This document shows positions 1 through 64,000 of a stretch of 64,000 bases of DNA, in pieces. A program made the position numbers and the translations under genes. The stretch is from Zopfochytrium polystomum. Taxonomy: Eukaryota > Chytridiomycota > Chytridiomycetes > Chytridiales > Chytridiaceae. The stretch spans positions 423,998 through 487,997 of the forward strand of contig JAIVFJ010000024.1 in assembly GCA_025765615.1 (NCBI GenBank), read 5' to 3'. Every line of letters begins with the position of its first letter. The stretch's first letter is position 1. The notes beneath the pieces are model-generated. The model made no database searches. It was given only the letters and a program-made list of their open reading frames with translations, and had not been told where the DNA came from.

Positions 1-1
1 A

Positions 2-2703
2 CACCACCAGTTTCCCCCTTTGACTTCTATTCTTTCTTCATCCTTTATCTCAAACTTGAAGGAAATGCTTCTACTTCCAAACTATACTGTGTTCCTTCCT
101 CAGTTTCCACCAGGTCATACTGCTGCCATCCTTGATGACCTAGACTTAGACTTTATCAATAGATTGGTTGCAGTTGCACCTCAACCTTTCACTCTCATTT
201 TGAGAACTTCTAAAGCCCTACCACCAGACTTCTCTCTGTGTAGGAATGTTGGCTTCTTTTACAAACATACAACAGATTTGGTCCATGCTGGCAAAATTCT
301 GCACTTCAACCCATCTATCACAGTGCACACTGGTTTTGCACCACTAATGTATCACAACTCTGCTGATGACACATGGACTTCACAACCTCCAACTGTTTTA
401 CCGCCTAGTTTAAGTACTGGTGTACGGCGTGCACTCCGCTATGGTGGAGGTTCATATCGCCTGCGGGCCCACAACTTTGATACCCAGATTAAGTTTCCCA
501 CACCTTTTCTCTTCCATCCTGAACTTAATCCATTTCTCCTTCGCTTATTCCGCCTTGTTCAGTTAAGCCGGCCTCGGCCTTGTACCCGTGTACGCCAGTC
601 GACGGAGCGACCTTCCCCTCAAAACCCCAGAGAGGCTGTCCCCCAGACAGTCCCAACCATCTACAAACAACAAAAAGAAACTCCAATTAAGGAGCCAGAA
701 ATTACCACTCCAGATGAACTACTCACCACCAAGGAGTCAAATAATCCTTTGACAATGACGAATGAGTCAAAAGATCAGCCAGATATAAAATTAGCTGAAG
801 ACCCACCTGATGGTTTCATGAAATATAGAGATTCCACAGTTGCTGAAATCTGTGCCTGGCTTGAAGGATTTGTAATTGAAAATTGCCTCATTGACTCAGG
901 ATGCAGTCATGGTGTTGTCACCATTGACTACCTGAAGAAAATTAACCACAGAACCATTGATTACAAACCACGACGACCCACAATGAGTAGTGGAGTTGGT
1001 GGACAAGTTCCCATTATTGGCTACGCCAAGCTCAGATTTAACCTCGGTAGATCTGGACTTGGCTCCAAAGCCTTTTACTTTTCTGTTGTTAAAGAATGCC
1101 CCAGACCCATCATTATTGGTACTCCCATGATGAGGGCCTTCAAAATCGACATCAAATACAGTACTTCTCAGGTTGAATGGACTATCGGAACCCATAAAGG
1201 ACCAAAACTTTTGAGTACTCCACTAAGAACTCACTGGAAACAGAAAATTCCTATCCAAGAAGAAATCTCGTACTCATATCTTGTTGCAACCAAAACTGTT
1301 ACCCTCATCCCTGGTAGTGACACAAATGCTGTCCATCTCAAACTGGATAGACCACTTGAACACAGATCTACATATGTACATGCCTCACCTGAGAATAAAC
1401 TCACTGATATTGGTGTACTTTTCCCTTCATCCCTCTTCACTGCTGATGACCTCCATGAAGATGATAACGCAAAAGAATTTAAACTACCTCTCTATGTGAC
1501 TGGTAATACTCCCATTCTACTCGCTAAAGGAACAAAGATTGCTTCAATCTTTGACCTCCCTCCTCCTCCTGAATATAAATATGGAGAAATCCCATTTGAC
1601 CCAAGGCCAAAACAAATCATTGAGGTCCCTGACTCACTTCACCATGACCCCAGGAGTCTCCTTGAAATGGCCATACTTGCAGGAAAATACAACCCTGCTG
1701 ATACTTCATCTTTCCTTAATATGCTTGAAGGTGCTGAGTCTGGAGACTCAGAATCAGACACCACACTTGGTGATTGTGCAGACCTCTCCGAATTCAGTTT
1801 TACCTCAGAAATTGATAAAAATGACTTCTCCCACTGGGAACAACTTCTTAGAGATCATAAAGCAACTAAAATAGATGAAATAGATGAAACCTCAACCACC
1901 GTTTCAGGAGAAACTCTTTGCGAAAATGAAGTAACTGATTACATTCTTTCTGAATCAGAGCCAACTTTCTTCCTTGAACAAGAAGATTCACAAATGCCAA
2001 TGAGAAACTCTGCTGCTGAAGAGAGACTTGACTATCTTCCTGCAGAAGCAACCATGACAGATGATGAAATCTGGGCTAAGATTAAAACAGACCACATTGT
2101 CAAGAACTTTGGCAAAGAGGCTGTTGAGAAGCTTAAATCTCTTGTGTATGAATTCATTGATATATTCAGACCTGGTAAAATAACTGGAACCAAGTTTGCA
2201 CCACCTCATAGAATTGAACTCCAACCTGGAGCCAGAGTTCCTGCCTCCAATCCCTATCCTGAAGGGGTGGGAAGAACCACTGTCCTTAGAGAACATATTG
2301 CCAAAATGAAAACTGACAATGTTATCAGAGAATCACGATCTCCCTTTGCTGCGCCAGTTGTACTTGCAAAGAAACCTGATGGCTCCTGGCGCTTCTGTGC
2401 AGACTTCAGGAAGTTGAATGAAATAACTGTCAAGGACAGATACCCTCTTCCCAGAGTTGAAGAAATATTTGATGCTATCAGTCACAAGCTTGTATTCAGT
2501 GCAATGGACCTGCTAAGTGGATTCTGGCAGATCCCAGTTCATCCTGATGATAGAGAGAAGACTGCCTTCATTACCTCCCAAGGACTCCATGAATTCAATG
2601 TTATGCCTTTTGGACTTTGTAATAGTCCTCCTACCTTTCAGAGAGCTATGGACACTGTACTTGCTGGAATGAAGTGGCTCTACTGCATGGTCTATGTTGA
2701 TGA
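2..2703 (+). CDS. Gypsy polyprotein, N-terminal part: protease and start of reverse transcriptase
   Basis: The frame enters from the window edge. The first ~250 codons are not recognised and show no zinc knuckle; a Pro/Thr/Glu-rich linker follows. A retropepsin-like site reads LIDSGCSHG, with the catalytic Asp codon at 893-895. Downstream lie a long acidic linker and then reverse transcriptase fingers and palm: KKPDGSWRFCADFRKLN, the catalytic block FSAMDLLSGFWQI, VMPFGLCNSPPTFQR, and YVDD starting at 2693. The sequence stops matching RT at 2704, exactly at a TG-ended insertion; the later frame ends a few codons inside it at 2728. The missing RT thumb and connection resume at 4162 in the same frame. 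The protein acts in cytoplasmic reverse transcription of the element RNA. Confidence 0.88.
2700..2703. repeat. Target site duplication ATGA, left copy
   Basis: ATGA here and at 4158-4161 flank the 1454-bp insertion. Removing the insertion and one copy restores an uninterrupted RT codon order across YVDD. Confidence 0.85.
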
Positions 2704-4157
2704 TGTGAGACTATACTCACTCCTTTGACCCTGGGATCTGGGCCCTAGAGTGAGGGAAAGCAAATAATAGGCTAAAACTAACTTTATTGGGCTGTTGTCT
2801 AGGGGGTGTTTCAACCCTACTACTTGCCTAGTCCACGAAGTATCCCTACTGATCTGTCTAACAGGGGTCTCAAACACAAAGAATGAGCATTCAGAGGGAC
2901 AATCCTCTGAAGGATCGGTGCTGGAGCACCGATTACTCGCGTGGCCACGGGCCGATGCGAGGGGAAACGGAAGGGCACTCCCAAGGGCGCAACACAACCG
3001 CAGAATAAAGAGAGAGAAGAGGGAAACGGGGGTTTTTATCGCAGGAACCTAATCTCAAATACAACAGGAGCGGTTAATAGCGACGGGACGGACAGGGCGC
3101 GACCTAGCGCCCCTCGTCGCGGACGGTGCTGCGGGAGCCCTCGTCGTCGCCAGCGACGGGGGGGAGAGGGAGAAGGGAGTCGACTATGTAGGGGTCGGAA
3201 GGTCGCCAGCAGGGAACTCGCACGCGGAAACACCTGCGATCGTACACGCACCCCGCCGGGCTGCGTCGGCACGATCACTCGACCAACGGGCTTTATCGCA
3301 TCGCACTCGTACTCACACATCTCACCCTCACAGCAATAGGACCGAGGCAGGCGCTTGTAGATCGAACTCTCAGGTGTCGGGGGCTGCACCGGGCGCAGCC
3401 ACCAACACCCTCGCGGGGACGGGAAGGTTGGGGACAACGACGCCGTCGTCGTCACCACCACCACCACCGTCATCGCGGCGGGCAAGCGCCAGGGATCCTC
3501 ACTCCAACACAGAGCCGGCAATGTCACACAGTCGCTGGTGGGGCCAGCTGCATTCCCCACCCACGGCCCCTTAAGAGGAGCCCCACGAAGGGACCATGTA
3601 CACACCCGGGTGTGTACCATCTCTCACTACCCTCACCTTTGCGAGCCAGATGGATTTGAAGGGACTCTGTATTGGTGCCAATGGACAGAAATCAGATTGA
3701 AGAAAAAAGGAAAAAGAGAAATGGCCCAAAAACAGAGAGAGAGAAAATTGACAAGTCAACCCCCCTGACTTGGAGCATCCACCACAAATGCTCTAAGTCC
3801 CCCCCAACCCTATGCATGTATGTACAAGTGCCAAAAATAAATAATAAATTAGGCGGGCTTGGGGTACGGCCTGTCAGGCACCCCATCCCTAGGCAGTCGG
3901 GCAGTCTCCGTTAGTCACCGAAAAAGAAAATATGTTGAGAAAACCCTTGTGCAACGGAAACTGTTAAGACGAAAGTAGTAAAAGCAGACCCAATAATAAA
4001 GACGGGTTAGCCGCAAATACACTTTGATAACGCCTTGGAAACTAAAGAACCGGGAGCAATAATAGGGGTCCCGATCCTTGCGGTTTTATGACAGGTACGC
4101 TTGTTTTTGCGAATAAAATCCTAGACTTTATCACTGAGACCTCGGTGTAGTCTCACA
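2704..4157 (-). mobile_element. Solo-LTR-like element inserted in the gypsy RT
   Basis: The ends are TGTGAGACTATAC and GTGTAGTCTCACA, so the element has TG...CA termini and a ~13-bp nearly perfect terminal inverted repeat, with a 4-bp ATGA duplication. No coding domain is visible. On the minus strand an AATAAA lies about 90 bp before the terminus, where an LTR polyadenylation signal would be, so the LTR orientation is probably minus. A second copy of the same family sits at 40518-43191 in the opposite orientation with its own duplication. A solo LTR left by recombination is the simplest reading; a non-autonomous element with short inverted repeats is the alternative. Confidence 0.75.
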
Positions 4158-4161
4158 ATGA
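4158..4161. repeat. Target site duplication ATGA, right copy
   Basis: Direct repeat of 2700-2703 bordering the insertion; the RT frame resumes immediately after it. Confidence 0.85.
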
Positions 4162-7100
4162 CATAGTAGTTTACTCTGACTCTCTGGAGCAGCACTTTGA
4201 GCACCTAGGAAATGTCTTTGGAAGGCTCAAAGAATACAACTTGAAACTGAAGCCATCTAAATGCAACTTTCTCTATGCTGACCTCCCCTTCCTTGGACAC
4301 CGCATTTCCAAGGACGGAGTTAGCAAAGACCCAACTAAAACTGCATCGCTGGACAATTACCCTGTTCCTCAGACTCTTATTCAAGTCCAGAGATTTCTTG
4401 GATTTGCCAATTATTTTAAGAGATTTATTCCCAATTTCTCCTCCAAAGCAGAACCCCTTTACAGATTGCTGAAAAAAACTGATGCTTTTATCTGGACCAG
4501 TGATCAAGATAGAAGTTTCAGCACCTTAAGAAGTGAGCTTGCTAGAGATACTATTCTCTATCTCCCTAAAGAAAGTGACAAACTAGTGATAGTTTGTGAC
4601 GCTTCCAAAGTAGCACTCGGTGCAGCACTCTATGCTGTTGAACCTGAGCATCCTGCCTCTAGACATCTAAGGAAGCCTGTGGCATTCGCTTCAAGAGTAC
4701 TTACTGATGTTGAAAAACAGTACAGCAACACTGACAGAGAAGGCCTTGCTGTTATTTGGGCCATCAACACTTTTGAAAGATACCTTTTCAAACAGAAATT
4801 TACTGTTGAAACAGACCACATTGCTCTGCTACCACTGTTCAAAAATGGAGCCCTGACTGGGAGATTTGCTCGATGGGCTTACCAACTTAGTGACCTGGAT
4901 GTTGAACTAGTTCATGTACCAGGAAAATCCAATATTGTTGCAGACACTCTCTCACGAGTCCCGCTTGCCAAAGACGTAAATCCCATAGAGTTTGAAGACA
5001 CTGATGAAGAAGGTTCAGACACGTCAGGTGTCTTACCTAAAACTGAAGAAACCAACACTAGTGTTGAAAAAGAGGTAGGACCCATTGCCACCAAGTCTCT
5101 ACCTGAAGAAAATTCAGTCAAATCTCCTGAGGTCAATTACACTCTTGAAAAAGAGTTAGATTTATCTACCTGCTTTGTTTCAATCAATAAGTCATTAACT
5201 TTTCTTGAGCCTTCTGAATACCAAGAAGCTTTTGAATCCAGGCGCAACCAGTTTGAATCCTTCATTTCTACAAATAAAGCTCTCACTCTGAAAGACAGTA
5301 ATGGACTATTCAGCTCTGTGCTGAGAGCCTACTACAGGCACCATCCTGACGTCTGCCCTACACAACCAACACCTCCTCCAAATAACTATGCCCTTGGCAT
5401 ATCAACGTGGAATGTGAATAGTATTCGATCTTGGGCCCGACATTTGAGACCAGCTGAAGACAATACTCCTGCTCTCAAAATCTTCGAGAAATACCTTGAC
5501 TCCCAACCCTGTTCCATTGTATGTCTACAAGAAACAAGAATCGGCTCCAAAGCTGAAGCACTTTACAGTGGTCTTCATAACCTCACCAACTGGAACTGCA
5601 TCATTCATGACCCCAGAACTGGAAAAAATGGTGTTGCAGTCTTTTGGAAAAAAGAACTCAACGGAATAGAGCATAAAACATCCCCTTTTTCTCACCATCC
5701 TGACATTGAAGGAAGGATGATAACCGTCCAGTTTAGTGAAATTGCAGTTGTTACTGTTTATGTACCTAGTGCATTTCACGACCCTGAAAGGGAAAAAGTA
5801 AAAAAAGCATTTCTTGAGAATTTAAGAAATCACTGCAGACACTTGAGAAATCAAGGCTTTGTTGTGATTGTAGCTGGTGACTTCAATGTCGCTCATAACA
5901 AAATTGACATTCATCCTGCTATTGAAACTTACCTTGAAAGAAAGAATGCCTCCTTCTCTAGCTACTTTGCCTGGGAGCGTGGCTGGCTCACTGCTTTTCT
6001 GAAAGACGGTTTTATGGACACATATAGACAAAATCATCCACTAATAAATGGATATACTTGGTTAGCACCGCAAGGAACAATACGCGGCAGAACTGTTGAT
6101 TATCCTGCTCTCCGAGTTGACTACATCTTTGTTGATAACAGAATGTACAACTCTGGAGTACAGACATCACTCTCCTCAACACTTCACCCACCTAGCGATC
6201 ATCTTCGAGTTGACTGCTACCTGCCTCTGTCTTCAATCCCAACATTTAACAAGCCCGCTTCTGAGCTGCTAAATCAACAGGAATCACACTCCCTGTCCAT
6301 ATGGAAGACACCTGAGTGCCCACCCAAATCCAAAAGGTTTGATAATAACAGAACTTCTCGGATCTATGGAGCTCTACGCCCTCCTCCGATTAAAACCTTT
6401 TCTTTCACTCCTTCCCTCCTGAAGAGGCCTAAGCAACCCCTTCAAACCATGCTTAACGAACCTATTCCCAATCACTATGAATCTTTTGCCTTTGAAAAGC
6501 TAGGCATCTTTGCTAAAACTGACAAAGTCAGAAAGCTTCAGCTCGCTGATCCCTTCTTCGGACCAATTCTCTGCTTCCGCGAAAAAGGAACCATCCCTGA
6601 TGAACCTCCTCCTGCTATGACCAAATGGGCCGAAAAGATGGTTCTCAGAAATGGACTTCTTTATAGAATTATTGATTTACCCTCTTTTATGCTGAAAAGA
6701 GCGCCACTTAGACTCGCTCTTTGTGTACCTGATACTCTCAGGCGAGAAGCACTTCGGCTCTTCCACGACGACCTCTTCGCAGGCCACTTTGCAAAAAGAA
6801 AATCCTTGGATGTTATCCTTGACAGATTCTGGTGGCCTACAATCTCAACTGACCTAGATAATCATATCCACAGCTGCGAAACCTGTCAGAAAACAAAAGA
6901 TCACCCTTTTAAGCCTGGTTTCCTTCACCCTGTTCCCATTGGATCTTACCCGTTTGAAAGAATAGCTGTTGACTTTGCTGGACCATTCAAAAAAACCCCT
7001 GACGGTTTCAAGTACATTCTTGTTGCAGTTGACTACTTCACAAGATGGGTTGAAGCAATCCCTCTTCCTGATCTTGATGATGTGACTGTTGCCACTGCCC

Positions 7101-9142
7101 TTGTAGAAGAAATCTTCTGTCGACATGGTATACCTGTTCAAATACATTCAGATAATGGTCAACCGCTCAAATCAGAGTTAGTTGCAACTTTAGGACGTGT
7201 TCTCGGAATGGGACAATCCTTCACATCACCATATTGGCCTCGTGCTAACGGGCTTGCAGAAAGATTTATCAAAACCCTCAAAAGCATAATTAGGGCTTAC
7301 ATCAACGAGCACACACATGAGGATTGGCCAAAAATCCTTCCCTACGCGCTGTTTGCTTACAGAACACATCCCCATCCACTTCTTGGTGAAACACCATTCT
7401 TCCTCTTACACGGACGTGATTGCCGTTTACCGCCTGACCTCTTCTTTGGAGTCACCCCTGAAGATTATGAGGACACTCCCAAAATAACTGAAATATCTGA
7501 TGTTGTTGTAACACCCAGCAGTACCAATCAACCTGAAAGTGAATCCCTCCACACACGCACTGTTGTAAAAGGAAAAGCAATTCCTCTTATTACCAATCCT
7601 TATTTGACGCCTGCGCCGCTGTTAAGAATTGCCTACATCTCAACAATCGATCTGAGAATGACCTTATTACAGCATATTCCTAGAAAGCTTCGACCATATC
7701 CAATTGAGCCATCAGTTGGGAATGTCCTCCGCGACCTTGTTGAAACCCACAATTTAGACATCTTGTATATTGTTTCTACTCGCACACCTCGAACTCGCTC
7801 AACAAAGAAAGTGGATCTGCCGTTTAAAATTCACACTCACAATGGCACACTTGTTCGAGTTGTTTCTTTCTATAATGCACCCAAAAAAGAAGTTAGACAT
7901 ATCTACGCTCTTCCAGATACCATTTTCTGCGATACCGACAGACTGTGTCCTTCTCTTCTGCGCGGCTATTGTACTGCTGACAGAACAGCCAACCTTAGAT
8001 TTTGGCATATTGAGCTTGCGCCCTCAGGAGCAGCACTAATAAATATTAAAGACATTGAGCCCCCCCAAGGAGTCCCTCTTTGGGAAGGATCATCACCCCC
8101 ATTACTTCTCCAACTCCCTTCACCAGGAGTAGAAGAAGATCTGAACTTCACTGCCACTTATCTTTCTGAAGAAGGCGATATTGATCAATTCTTGGAAACT
8201 GCTGAAGAAGAAAGTTGTATTTATCTCAATAATTACATCCACCATTATGTTGTAAGAACACTTGATAAATTAACTCACGCGCATCTTGTTGCACAACAAA
8301 ATGCTGAATCACAACAAAGAAGATCAAAGAAAAAGTCCAAAGAAGAAGATTCCAACCCTCATAAGCTTGTTCCTGGAGATAAAGCTTGGATGGCTGTAAT
8401 CCTCAGACCTACTAAATCTGAAATACCCGAAAATGAAAGTTTCCTTTACCGATGGGCAGGTCCAGTCAGAATAATTAAAATTGATGGAAAAGACTCCAAC
8501 TCTAAATGCACTATTGTTGAAACATACCCTGGTAAAGAGATTGTGGCCAGAACTGTCCATATTTCTCGTCTTCGTCCATTCACTCCAAGACTCCCTATTG
8601 ATTCAGCTGAAGATGCCCTCAAAAGCAATGCTGAAGAACTTGCTGCAACCATCAAAGAATGGGAAAATGCAGTGATACTCAAAAGAAAACCTGGCACAGC
8701 GCAGAGAACAGCACTTGGAATGAGCATTGAGCTCATGAGAAGATTTGACCCAGATTTCTCTGAAGAAGATGTTGATAGACCTCTCTACAACGTAGAAAAG
8801 ATTCTCAAGTTCCGAGTATGCGCCGACAATTCTTATCAATATAGAGTGAAATGGGCCACTTATTCAAACAAACACAACAACTGGCAAAATGAGTCAGACA
8901 TGAATCCAGAATTCATAAACGATTATTGGGAAGCTATACGTCTCACCAATCCACCTGCTTATAAAGAAAGACAAGGCATTCTGAAAATAGGACTGCAGAA
9001 ACAAAAGCAAGTTACCCCCACTGTAACCCCACAAACTCAAACACCTGCAGCTTCTGCTTCTACCGATGCAGTTGTCCCAGCACCACCAACTATGACTCGA
9101 TCCTATGGATTGAGGCAGCGCCCTCCAGTGAAGTATAAGTGA
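4158..9142 (+). CDS. Gypsy polyprotein, C-terminal part: RT end, RNase H, APE endonuclease, integrase, chromodomain
   Basis: The RT thumb resumes at once (HFEHLGNVFGRLKE, then FLGHRISKDGV). RNase H spans about 4575-4960 (VCDASKVALGAAL, later ETDHIAL, ending near ADTLSRVP). After an acidic linker an ExoIII/APE1-type domain occupies about 5390-6240. Integrase follows: an HHCC zinc-binding region at about 6757-6897 (HDDLFAGHF to CETCQKTK), then the catalytic core with Asp in AVDFAGPF (about 6965), Asp in HSDNGQ (about 7148) and Glu in NGLAERFIK (about 7255). An unassigned ~270-residue stretch (about 7490-8330) precedes the integrase C-terminal module (KLVPGDKAWMAV, YRWAGPVRI). A chromodomain lies at about 8788-8935 (YNVEKILKFR, YRVKWATYSNKHNNW). 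The stop is at 9140-9142. The chromodomain would direct integration to marked chromatin. Confidence 0.9.
5390..6240 (+). other. ExoIII/APE1-family endonuclease domain inside the gypsy polyprotein
   Basis: In order, the frame shows the family's motifs: ISTWNVNSIR (metal and phosphate-binding Asn), IVCLQETRIG (metal-binding Glu), VVTVYVPSAF (the Tyr), IVAGDFNVAHNKID (catalytic Asp and Asn), GYTWLAP, RVDYIFVDN and PSDHLRV (Asp-His pair). Every residue known to be catalytic in APE1 has a counterpart. The GDFNVAH...ID form resembles true AP endonucleases more than the version used by non-LTR retrotransposons. It is in frame with RNase H upstream and integrase downstream, with no stop or splice signal needed, so it belongs to the element. 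The predicted activity is Mg2+-dependent nicking at abasic sites or of DNA in general. Confidence 0.9.
7490..8330 (+). other. Unrecognised insert between integrase core and integrase C-terminus
   Basis: About 270 codons separate the end of the catalytic core region (FFLLHGRDCRLPPDLFF) from the C-terminal integrase module. They include a structured-looking stretch with alternating hydrophobic and charged segments (LLRIAYISTIDLRM, LDILYIVSTRTPR, LVRVVSFYNAP, RHIYALPDTIF) followed by an acidic segment and a Lys/Arg-rich one. I do not recognise a family. Typical chromovirus integrases join these modules with a much shorter linker. Confidence 0.55.
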
Positions 9143-9927
9143 TGGATCACTAGGGTTTCCATTGGTGACGAACGCTCTCGATTCCCTACCATTACTATAC
9201 CGATCCTGCGAGCGGAGCGCCTGATGTTGAAAAAGAGGTACTATGAGATTCCTAATCTCATGGGCCATTGAGCTATTGAGGTCTCTTTAAAAGCTCTTCC
9301 TTGACTAGTTCATTGGTTTTACCTTTACGTATAGTGGCCCCCCCATCAATCACAAACAACCACTCTATTCCTATGTTTGAATACTTATTCTTACTTTCAA
9401 AAGTAACTCAGTGCTGATGCCCCGCATCAAAAAGAGCATCTGGTGTTCCTTGTGCTGAATGGGCCTAAGCACAAGGCGCACACCCTTTATTTCTTCTTAT
9501 TTTTACTCATTTTCTCTTATTTTCCCTTTTTCCCACCTTTCAAGCCTCTGTCCCTGCACTGATGTGGCCTCCCAGCCCTCAATTTCAGCCCATCTCAAAT
9601 ATGAGGCAGGAGAGACACTGGGTGGAGGGGGGTGTGGCTGAAAGATGATTCATTCTTACAAATTGTTCTTTTCTTTCATTTTCTCCTTTTTACTATCTTT
9701 TGTCTTTTTCTTCTTTTTCTTCCTCCTTCTTTCTTTCTCTCTCTGATCCCCATAAATACTGCCCCTTTCCCCCCTTCTTCTCAATAATAACTCTCAACTC
9801 AAAACAATCAATAAGACTCCCCCTTGGGCAGCCCCTGTTTGACTAGTTGTGTCCCTCATATCTCCTTTCAGGGTGTTGTAAGGTGAGTGCCTCCCCAAAA
9901 GACCATGTGTGTGGTGGATAGGAGACC
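9143..9927. other. Gypsy 3' flank, possible LTR, non-coding
   Basis: No open frame of note. It holds a perfect 9-bp stem-loop at 9448-9476 (CCTTGTGCT and AGCACAAGG around an 11-base loop), long pyrimidine tracts (about 9480-9745) and a TATA-like CATAAATACTG near 9750 followed by AATAATAA. This could be the 3' LTR with its promoter, but no second copy is available to prove the ends. Confidence 0.35.
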
Positions 9928-10216
9928 TTCCCTGGCAAAGTGCAGAGTGAGCCAAGCAGGGAAGACAGAGTCCTCTTTTGGTGTAGGAGATCCCCCTGGC
10001 AAGTGCAGAGTAGGCCAAGCAGGGTGGATTAGAAGTCCTCTTTGGCCAGAGCCCCCAGACCAAGCAAGTAGAGGTAGCATTCCCCCAGGCAAGTGCAGAG
10101 TAGGCCAAGCTGTGTGAGTGCCCCCTTCCCAAAGCAAGAGTGTGTGAAGACCAAGTTGGGTTGGGTCTACTGAGATGAGAACTTAGAGAGGCTAGTGCAG
10201 AGTGGGCCAAGCTTTC
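9928..10216. repeat. Four dispersed copies of a ~25-bp motif
   Basis: The motif GGCAAGTGCAGAGTAGGCC with following AAGC recurs with small changes near 9932, 9990, 10089 and 10190, separated by unequal spacers of about 35-80 bp that are themselves not repeated. It reads as a degenerate minisatellite in retroelement-derived sequence. Confidence 0.6.
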
Positions 10217-10649
10217 TTTGTTACTTACAGTAATCTGCCATTGCACCCCTCTTTTGAGCACAACTTCACCATCAGGTTCTTCCCTCTTCAAGTCAAGCCT
10301 GTCTCATCTTCCACATCAAGTTGGTATGTCGGATACCATCCCGTCCTGTATGGGCGCTCCAGGGCTTAACCCTGTCATCTCATGCCTATGGTACCCATGA
10401 TTCATTCATGTGGAGACTTGTCTCTGTATGTTTGTCCATGGCTGTTATGGCACTCATGGGTCAGCAATGACTCATGACAGTTATTGATTGGTATATCTGT
10501 GCTTTCAGAGCATACATAGAGAGTAGTATTAACACCAACACCAGGGTACTGGCCCTTAGAACCAGGAGTTCCCCATCATTGATGACTTGTCCTTTCCCCA
10601 CATATCCACTAGACTATGGGATGAGCCTTCAGAGATGTAGAGGATCTCA
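10217..10649. other. Non-coding stretch
   Basis: No supported gene, repeat or RNA was seen here; open frames are short and lack family motifs. Confidence 0.5.
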
Positions 10650-10781
10650 TAGGCAAGCGTGACTGGCACAGGGTAAAAACCTCTCCTACATTATCTGCTT
10701 GAGCAGAGGAGGAGGTAATCTGTTGACACTGGGTTTCTGTTCCACTTGGAGTATTTGTCATCAGCGCAAGCCAGTGCCCAG
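10650..10781. repeat. Dispersed repeat, copy 1
   Basis: This ~130-bp segment, starting TAGGCAAGCGTGAC and including TGCTTGAGCAGAGGAGGAGG and GTATTTGTCATCAGC, is found again at 58343-58481 inside copia copy D with few changes. The two places share no coding frame, so it is a separate interspersed repeat or a fragment of one. Confidence 0.75.
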
Positions 10782-10902
10782 GTCTGCACTGGCAGTGGCT
10801 TGCTCTCCCATGGGCATTGTGAGAACTATAACTGACAGTCACAATAGGTTCGGGTCCGTCTTGTGCCTCTTGCTACTAACCAGTCAGTTCCGCCTAACAC
10901 AA

Positions 10903-10973
10903 GTCATCCTTGCAGAGCAGTATCAGGTCAAAGCTCCTGCACACTGCTTACACCAAAAGACCCAAAACTAACA
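10903..10973 (-). repeat. Copia LTR fragment
   Basis: The sequence ending CCCAAAACTAACA is the reverse complement of the first ~70 bp of the copia LTR that is complete at 45283-45521. Only this start portion is present, so it is a truncated solo LTR. Confidence 0.85.
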
Positions 10974-11159
10974 GACACAGATTGGAAAAAGAATTTGTTT
11001 CTGTTGTATTTTTATTAATTCTACAATTTCGGGTAGTTGGGACGACTGTGGCGATGGTGCGCAGAGCGCAGGTAGCACTTTCTCGCGAATCGAGGCAGGA
11101 TTCCACTTACTATGGCGTTACACCTCATAGGACTATGCGCACAACTCAGTTTGCAGATT

Positions 11160-11496
11160 CACAGGGCTCAGCAGGGAGGTCTGGGAAGGCAAGTTGAAAG
11201 TACCAGTACAGCCTATGTTCAGAGGGCGAGTCCTGTTCGATGACAGCAACATCCAGACGCACAAATTTTCCTTCAAGGACCTCTGCTTCAATGGTAGAAG
11301 TACACAGGGTTGATAATGGCCTTGCCAGTGGTGGAGAGGTCAATAGGCGGGTGGTAGTGGTAGAACCAGTGTCCAGGAGGCAAATGGCGTGAGCCAAGTT
11401 CCCAAGGAGGGACTGCTCTGTGATGGAGAAGCTGTGGTGAGAGAATGTGTTGCACAATGTACGCTGCTTGCTTACACAAAATTGTGACAAGGTCAC
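11160..11496 (-). pseudogene. Retropepsin-like retroelement fragment
   Basis: On the minus strand a short frame contains ICLLDTGSTTT followed by a hydrophobic/charged pattern that fits the flap side of an aspartic protease from a retroelement. No RT or integrase follows, and the frame is not extended on either side, so this is a relic. The family (gypsy, BEL/Pao or other) cannot be decided. A chance DTGS-containing frame is possible. Confidence 0.35.
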
Positions 11497-11567
11497 TGTG
11501 CCAGAAAATTCACGAAGTCCTCACCAGAGTTGGTGCTCCCATGCACCATAGTAGTGTGTGAGCTGTT

Positions 11568-11606
11568 GCTCCTGCGCACTGCTTACCATGAGCCCCAAAA
11601 CTAACA
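11568..11606 (-). repeat. Degenerate copia LTR start
   Basis: GCTCCTGCGCACTGCTTACC...CCCAAAACTAACA matches, with several changes, the reverse complement of the copia LTR 5' terminus, as does 10903-10973. Confidence 0.6.
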
Positions 11607-12422
11607 AGAACCTCTGAACGTCAACAATGCACCGCTGTGTGCAGATGTCACTTAGAACGCCATAGTCAATGGAGTGAGATAGAACATGGCCGATGTGGGG
11701 TTGATAGACTGGAGCTTGAGGGGGGATGAAGTTGAGTTATTCCGTATTCCTTCTTCGCCAGTGACTCGCGAGCGCCACCACCATGCTGTTAGGTTGTAGT
11801 CCTGATGTGTGAGTGTGATAGTTGGATCCAGATTCAATCTAAGGTCATAACTGAGTATAGTTTCACAGTTAGGATAGGGTTTGGGATCATCTGGGCAGGT
11901 TCCGATTGAGTTAGAACCCCAGATGTGGGCCACCGGCTCCAGCGATGCAATACTGGGAGCAGCAGCGTGCTACCTGACGACGATGTGGTGCTGTAGTCAA
12001 GAATCCCGAACAACAGTTCCACTCAACACAACCTGATCCCGCCAAGCTATGTGGTCAGGGAGGGGGGGAGACAGACGGTAGAAGCAACGACGAAAATTCC
12101 CCCCGCCTCCACTCCCGCTGCTTCTTCAAGCCAAAGTACTTCGGCAAAACATTGTAGGTCGAGCATCAGAGCCCTCTCTCTCAATTGAATAGCCAGCGTG
12201 TAGAGAATACGTTTACAGAGAGCTTTCCGAAGGTGAAAGCTGGGGAACTTAATTTTTGGGTTTGTCTCTTTCCAGATTTTTGTTGTTCCTGTTACAAAAA
12301 TTTTCCTGTTTGTGGCCGTCCCTGAAATCGGCTCGGATTTCGCCCGGCGACCTCACGCGACCAGACGGGAGAGAGAGGGATCCTCCGACAGACGGTTGAC
12401 ATAGCTGCGCTTCTGCGTGCTT
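11607..12422. other. Non-coding stretch upstream of the first host gene
   Basis: No supported gene was seen. The last ~250 bp probably hold the promoter and 5' leader of the gene that starts at 12500. Confidence 0.45.
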
Positions 12423-12472
12423 ATATATATAATATATATGCACACACACACACACCACACACACACACACAC
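12423..12472. repeat. TA and CA microsatellite
   Basis: A short (TA)n run passes directly into an imperfect (CA)n run just upstream of the start codon at 12500. Confidence 0.9.
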
Positions 12473-12499
12473 CTATTACTCTCTCTCCCACTTTCGCAT

Positions 12500-14082
12500 A
12501 TGCACACAAGGCCCAGCAAAAGGACCTCTGCTTTGCCTCGCCCCACGCCGACCGCCTTCTTCGCGGCGACAGCCTTGCTCACCTTCTGCTTGGCTGGCCC
12601 GGCCGCAGCTGGGTGCAGTGGCGTGAAATCCAACCTCGCCTGCATAACCCTCTGTGAAGTTGACACAGGCATCTACATCCCGTTCCCGAAACTCATCTCT
12701 GGCATCACCCTGCCCTCGTTCTCCATCGCTTTCAACCCGTCCAAGGGCACGATCAAGGCTTCAGTCCCGGCCGCCAAAGTGAACCTCGATGTTTCAGACG
12801 CCGCGTGGCTCAAGTCACTTGGTCCCTTGACCAAGCTGGAAATTGTTGGGGTTGGAGGTGAAATTGGAGTCGGCCTGCTCGGTGTGTCTCCGGTCGCCTC
12901 CATTGCTCTGCCGGACTACGTCGCTTCTTCCGGGATTCTTCTGGACGGCATCACCAAGTTCGACATTACCAACCAGGCTTTCAACATAAATAATGCTGGG
13001 GCCGCCAATTTGTTCCAAGCCTTGACCACGAAGATCGGCCCTCTCCCAGTTCGCCTCTCCGGGTACGCCGACACCAAGGTAAGGTTCACTCTCTCTCCCG
13101 CCTCTCGGCTTCCAAACCAATTTTCTTTCAAAATTGAACACAGATACAAGTAGACGCCCTCCTTGGCACGAAAGTTTGTGCCCGTTACGTCGAAGTGGAT
13201 GTTACTTCTTCGCTGGTTGGACTGGGCGGCTTGCAGCAGACTCAGATTGTGTCCGTTCCCGTTTTGAAAAGCGGCAGTCCCTCCACCGGACTGGAGCTAG
13301 GCGTCCAGCTTTCCATTGTGAACCCTTCTACAATCAAACTGTCGCTTAACACCAATGTGTCGTTCGTTCTTCAATACAATGGCTCAGCCATTGGTACGGT
13401 CGTCCTCCCGAACTTTTCACTCGGGCTCGGTACGAACAAGTACACTGCGACCGCTTTCTTGAAGCCGAGCGACAAGGACGCTGCCGCTGTAGCAGCCGCA
13501 GCTCAAGTGATCTCGAACTTTGTGACAGGCACACCGTCAGTCGTCAGCGTTGGTTCAGGCTCCGCCAAGGATATTCCAATCCTCAACCTCGCCTTGGGCT
13601 CACTCAAAATACCGCAAACGCTTCCGGCCTCCTCCGCCGGCCCACTTCTCGTAAATGCCACTGCCTACGTTGCGACCCTCAGCAGCGGCGCGGATGCGAG
13701 CGGGGTTCCGTTCCTGTCGTTTGGCTCTAAGGTCGTCGGCTACAACCCATTCGACACGACTGTCTCCATTACGACGATTCAATCTTCCATTCTGTACGAA
13801 GGGGTCCCTTGTTTGACCATCAATACTACCTTCTCGAACTTTATAATTCCTCCAAAGGCCAACGCTGTTACTCCTCTTTTCAACGCGATCCTTCCGAACT
13901 CGGAGCAAGGACCGTCCCAGTGCACCTCTGATCTAATTTTTGCTATCCTTTCAGCTCCGTCTATCACCGTGGACACCGAATCTGTGTTGAGCATCTCTGT
14001 TGGCGGATACGTCACGACGTTCAAGTACAAGCAGAGCGGACTGTCCATTTTTCCCAACCTGGAAGACATTCCCACGGCCTAA
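12500..14082 (+). CDS. Secreted DUF3712/Tag1-like (LEA-14-type fold) protein
   Basis: Exons 12500-13078 and 13144-14082, with a 65-bp GT-AG intron in phase 0, give 505 residues. The N-terminus has basic residues and then a hydrophobic core (AFFAATALLTFCLAG) ending in PAAAG, a clear signal peptide. The mature part is Ser/Thr/Val/Gly-rich with few charges and an N-terminal cluster of Cys. The middle shows the DUF3712 pattern: LSIVNPSTIKLSLNTNVSF, then LQYNGSAIGTVVLPNF, then LGTNKYTATAFL. Such domains occur in fungal vacuolar/secreted proteins related to Tag1. The likely location is lumenal or extracellular; no catalytic motif is visible. The start was chosen because it gives the signal peptide. 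The joined frame after splicing is continuous, which supports the intron. Confidence 0.8.
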
Positions 14083-14403
14083 GGCAGGCCACAGCGCACC
14101 CGCGTGTCCACACTGTTTCTATTGTTCCTTTCTTTCCTTGCTCCCTCGTTACTTCCTCTTTGAACGACCTCAGATAGTTGCAACTGAAAGCCTCTTCTCC
14201 ATTAATACGTTCGTTAGCCTTTATCATTTGCTCACCAAAAAAAGAAATAGGTAAAAGCAGCAGATTTGCTGCTGACAGCTCGTCCAAAAACCTTTCCAAT
14301 GCCGTTTGCCTTCCTTCTCTAGTGTAGAGGAAACGAAAAAAATGTGCCCGAAAAAACACGCGCATCGCGCGAGCAGCTCAAGTGACCACTATTTCCGATA
14401 AAT

Positions 14404-15414
14404 TCAACCACAGCCACACTCAGAGTTCTTCTTCCAGGCGGAACCGTCCTCGTAAATCTCCTTTTTCCATATTGGCACGGTCCTTTTCAATGTATCCATT
14501 AGCCACGCAACGGCCTCGATGCTTTCACGGCGATGCGGAGAGCTCGTGACGACCACCACGCTGGCCTCGCCCACGGGTACCACGCCGATGCGGTGCGCGA
14601 TCACGACAGCAGTTAGAGAGCTCCACCTCTCGACAGACGACGCAACGATCTTTTCAAGCTCACGGATGGCCATCGGCTCGTAAGCCTCGTACTCAAGCCG
14701 CATCACTCTCTTGGCGATGCCGTCGACTAATAGGGAAAGAGTAATCATGAAGAACGGTCACATTGAGACTGATTCTGTATCACTTCATGTGATGCCACGC
14801 GCCGACCCGCCTCTTCTGCTTACCAACAAAGGTCCCTCGTGTTATTCCAACGAACGAACTGAGCGCGCCAGCGACGCCCGGCCTGCCCCCGGTTGTAGGA
14901 TCGGTTGGTTCTGAGTCCAGTGCCATTTTCATCCAGGTTTCTGCATCGATGGGATCATGCGTGATATGGACGTGTGTGAAGCAAGGAGGTAACTGGTGCT
15001 TTCCAGAGACGGTGGAGGTGGGGGTGGGCGTGTGATGCGATAGTGACGACGAGTGTGAATGTGCGTGGGCGTGGGAGTTGCTTGCGTTTAGGTTTGAATG
15101 GGCCAAGCGCGAAGACTCTGCAATGAGCTTCTGCCTCTTTTGGCCGTCGTCACCAGCCCGCACCTCGGTCCGATCGCGATCATCGTGGCTGTGATGGTGG
15201 TGGTGGCTGTGGTTGTGGTTAGGGAGGCGGTCATTCGCCAGCGGCGGCAGCTGCGTGGGTGAATCCCCGCCGCCGCAACAAACGACCGCGGGTGTGTCGC
15301 TGAGTGGGCCGACGCAATGACGGGCCGAAGAGGAAGCCTTGTCCGCAGGAGGGGGCGAGGAGGGTCGGGCGCCGCCGCCGCCGTCGTCCGCTTGGCTGGC
15401 CGTTGGCGGTAGCA

Positions 15415-15447
<33 letters not shown>

Positions 15448-15448
15448 T
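14404..15448 (-). CDS. MOCS2B: Molybdopterin synthase catalytic (large) subunit, MoaE/MOCS2B
   Basis: Exons (minus) 15448-14824 and 14726-14404, intron 14823-14727 (97 bp, GTAAGC...TTAG, phase 1), give about 315 residues. The C-terminal ~150 residues match MoaE: SSFVGITRGTF, RLEYEAYEPMA, VVIAHRIGVVPVGEASV, SSPHRRESIEA, and PIWKKEIYEDGSAWK, which includes the conserved Lys pair. The enzyme adds two sulfurs to cyclic pyranopterin monophosphate to make molybdopterin, for nitrate reductase, sulfite oxidase and others. The N-terminal ~150 residues are extra: a poly-Thr run from a (GTC)n tract, then Pro-, His- and Ser-rich segments; an inner Met at 15415 is an alternative start. It ends 321 bp from the end of the gene on the other strand and starts 135 bp from gamma-SNAP. 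The small sulfur-carrier subunit was not found beside it. Confidence 0.88.
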
Positions 15449-15583
15449 CGTCTTCGTCGTTCTCACAACAAGGACGGCACCGAGCTGCGTGAAGTGTGCC
15501 AGAAAGGCAGGCAGACAGAGAGAGGACACACGCAAACACACCCCAAAAAGAAAAAAGAAAACCAAGATCCACACTCTGCAATA
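15449..15583. promoter_or_regulatory. Shared upstream region of MOCS2B and gamma-SNAP
   Basis: Only 135 bp separate the two start codons, which face away from each other, so both promoters or leaders must lie in or overlap this interval. No TATA box or named operator is obvious. Confidence 0.55.
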
Positions 15584-17555
15584 ATGTCGGCCGCGATGGA
15601 GGGGATGCAGCTGATGGCTGCCGGCGAAAAGGCGTGAGTGAGTCGCCCTCCCCCTCTACCCAACACCAGCCACACACACACGACCAAACACCTCCTTCCC
15701 CCCAAGCCTCCTCAACATGGGATGATGGGAAAGGTGAAGCAATGACGAACAGCCCGGGCGGGTACCGCGTACACACTGCCTGCTAGAGTCTTGTTTGGTC
15801 TTGTGTGGATCACGTTGCTTGGTTGGGTGCTATGGATCCGAGGAAGAAGAGCTTGCGTCACGTTCGTCCAGGAAATAAGCCGTGTTACCGCCGATCCGAT
15901 TCCTCAGCTACCTCTGGGGGATAGTTTTTGTTTGCGTGGTGCAAATTCGCATGTGGCCAGTGGCCTGTCTGAAGCCGTATTACCAAAACAGCGGCTAGTT
16001 TGTTGCTGCTCGTGATCGGACGGAATCTTCATCGAATCCTGATCGCGCCGTAACCAACATGCTAGTGCGAACAAAACAAGCTTTTTCGGCAAGAAAACTC
16101 CGGACTGGGAGGTTGCTCGAATGAACTACGAGAGCGCCGGTGGGTTACGTACCTTTTCAACAGCCGTGCCACGAAGTCGCCCTAAAAGGAAAACAACGAC
16201 CACCCTCCAGCTTCGGCATTTAAAAGCTCTCGCGCCTATGACCACGCTGTCGAAGCTCACATAAAATGTGCGAATGCGTACAAAAACCTGGACACGTAAT
16301 AGTCTACTGCGCTTTCAGCCTCATCAAAGTCCACGCTGACCAGTCGACGATATTTCTTTTCCAAAGTATTTACCTTGCAGCACGCCAGCTTGAGCAAGCT
16401 GCCATCCTGATGATTCAACAGCTCAAAAAACCAGTTGAGGGTGCGCATCTTTACCGAGAAGCCAGCAACTACTTTGTTGCTCACGGCTCCGGCGACAAGG
16501 GCGCGGATGTTTTGGAGAAAGCAGCTAAGTACTGTTCCTCTTTCATTGTGCGTGCTCTCGATAAGGAAACTCACCACGCTACTCTTGTTGCTGGAAAAAA
16601 TTGAAGGGCGGTTGAAACTGCGGATCCTGCGCTCGCCGGCGAATTGTACCTGGAAGCAGTCTCCACGTACGAGTCTGAGGACAAGCTGAGGCAGTCAGTG
16701 GATACCTTCACCCGCGCTATATCGTTCTTTCTCCGCGTCAAGCGTTTTGCGGAGGCTGCTGATCTCTCCCAGCGCCTTGCAACGATACACGCAAAGACAA
16801 ACAATCGTCAAGGCTTTAACCGTCAGGGACTTGCCACTGCTGTCATTGCCCTTTCGACCGGCGACAATGTTGACGCTAGAAAGCGAATTATGGCTGCGTT
16901 TGCAGGGTAAAGTTCAGATCGAACATCTTGTCTGAGAAAAATTATTTTGCTCCATAGTTCCTTTTCCAAACTGTTTGCCTAACACGTCGGGAATTCGGTT
17001 GCTTGCTTTCGCCAGAGCGCCCGGGTTTCTCGAGTCCGAGGAGGGGGAAATTGCAATGTCACTTATTGACGCGTTCGACCAAGGCGATGGCAAGCTTTTG
17101 GCAGACATGAAGCAGCGGCACCCTGTTCGGCTATTGGACAACGAGGTACAGTATTATTCCCCTATTTCTCAACACCTCCAAAGGCTTCTGGTCGAACGCC
17201 ACGCCCTTCTCCATTGCGCCGTTATACACAGGTGGCCCTCGCTGCGCGCAACCTTCGCGTCCCGGGTGACGGAAGGGGCCGCGCCCTGCAAAACCAACCC
17301 CCGCCCGGGTTCGGCGACTCAGAACCATGGCGTCAACCGCAACCTCAGCCCGGCGGTGGCGCTTGGCCGCCAAGCCAAGACAGCGGCAGTCCCAACGCGC
17401 CCCGACGGTCACCACCACAACCGGCTCGGTACCAACAATTCCCAAATGCACCTGCTCAGTTCCCAGCCCAGCCGCAGCAACAGTACCCAGGAGGCGTCGG
17501 CGGCGGCGGCGGTGGTAGCAGTTTGATTGACGACGACGACGACGGATTGTGCTAA
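15584..17555 (+). CDS. NAPG: Gamma-SNAP, soluble NSF attachment protein
   Basis: Seven exons: 15584-15633, 16066-16139, 16211-16295, 16367-16528, 16607-16906, 17016-17145, 17232-17555. All introns are GT-AG and phases agree, giving 374 residues. The TPR-like helices follow gamma-SNAP: KTSFFGKKTPDWEVA at the start, AYDHAVEAHIKCANAYKNL, GADVLEKAAK, ESEDKLRQSVDTFTRAI, and the gamma-type end SLIDAFDQGDGKLLADM, RLLDNE, LAARNLRVPG. SNAPs bridge NSF to SNARE complexes at membranes for disassembly and vesicle fusion. After the family core an extra ~95 residues are Pro/Gln/Gly-rich and finish with a run of five Asp. The first exon is short and its join to the second crosses a 432-bp intron, the least certain junction. 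The gene runs toward the membrane-protein gene on the other strand, whose end is 179 bp away. Confidence 0.87.
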
Positions 17556-17734
17556 TTTCACGTTTTAAGCGAAAAGAGAGAATGACAACATGAAACCCAT
17601 TTCACTTCTGAGAAGAGTCTGCAACAAGGTGTTCGTTCTATAGGAGTGCAGTAAAGTTTGCGGCAGATTTAACAATACATAAGAAGGGTTCGGTGGAAGG
17701 GGAACCCTTCACTCATTTGCCTTCAACCTCACAA

Positions 17735-19816
17735 CTAATAAGGCAAAGAACGAAGCGGTGGAATGCTGGAGGAAGATTTTCTGCCATCTCTCTCACTCGT
17801 TTGACTGGAACGAGACTGATGAAGGAATGAGGTGCGTCGGGCCAGCGTGTTCCACAAGTAGCGCTTTGACGCGGATATCTACTAAATTGAATTTGGAGAA
17901 AAGGGCGATAAAAAGAAGGAAAGAAAAAAACAGTTCCACAGAAGATCGTATCATCTCCATCGTTGCAGGTTCCCAATTGTAGCAAGTCTGCTACCACACT
18001 ATGTTCCTCTTAGCACCACCATCAGTGCATGGAAGATCGCAGGGGAAAAAAACGAACTCACCGCGTCACACGCGAACCCGGCTATGGAAGATAGCGCGAG
18101 CGCGACGTGAATCAGCTTGCCGCGGTTGAGTCTCGAGGGCAGATCCTGTAAAAAGGCGGTAAACACCGACCTCGCGAGCACGTAAGACGCGAACGGGGCC
18201 GCCGCTAGCCGGATGAAGGTCGTCCACCGCCGCTCCGGCGCGACGCGGAGAAAGACGAGCTCGAAAGCCGTTGCGGGAAGGGTTTGCGCAAGACTGCGGT
18301 TCCGGTATTCACTCCACATCTGCCGTGGTCCAGCACAAGAGGGATTTCAAAAAACGAGCTTCGTCAAGCTTGCGAAGAAAGAAAGGGGGAGGAGGGGTTC
18401 CTACATTCAAACTCGTTGCCAGAAAGACGGCTGAAAGGATGGGAGACCCAATTCGAATCAAGAAGTAGCGAACCCATCCGACACCCATTGGATTTCCGAA
18501 CACGTAAAAGTTTGGGTCGATGGCAAATTCAAACGCAATAACAAGCAGTGCATGAATGCGAAGAAGGGGTTGCCAAAACCTGAGGTCATATTCAGACAGA
18601 CCAAGGGCTTTTTCGCAATGAGTAAGTCCAATAGGCAGAAAGGAGAGACTCGAGCAACTCACTGAAGACAAGCATGAAAATCGTGAGGAGAGCAGCGCAT
18701 ATGACGAGGGCAAAGTCGGAGGTCCAGGTTTTGCAGTATGCGTCTGGAACATAGCTTGCTCTGCACCAACGTCAGACTGGGACGAGGACCACAAAAGTCG
18801 AACTCACTCTCCAGGGAGCGCGAGGCACTGGTAGTATAATGATCCCAAGCTGATCGCATTCGATATGTTCTCGGCGTATTTTCGAGCCTCGCCAGGAGCG
18901 GGGTACAGCATTTTCTTCAGAAAGAACCAAATTATATAGCCTATTAGGCAGGTGACTGGGATAGTGTCTGTTAATATCAGTGCTGGCGCACCGCTTCGAA
19001 CTCACATGGAACCATGCTGACCCAATGTATGGTATATGCCTGTGGCGCCCGAGGCAGAGGCAACGTTGATCAGTCCAAACAAACGGTACTTCTGCGACGG
19101 AGCGCGAGTGCGCTTACCTGAAGTGTGCACCACGCTTGAAACTCTTCCCCCACGGGGACGTACGTCCCATTTTGGTTTACGTGCGGAATAATGGCGGCTC
19201 CGCCTCCCCCAAGAAAACCCAGTAAAGGATCGACTCGATAGTTTGGGGATTGATCGAGGTCTACAAGAGGCGAGTGCAAGATGGCATCGGTCGCGGCCAT
19301 TGATGGGAGAAAAACGAGACCGGCAATGAGGACAACGTGGAGGAGAGCAACCGCAACGGTGAAGACGAACGCAACAGGGTGCCAGCGCGCCAACGACGAC
19401 AAAGATCTGATTAACGCGATGAGGCTGATCGACAGGAGAGGAATGGAGAGTAGTGGCGGAAGAGTGAGAACAACCGTGGTGGGGGGTGGTGGCTTTGGTG
19501 AAGAAGGTGCGGAAAGTGGCGAAAGCTGTTCCAGCACCGCCCCCACCGATCCCGCTGGCAATCCTGCCGCGATCGAAGAGGAGGCGGCAGCGGCCGACGA
19601 TATGGCCGCCGCTGACGATGATGCTGCGGTGGACAAGGCACCGATCGCTATCGTCGCCGTCGTGGTGGTCGCCGTCGCCGCTATTGTTGACGTCGTCGTT
19701 GTAGCACCCGTAGTAGTAGTAGTAGTAGTAGTTGCAGCAGCAGCACCCACAGTCGCGCCCGCCACGCTCGTGAGGCCCTCCAGCACCGCAGCCATTGCCC
19801 CAATTGCGGCCTCCAT
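17735..19816 (-). CDS. Multi-pass membrane protein with receptor-like topology, family not recognised
   Basis: Seven exons (minus): 19816-19118, 19039-19006, 18940-18808, 18760-18663, 18607-18405, 18319-18062, 17878-17735. Introns of 47-183 bp are GT-AG and phase-consistent; 522 residues. The N-terminus is low-complexity Ala/Thr/Ser with a poly-Thr run from triplet repeats. Then about six or seven hydrophobic segments follow: LSIPLLSISLIALI, VAFVFTVAVALLHVVLIAG, IHWVSMVPCYIIWFFL, FALVICAALLTIFMLVF, IHALLVIAFEFA, FLIRIGSPILSAVFLA, with a possible further pair near the end, and a Ser/Arg-rich tail. An N-glycosylation site (NGT) and Cys lie in the loop before the third segment. The layout recalls G-protein-coupled receptors, but no diagnostic motif is present; a transporter is equally possible. 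The start codon is followed by plausible coding sequence, but the low-complexity N-terminus makes it uncertain. Confidence 0.7.
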
Positions 19817-19958
19817 TTCCTTTCTTTTTCTTTCTTTCTTTTTTTTTTTTTTTTTTTTTTTTCTCTCTTTCTTTCATCTTTGCTTTTTGGTTCAGTTTTC
19901 TTCTGTTGGCTCGAAGTGCGCGAGACACCAACTCTCTCTTTCTCTCTCTCTTTCTCTC

Positions 19959-19990
<32 letters not shown>

Positions 19991-20144
19991 GAAGACGAAG
20001 ACAAGCACAGCCAAAAAAAGAAAGATTTTTTTTTCATATACAGCTGACTTCCCGCGCCCCCACACGAGTCGAGGCCGACGACACGACAACGACGACGACG
20101 ACGAGCGTTGCTTTGGCGATCGATCGATCGATCGAGAATATCGT
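19817..20144. promoter_or_regulatory. Divergent upstream region with poly-T and CT tracts
   Basis: Two T runs of more than 20 bases (about 19840-19862 and 19966-19988) and CT-rich sequence lie between the start codons of the membrane-protein gene (-) and MRM1 (+). Such poly(dA:dT) tracts commonly keep promoters free of nucleosomes in fungi. A CGAT tetranucleotide repeat follows at about 20118-20134. Confidence 0.55.
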
Positions 20145-22291
20145 ATGCCTGTAGCTGCTGCTGCTGCTGCGAGCCCTCCTGCCGCACTACTAAAGAAGGG
20201 CGCGAAGCGATTTGGCGACATCCTCGCCGCTGCGACCATCATGTCGGTGCTGGCCCAACCACCCTCCCTGACTGCGCCTGAGCAGCACCGCCACAAGCGG
20301 CAGCAGCAGCAGCAGCACCACCACCAGCACCAGCAAGCGCAGTACGATGAGCTTGCGTCTTCTTCCTCACCGATGTTTCACTACCGACACGCGGAGAACG
20401 ATGGCGATGCAGCTGCGCGGCGAGGAGGCGATTCTCGAAGCGGAACCCTGTCGAATTGGGCGGATCGGTCCTTGAACTTGCGGAGGAACCTCTCTGTGCG
20501 ATCCCGATCACCGTTTCACATTGCCTCCTCATTGTGGCCAGCATCCACCGTTAATCGGACAATTCGCTCGAATCTAACAACCGCCACAGGCTTGCAGTTT
20601 GGAGGCGCCAGTTCGGGAAAAGGTAACTACTAATTTCGCACATTCAGGTTTTCCTTTTTGTTGATTTATTTCCCCCACGCAACGGCTGGACCCCTTGACA
20701 TCTTTTCTCCCGCAGAGATGCTGTTCGGCTCGTCTCCAGTTTTGGCTGCCCTATCGGCTAACCGGCGGCGCGTCATTCGTCTGAACATGCTTTCTGTCGA
20801 CGCCAAGACACAGTCGCAGCAGTGAGTCCGTTGACGCTCAGAGCGTTCTTAGAAGCTCTAATCCCTTGATTCCCGAATCAGAATGGCGCTAACTCTTGCC
20901 GAGGAGAAGGCCATTGAGGTCAGATTTGTTTCAAGAACACGGTTGGATGCACTGTCGGAGGGCAGGCCGCATAATGGTTTAGTTCTGGAGGTTGGGCCCC
21001 TGGAAGCGTACTCTGTTTCCGGGCTCTCCAGCCTCGTCCCTCTATCTGGAAGATCCCGCTTGAGCAGGTACGAAGCTGTTGAGGGGATTGCACCTTGTTC
21101 GTTTTGTATTGATTGCTTGCGTCCCGCAGCTACTCCCTCTTTGGCGCTGGCAAAGATACGAGTGAGTCAAGCCACCTAATTTTGCACCTTCCTTGTGCGC
21201 CGTACTTACTACATTCGCTGATTCCTTTCTGGTACGGCGCTTAATGTTCCACAAGTTGACTTCGAGTTTGTTCCCGAGCCCAAACGACCGCATCCCATCT
21301 GGCTGGCGTTGGACCGTGTCGTGGATCCCCAAAACTTGGGTGCGATTTTGCGCACTTGCAGATTTTTCGGTTTGGATGGAGTTGTCGTCACAAGTCGTGA
21401 AACGTATGGACGCTTTGTTGCACGTTCTGAGTTTCTTGCTTGCACACTTATTAGGAAACACCTTTTTCTCTCTCCACTCCATAATTAACAAGCGCGTCCT
21501 TTACGCCGGCCGTGTCCAAAGCAAGCGCTGGCACCATGGAATTTATGGACCTCTTCCAGACGACAAACCTCGCCCGATTCTTGGAGCGCTCTCGCTCCCA
21601 CGGTTGGACAGTTTACGGCACTGCGCTCGGCGACGTCGGTGCATTGGCTGCCGCAGCCGCCGCAGCCGCAGAGACGGAGGCCGCCGCAGCCGCCGGCTCG
21701 GACTGGGAAAACACAGGTCGTCGGCGCGGCCAGCTTCGCGCAGAATCCCTCGGACGTCGCGCCGTCCGCGCCTGGTCCTCGGCTGTTTCCTCCTCGCGCC
21801 GCTCACTCTCCTCGCCCTCGTCGTCCTCCGCAGCAGCAGTAGCAGCAGCTGCGGCTGCCGCCACCGTCCCTTCGTCACAACACCCCTCCCAACGCCGCCC
21901 CTCCACTCCCGCCCCGACCGCCTCCGCTGCCTCCTTCCACGCGCGTATCCGTCTCTGCACAGAGCCCCGCCTCGTCGTCGGCCCGACCGTCCTCGTCCTC
22001 GGCTCCGAGGGTGCAGGCGTTGACCCCGCCGTTGCGCGCGCCTGCGACGCGCACCTGCTCGTTCCCGGCGCCGCGATGGATGCGGCTACCGCAGCCGCCG
22101 TCGCCGGTCGAGATGTCACCGACGACGGCGACGACGAGGAGCACAGCCACCAACTGGGCGGCAGCAGCAGTAACAGTAACAACAGCAGCCGTGGTGGCAC
22201 TGGCTACGACGGCGGCAAGGGCTCGCTTGATTCGCTGAATGTGTCCGTTGCCGCGGGGATCCTACTGCATTCGCTAGTGAATCCAAGATAG
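20145..22291 (+). CDS. MRM1: SpoU/TrmH-family 2'-O-ribose rRNA methyltransferase, mitochondrial MRM1-like
   Basis: Six exons: 20145-20622, 20716-20821, 20882-21067, 21130-21161, 21256-21403, 21493-22291; GT-AG introns of 60-94 bp, phases agree, 582 residues. After a Gln/His-rich N-terminus comes the substrate-binding domain: LFGSSPVLAALSANRR, RPHNGLVLEVGPLE. The SPOUT fold follows with motif 1 (LDRVVDPQNLGAILRTCRFFG), VSKASAGTMEF, motif 2 (VLVLGSEGAG) and motif 3 (SLNVSVAAGILLHSL), the knotted SAM-binding site. MRM1 proteins methylate the peptidyl-transferase loop of mitochondrial large rRNA. Between the strand TVYGTALGD and motif 2 lies an Ala/Ser/Arg-rich insert of over 100 residues, and another Asp/Ser/Asn-rich one precedes motif 3; both are unusual. 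The Ala-rich, basic N-terminus could be a mitochondrial presequence; a downstream Met is possible as start. Confidence 0.85.
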
Positions 22292-23484
22292 TCCAGAACA
22301 AGCTGTGTTTTCTGTGTGGCTCCCCTTCTTGTTATGCCGTGAGCATCTTTTGTGGGATTTTTTTTGGGAAGGGAAGGGTGAAGTTGCAAAAGGGTTTCAA
22401 TGCAACAAAACCAACCACGCACGAAATATTTTGGGGGCAATGGTGCCTCGCGGCCACTATAGTCCAACAGAAGCAGGCGACCAACTGACCGAAATCAGCC
22501 GGTAGATCCTGTTACTTTCTCAACCTACGCAATTTCCGGCAGTTCATTTCCTGCACATCCGTCTGCAATCCTCCGTCTATAGCCCTCCGTGTTAAGATCC
22601 AGAAGTTTCAGCTCTGTTGGGCGTGTAGAGTTGGGATACTGTATATCTGATTTCGAATCCCTTGCCAGTTGTTTCAAACTTGGTTTGGCAAACTTGTTGG
22701 GCCATGCCAGAATGATTTCAGCCCGTCGGAGGCCAACGCAAGTGAAATTAGGACTTTGATTACATGAGAGATTGGTGTACTCCCAATTCAACCACCAATG
22801 CCTGGCAGACAAAACCCGAATCATTCGCCACCAACCCTGGCCTATTGCTGTGAAAGATTCTTAAAAATGAAAGCAGTGCAGTGCTGAGGCAGCAGGCAGC
22901 AAGGAAAAGCATCGACAGTTTCCCCAAGCCTTGCAAACGAAATGCCCTCTTTGGCTCTGAAACAAAAAAAAAAAAAAAAAAAAAAAAAGGTGACACTGGG
23001 GCGGCTACGTTGGTCGCACTGCCATGACGATCTACGGAAATGAAAATGAAGAGGCTTTCCACAAGCACGGAGCAGACGCCGCGGGTATCAAAGCTTCGGT
23101 TTCTGCCAACATGTCAAAAAAAATATCCAAAAAATATTTTTCATTAGCTGCGATAGAGACATCAACGGAGTTTTTTTTTTTTGTTGAAGATAATGATGCG
23201 TTTGCGAAAGCAAAGGGCCATTGCGGCTTATCTCTTTGGAACAAGTTAACCTTCGGAGATGATCAAATACCTTGCAGACAGGATTCCATGTTTCCTTGGA
23301 ACAGACGAAGTATTTGCGTTCGTACTCTGCTTGCAAAGCCTGTTTTGTTCATTCCAGCCCAACACGCAGCCCCACGGTCTCCCTTGCCCCGTACAAGGAA
23401 GAAAAAGCAATACACGCGCCGAGTGCAATGCATGTGCAGCTGTATTCCCCCAGGTCGGCCCGAATGCGTCGCCAGGTTCCAAGG

Positions 23485-23528
<44 letters not shown>

Positions 23529-23693
23529 TCTGGGCGAAATAAATTCAAGGGGAAAAAACACACCCTCGAAAGCAAAGAACGCACAGAAACAGCGGGGGAG
23601 TGTGGAAACACCCTTTGGGTAACCGAAACGCATAAACGACTGGACCACATAACGCGCAACCGCTTTACAGCGCGTCAGCGCGGTGTTTACCGC
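22292..23693. other. Intergenic region between two convergent genes
   Basis: No supported gene. A 27-base A run lies at about 22962-22988 and a T run of about 37 bases at 23491-23527, which may be retroposed poly(A) tails or slipped homopolymers. Frames spanning these runs code for Phe or Lys only there and carry no recognisable domain. Confidence 0.6.
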
Positions 23694-26600
23694 TCAAACG
23701 ATCTTGCGAGAGACGCGGCGCGAGTTGCTGCGTTTGAACTTTATCTCGAAGTCGCGGAGGAGCCGGTCCACGCTTTGTGCTTGCCGATTGCTCGCCTCGC
23801 TTTTCGCGTCCGTATGCGCAGAAGGGCGGAAAAGGAAGAAGGGGTAAGCGGGTCGCAAAGAAAATGCGGAACGAAGGAAGTTACCGGTACTCACGTAGCC
23901 AAAGCGCCAAGAAATGCCACCTGCTCGGCGTCGCTATTAAAGATCGGCACGCCCATCGCCAAAGCCTCCACCGCCGCCCCGACGATGCTGGCGGCCTCCG
24001 CGACGGTGGCGGGCGGGACGGAGCCGGCGCCGTCGCTTCCCGAGGACCCCACAACAACGTCCCAAATGGCAACAAACACGCTGCCAAACACGGCGCGGGT
24101 CTCCTCCTCTCGGTCTCTCCGTACGTCGCTGGCAAGGGGGAACGTGTGGATGAGGCAGCGCACAAACTCTGATAGCAGCCTGTGGCGGTTGGTTCGAACA
24201 ACGTCGAGAAGTGGGGCAAGGATGGGGTCGGGGATGGAGACGGGACGGTTCGGGGTGGCAAGCGCTAGTGCTGGCTTCAAGAAGTCGAGGTATAGAGCGC
24301 ACCACGCGCGCGAGTCTTCGATCGGCATGCAGGCTATCGCGCATTCGAGATACGCTTGGAGGAGCGGGGACTGAAGGAATTGGATCGGGCATTCATTGAC
24401 GAGATCCGATAAGAGACCGAAATAGTCTTCGATAACTGAAGAGCGAACAAAGAGTGTGAGTAAGCGAATTGCTTGGCAACCGCCAAGAAAGTATTGTGCA
24501 GCCACAGTCTCAGATCTATGAGCCAAAAAAAAAAAAAAAGTAAAAGAAACAACCAAAATTGGTACAAACCATCTCCCAGCGAGTTCACGCTCGACGCGGC
24601 TTGAACGCTCTTGAAAGCTGTTTGGCTCAGCGCCTCCACCAGCTGCCGCATGATCAACGCCGTGTTCTCATCGCTGGCGCCGTACTTCCGGACAAACTTG
24701 GATGAAGCCCAGAGGAGAGGAGTAAACTCTGTTTCCGCGTAGGACGACACCAGTTTCGGGAGAACGTCGCCGATCGCGACGTAAAAGGCCTCCGCATGCC
24801 CGTCCACCATGCCAGAAATTACTTTCGCGACTTCTACATGGATGTTCGCGTTGCCTAGGTCAAGGAGGGATGACAGAACCGGCCACATACTCTGGAAGAG
24901 TCTGACGCACGGGTTCGCCGCACCAGGAGGAATAACAGGCGGCTGGCAGTCGTACAGGAACGAAGAGAACTGCTCCAAAAGATCTGCGAACGCGTTTGAA
25001 ACACACGTAGATACAGAAAGTAAATAATCGACAAGCTCGCCTCTACAAACAAAAATGGTGGCCAAACCATGAAGGCAACTTACCACAAACTTCACTTACA
25101 ACGGCCTTATCCATGTCTGCGCGGCTTTTGCCTGCTGACCCTACTTGGTGCAAGTGCTGCGCGATCGGGAGGCAAAACATTTCCAATACCTTCAACTGGT
25201 CCGGCGAATCTCCGACTGCAACGACCGGCACGTGTCTAATGACAGAGGCAAGTGCTTTAACAAGGTCCAGGCGCTCGTATCGAGTAATTTCGTTCACTGT
25301 CTTCATGTAGAAAGGATGCAGTTGGCTGAGGTAGTCGACCATCATCTTGTGGAGGAAAGTTGTAGTGCCCAAAAAGTAGCAGCGCCCAAGAAGTGTAAGA
25401 AGCAAGAACGCCCAAGCATTGAAAAATCAAGAACCCACCTCTCCACATTCTTCGCAGAGGTACTTGAGGGCCTGGCAAGCTGCTGCTGTTGACTCATTGT
25501 CCTGAAACCCCTTTGAAATAAAGTTCATTTGGTATGGTATGAACTCGGGGTGCTTCTTTGTCCAGCTTGCGTAGCGGCCAATGACGAGAATCGCCGCGTA
25601 ACGCACTTTTGGGTGGCCTGGCAGCCTGGGCAGCATCTCCATGATTTCGGGAAGCATCCTTCCTTCGTCGTCGCTGATCTTGCGACCCATCGTTCGGAGT
25701 GCAAAGAGAGGAGCTTCAATTTGCTGCCAAGGTACGGACGGGTCCAAGGCAGCGCCTGGTCCAGCGCCGTTCAAGACGAAGCCGGTCAAAACCTTGTACG
25801 GCCGGAGAAGCGCCTCTTCCTCTCCGAGGACGCTGACACACACTTTCAGCACTTGCCCCATGCTATGTCTGAAATCCCGGAACTCGTCGCGTTCCTTCGG
25901 TGTCCATTTCATGTCGAGCGGATAGTGGAGGTGCTTGATCATAATGTCGATTAAAAGACGATAAAGCTCAATATAATTAGGGAGCACGTCTCGTCGAACT
26001 GTAGTTATCTCGTCTGCAACCATGGACCAAAACTGGAACGTTATCGGCACGATCTCAAAGTCGGAGGACGCGGTGCAGACGAGGATGCCGTCGACGATGC
26101 CTTTCCAGGCCTCAAGCTCGTTCAAAATCAGGGGCAGGTAGTATTCGCCCGCAATCGCAAAAATATTGCAAAGCCCGCGTACTTTGTCCTCATCGTCAAC
26201 ATCATCTGCGCTCTGGTTCTGATTTGACTCAGTGCTTTCGACGGCCTTCTTGAGGACAGGAACCAGAGGCTGCAGACAGGTGTAAATACTTTGAATCACT
26301 GGCATATACAAAGCGGGGTCGGTCGCCGATCTGCTGTTGTTGGCGCTGCGGCTGAGTTCGCGGCCGGAGCTGGTAATTATCTCACAAATCAGGTCGACCG
26401 CTTTGTCGAATGTGTCGGGGCTCATAAATTGATTTAGTACGTAAAAAGCGCGCTCGACAAGCTGCGTCGAAGCAACGGCAACGACCGTAATGTCGCCAGA
26501 TCGTATCCAAACACACAAGCAGTCTAAGACTTTAAACTGGAGATCCTCGTTCAGGTCTGGATGCAGTTGAAAGTTAGAGATTGAACGGCCTCCGCAGCAG

Positions 26601-27827
26601 CACGAACGCCTTGCACACCTGAATTCACAATTACCATCAGCATATGGAGCACCTCGTTCGCGTTTTGCGTTACAAGCGCATGCCGACGAGCGCGAAACTC
26701 TTCCTTCTGCGATTTTCGCCAAGGTTCCGGTTAGATCAAATGAAGGAGAACATTCTGCCGGGTTAAAAAAGGGAGAGCGACGGCCCATACCGACAACGTG
26801 ATGTTCCGGTCCTGGTCAAACTCATCCGGCAGCGCGCCAATCATGTTCAACAGCAGCCCAACATCCTGCGGATCCCTAAACATTGAGAACAGCTGCTGCA
26901 GCGGCGCCTCCCACTCTGGAAGCAGAATGGCAAGTCGGGCGATCGCCATAGAAAGTGGGGTCGAGACGGTGCGGGGTCCACTTCTGAAGCGCAAGAGGGA
27001 GGAAAGGAGAGAGTCACGTAATAGCAGCCGGTCCGCTGTGGCGAGCTGGTCTAGGTCATGACGAACCTGGACGATAGTGATTGCACAAGGGGATGGCGCG
27101 AGACGAGAGAAAAAGAAACCCCAACGCTTATCAACAGGGACGATTGCTGTCTCTTCCGTACCTTTTGCCGGAGGGTCTGGGCTGCAAAGAGCTGCGATTC
27201 GGGCATGACGCCGTCGAGTCGAATCAAAGCATCAGCGATCGTCCACGCTTCGGGCTAAGTGCATGAAAATCGAAACGATGGGTCGTCCGTTTATGTCATC
27301 CACGATGCATCCGTCAAATGGTTGTTTGGTTAGAAGGAGCGCGAGGTGGTGTGTGTGCAAAAAGCAAGGCCGAAGCTTTGCCCGATTGGGATGACCTTGG
27401 AGGGCGGACGAGATCGGCGCGCGCGCAGTCCTCCCCTCCCCAAATCCCAAGGCCGGAAAACACGCACCGTTTTTTGGAAGTCCTTCAACCAGATATCCGC
27501 CTCCTTTCTCCTCCGCGCGGCGTCCGGGAGCGCGTCTGCGTTCCCGTACAGCGAGTGGATCGCGGCAAGGACAGAGTCGATCGTGTAAGTGGCTGGCGCC
27601 GCGCCTGGGGAGTGCGCGGCGAGGCCTCCCACTTGCAACGCTGCTCCTGCTGTTGGCGGCGGTTGTAATGGTGGTTGTTGTTGCTGAGGTTGCTGGAGGG
27701 AGAGGAGTTGCGGCTGCTGCTGCTGCTGCTGGAGTTGCTGCCGCAGAAAGAGAGGTGAGGAGGCTGCGGCAAATGACTGCGAGTTCGGGGGAAGCGGCGA
27801 GCCCGGCAGAGATGCCGAGGAGGACAT
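23694..27827 (-). CDS. MTR10: Mtr10/transportin-3-type nuclear import receptor (importin-beta family)
   Basis: Nine exons (minus): 27827-27468, 27254-27162, 27066-26791, 26706-26619, 26556-25439, 25345-25084, 24983-24570, 24435-23895, 23772-23694; all GT-AG and phase-consistent, 1076 residues. The N-terminal ~75 residues are Gln/Pro-rich, then the importin-beta repeat array starts (SVLAAIHSLYGNADAL...ADIWLKDFQKT, AWTIADALI, FAAQTLRQKVRYDL). Family landmarks follow: LAILLPEWEAPL, FKVLDCLCVWIRSG, FEIVPITFQFWSM, VRYAAILVIGRYA, ALKYLCEECGE, CPIQFLQSPLLQAYLECAIACM, and the C-terminal LLRDF. Mtr10/TNPO3 carries SR-type RNA-binding proteins (and in yeast also tRNA) into the nucleus and releases them with RanGTP. 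Exon 4 ends in phase 1 at 26619; a branch-like CTAAC in the following 62-bp intron supports it. Length is close to the family's ~950 plus the N-terminal extension. Confidence 0.87.
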
Positions 27828-29037
27828 TGCTGCTTGGAGTAAGGGAAGGATAGGGAAGGGAGCCGGGGGAGCCGGGGGAGGGGGTGGAGGCTGGCAAGTC
27901 CGAGCGGGCGAAACGAGACGAGCGCTGGTGAGAGAGGGTGTGCAGTGAGTGTCGTGCCAAGGAGCAGATCCAAGGATTGATTTTCCGATTTTTGAACTTG
28001 CCGTGTTGTGGGCCAGACAAGGCGACAAGCAAAAAAGGGAAATTCAGAAAGGCACACAACACGTCCAAGCCGACGAGGACACTTCGTTCCCTTGCTTTTC
28101 TTTGACCTTCTTTTCGGTCGCTCCGTTTCTACTCAACAAGCTCCTCCAAGCAGAGGAGCGGGGAGGGGGAAAGGAGGGGGGAAGGAGGGCTCGACAATGC
28201 CTTGGCAACGGAGAGAGCACAAAACGCCTGCAGAAAGGGCTAACGGAAAGCGAAAACACAATACAGAGAGAGGGAGAGGAGGGAGTGAAAGAGAGAGACA
28301 CTGACTGCAGAGAAGCGCAGGGACGCAAACAGACCCCTGAATGAATGAAAATCGAGAGAGGTAGACTGCAAAAAAAAAAAAAAAAAAAAAAAAAAAACAC
28401 TGAAGGACAGAAACCAGAAGAAAGAAGATACGCGGACCGACAATATGAAAGATACGAGAACCAGTAGAACAAATGGAGAGAGAGAAACGTGGCGATGGAA
28501 GGGAGCACTGCATACGGTAGGACCAAAGAAGGCACACAAACACTCGACGCTAGCAATGACAGCAAGGACTGAAAGAGAAGGAGAAATAAGAAACAAATGG
28601 AACTGACAAATAACAGAATTTGAGGGCAGACGGGTGAGAGGTTGACCTAAAAAAGAAAAAGGCATGAAGGAGGACGAGGTGGAAACTCTGAGCATGGATG
28701 AATGTACGGGGATCGATCCAATCGAGCCAAAAATACTTCAGAACCTAGCCGCGACAACGGCATCAAACACTGACAGAGCAGGGACTACTAAAAAGTCAAA
28801 CGGGGCGGAAAGTTCGAAAGCGAGAACAGGTCAAAAGGAACGCGAACGACGAGGATGGAAAGGGATCTGCCACCCATTGGAAAGTGTCCCAAACGAAAAA
28901 AAAAGAAAAAAACCAAACACAACCAAGACTGGAATCGTGGGCGAAAGGTAAGGCGGAGAGAATTGCGAGGGCGGACGGCATCTCCAGGGCCAGAGACAAC
29001 CCGCCAAGGGAAAGCGGGAACCGATATTAATATCGCT
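27828..29037. other. Region between the two minus-strand genes
   Basis: This holds the upstream region of the Mtr10-type gene and the 3' flank of the GATA gene. GA-rich sequence and an A run of about 26 bases (28372-28397) are present; no gene was seen. Confidence 0.55.
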
Positions 29038-32000
29038 TCACGAACTCCACTGGCTCCCTTCTTCGGCCCCTCCCAAAGCGCTCGTAAGCCATCCCGAGTA
29101 GCCCCGGTGCTTTTCTCCCGCAGGGGAACCCATTTCGACGTCATCGCCAGCATCGACCAGCTCTCCCGCATCACCTTCGCTGACAATGAAGTCGTCGAGT
29201 GCTGCTGGCGTTGGCGCTACACCGCCGTCCCCTCCACCAGCGAAACCGTCTCCAACTGCGAAGCCGTCTGTACCGTCAGCTTGCAAGCGATGCGGATTGT
29301 ACGCATGATTTCCAAACGTGAAAGGCCCGTTCAGTGGCCGATGTGCTCCGGCTTTGGTTGGCAGACTACCCGCGGCAGCCTGCGTATAGTATAGTTCAGC
29401 TACTCTTTGCAGGTCTGGTGCAAGCCCGGCGGGTGCGCACATTGACGCCGGATTCGTTCCTGCCGCTGCCGCTGCCGCCGCCATTCCTTCAAGCTCCCTC
29501 CGCATCTGATAAATGGAACCCGGAGGCATCGGGTGCGCATACATGACGCGCCCCGAATCTACAGGGCCACCAATGATGTTGCCCTTGGGTTTTCGAGACC
29601 GCTTCTCGACCGGAGCATTTTGCAGAGTGTTTACGTCCGATTGCAGTGGATTGGTCGAAGGCGGTGCGGTTGAAGACACACCAACAGGAGGGTTGGGTAC
29701 AGAGGTACCGCTGCCTGCCGATGCAACTACTCTTGCTCCACGAGGAGCTGAGTTTTTGGAGCCGGGTGGCCGACCGCGTCCACGTGGCTTCTTGACTTCC
29801 ACCGGAACCGCTGGAGAAGCAGATGAGCCTCGGGGTGGGCCATGCCCGACATCCACTTGCTCGGGGGCAGTGCCCCACGTGCCAACTTCCTTGAAGCTAG
29901 CACTGCTGTTGGCGATACCATTCGGCCGAATCGCGTTACGCGCAGACCCTGCCGCTTCACCAGGTTCTTGCTGTTGCTGCTGCTGCTGGGCGGCTAAGCT
30001 CGCTGCATCTTCGACTCTATGCCTCTTTTTGATCACGTCTGTTTTCAGTGACAAAGGTCGGTTGGAGCCGTGCAGCTTATTGTACAGCCCGCACGCGTTA
30101 CACAGCATTCGATTTTCATCGTCTTTGCGCCACAGCGGGGTATTTCTTGTGAGGCAATTCGCGCACTCGATGGCGTTCAGATGCTCTGGTCTAATGTTAC
30201 TGGATGGTTGCATTGTCTTTGGTCGGTTCACACCATGCAGCTTGTAGTACAACCCACAGGCATTGCACAGGATTGCATCATTGGCGCCTTTACGCCACAA
30301 TGGGGTCGACGTTACATTGCAGTTGCTGCATTGATTTGAGGAGGCCCACATTGCAGCGAGAGGAGTTGCATTCCCCGAAGCCGCTGACAAACCTGCTTGA
30401 TGTCCAGTTGATGGTGGCAACGCAGTCGGAGCACTTGAACATTGAGCAGCTGCATTGAATACTTTCATTGAGTCGTCGTCAGCCCGAGCGCCAGACGGCT
30501 CAACACCAGGAGCGGCCATCATTGGAGCAGTCGCACGACGCGCCGCCGATGTTTTCGGTGCCCGCTGGGTTCGCGGCCTGCTCGACTTCGTTGCATCAAG
30601 TGGCTTCCTTCCGTCAAGTGTTGCACTGACCCCTTGCTGCGGTAAAACCGGCTGCATCTCCATATCAGGTTCCGCCGTCATGTGGAAAGACCTATCGTGG
30701 CCCTCTTGCTGGCTTTCACTATTCGTGGACGCCCAGGGAGCGGACAAACCGAACGACGACAAACTCAACGCACCAGCGCTGCGCGGTTTCACGTCAGCGA
30801 GAGGATCAAATGTGGGCGATACGGGAACGGTAATAGACCCGAAAGACGCGAGATCGGCAGCGGCCGTTGCGGCGCTGAAGTATCCATCTCTTTGGCGCAC
30901 TGGTTTAGCCGGAGGAGACGCCATCGGGAAGAGGCTCCTTTCCGGCTCCATTGGGTTTCGCAGTGTCATTCGACGCAGTGCCTCGAGATTCTTGAACTCT
31001 TCGCCGAGAACACTATTCAAGTCCATCCCCATGGCTGCGAGAGAGTCAAAAAGAGTGCCATCAAGCAGCGCCCGCCAAATATCTTGCACGTAGTTGTTGG
31101 AGTCAAGTTGCTGTTGCTGTGGGTACTGATGCTCGTCCGCAGAAGACTTCAGCGCACTGCCCATTGACTCCAGAGCGTCCTCGAAATTCTCCAAACTAGT
31201 AGTATGGGTACATAACAAAGAGGGTGAACCATTTGGTGACATTGCTGGTGGGAGTGCCTCCATTTGGGGAAGGTTTTCCGAATCGTTCCTTTGGCGGACT
31301 TCTGGGAAGTAATCATCCATTTGCAGGTGTGCTCCGGTGAAGCTGGGAGGCTTCACGTGCATGGCTGGGACGGTGGGCTGAATGGCTGGCGTCCTCTCAC
31401 TGGACGAGAAGCGGAGTGGCGGGTTCGTTGCAAAATTAGAGGACGGTGACGGGTAAGGCGATGGATGGAGCGAGTTGCCGAAAGGAGACTGCGAGGCTGA
31501 AGCCAGAGGAAGGTGAAAATTGAGCTTTGTGCGCTTTGCAGGTCTTGCATCCGGCATCGATGGTCTTCCCATGCTGTTTGAACCATTGGCAGCGCTGCCG
31601 CCTGATGATGAGCCAGCAGTACTGTTTGCAGCCCCAACAGACGAGTCGAAAGGCAAAAGCACAGGGCGGCACAGTCTTGGTGGTAGAAACATTTCGTTGC
31701 AGCTGATAGCTGATGGAACAAACGGCTCAGACGTTCCGGGCGCTACTGCATCATTTGCGATCGAAGTGGCGGCGTCCATTGGCACGTCACTAGGAAGTGC
31801 AGGTGGAGGAGAAGCCGGTGATGGGACCGCCTCGACGCAGCCAGCCACGGGCGGATCAGAAGTTTGCAGCGAGTGAGCTGCGAGCTTTTGCTTTCGGGGG
31901 AGCTCCTCATCTTCGTCTTGCCCGTTCTTAGTGGCTGCAGGAGAATCGGCTGTTGCGGCCGCCTTTTTCTGCTGCTGCTGCTTGAGCAAAGAGGCCTTTA

Positions 32001-32430
32001 TCCGCTCTGTCCATGGGTGAGAGGAGGAGCAGCGGTTAAGCGGAAAGAAACTGCGATGCCGGGACCAGCCAGACAAACCTCTGTGCCACAAACGCCAGCT
32101 GAAATTTTCCAGTCGCGTTCCGTTTTCCAAGACTTCTTTGACCTTTTGCAGTCCATTACGGGTTAATAACCACAGGGGCCAAAAAGGGAAAGAAAGGACA
32201 ATGCAGAAGACAAAGCAGACAAATTGATGTGATGCCCGATTCGGGGAATACAGAAAAGGGAAAAAATTAAATAGCTCTCAATTCATTTTTTGGGGTGCTC
32301 CGTCAGATGAGGAGGTTGAGGCAGGCACACGCAGGGCACGAAAACGAAACGAACGAACTAACGAATTGCATTCGCCTCCCGCAGACGCATGCGTGTCTAC
32401 ATGGGGAAGGCGGGAAGAGAGAGAGAGAGA

Positions 32431-32474
<44 letters not shown>

Positions 32475-33312
32475 ACAGGGGATTGCTCACCTTGGTGCAA
32501 ACACGCCACGCGCTTGCCAAGTCATCCCCGTTTCTGAGACGCTCTAGCCCTGCAAATGGGAGCGAAGAAACCGGAGCGTCGTCTGCCCTGTCGTTGCGCC
32601 CATCCACTTGGCTGCCGCCGCTGCTGCTGCCGCTGCTGGAGCTGGAGCTGGAGCTGGAGCTGCTATTGCGAAGTACTACCCGGCCGGGTCGTTCTCGGCT
32701 GAAGCCGAACGAGTCCGCCAACTGCAAACTCCCTGACCCCACTGCAGCAGCTGCGGATGTACCAGCGGGAGGTGATTTTGGTCCAAAAACGGCTACCACT
32801 GTTGTTGCCGGTCCGGTTGTTCCAGTCGCGACGTTGCTCCTGTTGCCAAAAGCCAAGTCGCTCCCAAGAGTCAGATTCCGAGTCGATAAACGCAGCTTGG
32901 CAGATCCGACTGGAGCTGCCGCACTGGTTTCATTTGAATTAGTACGCCCAAAGTGCTTCAAAGACGGAGTTTGTGTCGTAAGAGCTGTTTCGGGATTGGG
33001 AAGGGGTGGCGTGTGGGACGGTGTCGGGGGTGAGGATGGGACAAGCGCGGGTTCGCCATGTTCCGAGGAATCGGTCACGATCGAAGAATGCTGTTGCTGG
33101 AGCTGCCGCTGCTGTGGTGGGATGTGGCCGTAGGGAAAGGTCTCGAGCGACGACGCGGACAACGACGGGGGAGGAGTCGCCGAAGGCGAAAGGGCACTTC
33201 TGTCGGTGAGTTCCGGGGACGGCGACGAGAGGGGTCGGATGGATGGGGAGTCGGTCGCTGCAGACGGAGGGGCGGGTCCTCCGCAGTTTGGCAGCGGGGC
33301 GGTAGCGGCCAT
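29038..33312 (-). CDS. AreA-type GATA transcription factor with two zinc fingers and an AT-hook
   Basis: Exon 1 (minus) is 33312-32491 and the second coding part is 32142-29038, joined in phase 0 across a 348-bp GT-AG intron; up to 1308 residues. A further 72-bp in-frame intron may lie directly after WRLWHR (GTTTGT...GGACAG), leaving 1284. The join recreates the fungal DUF1752 motif: [12 protein letters not shown] + [19 protein letters not shown], as in AreA nitrogen regulators. Two type-IVa GATA fingers follow (about 30308-30070): [15 protein letters not shown]...CNAC and [15 protein letters not shown]...CNAC, both C-X2-C-X17-C-X2-C, then basic tails. Downstream an AT-hook reads [12 protein letters not shown]. 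The rest is Ser/Pro/Gln-rich, typical of activation regions. The protein should bind HGATAR sites in the nucleus and probably controls nitrogen-source genes; two fingers are otherwise known from siderophore repressors (SreA), so the regulon is not certain. Confidence 0.87.
32435..32471. repeat. GT/AC microsatellite in the first GATA-factor intron
   Basis: A run of GT dinucleotides next to a short GA run lies just inside the 5' splice site on the minus strand (CA repeat in the transcript). Confidence 0.95.
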
Positions 33313-33912
33313 GCTTTCCCTTGAAGGAGCCTACACGCACGCGTGCTAAGAGAAGAGTTGAAGGACACTGGCCGACAAATTGGGGGGGACCACTTGTTCG
33401 GGGGGCGTAACTGAGAAATTTGGAGGAGGAGCGGTGAGCGGATGCGCAGCGCGACTGTTGGCTGTGGCAACAGGGTCGATGTACGGATAGACGGATAGAT
33501 GGACAGATAGACGGATGGCTGGGTGGAATGGGGATGGACGGACGGAAGGATGGGATGGATCAATGAACAGGTGGCGGACAAACAAGCGCGGGATGGATGG
33601 GGTGCGAGCTGTCGGCTTCTTTGATCGGTTGCTGGAGCGTGCCCGCACTTGAATCTGCTGGTATCACAGGTAGCTGATGGCCTGGGGCGGAATAGTCAGA
33701 CGGGGGGAATGAATGAATGATTGGAGACGGGGGTTGGAGGGCAGGGGATGGCCTGACTGATTGATGGCGGAAGTTCTTGTGGTTCACCTTTGGGTGGGGA
33801 AACCTGATGAGGCAAATTATCAGGCTTTTTTTTTGGGGGGGAGAAGAACCAGAATAAATAAAGTATCAGAGGAAGGCACACTTCAATACACACTCTCCAA
33901 GACTGCGGTTCG

Positions 33913-33915
<3 letters not shown>

Positions 33916-33947
<32 letters not shown>
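33916..33947. repeat. CA microsatellite
   Basis: Uninterrupted CA repeats. Confidence 0.95.
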
Positions 33948-33949
<2 letters not shown>

Positions 33950-34062
33950 ACTGTCGATCGCCCTCGTCCTTTCACCTGAGGAACAAATAAATAGGCGCAA
34001 CGCTTCGCGCGTTGTTCGTTCTGGGTTGGTCTTCCTCCTCCTCCCTTGCGGTAACGGGGGCG

Positions 34063-34064
<2 letters not shown>

Positions 34065-34110
<46 letters not shown>
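34065..34110. repeat. GA microsatellite
   Basis: Uninterrupted GA repeats. Confidence 0.95.
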
Positions 34111-34112
<2 letters not shown>

Positions 34113-34325
34113 CGGAGAGTACCGCAAGCGTGGTAAACGTGGCGGTCGAGGTTGGATGGCCGATTAGATGCGGTGTCCAGGTCTGGTCTGTGGTTTCTCT
34201 TTTCCTATTTTTTCTTAGGCGCGTTCCTCACTCCTCCGCCGTTCCGCCGGCGTCAGTCTGTCTGTCTGTCCCTCGCAAAACAGCCAAGCAGCAAGGAAAA
34301 GAGAGCGAGCGAGGGAGAGAGACAG

Positions 34326-34328
<3 letters not shown>

Positions 34329-34392
<64 letters not shown>
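34329..34392. repeat. GA microsatellite
   Basis: Uninterrupted GA repeats of about 32 units. Confidence 0.95.
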
Positions 34393-34915
34393 AAAGCACC
34401 GTCTGGTCACGATTCAGTCGAGCTGGTCAGTCGAGCAAGCAACCGCACGGCGCATTCGGATTGGTCCAGAGAATCTCAACCGACCGGATCTCCCATCCCC
34501 AGCTACCACTTTGTCTTTCCGTCTGTCTTAGGCTTGTGCAACTACTCACACACTCTCTCTCACTTCTCTCTCTCTGTCTCTGTCTGTCTTGGTCTCCGTC
34601 TCGGTCTCTCTCCTTCTTCCCCGCTGTCTTCTTTCGTTTTTTACACTGCTCCAAGACATGCGAAAACGCTGAACTCGACCGGTTCCTCTCGTGTATCATT
34701 TTGGAATATTATCATTATTCCTGTCTGCCGCCGCCGCACGCGCAACGAGGCTTGATTCTGAGGGAGACGGGAGCGGTGGCCTAAACTGTATATACGGACG
34801 GCCGCCCCCGCCCCCTTCCCCACTAAGTTGGCCACAGGCAGGCCCACCCTTCTGCCCACCGGCTCCTCCACTTGTGTGGGCAAGCCCTTTGAAATTTTTT
34901 GTGAGGGAAAAATAG

Positions 34916-34946
<31 letters not shown>

Positions 34947-35178
34947 AACGAAAGAAAAACCTCTAATTATTTTTTGATCGGTCGTGTGACGAAGTCGATC
35001 GCGCGAAGCCCCGAAGCCGCAACCTGCAACGTATTAATATTTTTTTTGTTGCTTTTTTTGTTTTTTTTTTTTTGGGCAGCCCCCAGACTTTGGGTTTTTT
35101 TTTCCCTTTCTTGTTTTTGTTTTTGTTTTGATCGCCGCTCCCGAAAGGCCAAACTCCAAACTCCGAGGAAGCAGTCAA

Positions 35179-35181
<3 letters not shown>

Positions 35182-35271
<90 letters not shown>
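35182..35271. repeat. CT microsatellite, about 45 units
   Basis: Longest dinucleotide run of the window; same-strand opposite in base composition to the GA runs upstream. Confidence 0.95.
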
Positions 35272-35274
<3 letters not shown>

Positions 35275-35334
35275 GTTTTTTGAGAAGCCTGGCTGCCACC
35301 GCTGCGTGTGAACTTTGAAGCAAACCCACCACAT

Positions 35335-36330
35335 AGCCGAGGCCAAAAGGCCGAGCGGCTCCAGCCGCTGCATTTTGGTGTTGAAAATGACGACCAGATC
35401 GCAACCAAAGGCTGCGAATCTGGCGGTGGCGAAGCCACCGATCTTTTGGTGGGCCTTGAAAACGATGGTCATAGCCGGGGGCTGCGAATCTATGCCACCG
35501 ATTTATTGGCAGTGATGTTACTGGGTGAATTAGCAAATAACACGCTTATGGTTGTTGAAATTGAAAAGTAGATTGTGGCCGAAGGTTGCGAAACTAGCTG
35601 CAGCTTTGCTACCACTATCTGGTGGCAGTGATGGAGAATTAACAGAAAAAACACGCTTATAGTTTTGAGGGTGAATATTAGATCGCAGCCAAAAGGCTGC
35701 GAATCTAGCGCTGCGAATCTAGCAGCGGCTTAGCTGCTAAAATATCAGTCAGCAGTGATGGCAATAGCGAGAAATAAGTTTTTGGGCTATCTCCAGTTCA
35801 GCTCAATTAGCTGGGAAAAAACATAGCCTCCAGTTTCGCCAATAATGCTGTTCCATTTTGCAAGCGACATAGTTTGTTTAAAGCAGGATTTTCGTGAGTG
35901 AGAGAGCAAAACAAAAGTAAAAATGGTCATGGCGGTTTTGAAAAGGATGATGAGACCACAGCCAAAGGCTGCAAATCTAGCGTCGGCTTTGCCATCACTA
36001 TATCTGGCAGGTATTATGGCAACTGTCAGACTGAGAAAAAATGAGTGTGGCAATGGCCAATAAAAGATGAGTTGCCACAAAGGTGTTGAAATTATGATCA
36101 CAGCCTACGGCTTCGAATCTAGCAGCAGTGATGGTAAACAGCGTTGAAGTTGAATAATAGATTGCAGCTGAAGGCTGCAAATATAGCTTCAGCTTTGCTA
36201 CTGCTATCAGATGACAGTGATGTAGAATTCACAAAACATGTGAATAGTGTTGACAATGAGTAGATCGCAGCCGAAGGCTGTGAATCTAGCGATAGCTTTG
36301 CCGCCGCTATATATATCAATTGCAAGTGAA
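35335..36330. repeat. Degenerate array of hairpin-forming units
   Basis: A unit like GATCGCAGCCGAAGGCTGCG followed by AATCTAGC and often GCGGCTTTGCCGCC recurs at about 35397, 35472, 35575, 35681, 35953, 36097, 36160 and 36259. The first part is an inverted repeat (GCAGCC / GGCTGC) and the second a further one. Between units the sequence is AT-rich and partly shared (GGCAGTGATGG, GAATTAACA, AACACGCTTATAG). No long frame runs through. It is a diverged minisatellite or a relic of a repeated mobile hairpin element. Confidence 0.7.
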
Positions 36331-36777
36331 GGCAAGAGCAAGGGATAAAATTTTTGGGTATCTCCAGCACAGCTCAATTACATGGGAAAAAGACCTGCAG
36401 TTTTTGGCAGGAATAATGCCATTTGCTCAATTTTTGGCAAGTGACATTTTGTTTCATGCAGCATTGGTTATACATGTGGAAGGCTCTGCCAAAGGATATC
36501 TTAAAGCATTATGGTGTTTTTTAATAAAAAGTAGTGAGTGGAATGTGAAAGGCGAATGAGACAATAGAGAAGTGAGTTTGCTATGTGTTGGGAATGGGGA
36601 CAAGAAATGAGACGAGAAATATGCAATAGAATGTAAGTCTTAAGACGAAATGTTATTGCAGTGGCATGAGGGTGATTCAATCTGTGGTGCAGCTGAACGG
36701 AAAAACTCCAACATTGAAGCCATCCATTATTCTCTGTCGGAATCAGTATCAGTGCTGTGGACAGCCAGAAGACCAAT

Positions 36778-36813
<36 letters not shown>

Positions 36814-37020
36814 GTTCCTGCCCTGAAGGGGCCAGCGGGAACAAGACCAGTCCAGACAAAGGCAGTTCAGACAAAGGCAGACTGCCTGGAGCAAAAAAAA
36901 ATTTATTGATTGTCTTCCTGTCTATCCCCCAATGTAACTGTTTGAAATGAGAGTTGTAGAAGAGACTAAGAGACAAACAATGAGCCCAATTCTGTCTGAT
37001 CCTCTGCTGGAAGCGGTCTC
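36331..37020. other. Non-coding flank of copia copy B
   Basis: No gene was seen. A T run of about 29 bases lies at 36781-36809, next to an inverted repeat around 36813-36842 (GTTCC TGCCC ... CAGCGGGAAC). Confidence 0.5.
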
Positions 37021-37247
37021 TGAAAGAATTCAGTGAGGTGGATGATGGGTGGATAGAGTACTCCCTTTAAGATGGTGGTAGTGGGAGGTTGAAGCTGCAT
37101 TCACAAAATGTGTCTGTCTTGTCCTCTGTCTTTATACAAAACTGTTACAAGGACCATCACTTGCAAAATGCTGCAAGTCATCCTTGCAGAGCAGTATCAG
37201 GTCAAAGCTCCTGCACACTGCTTACGCCAAAAGACCCAAAACTAACA
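37021..37247 (-). repeat. 3' LTR of copia copy B
   Basis: About 227 bp, from TGAAAGAATTC (outer end, reading +) to CCCAAAACTAACA; it is the reverse complement of the LTR seen complete in copies A and D, with a diverged outer third. Confidence 0.85.
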
Positions 37248-37506
37248 CTCCCCTCTAAGCTGTGGGTAGGAGCAAAGGCTGGCATGGAGGAAAACCTTGA
37301 GCCGTAGTCAACTTAAGGAAACCATACACCAGAGAAAGAAGAATCACAAACACATATAACTGGCCATCAGATGGCAGAACAGAAAGGACAGACCACACTA
37401 ACAAGAAATGGATGGGGGCACATATTGAACTTCAGAGGTAAAAGAAAATGAGTCAAGGTAATGAAAAGGAAAGAAGAAAACAACTTCACAGATAAGAAAA
37501 AATGAA

Positions 37507-39203
37507 TCAGAGGAAAGAGAAGAAACAAAGGCCAATGCGACTCAAATGGTATTCACTGAGAGCAGGTGAGAGAGATTTTGTCATATAGTCTGCAGGCTGT
37601 TCTCCTCCAGCAATCCATTCAAGCCATACTACTTTTTGTTCCATGAGTTCTTGAATATAATGATACTTTACCATGATATGCTTTGACCAATTGGTGTAAA
37701 GATCATTTGAACTGAGGTTGATCACACGGCTGTTGTCAGTGTAGATAACAAGAGGGAGTTGGAGACAGAAGTTGAAGTGCTGAGTAGAGTTGGGATAGTG
37801 CCTTAAGTTCTCATTCCAGTTCAGACACAGCCACATATTCAGCTTCCTGCGGTGACAGCATGACAGTGCTGCTCTGAACAGATATCCAACTAATGGCTGT
37901 TCCCCCAAATAGAACTTAGTAGCCAAGCTGTGATTTCCCATCTGAGTGGACACCACAGGCAGCGTCAGAGTAACCAGCTATATCTGTGCAGTTGCGAGAA
38001 TAGAATAAACCATACTCACTGTTACCGTTGAGATATTCGAGAACCTGAATAAGGGTCTTCGTGTGTTGCTCACTAGGATCCTTGCTGAAAGCACCAAGGT
38101 ATGAAACTGCTGGGGCAAGGTCTAGCTGTGTGTGTGTTGCAAGGTAGTTGATGCCACCAAGGATTGCCTGGTACTTTCTTTGGTCTGCAGCTCCCACATG
38201 GCTGAAGATTGAGACTACTGGGAAGGGCAGTTACTGCAGTGCGGTTGTTGATAATGTTGGCATGGCGTTGAAGCAACTCCTTGATATAGGCTTTCTGGTG
38301 CAAGAAGATTCTGTTGTGGCAGTGTTCCAGTTGCATATTGAGGATGGTTTTGATTGTTCCTATTTCGCAGAGCTTGTAACGAGATTTTAGCAGTGTGATG
38401 GCAGAGGTGATATCCCCAGAATCCCCAAAGAAACAAATATCATTGACATAGATGACAATGAAAATGACTTTTCCATCCACTTGATGGAAGAGGATACAGG
38501 GGTCTGCTGTGCTTTGCTGATATCCATTCGACTTCAGGTGGCCAAACAGTTCTTGATACCAACACTGGCCAGCTTGCTTGATACCATTAACAGCTCTCTT
38601 CAGTAGCCAGACTTTGCCATCACTGCAGTAGCCGTCTGGCTGCTCCATGTAAATGGGCACATTGAGCATGCTGTTTAGGTACGTGTTGCTGATGTTGACA
38701 ATAGCAGTGTGCCAGTTGTTTGCAGCTGCCATGGCAATGAGCCAACGAAGACTATTGATTCGGACAACAGGAGAGTGAGTATTCCAAAAATCAATGCCAT
38801 GACGTTGAGTGAAGCCCTTAGCCACAAGCTGTGCACAGAAGCGCTCAATGCTGCCGTCTGGTTTAAGTTTGACCTTGTAGACCCATTTGTTCTGCACGAT
38901 GATGATGTTGGTGGGCCATTCCACAACTTCAAAGGCTGCTAAAGTGCAAAGGCCATTGATCTCAGTCTGCTCTGCTGCAATCCACTCCTTGGACCATTTA
39001 CCTGACATAGCTTCTGCACGAGTTTGAGGATCGGGACATGTTGTGCTTGTGAGGTAAGTTTGCCCAGAACGTGTACACTTGGCTGAGTTGTCAGGTGATG
39101 GTGAACATGAATGTTGGTGATGAGGAGGTGGTTCTGGTGGAGGTGGAGAAGCTTGTGCTGCATCCCTAGTGGGTGTGTCTGCCATTGTTTTATCTTGTAG
39201 GGA
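37507..39203 (-). pseudogene. Copia copy B RT and RNase H, inactivated
   Basis: The frame runs from MADTPTRDAAQ through the RT blocks (NKWVYKVKLKPDGSIERF, FWNTHSPVVRINSLRWL, GIKQAGQCWYQELFGHL) but the polymerase motif is YVNDICFFG, i.e. the first Asp of YVDD has become Asn (near 38440). A frameshift around 38200 moves the reading to another frame for LGGINYLATHT, and another near 37930 breaks RNase H (IYTDNSRVINLSSNDLYTN). The reading frame ends at 37507. The upstream start could be the splice acceptor at about 39203 as in copy A. Confidence 0.85.
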
Positions 39204-39690
39204 CTTTGGAGGAATTAGTTTATAACAGTCTCAGATATCCAACACACAAAAGTAAGCAAGGATAAAATGCACAGGTGAGCCTTCTGCATGATGCTGATCT
39301 GGGCTCCCCCCCAGTACCCTATGAGGTGAGGCAACCACTCCCCCATACACAGCTTGCCCCAACGCTACCCCCCAGGTCTCGCCTGGGCCCATCAGGAGAA
39401 TAACTGTCTCCTGGTTGGTGCTCCTCACAGAATGGGCTCCCTGCTCAGGACTCCACCTCCTCTGACACAGGTCCAGGCCATACTAGCCTACAAGCTGGGG
39501 CGTCGGTTGTCGTGGGCCTTCAGTTGCTTCACATTGCTGGTCTAACCCCCGATCTGGTCTCCCTCAGTCACGCCTACAATGCTCCCAATAAGGCCCACTG
39601 GAGTTGATGTTAATTGCAGTAGCATGGAATCCAACTCATTGTGCTGTCACCTCCAACACCAGAGCTGTACATTGTTATCTGATTCACTTT
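39204..39690 (-). other. Copia spacer/intron between integrase and RT, copy B
   Basis: Non-coding and similar to 49078-49575 of copy A: the 5' side has CAG followed by GTAAGC and the 3' side CCAAAG followed by TCCCTACAAG on the minus strand, so both splice-like ends are kept. Confidence 0.6.
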
Positions 39691-40513
39691 TCGCTGTGCT
39701 TACCTGAGGGGTGACACTTTTTACCAATTCCACTTGGGCCACTGGTGTTGGTTCTGGCTCAGGTAGCTGTTCAATGTGTACGTTTGCTTTGCGAAGGAGG
39801 GCCTTGATGTTGGTGTTGGTTTCCTGAAGTTCGGCAGCTGAGAGTAAGGGCGTGTGGTGATGCTGGAGTTCTGAAGCGTCATCATCAGCATCTGATTTGT
39901 TGAGTTTGGGAAAGCTGTCTTTGGCAATAGTGAGGTCATTGAGGCGATGTGTGATAACGTGAACAGTGTTGATGTTGATGAGCCAGGCAATAGATCGGCC
40001 TATATTGCCGATGTATATTGCTGGTCGTAGTCGTTCTGCCAGTTTCTTGTACTGATGTGTGCTGCCGCGTTCCTTGGCTGTCACATAGTAGAGGCAACCA
40101 GTGCCAAAAACCCTAAAGTGGCTGATGCAGGGAGGAAAGTCAAGTAGCATTTCAACCGGTGAAAGCAAACCACGACTGAGAACTGGCAGTGTGTTGATGA
40201 TGTCCACGGCATGTCGAATAGCATAACCCCACCAAGACCAAGGTGAGCCAGCATGAGGAGTTACATCCATGACTGTCCTAACTGCACGTTCTGCTTTGCG
40301 GTTGAGCTCTGGTGTGTGTGGTGGGCTGACTTCAACCCGTATCCCATGAGAGGCACAGAAGCGTGCAAAGGCAGTTGACTTAAGTTCGCCCCCATCAAAC
40401 CTAACTGACTCAACCTGAACGTCTCGCAGAGTCTGGAGTTGCTGAATGATTTTGATGGCTTCTGGTAAAGCATCAGACCTCTGTTGTAGGTTGGTTGACC
40501 AGATATAATTGCT
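39691..40513 (-). pseudogene. Copia copy B integrase, downstream part
   Basis: It begins in the core (SNYIWSTNL), has the second catalytic Asp in RFDGGELKSTA and the Glu in PELNRKAERAVRTVMD, then the C-terminal GSTHQYKKLAERLRP region. It is separated from its upstream half (43196 onward) by the solo-LTR-like element. Confidence 0.85.
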
Positions 40514-40517
40514 GACA
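40514..40517. repeat. Target site duplication GACA, left copy
   Basis: GACA here and at 43192-43195; copies A and B share the empty-site sequence (GCTGACATAGTC on the + strand), so the join is confirmed by copy A at 48256-48275. Confidence 0.9.
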
Positions 40518-41476
40518 TGTGGGACTACACTGAGGTCACAGTGATAAAGTCTAGGGATTTTATTCGCAAAAACAAGCGTACCTGTCATAAAACCACAAGG
40601 ATTGGGGCCCCTATTATTATTCCCAGTTCTTTAGTTTCCAAGGCGTTATCAAAGTGTATTTGCGGCTAACCTGTCTTTATTATTTGGGCCTGCTTTTACT
40701 ACTTTCGTCTTAACAGTTTCCGTTGCACCAGGGTTTTCTCAACATATTTTCTTTTTGGTGACTAACAGAGACTGCCTGACTGCCTTGGGATGGGGTGGCT
40801 GACAGGCTGTACCCCAAGCCTGCCTAATTTATTATTTATTTTCGGCACTTGTACATACACGCATAGGGATGGGGGGACTAGAGCATTTGTGGTGGATGGT
40901 CCAAGTCAGGAGGGTTGACTTGTCAATTTTCTCTCTCTGTTTTTGGGCCATTTCTCTTTTTTCTTTTTTCTTCAATCTGATTTCTGTCCTTGGCACCAAT
41001 ACAGAGTCCCTTCAAATCCATCTGGCTTGCGACAGTGAGGGTAGTGAGAGGTGGTACACACCCAGGTGAGTACATGGTCCCTTTGGGGCTCCTCTTAAGG
41101 GGCTGCGAGTGGGGAATGCAGCTGGCCCCACCACCAACTGTGTGACACTGCTGGCTCTGTGTTGGTGTGAGGATTACGGGCACTCGCCCGCTGCGACAAC
41201 AGTCGTGGTGGCGACGACGACAGCGTTGTTGTCCCCAACCTTCCTGTTCCCATGAGGGTGTTGGTGGCTGTGCTCGGTGCGGCCCCCAACACCTGAGAGT
41301 TCGATCTACGAGTGCCTGCCTCAGTCCTATTGCTGTGAGAGTGAGATGTGTGAGTATCAGTGCGATGCAATTAAGCCTGTTGGTTGAGTGATCGTGCCAA
41401 TGCAGCCTGGCGGGGTGCGTGTACAATTGCAGGTGTTTCGGCATGCGAGTTCCCTGCTGGTGAGCTTCCAACCCCT

Positions 41477-41484
41477 ACATAGTT
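41477..41484. repeat. 8-bp target site duplication ACATAGTT, left copy
   Basis: The same 8 bases recur at 42707-42714. The sister element has a single, nearly identical site (reverse complement GACTATGT near 3183), so this is an empty/filled site pair. Confidence 0.8.
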
Positions 41485-41814
41485 TGATGAAATCCCACAC
41501 AGGACTGGAGGGACTTGGTGTGTGTGGGGATGAAGAGAGAGAGAGAGAGAGAGCAGTGATGATGGAAAAGGGAAAGGAGTGAGAGGATGGTGAGAGGAGA
41601 GAGGAGTGAGTGGGCAGAGCTGGAAGAGAGAGCAAATGGAGGAAGAGAGGTTGGCTTGTTTTGCACTGAATTCTGTCAAAGCAGCAAGGAGGGGGTTGGA
41701 TTCCTTTTTTTTTGATCTCTGTGAGAGGTTGCTGCTTTTATACTCCTGCAGGTTGGAGCCATCAGAAAACAGAGGGAGCAGTGGGCTGCACAGAGCAGGC
41801 CACAGAAATGAGAT

Positions 41815-42060
41815 AAAACAGGCTGAGCACCAATCCCCAGCCTGGGCTAAGTACCCATTCAGGGCTGAGTACCACCCAGTGCTGGGCATCACTCAGGGCT
41901 GAATACCAGCCAGGGCTGAGTACCAGCCTGGGCTGAGCACCACCCAGGGCTGAGTACCAGCCTGGGCTGTGCACCACCCTGGGCTAAGTACCAGCCAGGG
42001 CTGAGTACCACCACCTTGGGCTGAGCACTTTTTCTGGGCTGAGTACCACCAGGAACCAAT
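41815..42060. repeat. Minisatellite of a GGGCTGAGTACCACC-type unit
   Basis: About ten imperfect units of roughly 20-24 bp, GGGCTGAGTACCAGCCT and variants (GAGCACCACCCA), arranged head to tail. Confidence 0.85.
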
Positions 42061-42295
42061 TTACAGCTTGTTTGAGAAACAGTTGCTTGTAAATTGGTTT
42101 GGTTGTTTCCAAATCAGGAAGCTTGTTTGGGAAACAAGCCGCTTTTTTCCTTGTTTTTAGAAATCCAATGATTGGTGCAATCTCTGGTGAGCTCAGTTTT
42201 TATCTCACTTTTAGAAATGCAGTGATTGGTGCAATCCCTGATTCCTAAATGCCTGTTGCATTGCTCAGATTGCACAGCACAGCAGGAAAGCTGAA

Positions 42296-42415
42296 ATTCC
42301 AGATCAGGAAGCGGTATTCCGATGCAGAGAGCGGAATTCCAGATCAGGAAGCGGAATTCCGATGCAGAGGGCGGAATTCCGGTGCAGAGAGCGGAATTCC
42401 GGAGCCTGGGGCAGT
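42296..42415. repeat. Minisatellite of a GCGGAATTCCGATGCAGAG-type unit
   Basis: Five to six units alternate GATGCAGAGAGCGGAATTCC and AGATCAGGAAGCGGAATTCC; each contains the palindrome GGAATTCC with an EcoRI site. Confidence 0.85.
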
Positions 42416-43191
42416 GGTACACTGCTTCTGCATGCTTGCTGTGCTGTGTTACATGTGCAGAGTGCGTAGTTTGCGCGTTTTTGTGCATGTTCTAATTGCA
42501 TTGTTCCTACCGGTAGGATGAACAAAGCTAGAACAACAGCCGCCTTTGCCTATCTCTTTTTATTGAGAACAGATTAGCCCTTCCGAGCGCCCCATTCAAG
42601 TATTGAATCTACTGAGCCCTTCAAACACCCCATCCAATGTGATTGGATGGAGTTCTCAAAGGGATCATCAGTAACGGGCGTAGTGTACCCCGTGGGTCGA
42701 ATCTCAACATAGTTGGCTCCCTTCTCTCTCTCCCCCCATCGCTGGCGACGGCGAGGGCTACCACAGCACCGTCCATGACAAGGGGCAATAGGTTGCACCC
42801 TGTCTGTCCCGTCGCTATTAACCGCTCCTGTTGTATTTGAGACAAGGTTCCTGAGATAAAAACCCCTCTTTCCCTCTTCTCTCTCTTTATTCTGCGGTTG
42901 TGTTGCGCCCTTGGGAGTGCCCTTCCGTTTCCCCTCGCATCAGCCCACAGCCACTCAAGTAATTGGCGTTCCAGCACCGATCCCTCAGAGGATTGTCCCT
43001 CTGAATGTTCATTCTTTGTGTTTGAGACCCCTGTTAGACAGATCGGAAGGGATACTTAGTGGATTAGGCAAGTAGTAGGGTTGAAACACCCCCTAGACAA
43101 CAGCCCAATAAAGTTAGTTTTAGCCTATTATTTGCTTTCCCTCACTCTAGGGCCCAGGTCCCAGGGTCAAAGGAGTGAGTATAGTCTCACA

Positions 43192-43195
43192 GACA
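43192..43195. repeat. Target site duplication GACA, right copy
   Basis: Direct repeat of 40514-40517 at the other border of the solo-LTR-like element. Confidence 0.9.
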
Positions 43196-44194
43196 TAGTC
43201 AATGGCAATGAGGGCAAAGCCGTACTGCCCCCTGAACTTGGGTTTGACCTCCACAAGGTCAAATGCCAAGTGTTCCCCAGGTAGCTTGTCCGGAGGATCT
43301 GTGTGGGGAATAGAGGCACTTGACTGCTTTGCAATAATACAGGCCTTACACTCGTCCTCAAGCAGTTCTAAGTCTATGTCTGGAAAGTCAGCACAGGTTC
43401 TCTGTTCCTTCATGGAGTGAAGTTGAGCATAGGGAATGTGTCCTAGACATTGGTGCAGTCGGCGAGTGTCTGGTTTTTTGCTGTTGAGAAATGCTGCATG
43501 AATGCTGAGTGTGTCTGCAGGTTCTGCTGACGTGAAAAAGTTGTAATATCTGCTGGCGCAATGGGCAAGAAATTGAGTGCTGTAATTGAAGGATGGGTTT
43601 GCTGCAGTTGGGAACCACTGGAGGCCGTGCCGAAGGATCATTTGAACTACTGCTGGGTCACCTTCTTCATAGCTGCTGCAGTGAATAACGCCTGGTTGGA
43701 GGTCTGGTGCCAAGTGATAGTAACCGCACAGCTGGAGGTCCCTGTCAGCAATAAGGTTCACTGGGTATTCTGGAGCAAACTGCGTGCCTTCAATAATGAG
43801 AGTGATGTTGTTTGCAAGAGGAATTTGTGCAACGCCTGAGCCCTTGCAGTTGAGAACTGGGCCTTCCTTGGCGATGCGCATGCTGGATTTTTGGTTGTTG
43901 AAGGTTGATGGGATAAAGAAGGAGAAATAACGACGAGTAGTAACATTGCAACCGTTATCAATAAGGAGAGGAAAGGAAGTAACAGGAGGTGGAATGTTGA
44001 CTGCAAATGCCCAGATAACTCCTGGACCATCCAAGAATACTGTTGGTGGTTGTCGTCACTTTGGCTGCCAAACTGTGAGTTGTAAGTCTCTTCCCATAAC
44101 TGCTGTTCACTTGCAAACTGCTGACTCTGTTGATCATCCCAATCACTGTCTGCTGGTGCGTTGTACAATAGGAGTGCCTGTTGGGATTCTGAGA
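43196..44194 (-). pseudogene. Copia copy B gag end, protease and upstream half of integrase
   Basis: Minus-strand reading gives the gag tail, then protease with LLIDNGCNV, the pre-integrase zinc region (LHQCLGHIPYAQLH to CKACIIAKQ) and the first core segment with Asp in LAFDLVEVKPKFRGQYG. It stops at the solo-LTR-like insertion at 43191 and continues at 40513. Confidence 0.82.
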
Positions 44195-45282
44195 GGAGGT
44201 GGTTCTGGAGGTGGATTTTGCCGCATCCCTAGTGGGTGTGTCTGCCATTGTTTTCTTGTAGGGAGTTTGAAGGAATTAGTTTATAAAACTCTCAGATATC
44301 CAACACACAAAAGTAAGCAAGGATAAAAAAAAATTCTGCACAGGTGAGCCTTCTGCATGATGCTGGTCTGGGCTCCCCCCAGTACCCTATGAGGTGAGGC
44401 GACCACTCCCCCATACACAGCTTGCCCTCAATGCTACCCCCCGCATCTCGCCTGGGCACATCAGGAGAATAACTTTCTCCTGGTTGGCACTCCTCACAGA
44501 AAAGGCTCCCTGCTCAGGACTCCACCTCCTCTGACACAGGTCTGGGTCCACACTTGCCTACGAGTTGGGGCTTCAGTTGCTTCACATTGCCAGTCTACCT
44601 CCTGCTCCAGTCTCCCTCAGTCACGCCTATAGTACTCCCAATAAGGCCCACTGGAGATGATGTTAATTGCAGTAGCACAGAATCCAACCCATTGTGCCAT
44701 CACCTCCAACACCAGAGCTGTACATTGTTATATGATTCACTTTTGCTGTGCTTACCTGAGGGGTGACAGGGTTAGTTTGTTGTTACTTCATGGAGCAAGT
44801 CGAGCATAGGGAAGGTGTCCTAGACGTTGGTGCAGTCGGTGAGTGTCTGGTTCTTTGTGTTGAGAAATGCTGCACAAATGCTGTGTGTCTGCAGGTTCTG
44901 GTAATATCTGCTGGCGCAATGGGCGAGAAACTCCCAGGCCATCCAAAAATCCTGTTGGTGATTGTCATCACTTTGGCTGCCAAACTGTGAGTTGTAACTC
45001 TCTTCCCATAACTGCTGTTCACTTGCAAACTGCTGACTCTGTTGATCATCCCAATCACTGTCTGCTGGTGCGTTGTACAATAGGAGTGCCTGTTGGGATT
45101 CTGAGGCATCTGCTCCTGCACGTTTGGAGCTGAAGGACATTCCCTTGCATAATGTCCACGACCACTGCAATTGTTGCAGGTGACATTTGTGGATGCCTGG
45201 CTCTGGTGTGGATGGAATGGTTGCTGTGGTTGCCATCCACTTTGCTGCAGTCGCCATCCCTTCTGCTGGGGTCGCCAACTTC
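44195..45282 (-). pseudogene. Rearranged second copy of copia internal sequence within copy B
   Basis: From right to left on the minus strand: gag zinc knuckle (CNNCSGRGHYAREC), a jump past the protease into the pre-integrase region (FLAHCASRYY), a jump into the integrase-RT spacer (44770-44260), the start of the RT exon (MADTPTRDAA at 44248), then a jump back to the gag tail. This order needs internal deletions plus a join between two element copies, as produced by template switching or unequal recombination. Confidence 0.7.
45278..45282. repeat. Target site duplication ACTTC, left copy
   Basis: Pairs with 51797-51801 and identifies the ends of copy A; removal reconnects the gag sequence of copy B, as can be checked in copy A gag at about 47088-47092. 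Confidence 0.92.
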
Positions 45283-45521
45283 TGTTAGTTTTGGGTCTTT
45301 TGGTGTAAGCAGTGTGCAGGAGCTTTGACTTGATACTGCTCTGCAAGGATGACTTGCAGCAGTTTGCAAGTGATGGTCCTTGTAACAGTTTTGTATAAAG
45401 ACAAACACAAGACTGACAGAAGCCAAGATCAACCTCCCACCACCACCACCTTCAGTAGTGTACTACCTCCATCTCCACAGCAGCACAACCCATAGACAAT
45501 CCAGCCCAACGAAATCTTTCA
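45283..45521 (+). repeat. 5' LTR of copia copy A
   Basis: TG...CA ended, 239 bp. It contains GTAACAGTTTTGTATAAAG at 45382-45400, which includes a TATAAAG and a 14-base segment complementary to the bases right after the LTR. Confidence 0.93.
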
Positions 45522-45535
45522 TACAAAACTGTTAC
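45522..45535 (+). promoter_or_regulatory. Putative primer-binding region complementary to the LTR
   Basis: The first 14 bases after the LTR, TACAAAACTGTTAC, are the exact reverse complement of 45382-45395 inside the LTR. With a one-base bulge the pairing extends by about five bases into the LTR end (TCTTTCA). No TGG-starting tRNA-type primer site is present. This suggests priming by the element's own RNA. Confidence 0.6.
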
Positions 45536-46120
45536 CCATCCCAATCACTTCCCCCTTGATTTCAACAAGATCCAATCAGTAGAAGAGCTTGTACGCTTTT
45601 CAGATCTGCCAACTTTGGGGATCAATCACGGAAGCTACAGACATCGTACAGCAATTCTGTTACTACCATTGGAAAGCTCTTGATCTCCTCTTTCCAACGA
45701 ACCCACCTGATCTCGTATCCGACGCTCCTACGTTGCGTACACCACCTCTGAAGTTGGCAACCACTTTTCCAACTTCAACCTCAATTTGCTGGCCTTCCAG
45801 ACCTCCCCCAGCCAATCCCAAGCTATCATTCGAAAGGCCTGCTTCTGGACTACACAACTGTCACCAACGGGATCCCAAAATCACTCTCCTTTGTGATAAG
45901 CGCCCACTTTTTCCATTCAGGGTCACCAGATTACCTCCAACCCTCACCATTAATTTTTGATTTTTTGTCCCCAATTGGAGACAACGACCACCCCCCTACC
46001 TGACACACACCAAGCTAACAAACCAACTTTTCATCTGCTGCAACACCACCTTCACAACACACCCAAAATCCAACGAAATCCTTTCGAACTTGGCACACAT
46101 AATCGTCCTGAGAAAACAGC
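45536..46120 (+). other. Leader of copia copy A with a conserved small frame
   Basis: A frame of about 123 codons lacking an ATG (45589-45960) is also open over the same length in copy D (56621-56992), both ending LPPTLTINF. It may be an N-terminal gag segment in another frame or a chance survival between close copies. Confidence 0.35.
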
Positions 46121-47443
46121 CTGACTACTGACTCAACCAAGTATGTTGCCAAGTCCTTCAGCGTCTTGGAGGGACCAGAGAATTTCGGTGACTGGTTGGA
46201 GGATCTCACAGCAGAACTCTCCAACAAAAATGTCGACTTACGCCACTGCATTGACACAAGTCACATCAACATCAACGCAGAGCAGAATGATGCAATTGAT
46301 CCACTAGACCTCCGTGACACTGGAACCTGTCTCATCAGAGATGGACCATTCCAAGGACAGAGATTCCAATTGGTGCCTCCGCCTCGTGGACAAGAGAAAG
46401 TAACTTGGTTTCCTGGTACACAGAACCAGAATGCACATTGCTGTCTAATTATTCGCCGCCACATCTCTCGAGCCCTTCTCACCCAAATCACACCTGGTCG
46501 AAACTTTGCTTACGAGTTGGTTGGCGAATTGGGAATAATTTGCCGCACAGCAGACCAGGGACTCGCAAAGGAGATCATTGACGACTTTGAACGCATCAAA
46601 ATGGAACCAACTGAAGCCTCAGATGCCTTCATTACCCGATTCACTGAAGCATACCATCGAGTCGACAGCTTTGCAAAATCAGCAGCTGGAGAACTTCTCC
46701 ATCGTATCCGCCCTTTCCAAAAAGTTGTTCGAATCTTTGTTGGTTCACTGAACCAAAGCCTATTGGACATGGGGATAGGAAACGTTTTTCTTGTTGTCGG
46801 CAACCCAGCTCCTGAGATAACAAGTTTAGCCAAACTAATCTCACTCTTCAAACAAACTGTTCGTCAAAACAACTATGATAAGCGATGCATCGAGCTGGCA
46901 AATCAAAGAGAAGGGGACACCTCCACTGCAGCCCCAGAGGTCAACGCACCAACTGCAAATGTTGCCCAAGTTCACTACACCCACCCCCGAGGCCGTGGAG
47001 GCTATCGACCGCTCCAACCAAGGCCACAGCCATACACCCCACGACCCTATGGTGGCTTTGGCAGAGGGTCCACTCCACTCTCTCAAGGAAGTTGGCGACC
47101 CCAGCAGATGGGATGGCGACTCCAGCAAAGTGGATGGCGACCACAGCAACCATTCCGTCCACACCAGAGCCGGGCATCCGCAAATGTCACCTGCAACAAT
47201 TGCAGTGGTCGTGGACATTACGCAAGGGAATGTCCTTCAGCTGCAAACGTGCTGGAGCAGATGCCTCAGCAATCCCAGCAGGCACTCCTAACATACAGTG
47301 CACCAGCAGACAGTGATTGGGATGAACAACAGAGTCAGCAGTTTGCAAACGAACAGCAGTTATGGGAAGAGACTTACAACTCACAGCTTGGCGGCCAAAG
47401 TGACGACAACCACCAACAGGATTTTTGGATGGCCCGGGAGTGA
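46121..47443 (+). CDS. Copia gag
   Basis: The frame opens at CTG 46121, where copy D has ATG at the matching place (57153), so the start codon of copy A seems mutated or non-AUG. About 440 residues. The middle part is capsid-like (ASDAFITRFTEAYHRVDSFA, LLHRIRPFQKVVRIFVGSL); the C-terminal third is Pro/Gln/Arg-rich with a zinc knuckle CNNCSGRGHYAREC (C-X2-C-X4-H-X4-C) near 47190-47235. It forms the virus-like particle and binds the RNA. It ends with TGA at 47441 and overlaps pol, which is in the -1 frame. Confidence 0.82.
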   Translation: MTTDSTKYVAKSFSVLEGPENFGDWLEDLTAELSNKNVDLRHCIDTSHININAEQNDAIDPLDLRDTGTCLIRDGPFQGQRFQLVPPPRGQEKVTWFPGTQNQNAHCCLIIRRHISRALLTQITPGRNFAYELVGELGIICRTADQGLAKEIIDDFERIKMEPTEASDAFITRFTEAYHRVDSFAKSAAGELLHRIRPFQKVVRIFVGSLNQSLLDMGIGNVFLVVGNPAPEITSLAKLISLFKQTVRQNNYDKRCIELANQREGDTSTAAPEVNAPTANVAQVHYTHPRGRGGYRPLQPRPQPYTPRPYGGFGRGSTPLSQGSWRPQQMGWRLQQSGWRPQQPFRPHQSRASANVTCNNCSGRGHYARECPSAANVLEQMPQQSQQALLTYSAPADSDWDEQQSQQFANEQQLWEETYNSQLGGQSDDNHQQDFWMARE

Positions 47444-49077
47444 TCCGGGCATTTGCAGTCAACATTCCACCTCCTGTTACTTCCTTTCCTCTCCTTATTG
47501 ATAACGGTTGCAATGTTAATACTCTTCGTGATTTCTCCTTCTTTATCCCATCAACCTTCAACAACCAAAAATCCAGCATGCGCATCGCAAAGGAAGGCCC
47601 AGTTCTCAACTGCGAGGGCTCAGGCGTTGCACGAATTCCTCTTGCAAACAACATCACTCTCATTATTGAAGGCGCGCAGTTTGCTCCAGAATGCCCAGTC
47701 AACCTTATTGCCGACAGGGACCTCCAGCTATGCGGTTACTATCACTTGGCACCAGACCTCCAACCAGGTGTTATTCACCGCAGCAGTCATGAAGAAGGTG
47801 ACCCAGCAGTTGTTCAAATGATCCTTCGGCACAGTCTCCAGTGGTTCCCAACTGCAGCAAACCCATCCTTCAATTACAGCACTCAATTTCTTGCCCATTG
47901 CGCCAGCAGATATTACAACTTTTTCACGTCAGCAGAACCTGCAGACACACTCAGCATTCATGCAGCATTTCTCAACAGCAAAAAACCAGACACTCGCCGA
48001 CTGCACCAATGTCTAGGACACATTCCCTATGCTCAACTTCACTCCATGAAGGAACAGAGAACCTGTGCTGACTTTCCAGACATAGACTTAGAACTGCTTG
48101 AGGACGAGTGTAAGGCCTGTATTATTGCAAAGCAGACACGTGCCTCTATTCCCCACACAGATCCTCCGGACAAGCTACCTGGGGAACACTTGGCGTTTGA
48201 CCTTGTGGAGGTCAAACCCAAGTTCAGGGGGCAGTACGGCTTTGCCCTCATTGCCATTGACTATGTCAGCAATTATATCTGGTCAACCAACCTACGACGG
48301 AAGTCTGATGCTTTACCAGAAGCCATCAAAATCATTCAGCAACTCCAGACTGTGCGAGACGTTCAGGTTAAGTCAGTTAGGTTTGATGGGGGTGAACTTA
48401 AGTCAACTGCCTTTGAACGCTTCTGTGCCTCTCATGGGATACGGGTTGAAGTCAGCCCACCACACACACCAGAGCTCAACCGCAAAGCAGAACGTGCAGT
48501 TAGGACAGTCATGGATGTAACTCCTCATGCTGGCTCACCTTGGTCTTGGTGGGGTTATGCTATTCGACATGCCGTGGACATCATCAACACACTGCCAGTT
48601 CTCAGTCGTGGTTTGCTTTCACCGGTTGAAATGCTACTTGGCTTTCCTCCCTGCATCAGCCACTTTAGGGTTTTTGGCGCTGGTTGCCTCTACTATGTGA
48701 CAGCCAAGGAACGCGGCAGCACACACCAGTACAAGAAACTGGCAGAACGAGCACGACCAGCAATATACATTGGCAATATAGGCCGATCCATTGCCTGGCT
48801 CATCGACATCAACACTGGTCGCGTTATCACACATCGCCTCAACGACCTCACTATCGCCGAAGACAGCTTTCCCAAACTCAACAAATCAGATGCTGATGAT
48901 GACAGTTCAGAACTACAGCATCACCACACGCCCTTACTCTCAGCTGACGAACTTCAGGAAACCAACAGCAACATCAAGGCCCTCCTTCGCGAAGCAAACG
49001 TACACATTGAACAGCTACCTGAGCCAGAACCAACACCAGTGGCCCCGGTGGAATTGGTAAAAAGTGTCACCCCTCAG
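47422..49077 (+). CDS. Copia pol part 1: protease and integrase
   Basis: The frame is -1 relative to gag and has no convincing ATG at the junction; ATTTTTGG at 47421-47428 may be a slip site although it is not a canonical heptamer. Protease: LLIDNGCNV with the catalytic Asp but Asn in place of the usual Ser/Thr. Pre-integrase zinc region: LHQCLGHIPYAQLH to CKACIIAKQ. Integrase core: Asp in LAFDLVEVKPK, Asp in RFDGGELKSTA, Glu in PELNRKAERAVRT. The C-terminal part follows to VTPQ at 49077, after which the frame enters a conserved spacer and stops at 49170. CAG followed by GTAAGC at the boundary is a good 5' splice site. Confidence 0.85.
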
Positions 49078-49575
49078 GTAAGCACAGCGAAAGTGAATCA
49101 GATAACGATGTACAGCTCTGGTGTTGGAGGTGACGGCATGATGGGTTGGATTCCGTGCTACTGCAATTAACGTCATCTCCAGTGGGCCTTATTGGGAGCA
49201 CTATAGGCGTGACTGAGGGAGACTGGATCGGGGGGTAGACCAGCAATGTGAAGCAACCGAAGGCCCACGACAACCAAAGCCCCAGCTCGTAGGCTAGTAT
49301 GGCCTGGACCTGTGTCAGAGGAGGTGGAGTCCTGAGCAGGGAGCCCATTCTGTGAGGAGTGCCAACCAGGAGACAGTTATTCTCCTGATGTGCCCAGGCG
49401 AGACGCGGGGGGTAGCGTTGAGGGCAAGCTGTGTATGGGGGAGTGGTCGCCTCACCTCATAGGGTACTGGGGGGAGCCCAGACCAGCATCGTGCGGAAGG
49501 CTCACCTGTGCATTTCATCCTTGCTTACTTTTGTGTGTTGGATATCTGAGACTGTTATAATTAATTCCTCCAAAG
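49078..49575 (+). other. Probable intron between copia integrase and RT
   Basis: GTAAGC at the left, CCAAAG at the right, 498 bp, phase 0 on both sides: the preceding codon is complete at 49077, and 49576 starts six codons (SLQDKT) in frame with the ATG of RT. The interior is non-coding, GC-rich and shared by copies B, C and D. The residues before the RT ATG resemble those in family C, where that ATG is ATT, which argues the upstream codons are translated. An alternative is internal initiation at 49594. Confidence 0.5.
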
Positions 49576-51293
49576 TCCCTACAAGATAAAACAATGGCAG
49601 ACACACCCACTAGGGATGCCTCACAGGCTTCTCCACCTCCAGAACCACCTCCACCAGAACCACCTCCTCATCACCAACATTCACGTTCACCATCACCTGA
49701 CAACTCAGCCAAGCGTACACGTTCTGGGCAAACCTACCTCACAAGCACAACATGTCCTGACCCCCAAACTCGTGCAGAAGCCATGTCAGGTAAATGGTCC
49801 AAGGAGTGGATTGCAGCAGAGCAGACTGAGATCGATGCCCTTCGCACTTTAGCAGCCTTTGAAGTTGTGGAACGGCCCACCAACATCAACGTCGTGCAGA
49901 ACAAATGGGTCTACAAGGTCAAACTTAAACCAGACGGCAGCATTGAGCGCTTCCATGCACAGCTTGTGGCTAAGGGCTTCACTCAACGTCATGGCATTGA
50001 TTTTTGGAATACTCACTCTCCTGTTGTCCGAATCAACAGTCTTCGTTGGCTCATTGCCATGGCGGCTGCAAACAACTGGCACACTGCTATTGTTGACATC
50101 AGCAACACGTACCTAAACAGCATGCTCAATGTGCCCATTTACATGGAGCAGCCAGACGGCTACTGCAGTGATGGCAAAGTCTGGCTACTGAAGAGAGCTG
50201 TTAATGGTATCAAGCAAGCTGGCCAGTGTTGGTATCAAGAACTGTTTGGCCACCTGAAGTCGAATGGATATCAGCAAAGCACAGCAGATCCCTGTATCCT
50301 CTTCCGTCAAGTGGATGGAAAAGTCATTTTCATTGCCATCTATGTTGATGATATTTGTTTCTTTGGGGATTCTGGGGATATCACCTCTGCCATCACACTG
50401 CTAAAATCTCGTTACAAGCTCCGCGAAATAGGAACAATCAAAACCATCCTCAATATGCAGCTGGAACACTGCCACAACGGAATCTTCTTGCACCAGAAAG
50501 CCTATATCAAGGAGTTACTTCAACGCCATGCCAATACTATCAACAATCGCACTGCAGTAAATGCCCTTCCCAGTAGTCTCAATCTTCACCGACGTGGGAT
50601 CGACGAAGCAGCTGCAGACCAGAGACTATTCCAGGCAATCCTTGGCGGCATCAACTACCTTGCAACACACACGCGGCCAGACCTTGCCCCAGCAGTTTCC
50701 TACCTTGGTGCCTTCAGCAAGGACCCTAGCAAGCAACACATGAAGATCCTTATTCGGGTTCTCGAATATCTCAACAGTACTAGTGAGTATGGTTTATTCT
50801 ATTCTTGCAACTGCACAGATATAGCCGGTTACTCTGATGCTGCCCATGGTGTCCACTCAGATGGGAAATCACAGCTTGGCTACTATGTTCTATTTGGAGA
50901 ACAGCTATTAGTTGGACATCTGTTCGAAGCAGCACTGTCATGCTGTCACCGCAGGAAGCTGAATTTGTAGCGGTGTCTGAACTGGGACGAGAACTTAAGG
51001 CACTGTCCCAACTCTATTCAGCACTTCAACTTCCGTCTCCCACTCCTCTTGTCATCTACACTGACAACAGCGGTGTGATCAACCTCAGTTCAAATGATCT
51101 TTACACCAATCGGTCAAAGCATATCATGGTAAAGTATCATTATATTCGAGAACTCGTGGAACAAAAAGTAGTACGGCTTGAGTGGATTGCTGGAGGAGAA
51201 CAGCCTGCAGACTATATGACAAAATCTCTCTCAGCTGCTCTCAGTGAATACCATTTGAGTCGTATTGGCCTTTGTTTCTTCTCTTTCCTCTGA
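49576..51293 (+). CDS. Copia pol part 2: reverse transcriptase and RNase H, one frameshift
   Basis: A Pro/Ser-rich start (49594 MADTPTRDAS) precedes RT: NKWVYKVKLKPDGSIERF, LVAKGFTQRHGIDFW, AIVDISNTYLNS, GIKQAGQCWYQELF, FIAIYVDDICFFG with the catalytic YVDD. RNase H: GYSDAAHGVHSDGKSQLGY, LSPQEAEFVAVSELGREL, YTDNSGVINLSSNDLYTN. Near 50900 one G is missing compared with copy D (GGAGAACAG against GGAGGAACAG), so the first frame ends at 50970 and the rest, to 51293, continues in the next frame. The frameshift would remove most of RNase H. Confidence 0.87.
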
Positions 51294-51557
51294 TTCATTT
51301 TTTTTTCTATCTGTGAAGTTGTTTTCTTCTTTGTTCTTTTTCATTACTTTGACTCATTTTCTTTTACCTCTGAAGTTCAATATGTGCCCCCATCCATTTC
51401 TTGTTAGTGTGGTCTGTCCTTTCTGTTCTGCCATCCGATGGCCAGTCATACCTGTTTGTGATTCTTCTTTTTCCGGTGTACGGTTTCCTTAAGTTGACTA
51501 TGGCTTAAGGTTTTCCTCCGTGCCGGCCTTTGCTCCTGCCCACAGCTTAGGGGGGAG

Positions 51558-51796
51558 TGTTAGTTTTGGGTCTTTTGGTGTAAGCAGTGTGCAGGAGCTT
51601 TGACTTGATACTGCTCTGCAAGGATGACTTGCAGCATTTTGCAAGTGATGGTCCTTGTAACAGTTTTGTATAAAGACAAACACAAGACTGACAGAAGCCA
51701 AGATCAACCTCCCACCACCACCACCTTCAGTAGTGTACTACCTCCATCTCCACAGCAGCACAACCCATAGACAATCCAGCCCAACGAAATCTTTCA
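51558..51796 (+). repeat. 3' LTR of copia copy A
   Basis: 239 bp, one difference from the 5' LTR (GCAGCATTTTGC against GCAGCAGTTTGC), preceded by the purine tract TTAGGGGGGAG. Confidence 0.93.
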
Positions 51797-52440
51797 ACTT
51801 CCTTGAGAGAGTGGAATGGACCCTCTACCAAAGCCACCGTAGGTCATGGGCTGTATGGCTGTGGCCTTGGTTGGAGCGGTCAATAGCCACCACGGCCTCG
51901 GGGGTGGGTGTAGTGAACTTGGGCAACATTTGCAGTTGGTGCGTTGACCTCTGGGACTGCAGTGGAGGTGTCCCCTTCTCTTTGATTGCCAGCTTGATGC
52001 GTCTCTTATCATAGTTGTTTTTGACAAACAGTCTGTTTGAAGAGTGAGATTAGTTTGGCTAAACTTGTTATCTCAGGAGCTGGGTTGCCGACAACAAGAA
52101 AAACGTTTCCTATCCCCATGTCCAATAGGCTTTGGTTCAGTGAGCCAACAAAGATTCGAACAACTTTTTGGAAAGGGCAAATACGATGGAGAAGTTCTCC
52201 AGCTGCTGATTTTGCAAGCTGTCGACTCAATGGTACACTTCAGTGAATCAGGTAATGAAGGCATCTGAGGCTTCAGTTGGTTCCATTTTGATGAGTTCAA
52301 AGTCGTCTCAGATCTCCTTTGCAAGTCCCTGGTCTGCTGTGCAGCAAATTATTCCCAATTCACCAACCAACAGGTGTGATTTGGGTGAAAAGGGCTCAAG
52401 AGATGTGGCGACGAATAATTAGACAGCAATGTGCATTCTG
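51797..52440 (-). pseudogene. Copia copy B gag, upstream part
   Basis: Reading minus, the gag capsid-like region seen in copy A (TITSLAKLISLFKQT, VVRIFVGSLNQSLLDMG) is recognisable with frameshifts. It begins after the duplication ACTTC at 51797-51801 and stops abruptly at about 52440 in an AT-rich sequence, so the 5' end of copy B, including its LTR, is lost. Confidence 0.8.
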
Positions 52441-53900
52441 ACATTGAGAGATTTTAAATCATTAAATGTGTCATTAAGAATAAAAAAAAATTACAGACAC
52501 TCTGACATTGCCTGACATAGATTTTAAAATCTGACATTGAGAGAATTATTTAAGAGCAAAACCACTTCCCTTCATACGTTTCTTCTTACTTTTTTTCTCT
52601 TCTTTGTGATACATTTATTACCATGTATAAGTTTGTAAGATCTTGGAAAAGCTCTTGTCGACTCGTTGTACAAGTTCTTTTTCTCGCATTTCCTAAGTTG
52701 AAGATATCTTACTCTTTTACAAACCATAATATGGTTTGTAAAAGAGTATACTATAATATATAATTTATCGTCTCTATGTATAGAAAAATATATCAAAAGT
52801 TTAATTTATCATTTTTATTTACTTTTGATTTCAAAAACATTTTGGTGTTTGAAAAGCAGCTTGAGCTGTTGTCCAAAAAGTATTATATTTGCTTTTTCCT
52901 TGCAGCTTCCTATACTCAAACGCAGGCGCAGCGCGAGTCTAGAGTTCATACTTCCATGACGCTCAGCGCACCAGAGCGACAGCCTCCACGGCGTGCGGAT
53001 GGAGGCAGTAGATCGCGCCGAGCGATTGTGCAACATCCTGTCCATCTGGGTTTCCGAGTCGGCGATAACGTTGAGGGTGAGAACCTTTCGTGGCATCGCC
53101 ATTGGTGATGATGACTGTATTTATTTCTTTGTCTTGTCTCTTTATTTTTATTTTTTTTTCGTTATTGGTAGCCTGTTCTTTTTATTTCCCTTTGTGCAAA
53201 AAAAAAAGAAAAAAAAATAGAAAATATGCCGAAGACGTCATGCACCATTGAAGACAATTTCGTCTCACCTCACCAAAAGATGTGAGCCAGAATCATCTCT
53301 AATCAATTCAAGGAGGCACACTGAAGCAATGTCATAAGTATCCAGGTCCGACTCTTTAAGGCAAAGGACTGCCAAGCAACGTCCAGGCCAGGGAAGTCAT
53401 CCCAACAAGACTCCTCATTGTCTTCCAGCTCAGCTTCAATTGAAGGAAACTCAGCTGCTTTTTTGGTCATCGATGTGATTGATAAAGCATCTTCTCCATC
53501 CAACTGATCCTTCTTCCTTTCTGCTTCATGTGCTGTTTATTCCAAATCCTCCCTGACTGAAGCCAAAGCTGTACCTTCACAGTGCTGCTAACATGTCAGC
53601 TGATGCCATTTCTCAAATTTTTTTTTTGTGGTTTTTGTGATGGTCGTTAACGACCACCCCAAAAAGGAAAAAATTAAAACAAGAACAAAAAACGCAAAAA
53701 TCAAAATAAATACTTTGCATTTGTGATACAAAATGAGGATAAAATGGAGATATTTGAAGTAGTAGGAGTAAGACCATTTACAGAGAGAAGAGAAAATGTC
53801 CTTGAGTTGTTGAGAAAAGTATGAACAATGATATTCACGGAACTGTTGTTGAGGCTCAAGCGAAAAGAGTTTGGAACTCTTGAAGATGGTTAGAATTTAG
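52441..53900. other. AT-rich stretch with a GC-rich island and a relic frame
   Basis: No firm gene. 52441-52560 has a short repeated phrase (TCTGACATTG). 52905-53110 is clearly GC-richer, carries short frames on both strands and could be a leftover exon, but no family is recognised. 53300-53510 (-) has a short acidic frame (EAELEDNEESCWDDFPGLD) of unknown origin, possibly retroelement linker. Homopolymer A/T runs occur at 53200-53220 and 53620-53630. Confidence 0.45.
52710..52748. repeat. Perfect palindrome, 19-bp arms, 1-base centre
   Basis: TACTCTTTTACAAACCATA is followed by one A and its exact reverse complement. Transcribed from either strand it would form a long tight hairpin; as DNA it could extrude as a cruciform. 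Confidence 0.9.
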
Positions 53901-53901
53901 T

Positions 53902-54030
53902 GAAGCAGGGTGTTGTTGGTATCAGGAACTCATTGGTCGTCTCAAGTCTGCGAGCCACCAACAGAGCGCAGCAGATCTGTGCATCCTCTTCAAGCGCACA
54001 AAGGAACATGTTATTTTCATTGCTACTAGG
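53902..54030 (+). pseudogene. Copia RT fragment (family of copy C)
   Basis: Reads GVVGIRNSLVVSSL in one frame and WYQELIGRLKSA-like in another, matching the RT thumb region of copy C (55440-55500) but on the plus strand. Only about 130 bp are present. Confidence 0.7.
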
Positions 54031-54148
54031 GGATACCCGTCGACTTGTAAGCAATCCTTGCCAAAGAAAAAAAAAAAAAAAAAAAAGGATGAAGGGAAAA
54101 AATGATTAAAGACAAAGCCTTCAATGGCTATTGGTAGTCCCATGCATA
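54031..54148. other. Short non-coding link with A run
   Basis: An A run of about 22 bases at 54065-54087 lies between the RT fragment and the 3' end of copy C. Confidence 0.5.
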
Positions 54149-54425
54149 GTAAGCTGTGGGCAGGAGCAAAAGGGCCAGCACGGAGGAAAACCTTACGCCA
54201 TAGGCAACGTAAGGAAACCGTACACTGGTTAAGGAAAAGCAATAAACAGGTATGACTGGCCACCAGGTGGCAGAACAATAAGAAAAGAATGCCCATATGA
54301 AATATGTGGATGGAGAGCAAAGAAACTTGAATGCAGGAATGTAAGAAGCAATGCAGAAGAAGAGGAAGGGCAAGAAAGAGAAAGGAGAAAGAGAATGCAA
54401 TACAAATAAAGAAAGGGGACAGAAA

Positions 54426-56090
54426 CTAAGGCACACAACAAAGACCAATATGACTAAGATGATAAGTACCTAAAGCAGCTGGTAATGATTTTGTAAGATG
54501 ATCTGCTGGTTGCTCGCCCCCAGGAATCCATTCCAGTCGAATCACTTGTCGATCAACCAGTTCCCTGATATAGTGATACTTAACCAGAATATGTTTTGAC
54601 CTATTAGTGTAGAGATCGTTTGAGCTCAAATTGATAACGCCTTGGTTGTCAGTATAGATTGGAATAGGAGTCGGGGACAGGAGCATGAGTGCTGTGTGCT
54701 GTTGTGAGATGGCCTCCAGTTCTCGTCCTAGTTCTGAGACTGCAACGTATTCTGCTTGCTGCGGTGACAGCATAACTGTAGGACTGCGAGTTGATGCCCA
54801 GCTGATAGCAGTATTTCCAAACAAAACGAAGTAGCCAAGTTGTGATTTCCCATCAGCATGAACTCCATGAGCAGCATCCGAGTAGCCGAAAATTCCAGAC
54901 CCTGTGTTGGAATAAAGCAAACCATACTCACGTGTACCATTGATATATTGAAGGACTCGAATGAGGATCTGCAAGTGGTGTTTGCTTGGGTCCTTGCTGA
55001 AGGCGCCAAGATATGAGACTGCTGGTGCCAAGTCTGGTCGTGTGTGTGTTGCCAAGTAGTTGATGCCACCAAGGATTGCTTGGTAAAGCTGTTGATTTGC
55101 TGTGGGTTGATCATTTTCTCGAGGTTGAAGAGTGAGAGGACTGGGGAGAGCAGTTACTGCTGCCTTCTTTCCATTGACTAGGTCTGCATGGCGTTGGAGT
55201 AGTTCTTTGGTGTAAGCTCGTTGATGCAAGTAGATGCCAGTTGGTGTTCGATGAACTTCCATATTCAGTACGGTCTTGATATGACCTAGTTCGCGGAGCT
55301 TATAGAAGGATTTTAGCAAAGTGATGGCAGAGGTGATTTCCTCTGTGTGCCCAAAGAAACAAATATCATCGACATAGATAGCAATGAAAATAATACGTTC
55401 TTTTGTGCGCTTGAAGAGGATGCACGGATCTGCTGCGCTTTGTTGGTAGCCGGCAGACTTGAGACGACCAATGAGTTCCTGGTACCAACAACGCCCCGCT
55501 TGCTTGATACCGTTGACAGCTTTGTGCAAAAGCCAGACCTTGCCATCCAAACGGTAGCCATCTGGTTGCTCCATGTAGATGGGGACATCAAGTTTGCTGT
55601 TGAGGTAGGCATTGCTAATATCGACAATGGCTGTGCCCCAACCGTTTGAGGCTGTCATAGCAAGGAGCCATCGTAGACTATTGATGCGAACAACAGGAGA
55701 GTGAGTGTTCCAGAAATCAACGCCACGACGCTGTGTAAAGCCCTTCGCCACTAGTCGTGCGCGAAAGCGCTCAATGCTGCCGTCTGGTCGAAGCTTGACC
55801 TTGTACACCCATTTGTTCTGCACGACATTGACATTCTTGGGTCGATCAACGACTTCGAAAGCTGCAAGCATTCTGAGAGCGTCAATCTCTGTCTGCTCTG
55901 CTGCTATCCACTCTTTGGACCACTTTCCACTCATGGCCTCAGTGCGTGTTACCGGGTCTGGATATTTGACACTGGTTAAATATAGATGTCCAGATCGAGT
56001 ATGTTTTGGAGATGGGCTGCGTGTAGGGCTGCATGGTGATTTGCGCACATATGTAGGTGGAGGCTCTGGTGGTGGTGATTCTGGTGGTGG
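54426..56090 (-). CDS. Copia copy C RT and RNase H, open frame
   Basis: About 550 codons without a stop. RT blocks: NKWVYKVKLRPDGSIERF, LVAKGFTQRRGVDFW, AIVDISNAYLNS, GIKQAGRCWYQELIGRL, FIAIYVDDICFFGH with YVDD intact. RNase H: GYSDAAHGVHADGKSQLGY, LSPQQAEYVAVSELGREL, YTDNQGVINLSSNDLYTN, then ADHLTKSLPAALG. The codon that is the RT ATG in copy A is ATT here, while flanking residues (DKT-AETPTRD) are kept, consistent with translation entering from upstream after splicing. Because its integrase half is broken, the copy is unlikely to move on its own. Confidence 0.83.
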   Translation of the reverse strand, partial: PPPESPPPEPPPTYVRKSPCSPTRSPSPKHTRSGHLYLTSVKYPDPVTRTEAMSGKWSKEWIAAEQTEIDALRMLAAFEVVDRPKNVNVVQNKWVYKVKLRPDGSIERFRARLVAKGFTQRRGVDFWNTHSPVVRINSLRWLLAMTASNGWGTAIVDISNAYLNSKLDVPIYMEQPDGYRLDGKVWLLHKAVNGIKQAGRCWYQELIGRLKSAGYQQSAADPCILFKRTKERIIFIAIYVDDICFFGHTEEITSAITLLKSFYKLRELGHIKTVLNMEVHRTPTGIYLHQRAYTKELLQRHADLVNGKKAAVTALPSPLTLQPRENDQPTANQQLYQAILGGINYLATHTRPDLAPAVSYLGAFSKDPSKHHLQILIRVLQYINGTREYGLLYSNTGSGIFGYSDAAHGVHADGKSQLGYFVLFGNTAISWASTRSPTVMLSPQQAEYVAVSELGRELEAISQQHTALMLLSPTPIPIYTDNQGVINLSSNDLYTNRSKHILVKYHYIRELVDRQVIRLEWIPGGEQPADHLTKSLPAALGTYHLSHIGLCCVP

Positions 56091-56319
56091 CGCTTGAGGT
56101 GGTAGGTCTCTAGTTGGTGTTTCAGCAATTGTTTTGTCATCAGGGTATGCTTTGGTGGTGTTAGTAAAATGACTGAGGTGTTTGTGAGTATTAGGATGTA
56201 GAAAAGGGAAATTAGGATGTAGAAAAGGGAAATAGAAAAATCATTGGCAGGTGAGCCTTCTGCACGATGCGGCTTGGGACATCCTGTGCCAGAGAGCCTT
56301 CTCTTCCTCTCTCCACAGC

Positions 56320-56324
56320 CCGCC
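56320..56324. repeat. Target site duplication CCGCC, left copy
   Basis: Pairs with 62695-62699 and defines copy D. Confidence 0.9.
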
Positions 56325-56553
56325 TGTTAGTTTTGGGTCTTTTGGTGTAAGCAGTGTGCAGGAGCTTTGACCAGTTTCTGCTCTGCAAGGATAACTTGCA
56401 GCATCTTGCAAGTGATGGTCCTTGTAACAGTTTTGTATAAAGACAAACACAAGACTGACAGAATCCAAGATCAACCTCCCACCACCACCACCTTCAGTAG
56501 TGTACACCACAGCAGCCCAACCCATCAATCAGCCACCATAGCAAATTCTTTCA
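56325..56553 (+). repeat. 5' LTR of copia copy D
   Basis: 229 bp; same start as copy A but with ACCAGTTTCTGC and a different outer third. The 14-base segment complementary to the leader is at 56424-56437, exactly 99 bases into the LTR as in copy A. Confidence 0.93.
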
Positions 56554-56567
56554 TACAAAACTGTTAC
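56554..56567 (+). promoter_or_regulatory. Putative self-complementary primer-binding region, copy D
   Basis: TACAAAACTGTTAC follows the LTR directly and is the exact reverse complement of 56424-56437, as in copy A. Confidence 0.6.
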
Positions 56568-57152
56568 CCATCCCAATCACTTCCCCCTTGGTTTCAACAA
56601 AATCCAATCAGTAGAAGGGGTTGTACGCTTTTCAGATCTGCCAACTTCGTGGAGCGATCACGGGCGCTACAGACATCGTACAGCAATTTCGTTACTACCA
56701 TCGGAAAGCTCTTGATCTCCTCTTTCCAACGAACCCACCTGATCTCGGATCGGACGCTCCTACATCGTATCCACCGCCTCCAAAGTCGTCGCCCACTTTT
56801 CCAACTTCAACCTCAATTTGCTCGCCTTCCAGACCTCCCCCAGCCGATCCCAAGCTATCATTGGAAAGGCCTGCTTCGGGACTACACGACTGCCACCAAC
56901 GGCACCCCAAAATCACTCTCCTTCGTGATAAGCGACGCCTTTTTCCATTCAGGGTCACCAGATTACCTCCAACCCTCACCATTAATTTTTGATTTTTTGT
57001 CCCCAATTGGAGACAACGACCACCCCCCTACCTGACACACACCAAGCTAACAAACCAACTTTTCATCTGCTGCAACACCACCTTCACCACACACCCAAAA
57101 TCCAACGAAATCCCTTCAAACTTGGCACACATAATCGTCCTGAGAAAACAAC

Positions 57153-57720
57153 ATGACTACTGACTCAACCAATCACATCAACGCAGAGCAGAACGATGCA
57201 GTTGATCCACTAGACCTCTGCGACACTGGAACCTGTCTCATCAGAGATGGACCATTCCAAGGACAGAGATTCCAACTGGTGCCTCCGTCTTGTGGACCAG
57301 AGAAAGTAACTTGGTTTCCTGGTGCACAGAACCAGAATGCACATTGCTGTCTAATCATTCCTCGCCACATCTATCGAGCCCTCACCCAAATCACACCTGG
57401 TCGAACTTGCAAAGGAGATCATTGACGACTTTGAATGCATTAAAATGGAACCAACTGAAGCCTCAGATGCCTTCATTACCCGATTCACTGAAGCGTACCA
57501 TCGAGTCGACAGCTTTGCAAAGTCAGCAGCTGGAGAACTTCTCCATCATATTCGCCCTTTCCAACAAGTTGTTCGAATCTTTGTTGGCTCACTGGGCCAA
57601 AGCCTGTTGGATATGGGAAAAGGAAAAGTTTTTCTTGTTGTCGGCAACCCAGCTCCTCAGATAACAAGTTTAGCCAAACTAATCTCACTCTTCAAAACCT
57701 GTTTGACAAAACAACTATGA
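57153..57720 (+). pseudogene. Shortened copia gag of copy D
   Basis: ATG at 57153 (MTTDSTN) matches the gag start lost in copy A, but about 90 bp following it are missing, and a second deletion near 57410 shifts the frame. The capsid-like region resumes (TEASDAFITRFTEAYHRVDSFA, GQSLLDMGKGKVFLVVG) until a stop at 57718. No zinc knuckle follows. Confidence 0.8.
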
Positions 57721-59929
57721 TAAGCAACACATGAGCTGGCTGATCAAGCAACAATCACTCGGCTACTGCTGCACCAGAAATCACCACACCAACTATTACT
57801 ATCCTGGTTATCTGCCTTCATATTGATTGAACAACAAACAGCAGAGGTCCTCAAAAACCAACCAGCTCCATCAACTAATAATCAATCTGCTAAGTGTTTT
57901 GCTCTTCGCTTTTGATATGCATCAAAGTAACTGCCTTTATCCTCTCAACATTCAGCCATGCAGTCTCCTGGCATAACAAATTAGGAATTAATGATATGGT
58001 GTTTTCCTTGTCTATCAACCCATGGAGTTGGCAGTTCAATTTCTGGATTCCCTGATAGAGTGTTTTCAACCACACTGAAACTCTCACCATCAAACATATT
58101 AGTGATTGGGATGACCAATAGTTGTGCAAGTGCCAACTCTCACGACCACGGCAACCTTGTGCAATTTCCTCATAACTTTGGACTCTGTTACATCAAGCTA
58201 AGCCTCTCCTTATCTTTTCTCAGATAACTTCAGCACTTCAGCCAAAGACAATTTGCAGTCCATTCATTGATAGAACAAGGACTGGTTGAGTAGTTTAACA
58301 ATCCTCTAACCATTTTGTAAACAGTCTATTCTGAGTGGTTGCTAGGCAAGCGTGACCGGCACAGGGTCAAAACCTCTCATATATTATCTGCTTGAGCAGA
58401 GGAGGAGGAAAACTGTTGACACTGGGTTTCCATTCCACTTAATACTCAGAGTATTTGTCATCAGCACAAGCCAGCGCCCAGTACAACATCAAACATCATC
58501 TTCCACTTAGGGGGGAGGATTCTAGGGATAAGTGAAAGATGATCACCGGCACTGTATTGCCAATTAGATGGAGAATGCTTGGAATAAGTGAACGATGATC
58601 ATCAGCGCAGAGTTGCAAAGTGGTCTCAGCATGGATTGGCACCAACTTGGCATGGTCTTCTTGGTGCCAGGCTGCTGCCTAGGAAAACACTCTATCTATT
58701 TTAGCCAAATGAATCTGGACTCAGGATTCGAACTATGGAATACACTATTATTGCTGGGCTTACTTGACCCTGGCTAGGGACCTCAACTCACACATATTGA
58801 CTGCTTCAGCTTTTATACACAGACATACTAACACACTACTCCAGGTCCCACATCACAGGAAATTCGACAGCCATACCTGAGTCCTCACCTCAATTGCATC
58901 ACTCTGATGAATTATCCTAACCAACTTCTGTGACAAAACACAATGTTCCTTGAAATAACTTTTGCCTCATTCCGAGGAGTATCAACGTTTATCTTTATTG
59001 GACACTCAACACTAACACTTTTTCAGAGCAAACTATAAACAAGCTCAACCTTGCAAGATTGCTGAAGTTCCATTCTCATCTGAGATTCTTCCTTAGCCGA
59101 ACCAAATCTAACTGACTCTAGATTTCAAACTGCTCTTAATAGAGTCACTCCAGAACAGCTATGTTCTTTGAATGCCTCATGCATTCATCCAGCATGCATT
59201 CATGCAGCATAACCAGGATCTGGAAGCTTCAGAGATTGCCCTCAACTTTTGTAATCTGACCAGAAACTTTGTGGTTTTGGCTTGGATGTTAGACTTGACA
59301 AAAACATTCTGCTGATTCTTTAACGAGGCAGAGTAGAAGACATCAGGCGAAGTCTTTGTTCCCTTTGCTTGCACTAACACTCTTCTACCAGCATAAATTC
59401 CACAACATCATATGGAGACTAACGGCAAATCATCATCAAGCAATCAACAAACATCTGGATATACTAACTCTCACTAATGCTTTCTACCACTAACTTTGTC
59501 TCTATCTTTATTCTCCACTCTAGACCAACAAAAACAATAATCAACCACCTCATAGTCAAACAGTCACAATTACCATTCACATCATCAAACTATTCAATAT
59601 GCAGCAGTCTCAGCAAAATTCAGGAGAATCTTCAACCATTCATTACTGCAGATCAGCTTCAGAAACAACACCAACATCACCACTTTGCTCCATTCAGTCA
59701 CCAGTCACCTTGAACCATCTTTGAACTTGATTTTGCCAGTTGAACAAGTTGAATTGGAGTTGCATTCAGTTTTCTGCAGTCTCAACAAAGTCAGACAAAG
59801 CATCAACCATTCCCCACAGCAGAGTCACTCCAGAAAACAACAACTTCCTCCATTCGGTCAGCATTCAGCTTCAACAATCAGAATTGGAAGAAGTCAAACT
59901 GGAATTGGTAAAAAGTATCAACCACATGG
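57721..59929 (+). other. Decayed interior of copy D
   Basis: Protease and integrase motifs are not visible. Scattered words of copia origin remain near 59880-59940 (end of integrase). A purine tract-like CTTAGGGGGGAGGATTCTAGGG at 58506 and a ~60-bp phrase repeated twice after it (GGGATAAGTGAAAGATGATC) may be remains of another LTR element. Confidence 0.5.
58343..58481. repeat. Dispersed repeat, copy 2
   Basis: Matches 10650-10781 (TAGGCAAGCGTGACCGGCAC to CCAGCGCCCAG), with a few substitutions and one short insertion. Confidence 0.75.
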
Positions 59930-60420
59930 TAATCCACAGCGAAAGTGAATCGGATAACGGTGTACAGCTCTGGTGTTGGAGGTGACGGCACGACGGGTTG
60001 GATTCCGTGCTACTGCAATTAACGTCACCCCCAGTGGGCCTTACTGGGAGCACTATAGGCATGACTGTGGAAGGCCGGACCGATGTGGCAGACCGGCAAT
60101 GTGAAATCAACCGAAGGCCCACGAACACCGAAGTCCCAGCTTGTAGGCTAGTGTGGCCTGGACCTGTGTCAGAGGAGGTGGAGTCCTGAGCAGGGAGCCC
60201 ATTCCGCAAGGAGTACCAACCAGGAGACAGTTATTCTTCTGATGTGCCCAGGCGAGACGCAGGGGAAAGCGTTGAGGGCAAGCTGTGTATGGGGGAGTGG
60301 TCGCCTCGCCTCATAGGGTACTGGGGGGAGCCCAGACCAGCATCGTGCGGAAGGCTCACCTGTGCAGAGTTTTCTCTCAAGCTTTCTTTTGTGTGCAGGG
60401 TATCTTAGAAAATCTGAACT
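59930..60420 (+). other. Integrase-RT spacer of copy D
   Basis: Closely similar to 49078-49575 of copy A (GCGAAAGTGAATCGGATAAC, later CAGGAGACAGTTATTCTTCTG and GGGTACTGGGGGGAGCCC), although the coding regions around it have decayed. Confidence 0.75.
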
Positions 60421-60945
60421 AATTTTCCCTAAAGTTTCTTAAAGTTAAAACCATCACAAGTAGATTCTATTTCTCTACAACCACAAAACAAACATAACAC
60501 TTTAAAATTTGGAATCCACCACAAACTTCTTACCTTCAGGCAAAATTCCATCAGAACCGCACCAGCTGTTGGCACCATCTGACAACTCTGCAAAGTACAG
60601 CTTTTGAAGTTATTGAACAACCCACAAATGTCAACAAAACCTGGAACAAATGGGCCTACAAGGTCAAACTTTGTGAAGACAGCAGCATTGAGTGCTTCTA
60701 TGCACTGCTCATGGCTAAGGGCCCCACTTAGTGTCATTGCATTTATATTCAGAATACTCACCCACCTCTTGTCCTAATCAATAGTCTTTGTTAACTCACT
60801 GAAATGGCTGCCTGAATCAACTTGGACACTGGCGCAGTGGATATCAGCAACACATACCTCAACAGCATATTTTATATATGCCAAATCTGCATCAAGCAGT
60901 TCATTACCGCCGCACTTGTTATGAATCACCCTCTGGAAACCTCTG

Positions 60946-60998
60946 GAACCTTCTCGAACATTCCTTCATGGAACCTTGTGGAACCTTCTGGAACCTTC
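60946..60998. promoter_or_regulatory. Cluster of heat-shock-element-like repeats
   Basis: GAA and TTC blocks alternate with 2-base spacers: GAAccTTCtcGAAcaTTC at 60946-60963 and GAAccTTgtgGAAccTTCtgGAAccTTC at 60971-60998 (one mismatch). This is the nGAAnnTTCn array bound by HSF trimers. It lies in the decayed interior of copy D and could be a chance result of a tandem GGAACCTTCT repeat. Confidence 0.45.
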
Positions 60999-61348
60999 TT
61001 TGCTTTCCTGACTTGTCGTGTTATCATTGGTATCATTGTATTACTAATTGCTCTTTCTGGAACTTCCTTTGAGTCTTGACAAGGAAGACTCTCAAAAGTT
61101 CCTTCTCTGCCTTATCCTGTCCTGCCCTGTTCCTGACAGCACTGACTGCTGGAGTTGAACAGCCACCAAAATCAAACAGTTGACAGGAAAGTGCAAACTT
61201 CTGGGATTTCTGCATCCTCCATTGTCAGATTAACTCATCATCCACAACGCAAGCTAAGTTAACAATATTTGTTTTTGGTGATTCTGGCAAAAAAAAAAAA
61301 AACTTCTTCTGCCATTGCCTTGCCTAATCTTTTTACATACTCTGCGAA

Positions 61349-62160
61349 ATGGGAGCAATGAAAATCATCCTCAATATGCAGCTGGAACATCAACATGACA
61401 GAATCTTCTTTCACAAGAAAGTCTATAGCAAGGAGTTAATTCAGTGCCATGCAAACACTATCAACAACCGCACTGCAGTAACTGGCCTTCCCAGTTGTCT
61501 CTCAATCTTCAGCCACGCAGGATCGACAAAGCAACTGCAGATCAGAGACTGTACCAGGCAATACATGACGGCATCAACTACCTTGCAACACACAGGCGAC
61601 CAGACCTTGGCCCAGCAGTTCATATCTTGGTGCCTTCAGCAAGGATCCTAGCAAGCAACACATGAAGATCCTTATTCTGGTTCTCCAATATCTCAATGGT
61701 AATAGTGAGTATGGTTTATTCTATTCTCGCAACTGCACAGATATAGCCGGTTACTCCGACGCTGCCCATGGTGTCCACTCAGATGGGAAATCACAGTCTG
61801 GCTACTATGTTCTATTTGGAGGAACAGCTATTAGTTGGACATCTCTTCAGAGCAGTACTGTCATGCTGTCACCGCAGGAAGCTGACCATGTAGCTGTGTC
61901 TGAACTGGGACGAGAACTTAAGGCACTATCCCAACTCTACTCAGCACTTCAACTTCCATCTCCAACCCCACTTGTCATCTACACTGACAACAGCGGTGTG
62001 ATCAACCTCAGTTTAGATGATCTTTACACCAATCGGTCAAAACATATCATGGTAAAGTATCATTATACTCAAGAAATTGTGGAACAAAGGTAGTACGGCT
62101 TGAATGGATTGCTGGAGGAGAACAGCCTGCAGACTATATGACAAAATCTCTCTCAGCTAT
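61349..62160 (+). pseudogene. Copia copy D RT end and RNase H
   Basis: From MKIILNMQLEH through a frameshifted RT connection to an open stretch 61662-62093 with GYSDAAHGVHSDGKSQSGY, FGGTAISWTSLQSSTVMLSPQEADHVAVSELGREL and YTDNSGVINLSLDDLYTN. It shows the unshifted RNase H frame that copy A has lost. A stop at 62091 removes the end. Confidence 0.82.
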
Positions 62161-62465
62161 TCTCAGTGAATACCATCTGAGTCGCACTGGTCTGTTTCCT
62201 CTGATTCATTTTTTCTTATCTGTGAAGCTGTTTTCTTCTTTGTTCTTTTTCATTACTTCGACTCATTTTCTTTTACCTCTGAAGTTCAATATGTGCCCCC
62301 ATCCATTTTTGTTAGTGTGGTCTGTCCTTTCTGTTCTGCCATCCAATGGCCAGTCATACCTGTTTGTGATTCTTCTTTCTCCGGTGTACGGTTTCCTTAA
62401 GTTGACTATGGCTTAAGGTTTTCCTCCGTGCCGGCCTTTGCTCCTGCCCACAGCTTAGGGGGGAG

Positions 62466-62694
62466 TGTTAGTTTTGGGTCTTTTGGTGTAAGCAGTGTGC
62501 AGGAGCTTTGACCAGTTTCTGCTCTGCAAGGATAACTTGCAGCATCTTGCAAGTGATGGTCCTTGTAACAGTTTTGTATAAAGACAAACACAAGACTGAC
62601 AGAATCCAAGATCAACCTCCCACCACCACCACCTTCAGTAGTGTACACCACAGCAGCCCAACCCATCAATCAGCCACCATAGCAAATTCTTTCA
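62466..62694 (+). repeat. 3' LTR of copia copy D
   Basis: 229 bp identical to the 5' LTR, preceded by TTAGGGGGGAG and followed by the duplication CCGCC (62695-62699). Confidence 0.93.
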
Positions 62695-63079
62695 CCGCCT
62701 TCCGCACTTTCCCCCATGCGTAACGTCAGGCGCCAAGGGACCCATCTCCCCTGGTGGTGTTCCTTACGGAATGGGCTCCCCAAACAGGCATCCATCCCTT
62801 CTGACTTGGGTCCACGCCACACTAGCTCCCGCAGGGTCGGTATGGCCCAGGGCCTTCGGTTGCGCCACCCACGTCACTCCCAGCTGAGAGTGCGCCTGCA
62901 GTCACAGAGCCGGTCGCCGCCCTCACTCATCCGATTGGTCCCCTGGCTTTAGTGCTCGTAGGTAAGGCCCACGGGAGGTGGCGTTAATTGCGGTAACACG
63001 GAGTCCATCCCGTCGTGCCGCCACCTCCAACACTTCGTGCTGTACATCGTTATCCGATTCACTTTCGCTGCCGTACCTG

Positions 63080-64000
63080 GACCACTTCATGTTCATTTGG
63101 TGCTAGTTCTGTGGAAGGTTGTCGTTCAGCTACCGCTGCTGGTCCTGGTTCTGGAAATTGATCCACGCAAAAATTGGGTTCACGAAGGAGGTTGGTGATG
63201 TTTTGTTCAGTTGATGTAAGTTCATCTTTGCTGAGGAGTGGTGTTAGCTGATGAACGAGGTCCTGAGCAATATCCTCTGCTGCTGAGGTGCTGAGGTGAG
63301 GGAAACTGTCTTCTACAACCACAAGGTCATCCAATCGATGAGTGATTACTCTACCCGTGCTGATGTCAATCAAACGAGCAATGGAACGACCAATGTTTCC
63401 AATGTAAATTGCTGGTCGGGCGCGTTCTGCAAGCTTTTTAAACTGATGTGTTTGTCCACGTTCCTTTGCTGTGATATGATACAAACATCCTGAGCCAAAA
63501 CTCTGAATTGACTGATGCATGGAGGGAATCCAAGAAGCGTTTCAACTGGAGATAGTAATCCACGGCTGAGGACAGGAAGTGTATTGATGATATCTACTGC
63601 ATGTCGAATCGCGTATCCCCACCATGACCCTGGTGAACCAGCATGTCTTAGAAGGGATCGTGTGACATCCATGACTGTTTGAACTTCTCGCTCTGCTTTC
63701 CCATTCAGCTCAGGTGTATGAGGTGGACTGACTTCAACGCGGATGCCACGTGATGCACAGAAACGGTTAAAAGCAAGTGTGTTGAATTCAGTTCCCCACC
63801 ATCAAAGAGGACGCCCTTTACACGAACATCCCTAACTGTCTCCAATTGTTGGATGATCTTATTGGCCTCTGGTAGTGCTTCTGACTTTCTCAGAAGGTTT
63901 GTCGAACAGAGATAATTACTTGCATAGTCAATGGCAATGAGAGCAAAGCCACATTGTCCTTGAAACTTTGGTTTGACTTCCACTAGATCAACGGCTAAAT
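63080..64000 (-). pseudogene. Copia copy C integrase, frameshifted
   Basis: Minus-strand fragments in different frames read: VEVKPKFQGQCGFALIAIDYAS (core), LFDGGELN, GSPGSWWGYAIRHAVDIINTL, then GQTHQFKKLAERARPAIYIGN and a C-terminal part ending at CAG followed by GTACGG at 63077/63076, the same splice-like boundary as in copy A. At least two frameshifts (about 63510 and 63780) interrupt it. It continues beyond the window. Confidence 0.8.

What the first reader, a model, noticed from the sequence alone, without database searches (positions are those of the whole stretch)
5390..6240. Complete APE1/ExoIII-type endonuclease inside a Ty3/gypsy polyprotein
APE endonucleases belong to non-LTR retrotransposons, which use them to nick the target; LTR retrotransposons insert by integrase. 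Here a domain with all catalytic residues of the ExoIII/APE1 family lies in frame between RNase H and a complete integrase. Its motifs look like genuine AP endonucleases more than non-LTR ones. It might repair abasic sites in cDNA, process the primer, or give an alternative, integrase-independent route into nicked chromosomes. I know of no described chromovirus with this architecture, though I cannot search.
Basis: partly seen in the sequence, partly recalled or inferred. Interest (0 to 1): 0.88.

Follow-up and report, generated by a model that had tools for sequence, protein, structure and literature searches.

The report
Retrotransposon with built-in DNA-repair enzyme
A family of copy-and-paste jumping genes (Ty3/gypsy LTR retrotransposons) in this unnamed, likely fungal genome carries a complete ExoIII/APE1-type DNA-repair enzyme domain fused into its main protein between RNase H and integrase, where it is predicted to mend damaged spots in the element's own DNA copies before they are likely inserted by integrase.

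Summary
Window 5390-6241 encodes a full ExoIII/APE1-type domain in frame with RNase H upstream and integrase plus chromodomain downstream. It is no join artefact: in the own genome 30 retroelement-linked copies pass the xth equivalog cut-off, 22 of them near full length and stop-free. Subfamilies A and B share this order, C has it by coordinates, D has APE ahead of RT. A public ENA contig encodes RNase H-APE-integrase too (P0036). The seven catalytic residues checked are present in 13 of 13 clean copies, and dN/dS is about 0.08, like RNase H and integrase. It is not LINE-type. Both copies whose ends were read have near-identical LTRs and 4-bp target duplications, as integrase leaves. The window copy is broken by a solo-LTR-like insert in the RT YVDD box. 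Most likely role, inferred and untested: an AP endonuclease / 3'-end-cleaning enzyme for the cDNA, placed where non-primate lentiviruses keep dUTPase. Eight open-access searches on the question found no description of it.

The parts
2..2703 (+). Upstream part of the Gag-Pol frame in this copy (continues from upstream of the window): aspartic-protease-like DSG motif near 887, RT fingers/palm up to the YVDD box
   Evidence: RVT_1 at residues 790-906, E 1.4e-21; DSG motif by pattern; frame register continuous with the open frame at L042:4789-7998
2704..4157 (.). Nested insert, read as a solo LTR of another LTR element (ends TGTGAGAC...GTCTCACA, target duplication ATGA at 2700-2703 and 4158-4161); breaks RT in this copy
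   Evidence: ends read directly; homology to the C40 copy resumes at 4160; that it is an LTR was not tested otherwise
4493..4891 (+). RNase H of the polyprotein
   Evidence: PF17917 E 6.8e-26, PF17919 E 1.8e-25
5390..6241 (+). ExoIII/APE1-type endonuclease domain (Pfam match 5405-6202)
   Evidence: PF03372, TIGR00633 above cut-off, AlphaFold model pLDDT 85, best PDB match Neisseria AP endonuclease E 2.6e-21, all catalytic residues checked
6725..7261 (+). Integrase: H2C2 zinc finger and core with D-D-35-E spacing (D codon 6971, D 7151, E 7259)
   Evidence: PF17921 E 1.3e-17, PF00665 E 1.7e-12; motif
8786..8932 (+). Chromodomain at the end of the polyprotein
   Evidence: PF00385 E 1.5e-8, above cut-off
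9242..10651 (+). 3' LTR; its 5' partner lies upstream of the window (L042 from 2379)
   Evidence: blastn, one difference in 1412 aligned bases, the last two of which lie past the LTR end
10652..10655 (.). Target-site duplication GGCA, same four bases before the 5' LTR
   Evidence: flanks printed

Best explanation
This is a complete ExoIII/APE1-type endonuclease domain fused into the polyprotein of a chromodomain-bearing Ty3/gypsy LTR retrotransposon, between RNase H and integrase, where it is predicted to cut at abasic sites and clear blocked 3' ends in the newly made cDNA so that integrase would receive undamaged DNA. Shown: the domain, its place, its catalytic residues, its conservation in many copies and in a second data set, its ExoIII-type rather than LINE-type kinship, purifying selection, LTRs and 4-bp target duplications. 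Inferred: that it is released or carried in the particle with RT, RNase H and integrase; that it is active on abasic DNA; that cDNA damage (uracil excised by host glycosylase, oxidised or depurinated bases) is what it answers; that host polymerase or RT and host ligase finish the repair. It would be the downstream counterpart of the dUTPase that non-primate lentiviruses encode at the same place in pol.
For: Domain and order. Repetition: 72 matches to the domain in the own genome, some of them pieces of one copy; 21 of 30 fetched domain loci show RNase H, APE and integrase in that order, 29 of 30 show at least one other piece of the polyprotein, 1 shows APE alone; 28 of the 30 nearest RNase H loci have at least part of APE beside it. 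Second source: P0036, 1710 aa, a public ENA contig, RNase H 13-117, APE 290-551, integrase 679-848, chromodomain match 1578-1625 just under its cut-off, APE 38% identical to the window's, same catalytic residues. Selection: dN/dS of APE 0.085 (C251 vs C136) and 0.082 (C251 vs C350) beside 0.092/0.110 for RNase H, 0.081/0.082 for the integrase core, and 0.257/0.395 and 0.124/0.961 for the two linkers. Abasic-pocket positions matching ExoIII W212, L226, I228 (roles recalled) are W, L, V/I in 13 of 13 copies. Trees of APE and of integrase both join A, B and P0036, with P0036 outermost (A+B support 90/70 in the APE tree, 100/97 in the integrase tree), as joint inheritance predicts. Lentiviral dUTPase lies between RNase H and IN (PMC4531489, passages); ASFV AP endonuclease is essential for growth in macrophages (PMC2958311, start of abstract in a listing).
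Against: No activity was measured. The residue matching ExoIII F213 is L in A and T in B instead of an aromatic, and loops are longer than in ExoIII, so substrate preference may have shifted. ExoIII-type enzymes also have 3'-5' exonuclease, 3'-phosphatase and RNase H activity (recalled), so the sequence cannot single out abasic repair. The host has its own APE1-type gene, so the element should not need one unless the host enzyme is absent where cDNA is made. dS is near saturation in the wider comparisons, and for A1 vs A2 the APE dS could not be computed; the near-identical A2 copies (C40 vs C61, C40 vs C49) differ in APE only by a non-synonymous change (dN 0.002, dS 0). The 13 copies were chosen for clean frames and amount to about five distinct sequences. 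RT stretches of the C kind without an APE match in the lists exist (C88, C27, C110, C96, C416).
Confidence: 0.55

Rival explanations
1. The domain acts during reverse transcription as a 3'-5' exonuclease / RNase H / 3'-phosphatase: it trims primers, flaps or mismatched 3' ends made by RT, rather than repairing abasic sites.
For: ExoIII/APE1 enzymes are known for these side activities (recalled); the model's PDB matches include the Neisseria 3'-5' exonuclease/3'-phosphatase NExo (ranks 36 and 39); the domain sits next to RNase H.
Against: Best matches by sequence and fold are AP endonucleases and Mth212; RNase H is present, so that activity is not missing.
Confidence: 0.25
2. The domain nicks chromosomal target DNA and gives an integrase-independent, LINE-like entry route.
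For: APE domains do this in non-LTR elements (recalled); family D carries APE ahead of RT, as LINEs do.
Against: Complete D-D-35-E integrase; full-length LTRs and 4-bp duplications at 2 of 2 copies examined; APE is ExoIII-type, not LINE-type.
Confidence: 0.07
3. The domain works mainly after integration, helping to mend the single-strand gaps and flaps left by integrase, or counters a host DNA-damage or editing defence.
For: It lies next to integrase in A, B, C and P0036.
Against: Integration gaps need flap removal, fill-in and ligation, not AP cleavage (recalled); no host editing enzyme was sought here.
Confidence: 0.1
4. A passenger: a nested APE gene or an assembly join with no role.
For: Nested inserts do occur here (window 2704-4157).
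Against: 22 near-full-length stop-free copies, subfamilies with conserved active sites, dN/dS near 0.08, and a separate contig with the same order.
Confidence: 0.02

Closest known systems
Ty3/gypsy chromoviruses
   Same: Protease-like motif, RT, RNase H, integrase, chromodomain in one frame; LTRs; short target duplications
   Different: An ExoIII/APE1 domain of about 280 residues between RNase H and integrase; in the C40 copy a very long (about 1480 residues) region before the protease motif without Pfam match
Bacterial/archaeal ExoIII (NApe, Mth212, ExoA) and eukaryotic APE1
   Same: Fold, catalytic set and abasic-pocket positions
   Different: Part of a retroelement polyprotein; a separate group (100/99) on a long stem, outside the group that holds the host's own APE1
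Non-LTR (LINE) retrotransposon APE domains, including the dual-endonuclease family Dualen (name recalled; only a reference title seen)
   Same: Same EEP superfamily (PF03372)
   Different: The abundant copies of this genome that I take for LINEs score at most 63.4 bits with TIGR00633, the domain here up to 142.9; this element has LTRs, integrase and RNase H in gypsy order
Non-primate lentivirus dUTPase
   Same: Extra nucleic-acid-quality enzyme encoded in pol between RNase H and IN (PMC4531489, passages)
   Different: Different enzyme and fold: one keeps uracil out, the other would repair what its removal leaves
Orchid Ty3/gypsy elements with an AlkB m6A demethylase
   Same: Gypsy element that captured a nucleic-acid-repair-type enzyme (PMC9289625, passages)
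   Different: AlkB sits in an additional ORF and acts on RNA methylation

Membership tests
Ty3/gypsy chromovirus | RT, RNase H, integrase in that order in one polyprotein, chromodomain after integrase | tested here: met
   window and C40 copy (both subfamily A); in B a chromodomain-region match was seen in one fetched locus only (L038), most B loci end before it
Ty3/gypsy chromovirus | LTRs and short fixed target-site duplication | tested here: met
   2 of 2 copies read: 908/908 identical LTR bases with CGGT; 1411/1412 aligned bases with GGCA; no B copy was read to its ends
ExoIII/APE1 (xth) family | Score above the curated equivalog cut-off | tested here: met
   TIGR00633 143.4 bits vs 99.05
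ExoIII/APE1 (xth) family | Catalytic residues N7, E34, Y109, D151, N153, D229, H259 (ExoIII numbering and roles recalled) | tested here: met
   13 of 13 clean copies and P0036
ExoIII/APE1 (xth) family | Cleavage 5' to abasic sites | not testable with these tools
   needs an assay
Non-LTR retrotransposon with APE | APE of the LINE type, no LTRs, no integrase | tested here: not met
   ExoIII-type by score; LTRs; integrase
Ty3/gypsy chromovirus (families C and D) | LTRs, chromodomain | not tested

The most novel reading that the evidence does not exclude
A whole branch of LTR retrotransposons carries its own base-excision-repair step: distant gypsy lineages in one genome joined an ExoIII-type AP endonuclease to pol, in two different positions, because abasic damage of cDNA limits LTR elements as uracil limits lentiviruses.
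Probability: 0.4. Interest if true: 0.88.

Novelty: new variant of a known kind. Interest (0 to 1): 0.77.

Why it matters
APE domains have been a marker of non-LTR elements. Finding a selected, ExoIII-type one inside LTR elements separates 'has APE' from 'inserts by target nicking', gives a natural system for asking how much DNA damage limits reverse transcription, and is a possible functional parallel to the lentiviral dUTPase at the same position in pol. It could also mislead annotation pipelines that call PF03372 plus RT a LINE.

Tried and rejected
Assembly join or chance: rejected (many loci, a separate contig). LINE endonuclease: rejected by TIGR00633 scores. One match there, C228:68356-68835 (80.9 bits, partial), I could not class; it also resembles an insect APE1. 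Recent capture of the host's own APE1: not supported, since the host gene falls in another group (98/97, 97/98). Polyprotein search with the APE region alone returned only P0002, which lists PF03372 and no retroelement domain; it missed P0036, which the integrase region found, so its silence shows little. Viral contigs: 113 pattern matches, none a relative. The NApe Gly164 versus NExo His167 position as a marker of AP activity (recalled) was considered and dropped, as E. coli ExoIII has another residue there and the region is loop-rich. A count of LTRs in the genome was asked seven times; the machine did not answer. Whether C and D captured APE independently: the integrase tree rejects one clade for A, B, P0036 and C at p-AU 0.016 after five long-branch rows were dropped, but the group was tested after the tree was seen; the RT-RNase H tree with D does not reject one clade (p-AU 0.25, D branch very long). 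So this stays open.

Full report
What was checked. The window frame 4151-9142 (+) is a 1663-codon part of a Ty3/gypsy polyprotein with RT end, RNase H, Exo_endo_phos, integrase zinc finger, integrase core and chromodomain, all in frame. The Exo_endo_phos domain at 5390-6241 passes the curated cut-off of the exodeoxyribonuclease III equivalog family (143.4 vs 99.05 bits). In the PDB by sequence it is nearest to 5cfe, 2jc5, 5j8n and 3g91 (B. subtilis ExoA, NApe, M. mazei ExoIII, Mth212 by the titles; E 2e-24 to 1e-21), with human APE1 chains from about 1e-12. An AlphaFold model made from the window's own domain and 31 of the 33 proteins (P0011 and P0017 left out) has mean pLDDT 85 and pTM 0.88 (alignment). 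It matches Neisseria AP endonuclease 4b5f best (E 2.6e-21, TM 0.79/0.87), then Mth212 and other ExoIII enzymes, with APE1 from rank 25.

Not an artefact. In the window's own assembly (80.16 Mb, 761 contigs, unnamed) the domain has 72 matches at E up to 1e-5, counted piece by piece. Of the 30 loci fetched there, 21 show RNase H, APE and integrase in that order within about 3.8 kb, 29 show at least one other piece of the polyprotein, and one (L020) only APE (L018 and L019 are one broken copy, L010 is the window itself). Starting from RNase H instead, 28 of the 30 nearest loci have at least part of APE beside it; L069 and L071 do not. Two subfamilies stand out: A (window, C8, C40, C442, C61, C49, C13 and broken copies; 74-100% identical over the main matches) and B (about 40% identical to A; C251, C350, C77, C55, C117, C461, C136, C42, C54 and broken copies). 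With TIGR00633, 31 of 141 listed matches pass the cut-off (149 of 187 candidates were scored, so counts are lower bounds): 30 in retroelement settings, and one exon of the host's APE1-type gene on C103, whose other exon falls just short (98.2 bits). 22 of the 30 are near full length and stop-free. The abundant second group of PF03372 copies, which I take for LINE ORF2 (not tested further), scores at most 63.4 bits; one partial match, C228 with 80.9 bits, is unclassed.

A second source. Using the integrase part as bait in 5.8 billion proteins, the top hit of 41 is P0036, 1710 aa on a 6438-base ENA contig of unstated origin, 56% identical over integrase. Pfam finds RNase H 13-117, Exo_endo_phos 290-551, H2C2 679-736, rve 752-848 and a chromodomain match at 1578-1625 a little under its cut-off. 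Its APE is 38% identical to the window's and keeps the catalytic set. None of the other 40 hits lists PF03372, so the domain is rare among gypsy polyproteins seen there.

Families C and D. By coordinates, on C104 and C20 RT-RNase H is followed by APE, and on C104 by integrase; the integrase of C20 was not seen. On C143, and in the copies on C55 and C79 (100% identical over the 817 residues compared), APE comes before RT and RNase H in one frame of 1416 codons (1235 on C79), with an integrase zinc finger after them in the 817 residues read. RT stretches of the same kind on C88, C27, C110, C96 and C416 have no APE match beside them in the lists; some are broken. C's integrase falls away from the A/B/P0036 group; D's RT is very divergent. 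Their LTRs, and the letters of their APE domains, were not obtained.

Selection and active site. Of the 30 domain loci, 13 with clean frames were used for codon work (about five distinct sequences). Between C251 and C136, dN/dS is 0.085 for APE, 0.092 RNase H, 0.054 integrase zinc finger, 0.081 integrase core, 0.257 and 0.124 for the linkers on either side. Between C251 and C350 it is 0.082, 0.110, 0.148, 0.082, 0.395 and 0.961. In most wider comparisons dS is saturated or nearly so; there the amino-acid identity of APE (0.76, A1 vs A2) lies between the enzymes (0.83-0.85) and the linkers (0.53, 0.55). The near-identical A2 copies differ in APE only by a non-synonymous change (dN 0.002, dS 0), too little to weigh. 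The seven catalytic positions checked, and D258, are conserved in 13 of 13 copies. The abasic-pocket positions W212, L226 and I228 are W, L, V/I; F213 is replaced by L (A) or T (B) (residue roles recalled).

Origin. In a tree of 43 domains (7 of the 13 copies, near-duplicates left out; P0036; the host gene; E. coli XthA; 33 proteins) the retroelement set is one group (100/99) on a long stem. It lies in the half that holds the host and an insect APE1, not in the half that holds E. coli ExoIII; within that half the host and insect APE1 lie in another group (97/98). So this looks like an old acquisition, not a recent copy of the host gene. The donor is unresolved.

Insertion. The C40 copy is 14,678 bp, with two 908-bp LTRs that are identical and the 4-bp duplication CGGT. 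The window copy has LTRs with one difference in 1412 aligned bases and the duplication GGCA. Both point to recent insertions of the kind integrase makes. The window copy then took a 1454-bp insert with ends TGTGAGAC/GTCTCACA and duplication ATGA inside the YVDD box. Frames of 3741 and 3723 codons without interruption exist at C40, C61 and C442.

How it most likely works. Gag-Pol would bring the domain into the particle with RT, RNase H and integrase. cDNA that has lost bases, or whose 3' ends are blocked, would be cut 5' to the abasic site or cleaned, leaving a 3'-OH for fill-in, before or while integrase handles the ends. Non-primate lentiviruses keep dUTPase at this place in pol, and the same review states that uracil removal leaves DNA that is repaired by apurinic endonuclease, polymerase and ligase (PMC4531489, passages only). 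ASFV shows that a virus can depend on its own AP endonuclease (PMC2958311, start of abstract in a listing). Everything said here of the element is inference.

What is in print. Ten searches of the open-access library were answered, eight of them on this question; long result lists were seen only in their top 20-30 titles. I looked at passages of PMC3248453, PMC5890265, PMC10799480, PMC6338049, PMC9289625, PMC4112212 and PMC5348765. None of these passages describes an APE domain in a Ty3/gypsy polyprotein. PMC6338049 names a DnaQ-like 3'-5' exonuclease as a known accessory domain of LTR elements. PMC3248453 mentions 'complex transposons' with extra domains in a supplementary figure that I could not see. 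Subscription journals and Repbase were not searched, so prior description cannot be excluded.

Host. That it is a fungus is my guess from gene content read by eye, not a test.

Noticed in passing
G000:C143:48000-51155 (L078), same at C55 and C79: A second architecture: ExoIII-type APE ahead of RT, RNase H and integrase zinc finger, with a very divergent RT.
   Followed up: partly
window 2704-4157: Solo-LTR-like insert with 4-bp duplication inside the RT YVDD box; 35 bases of its start also match DNA beside the C40 copy.
   Followed up: partly
L039 from 1438 (C40 copy): About 1480 residues before the protease-like motif have no Pfam match and no CCHC knuckle by pattern: an unusually long and unknown Gag-like region.
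   Followed up: no
P0040 (2707 aa, ENA protein): A gypsy-type polyprotein with a dUTPase domain (622-742) and a Monjiviricetes fusion glycoprotein domain (1103-1237) ahead of RT.
   Followed up: no
window 38073-40630, 43147-45451, 46112-50970, 54426-56240: Frames that read like several Ty1/copia elements and fragments on both strands (by eye, no profile search).
   Followed up: no
L073 (G000:C103): Host APE1-type gene with two matching exons; the stretch between them reads as a (CA)n-type repeat (HTHTHT in translation).
   Followed up: partly
window 29038-32277 (-): Frame with two GATA-type zinc fingers, likely a host transcription factor (by eye).
   Followed up: no
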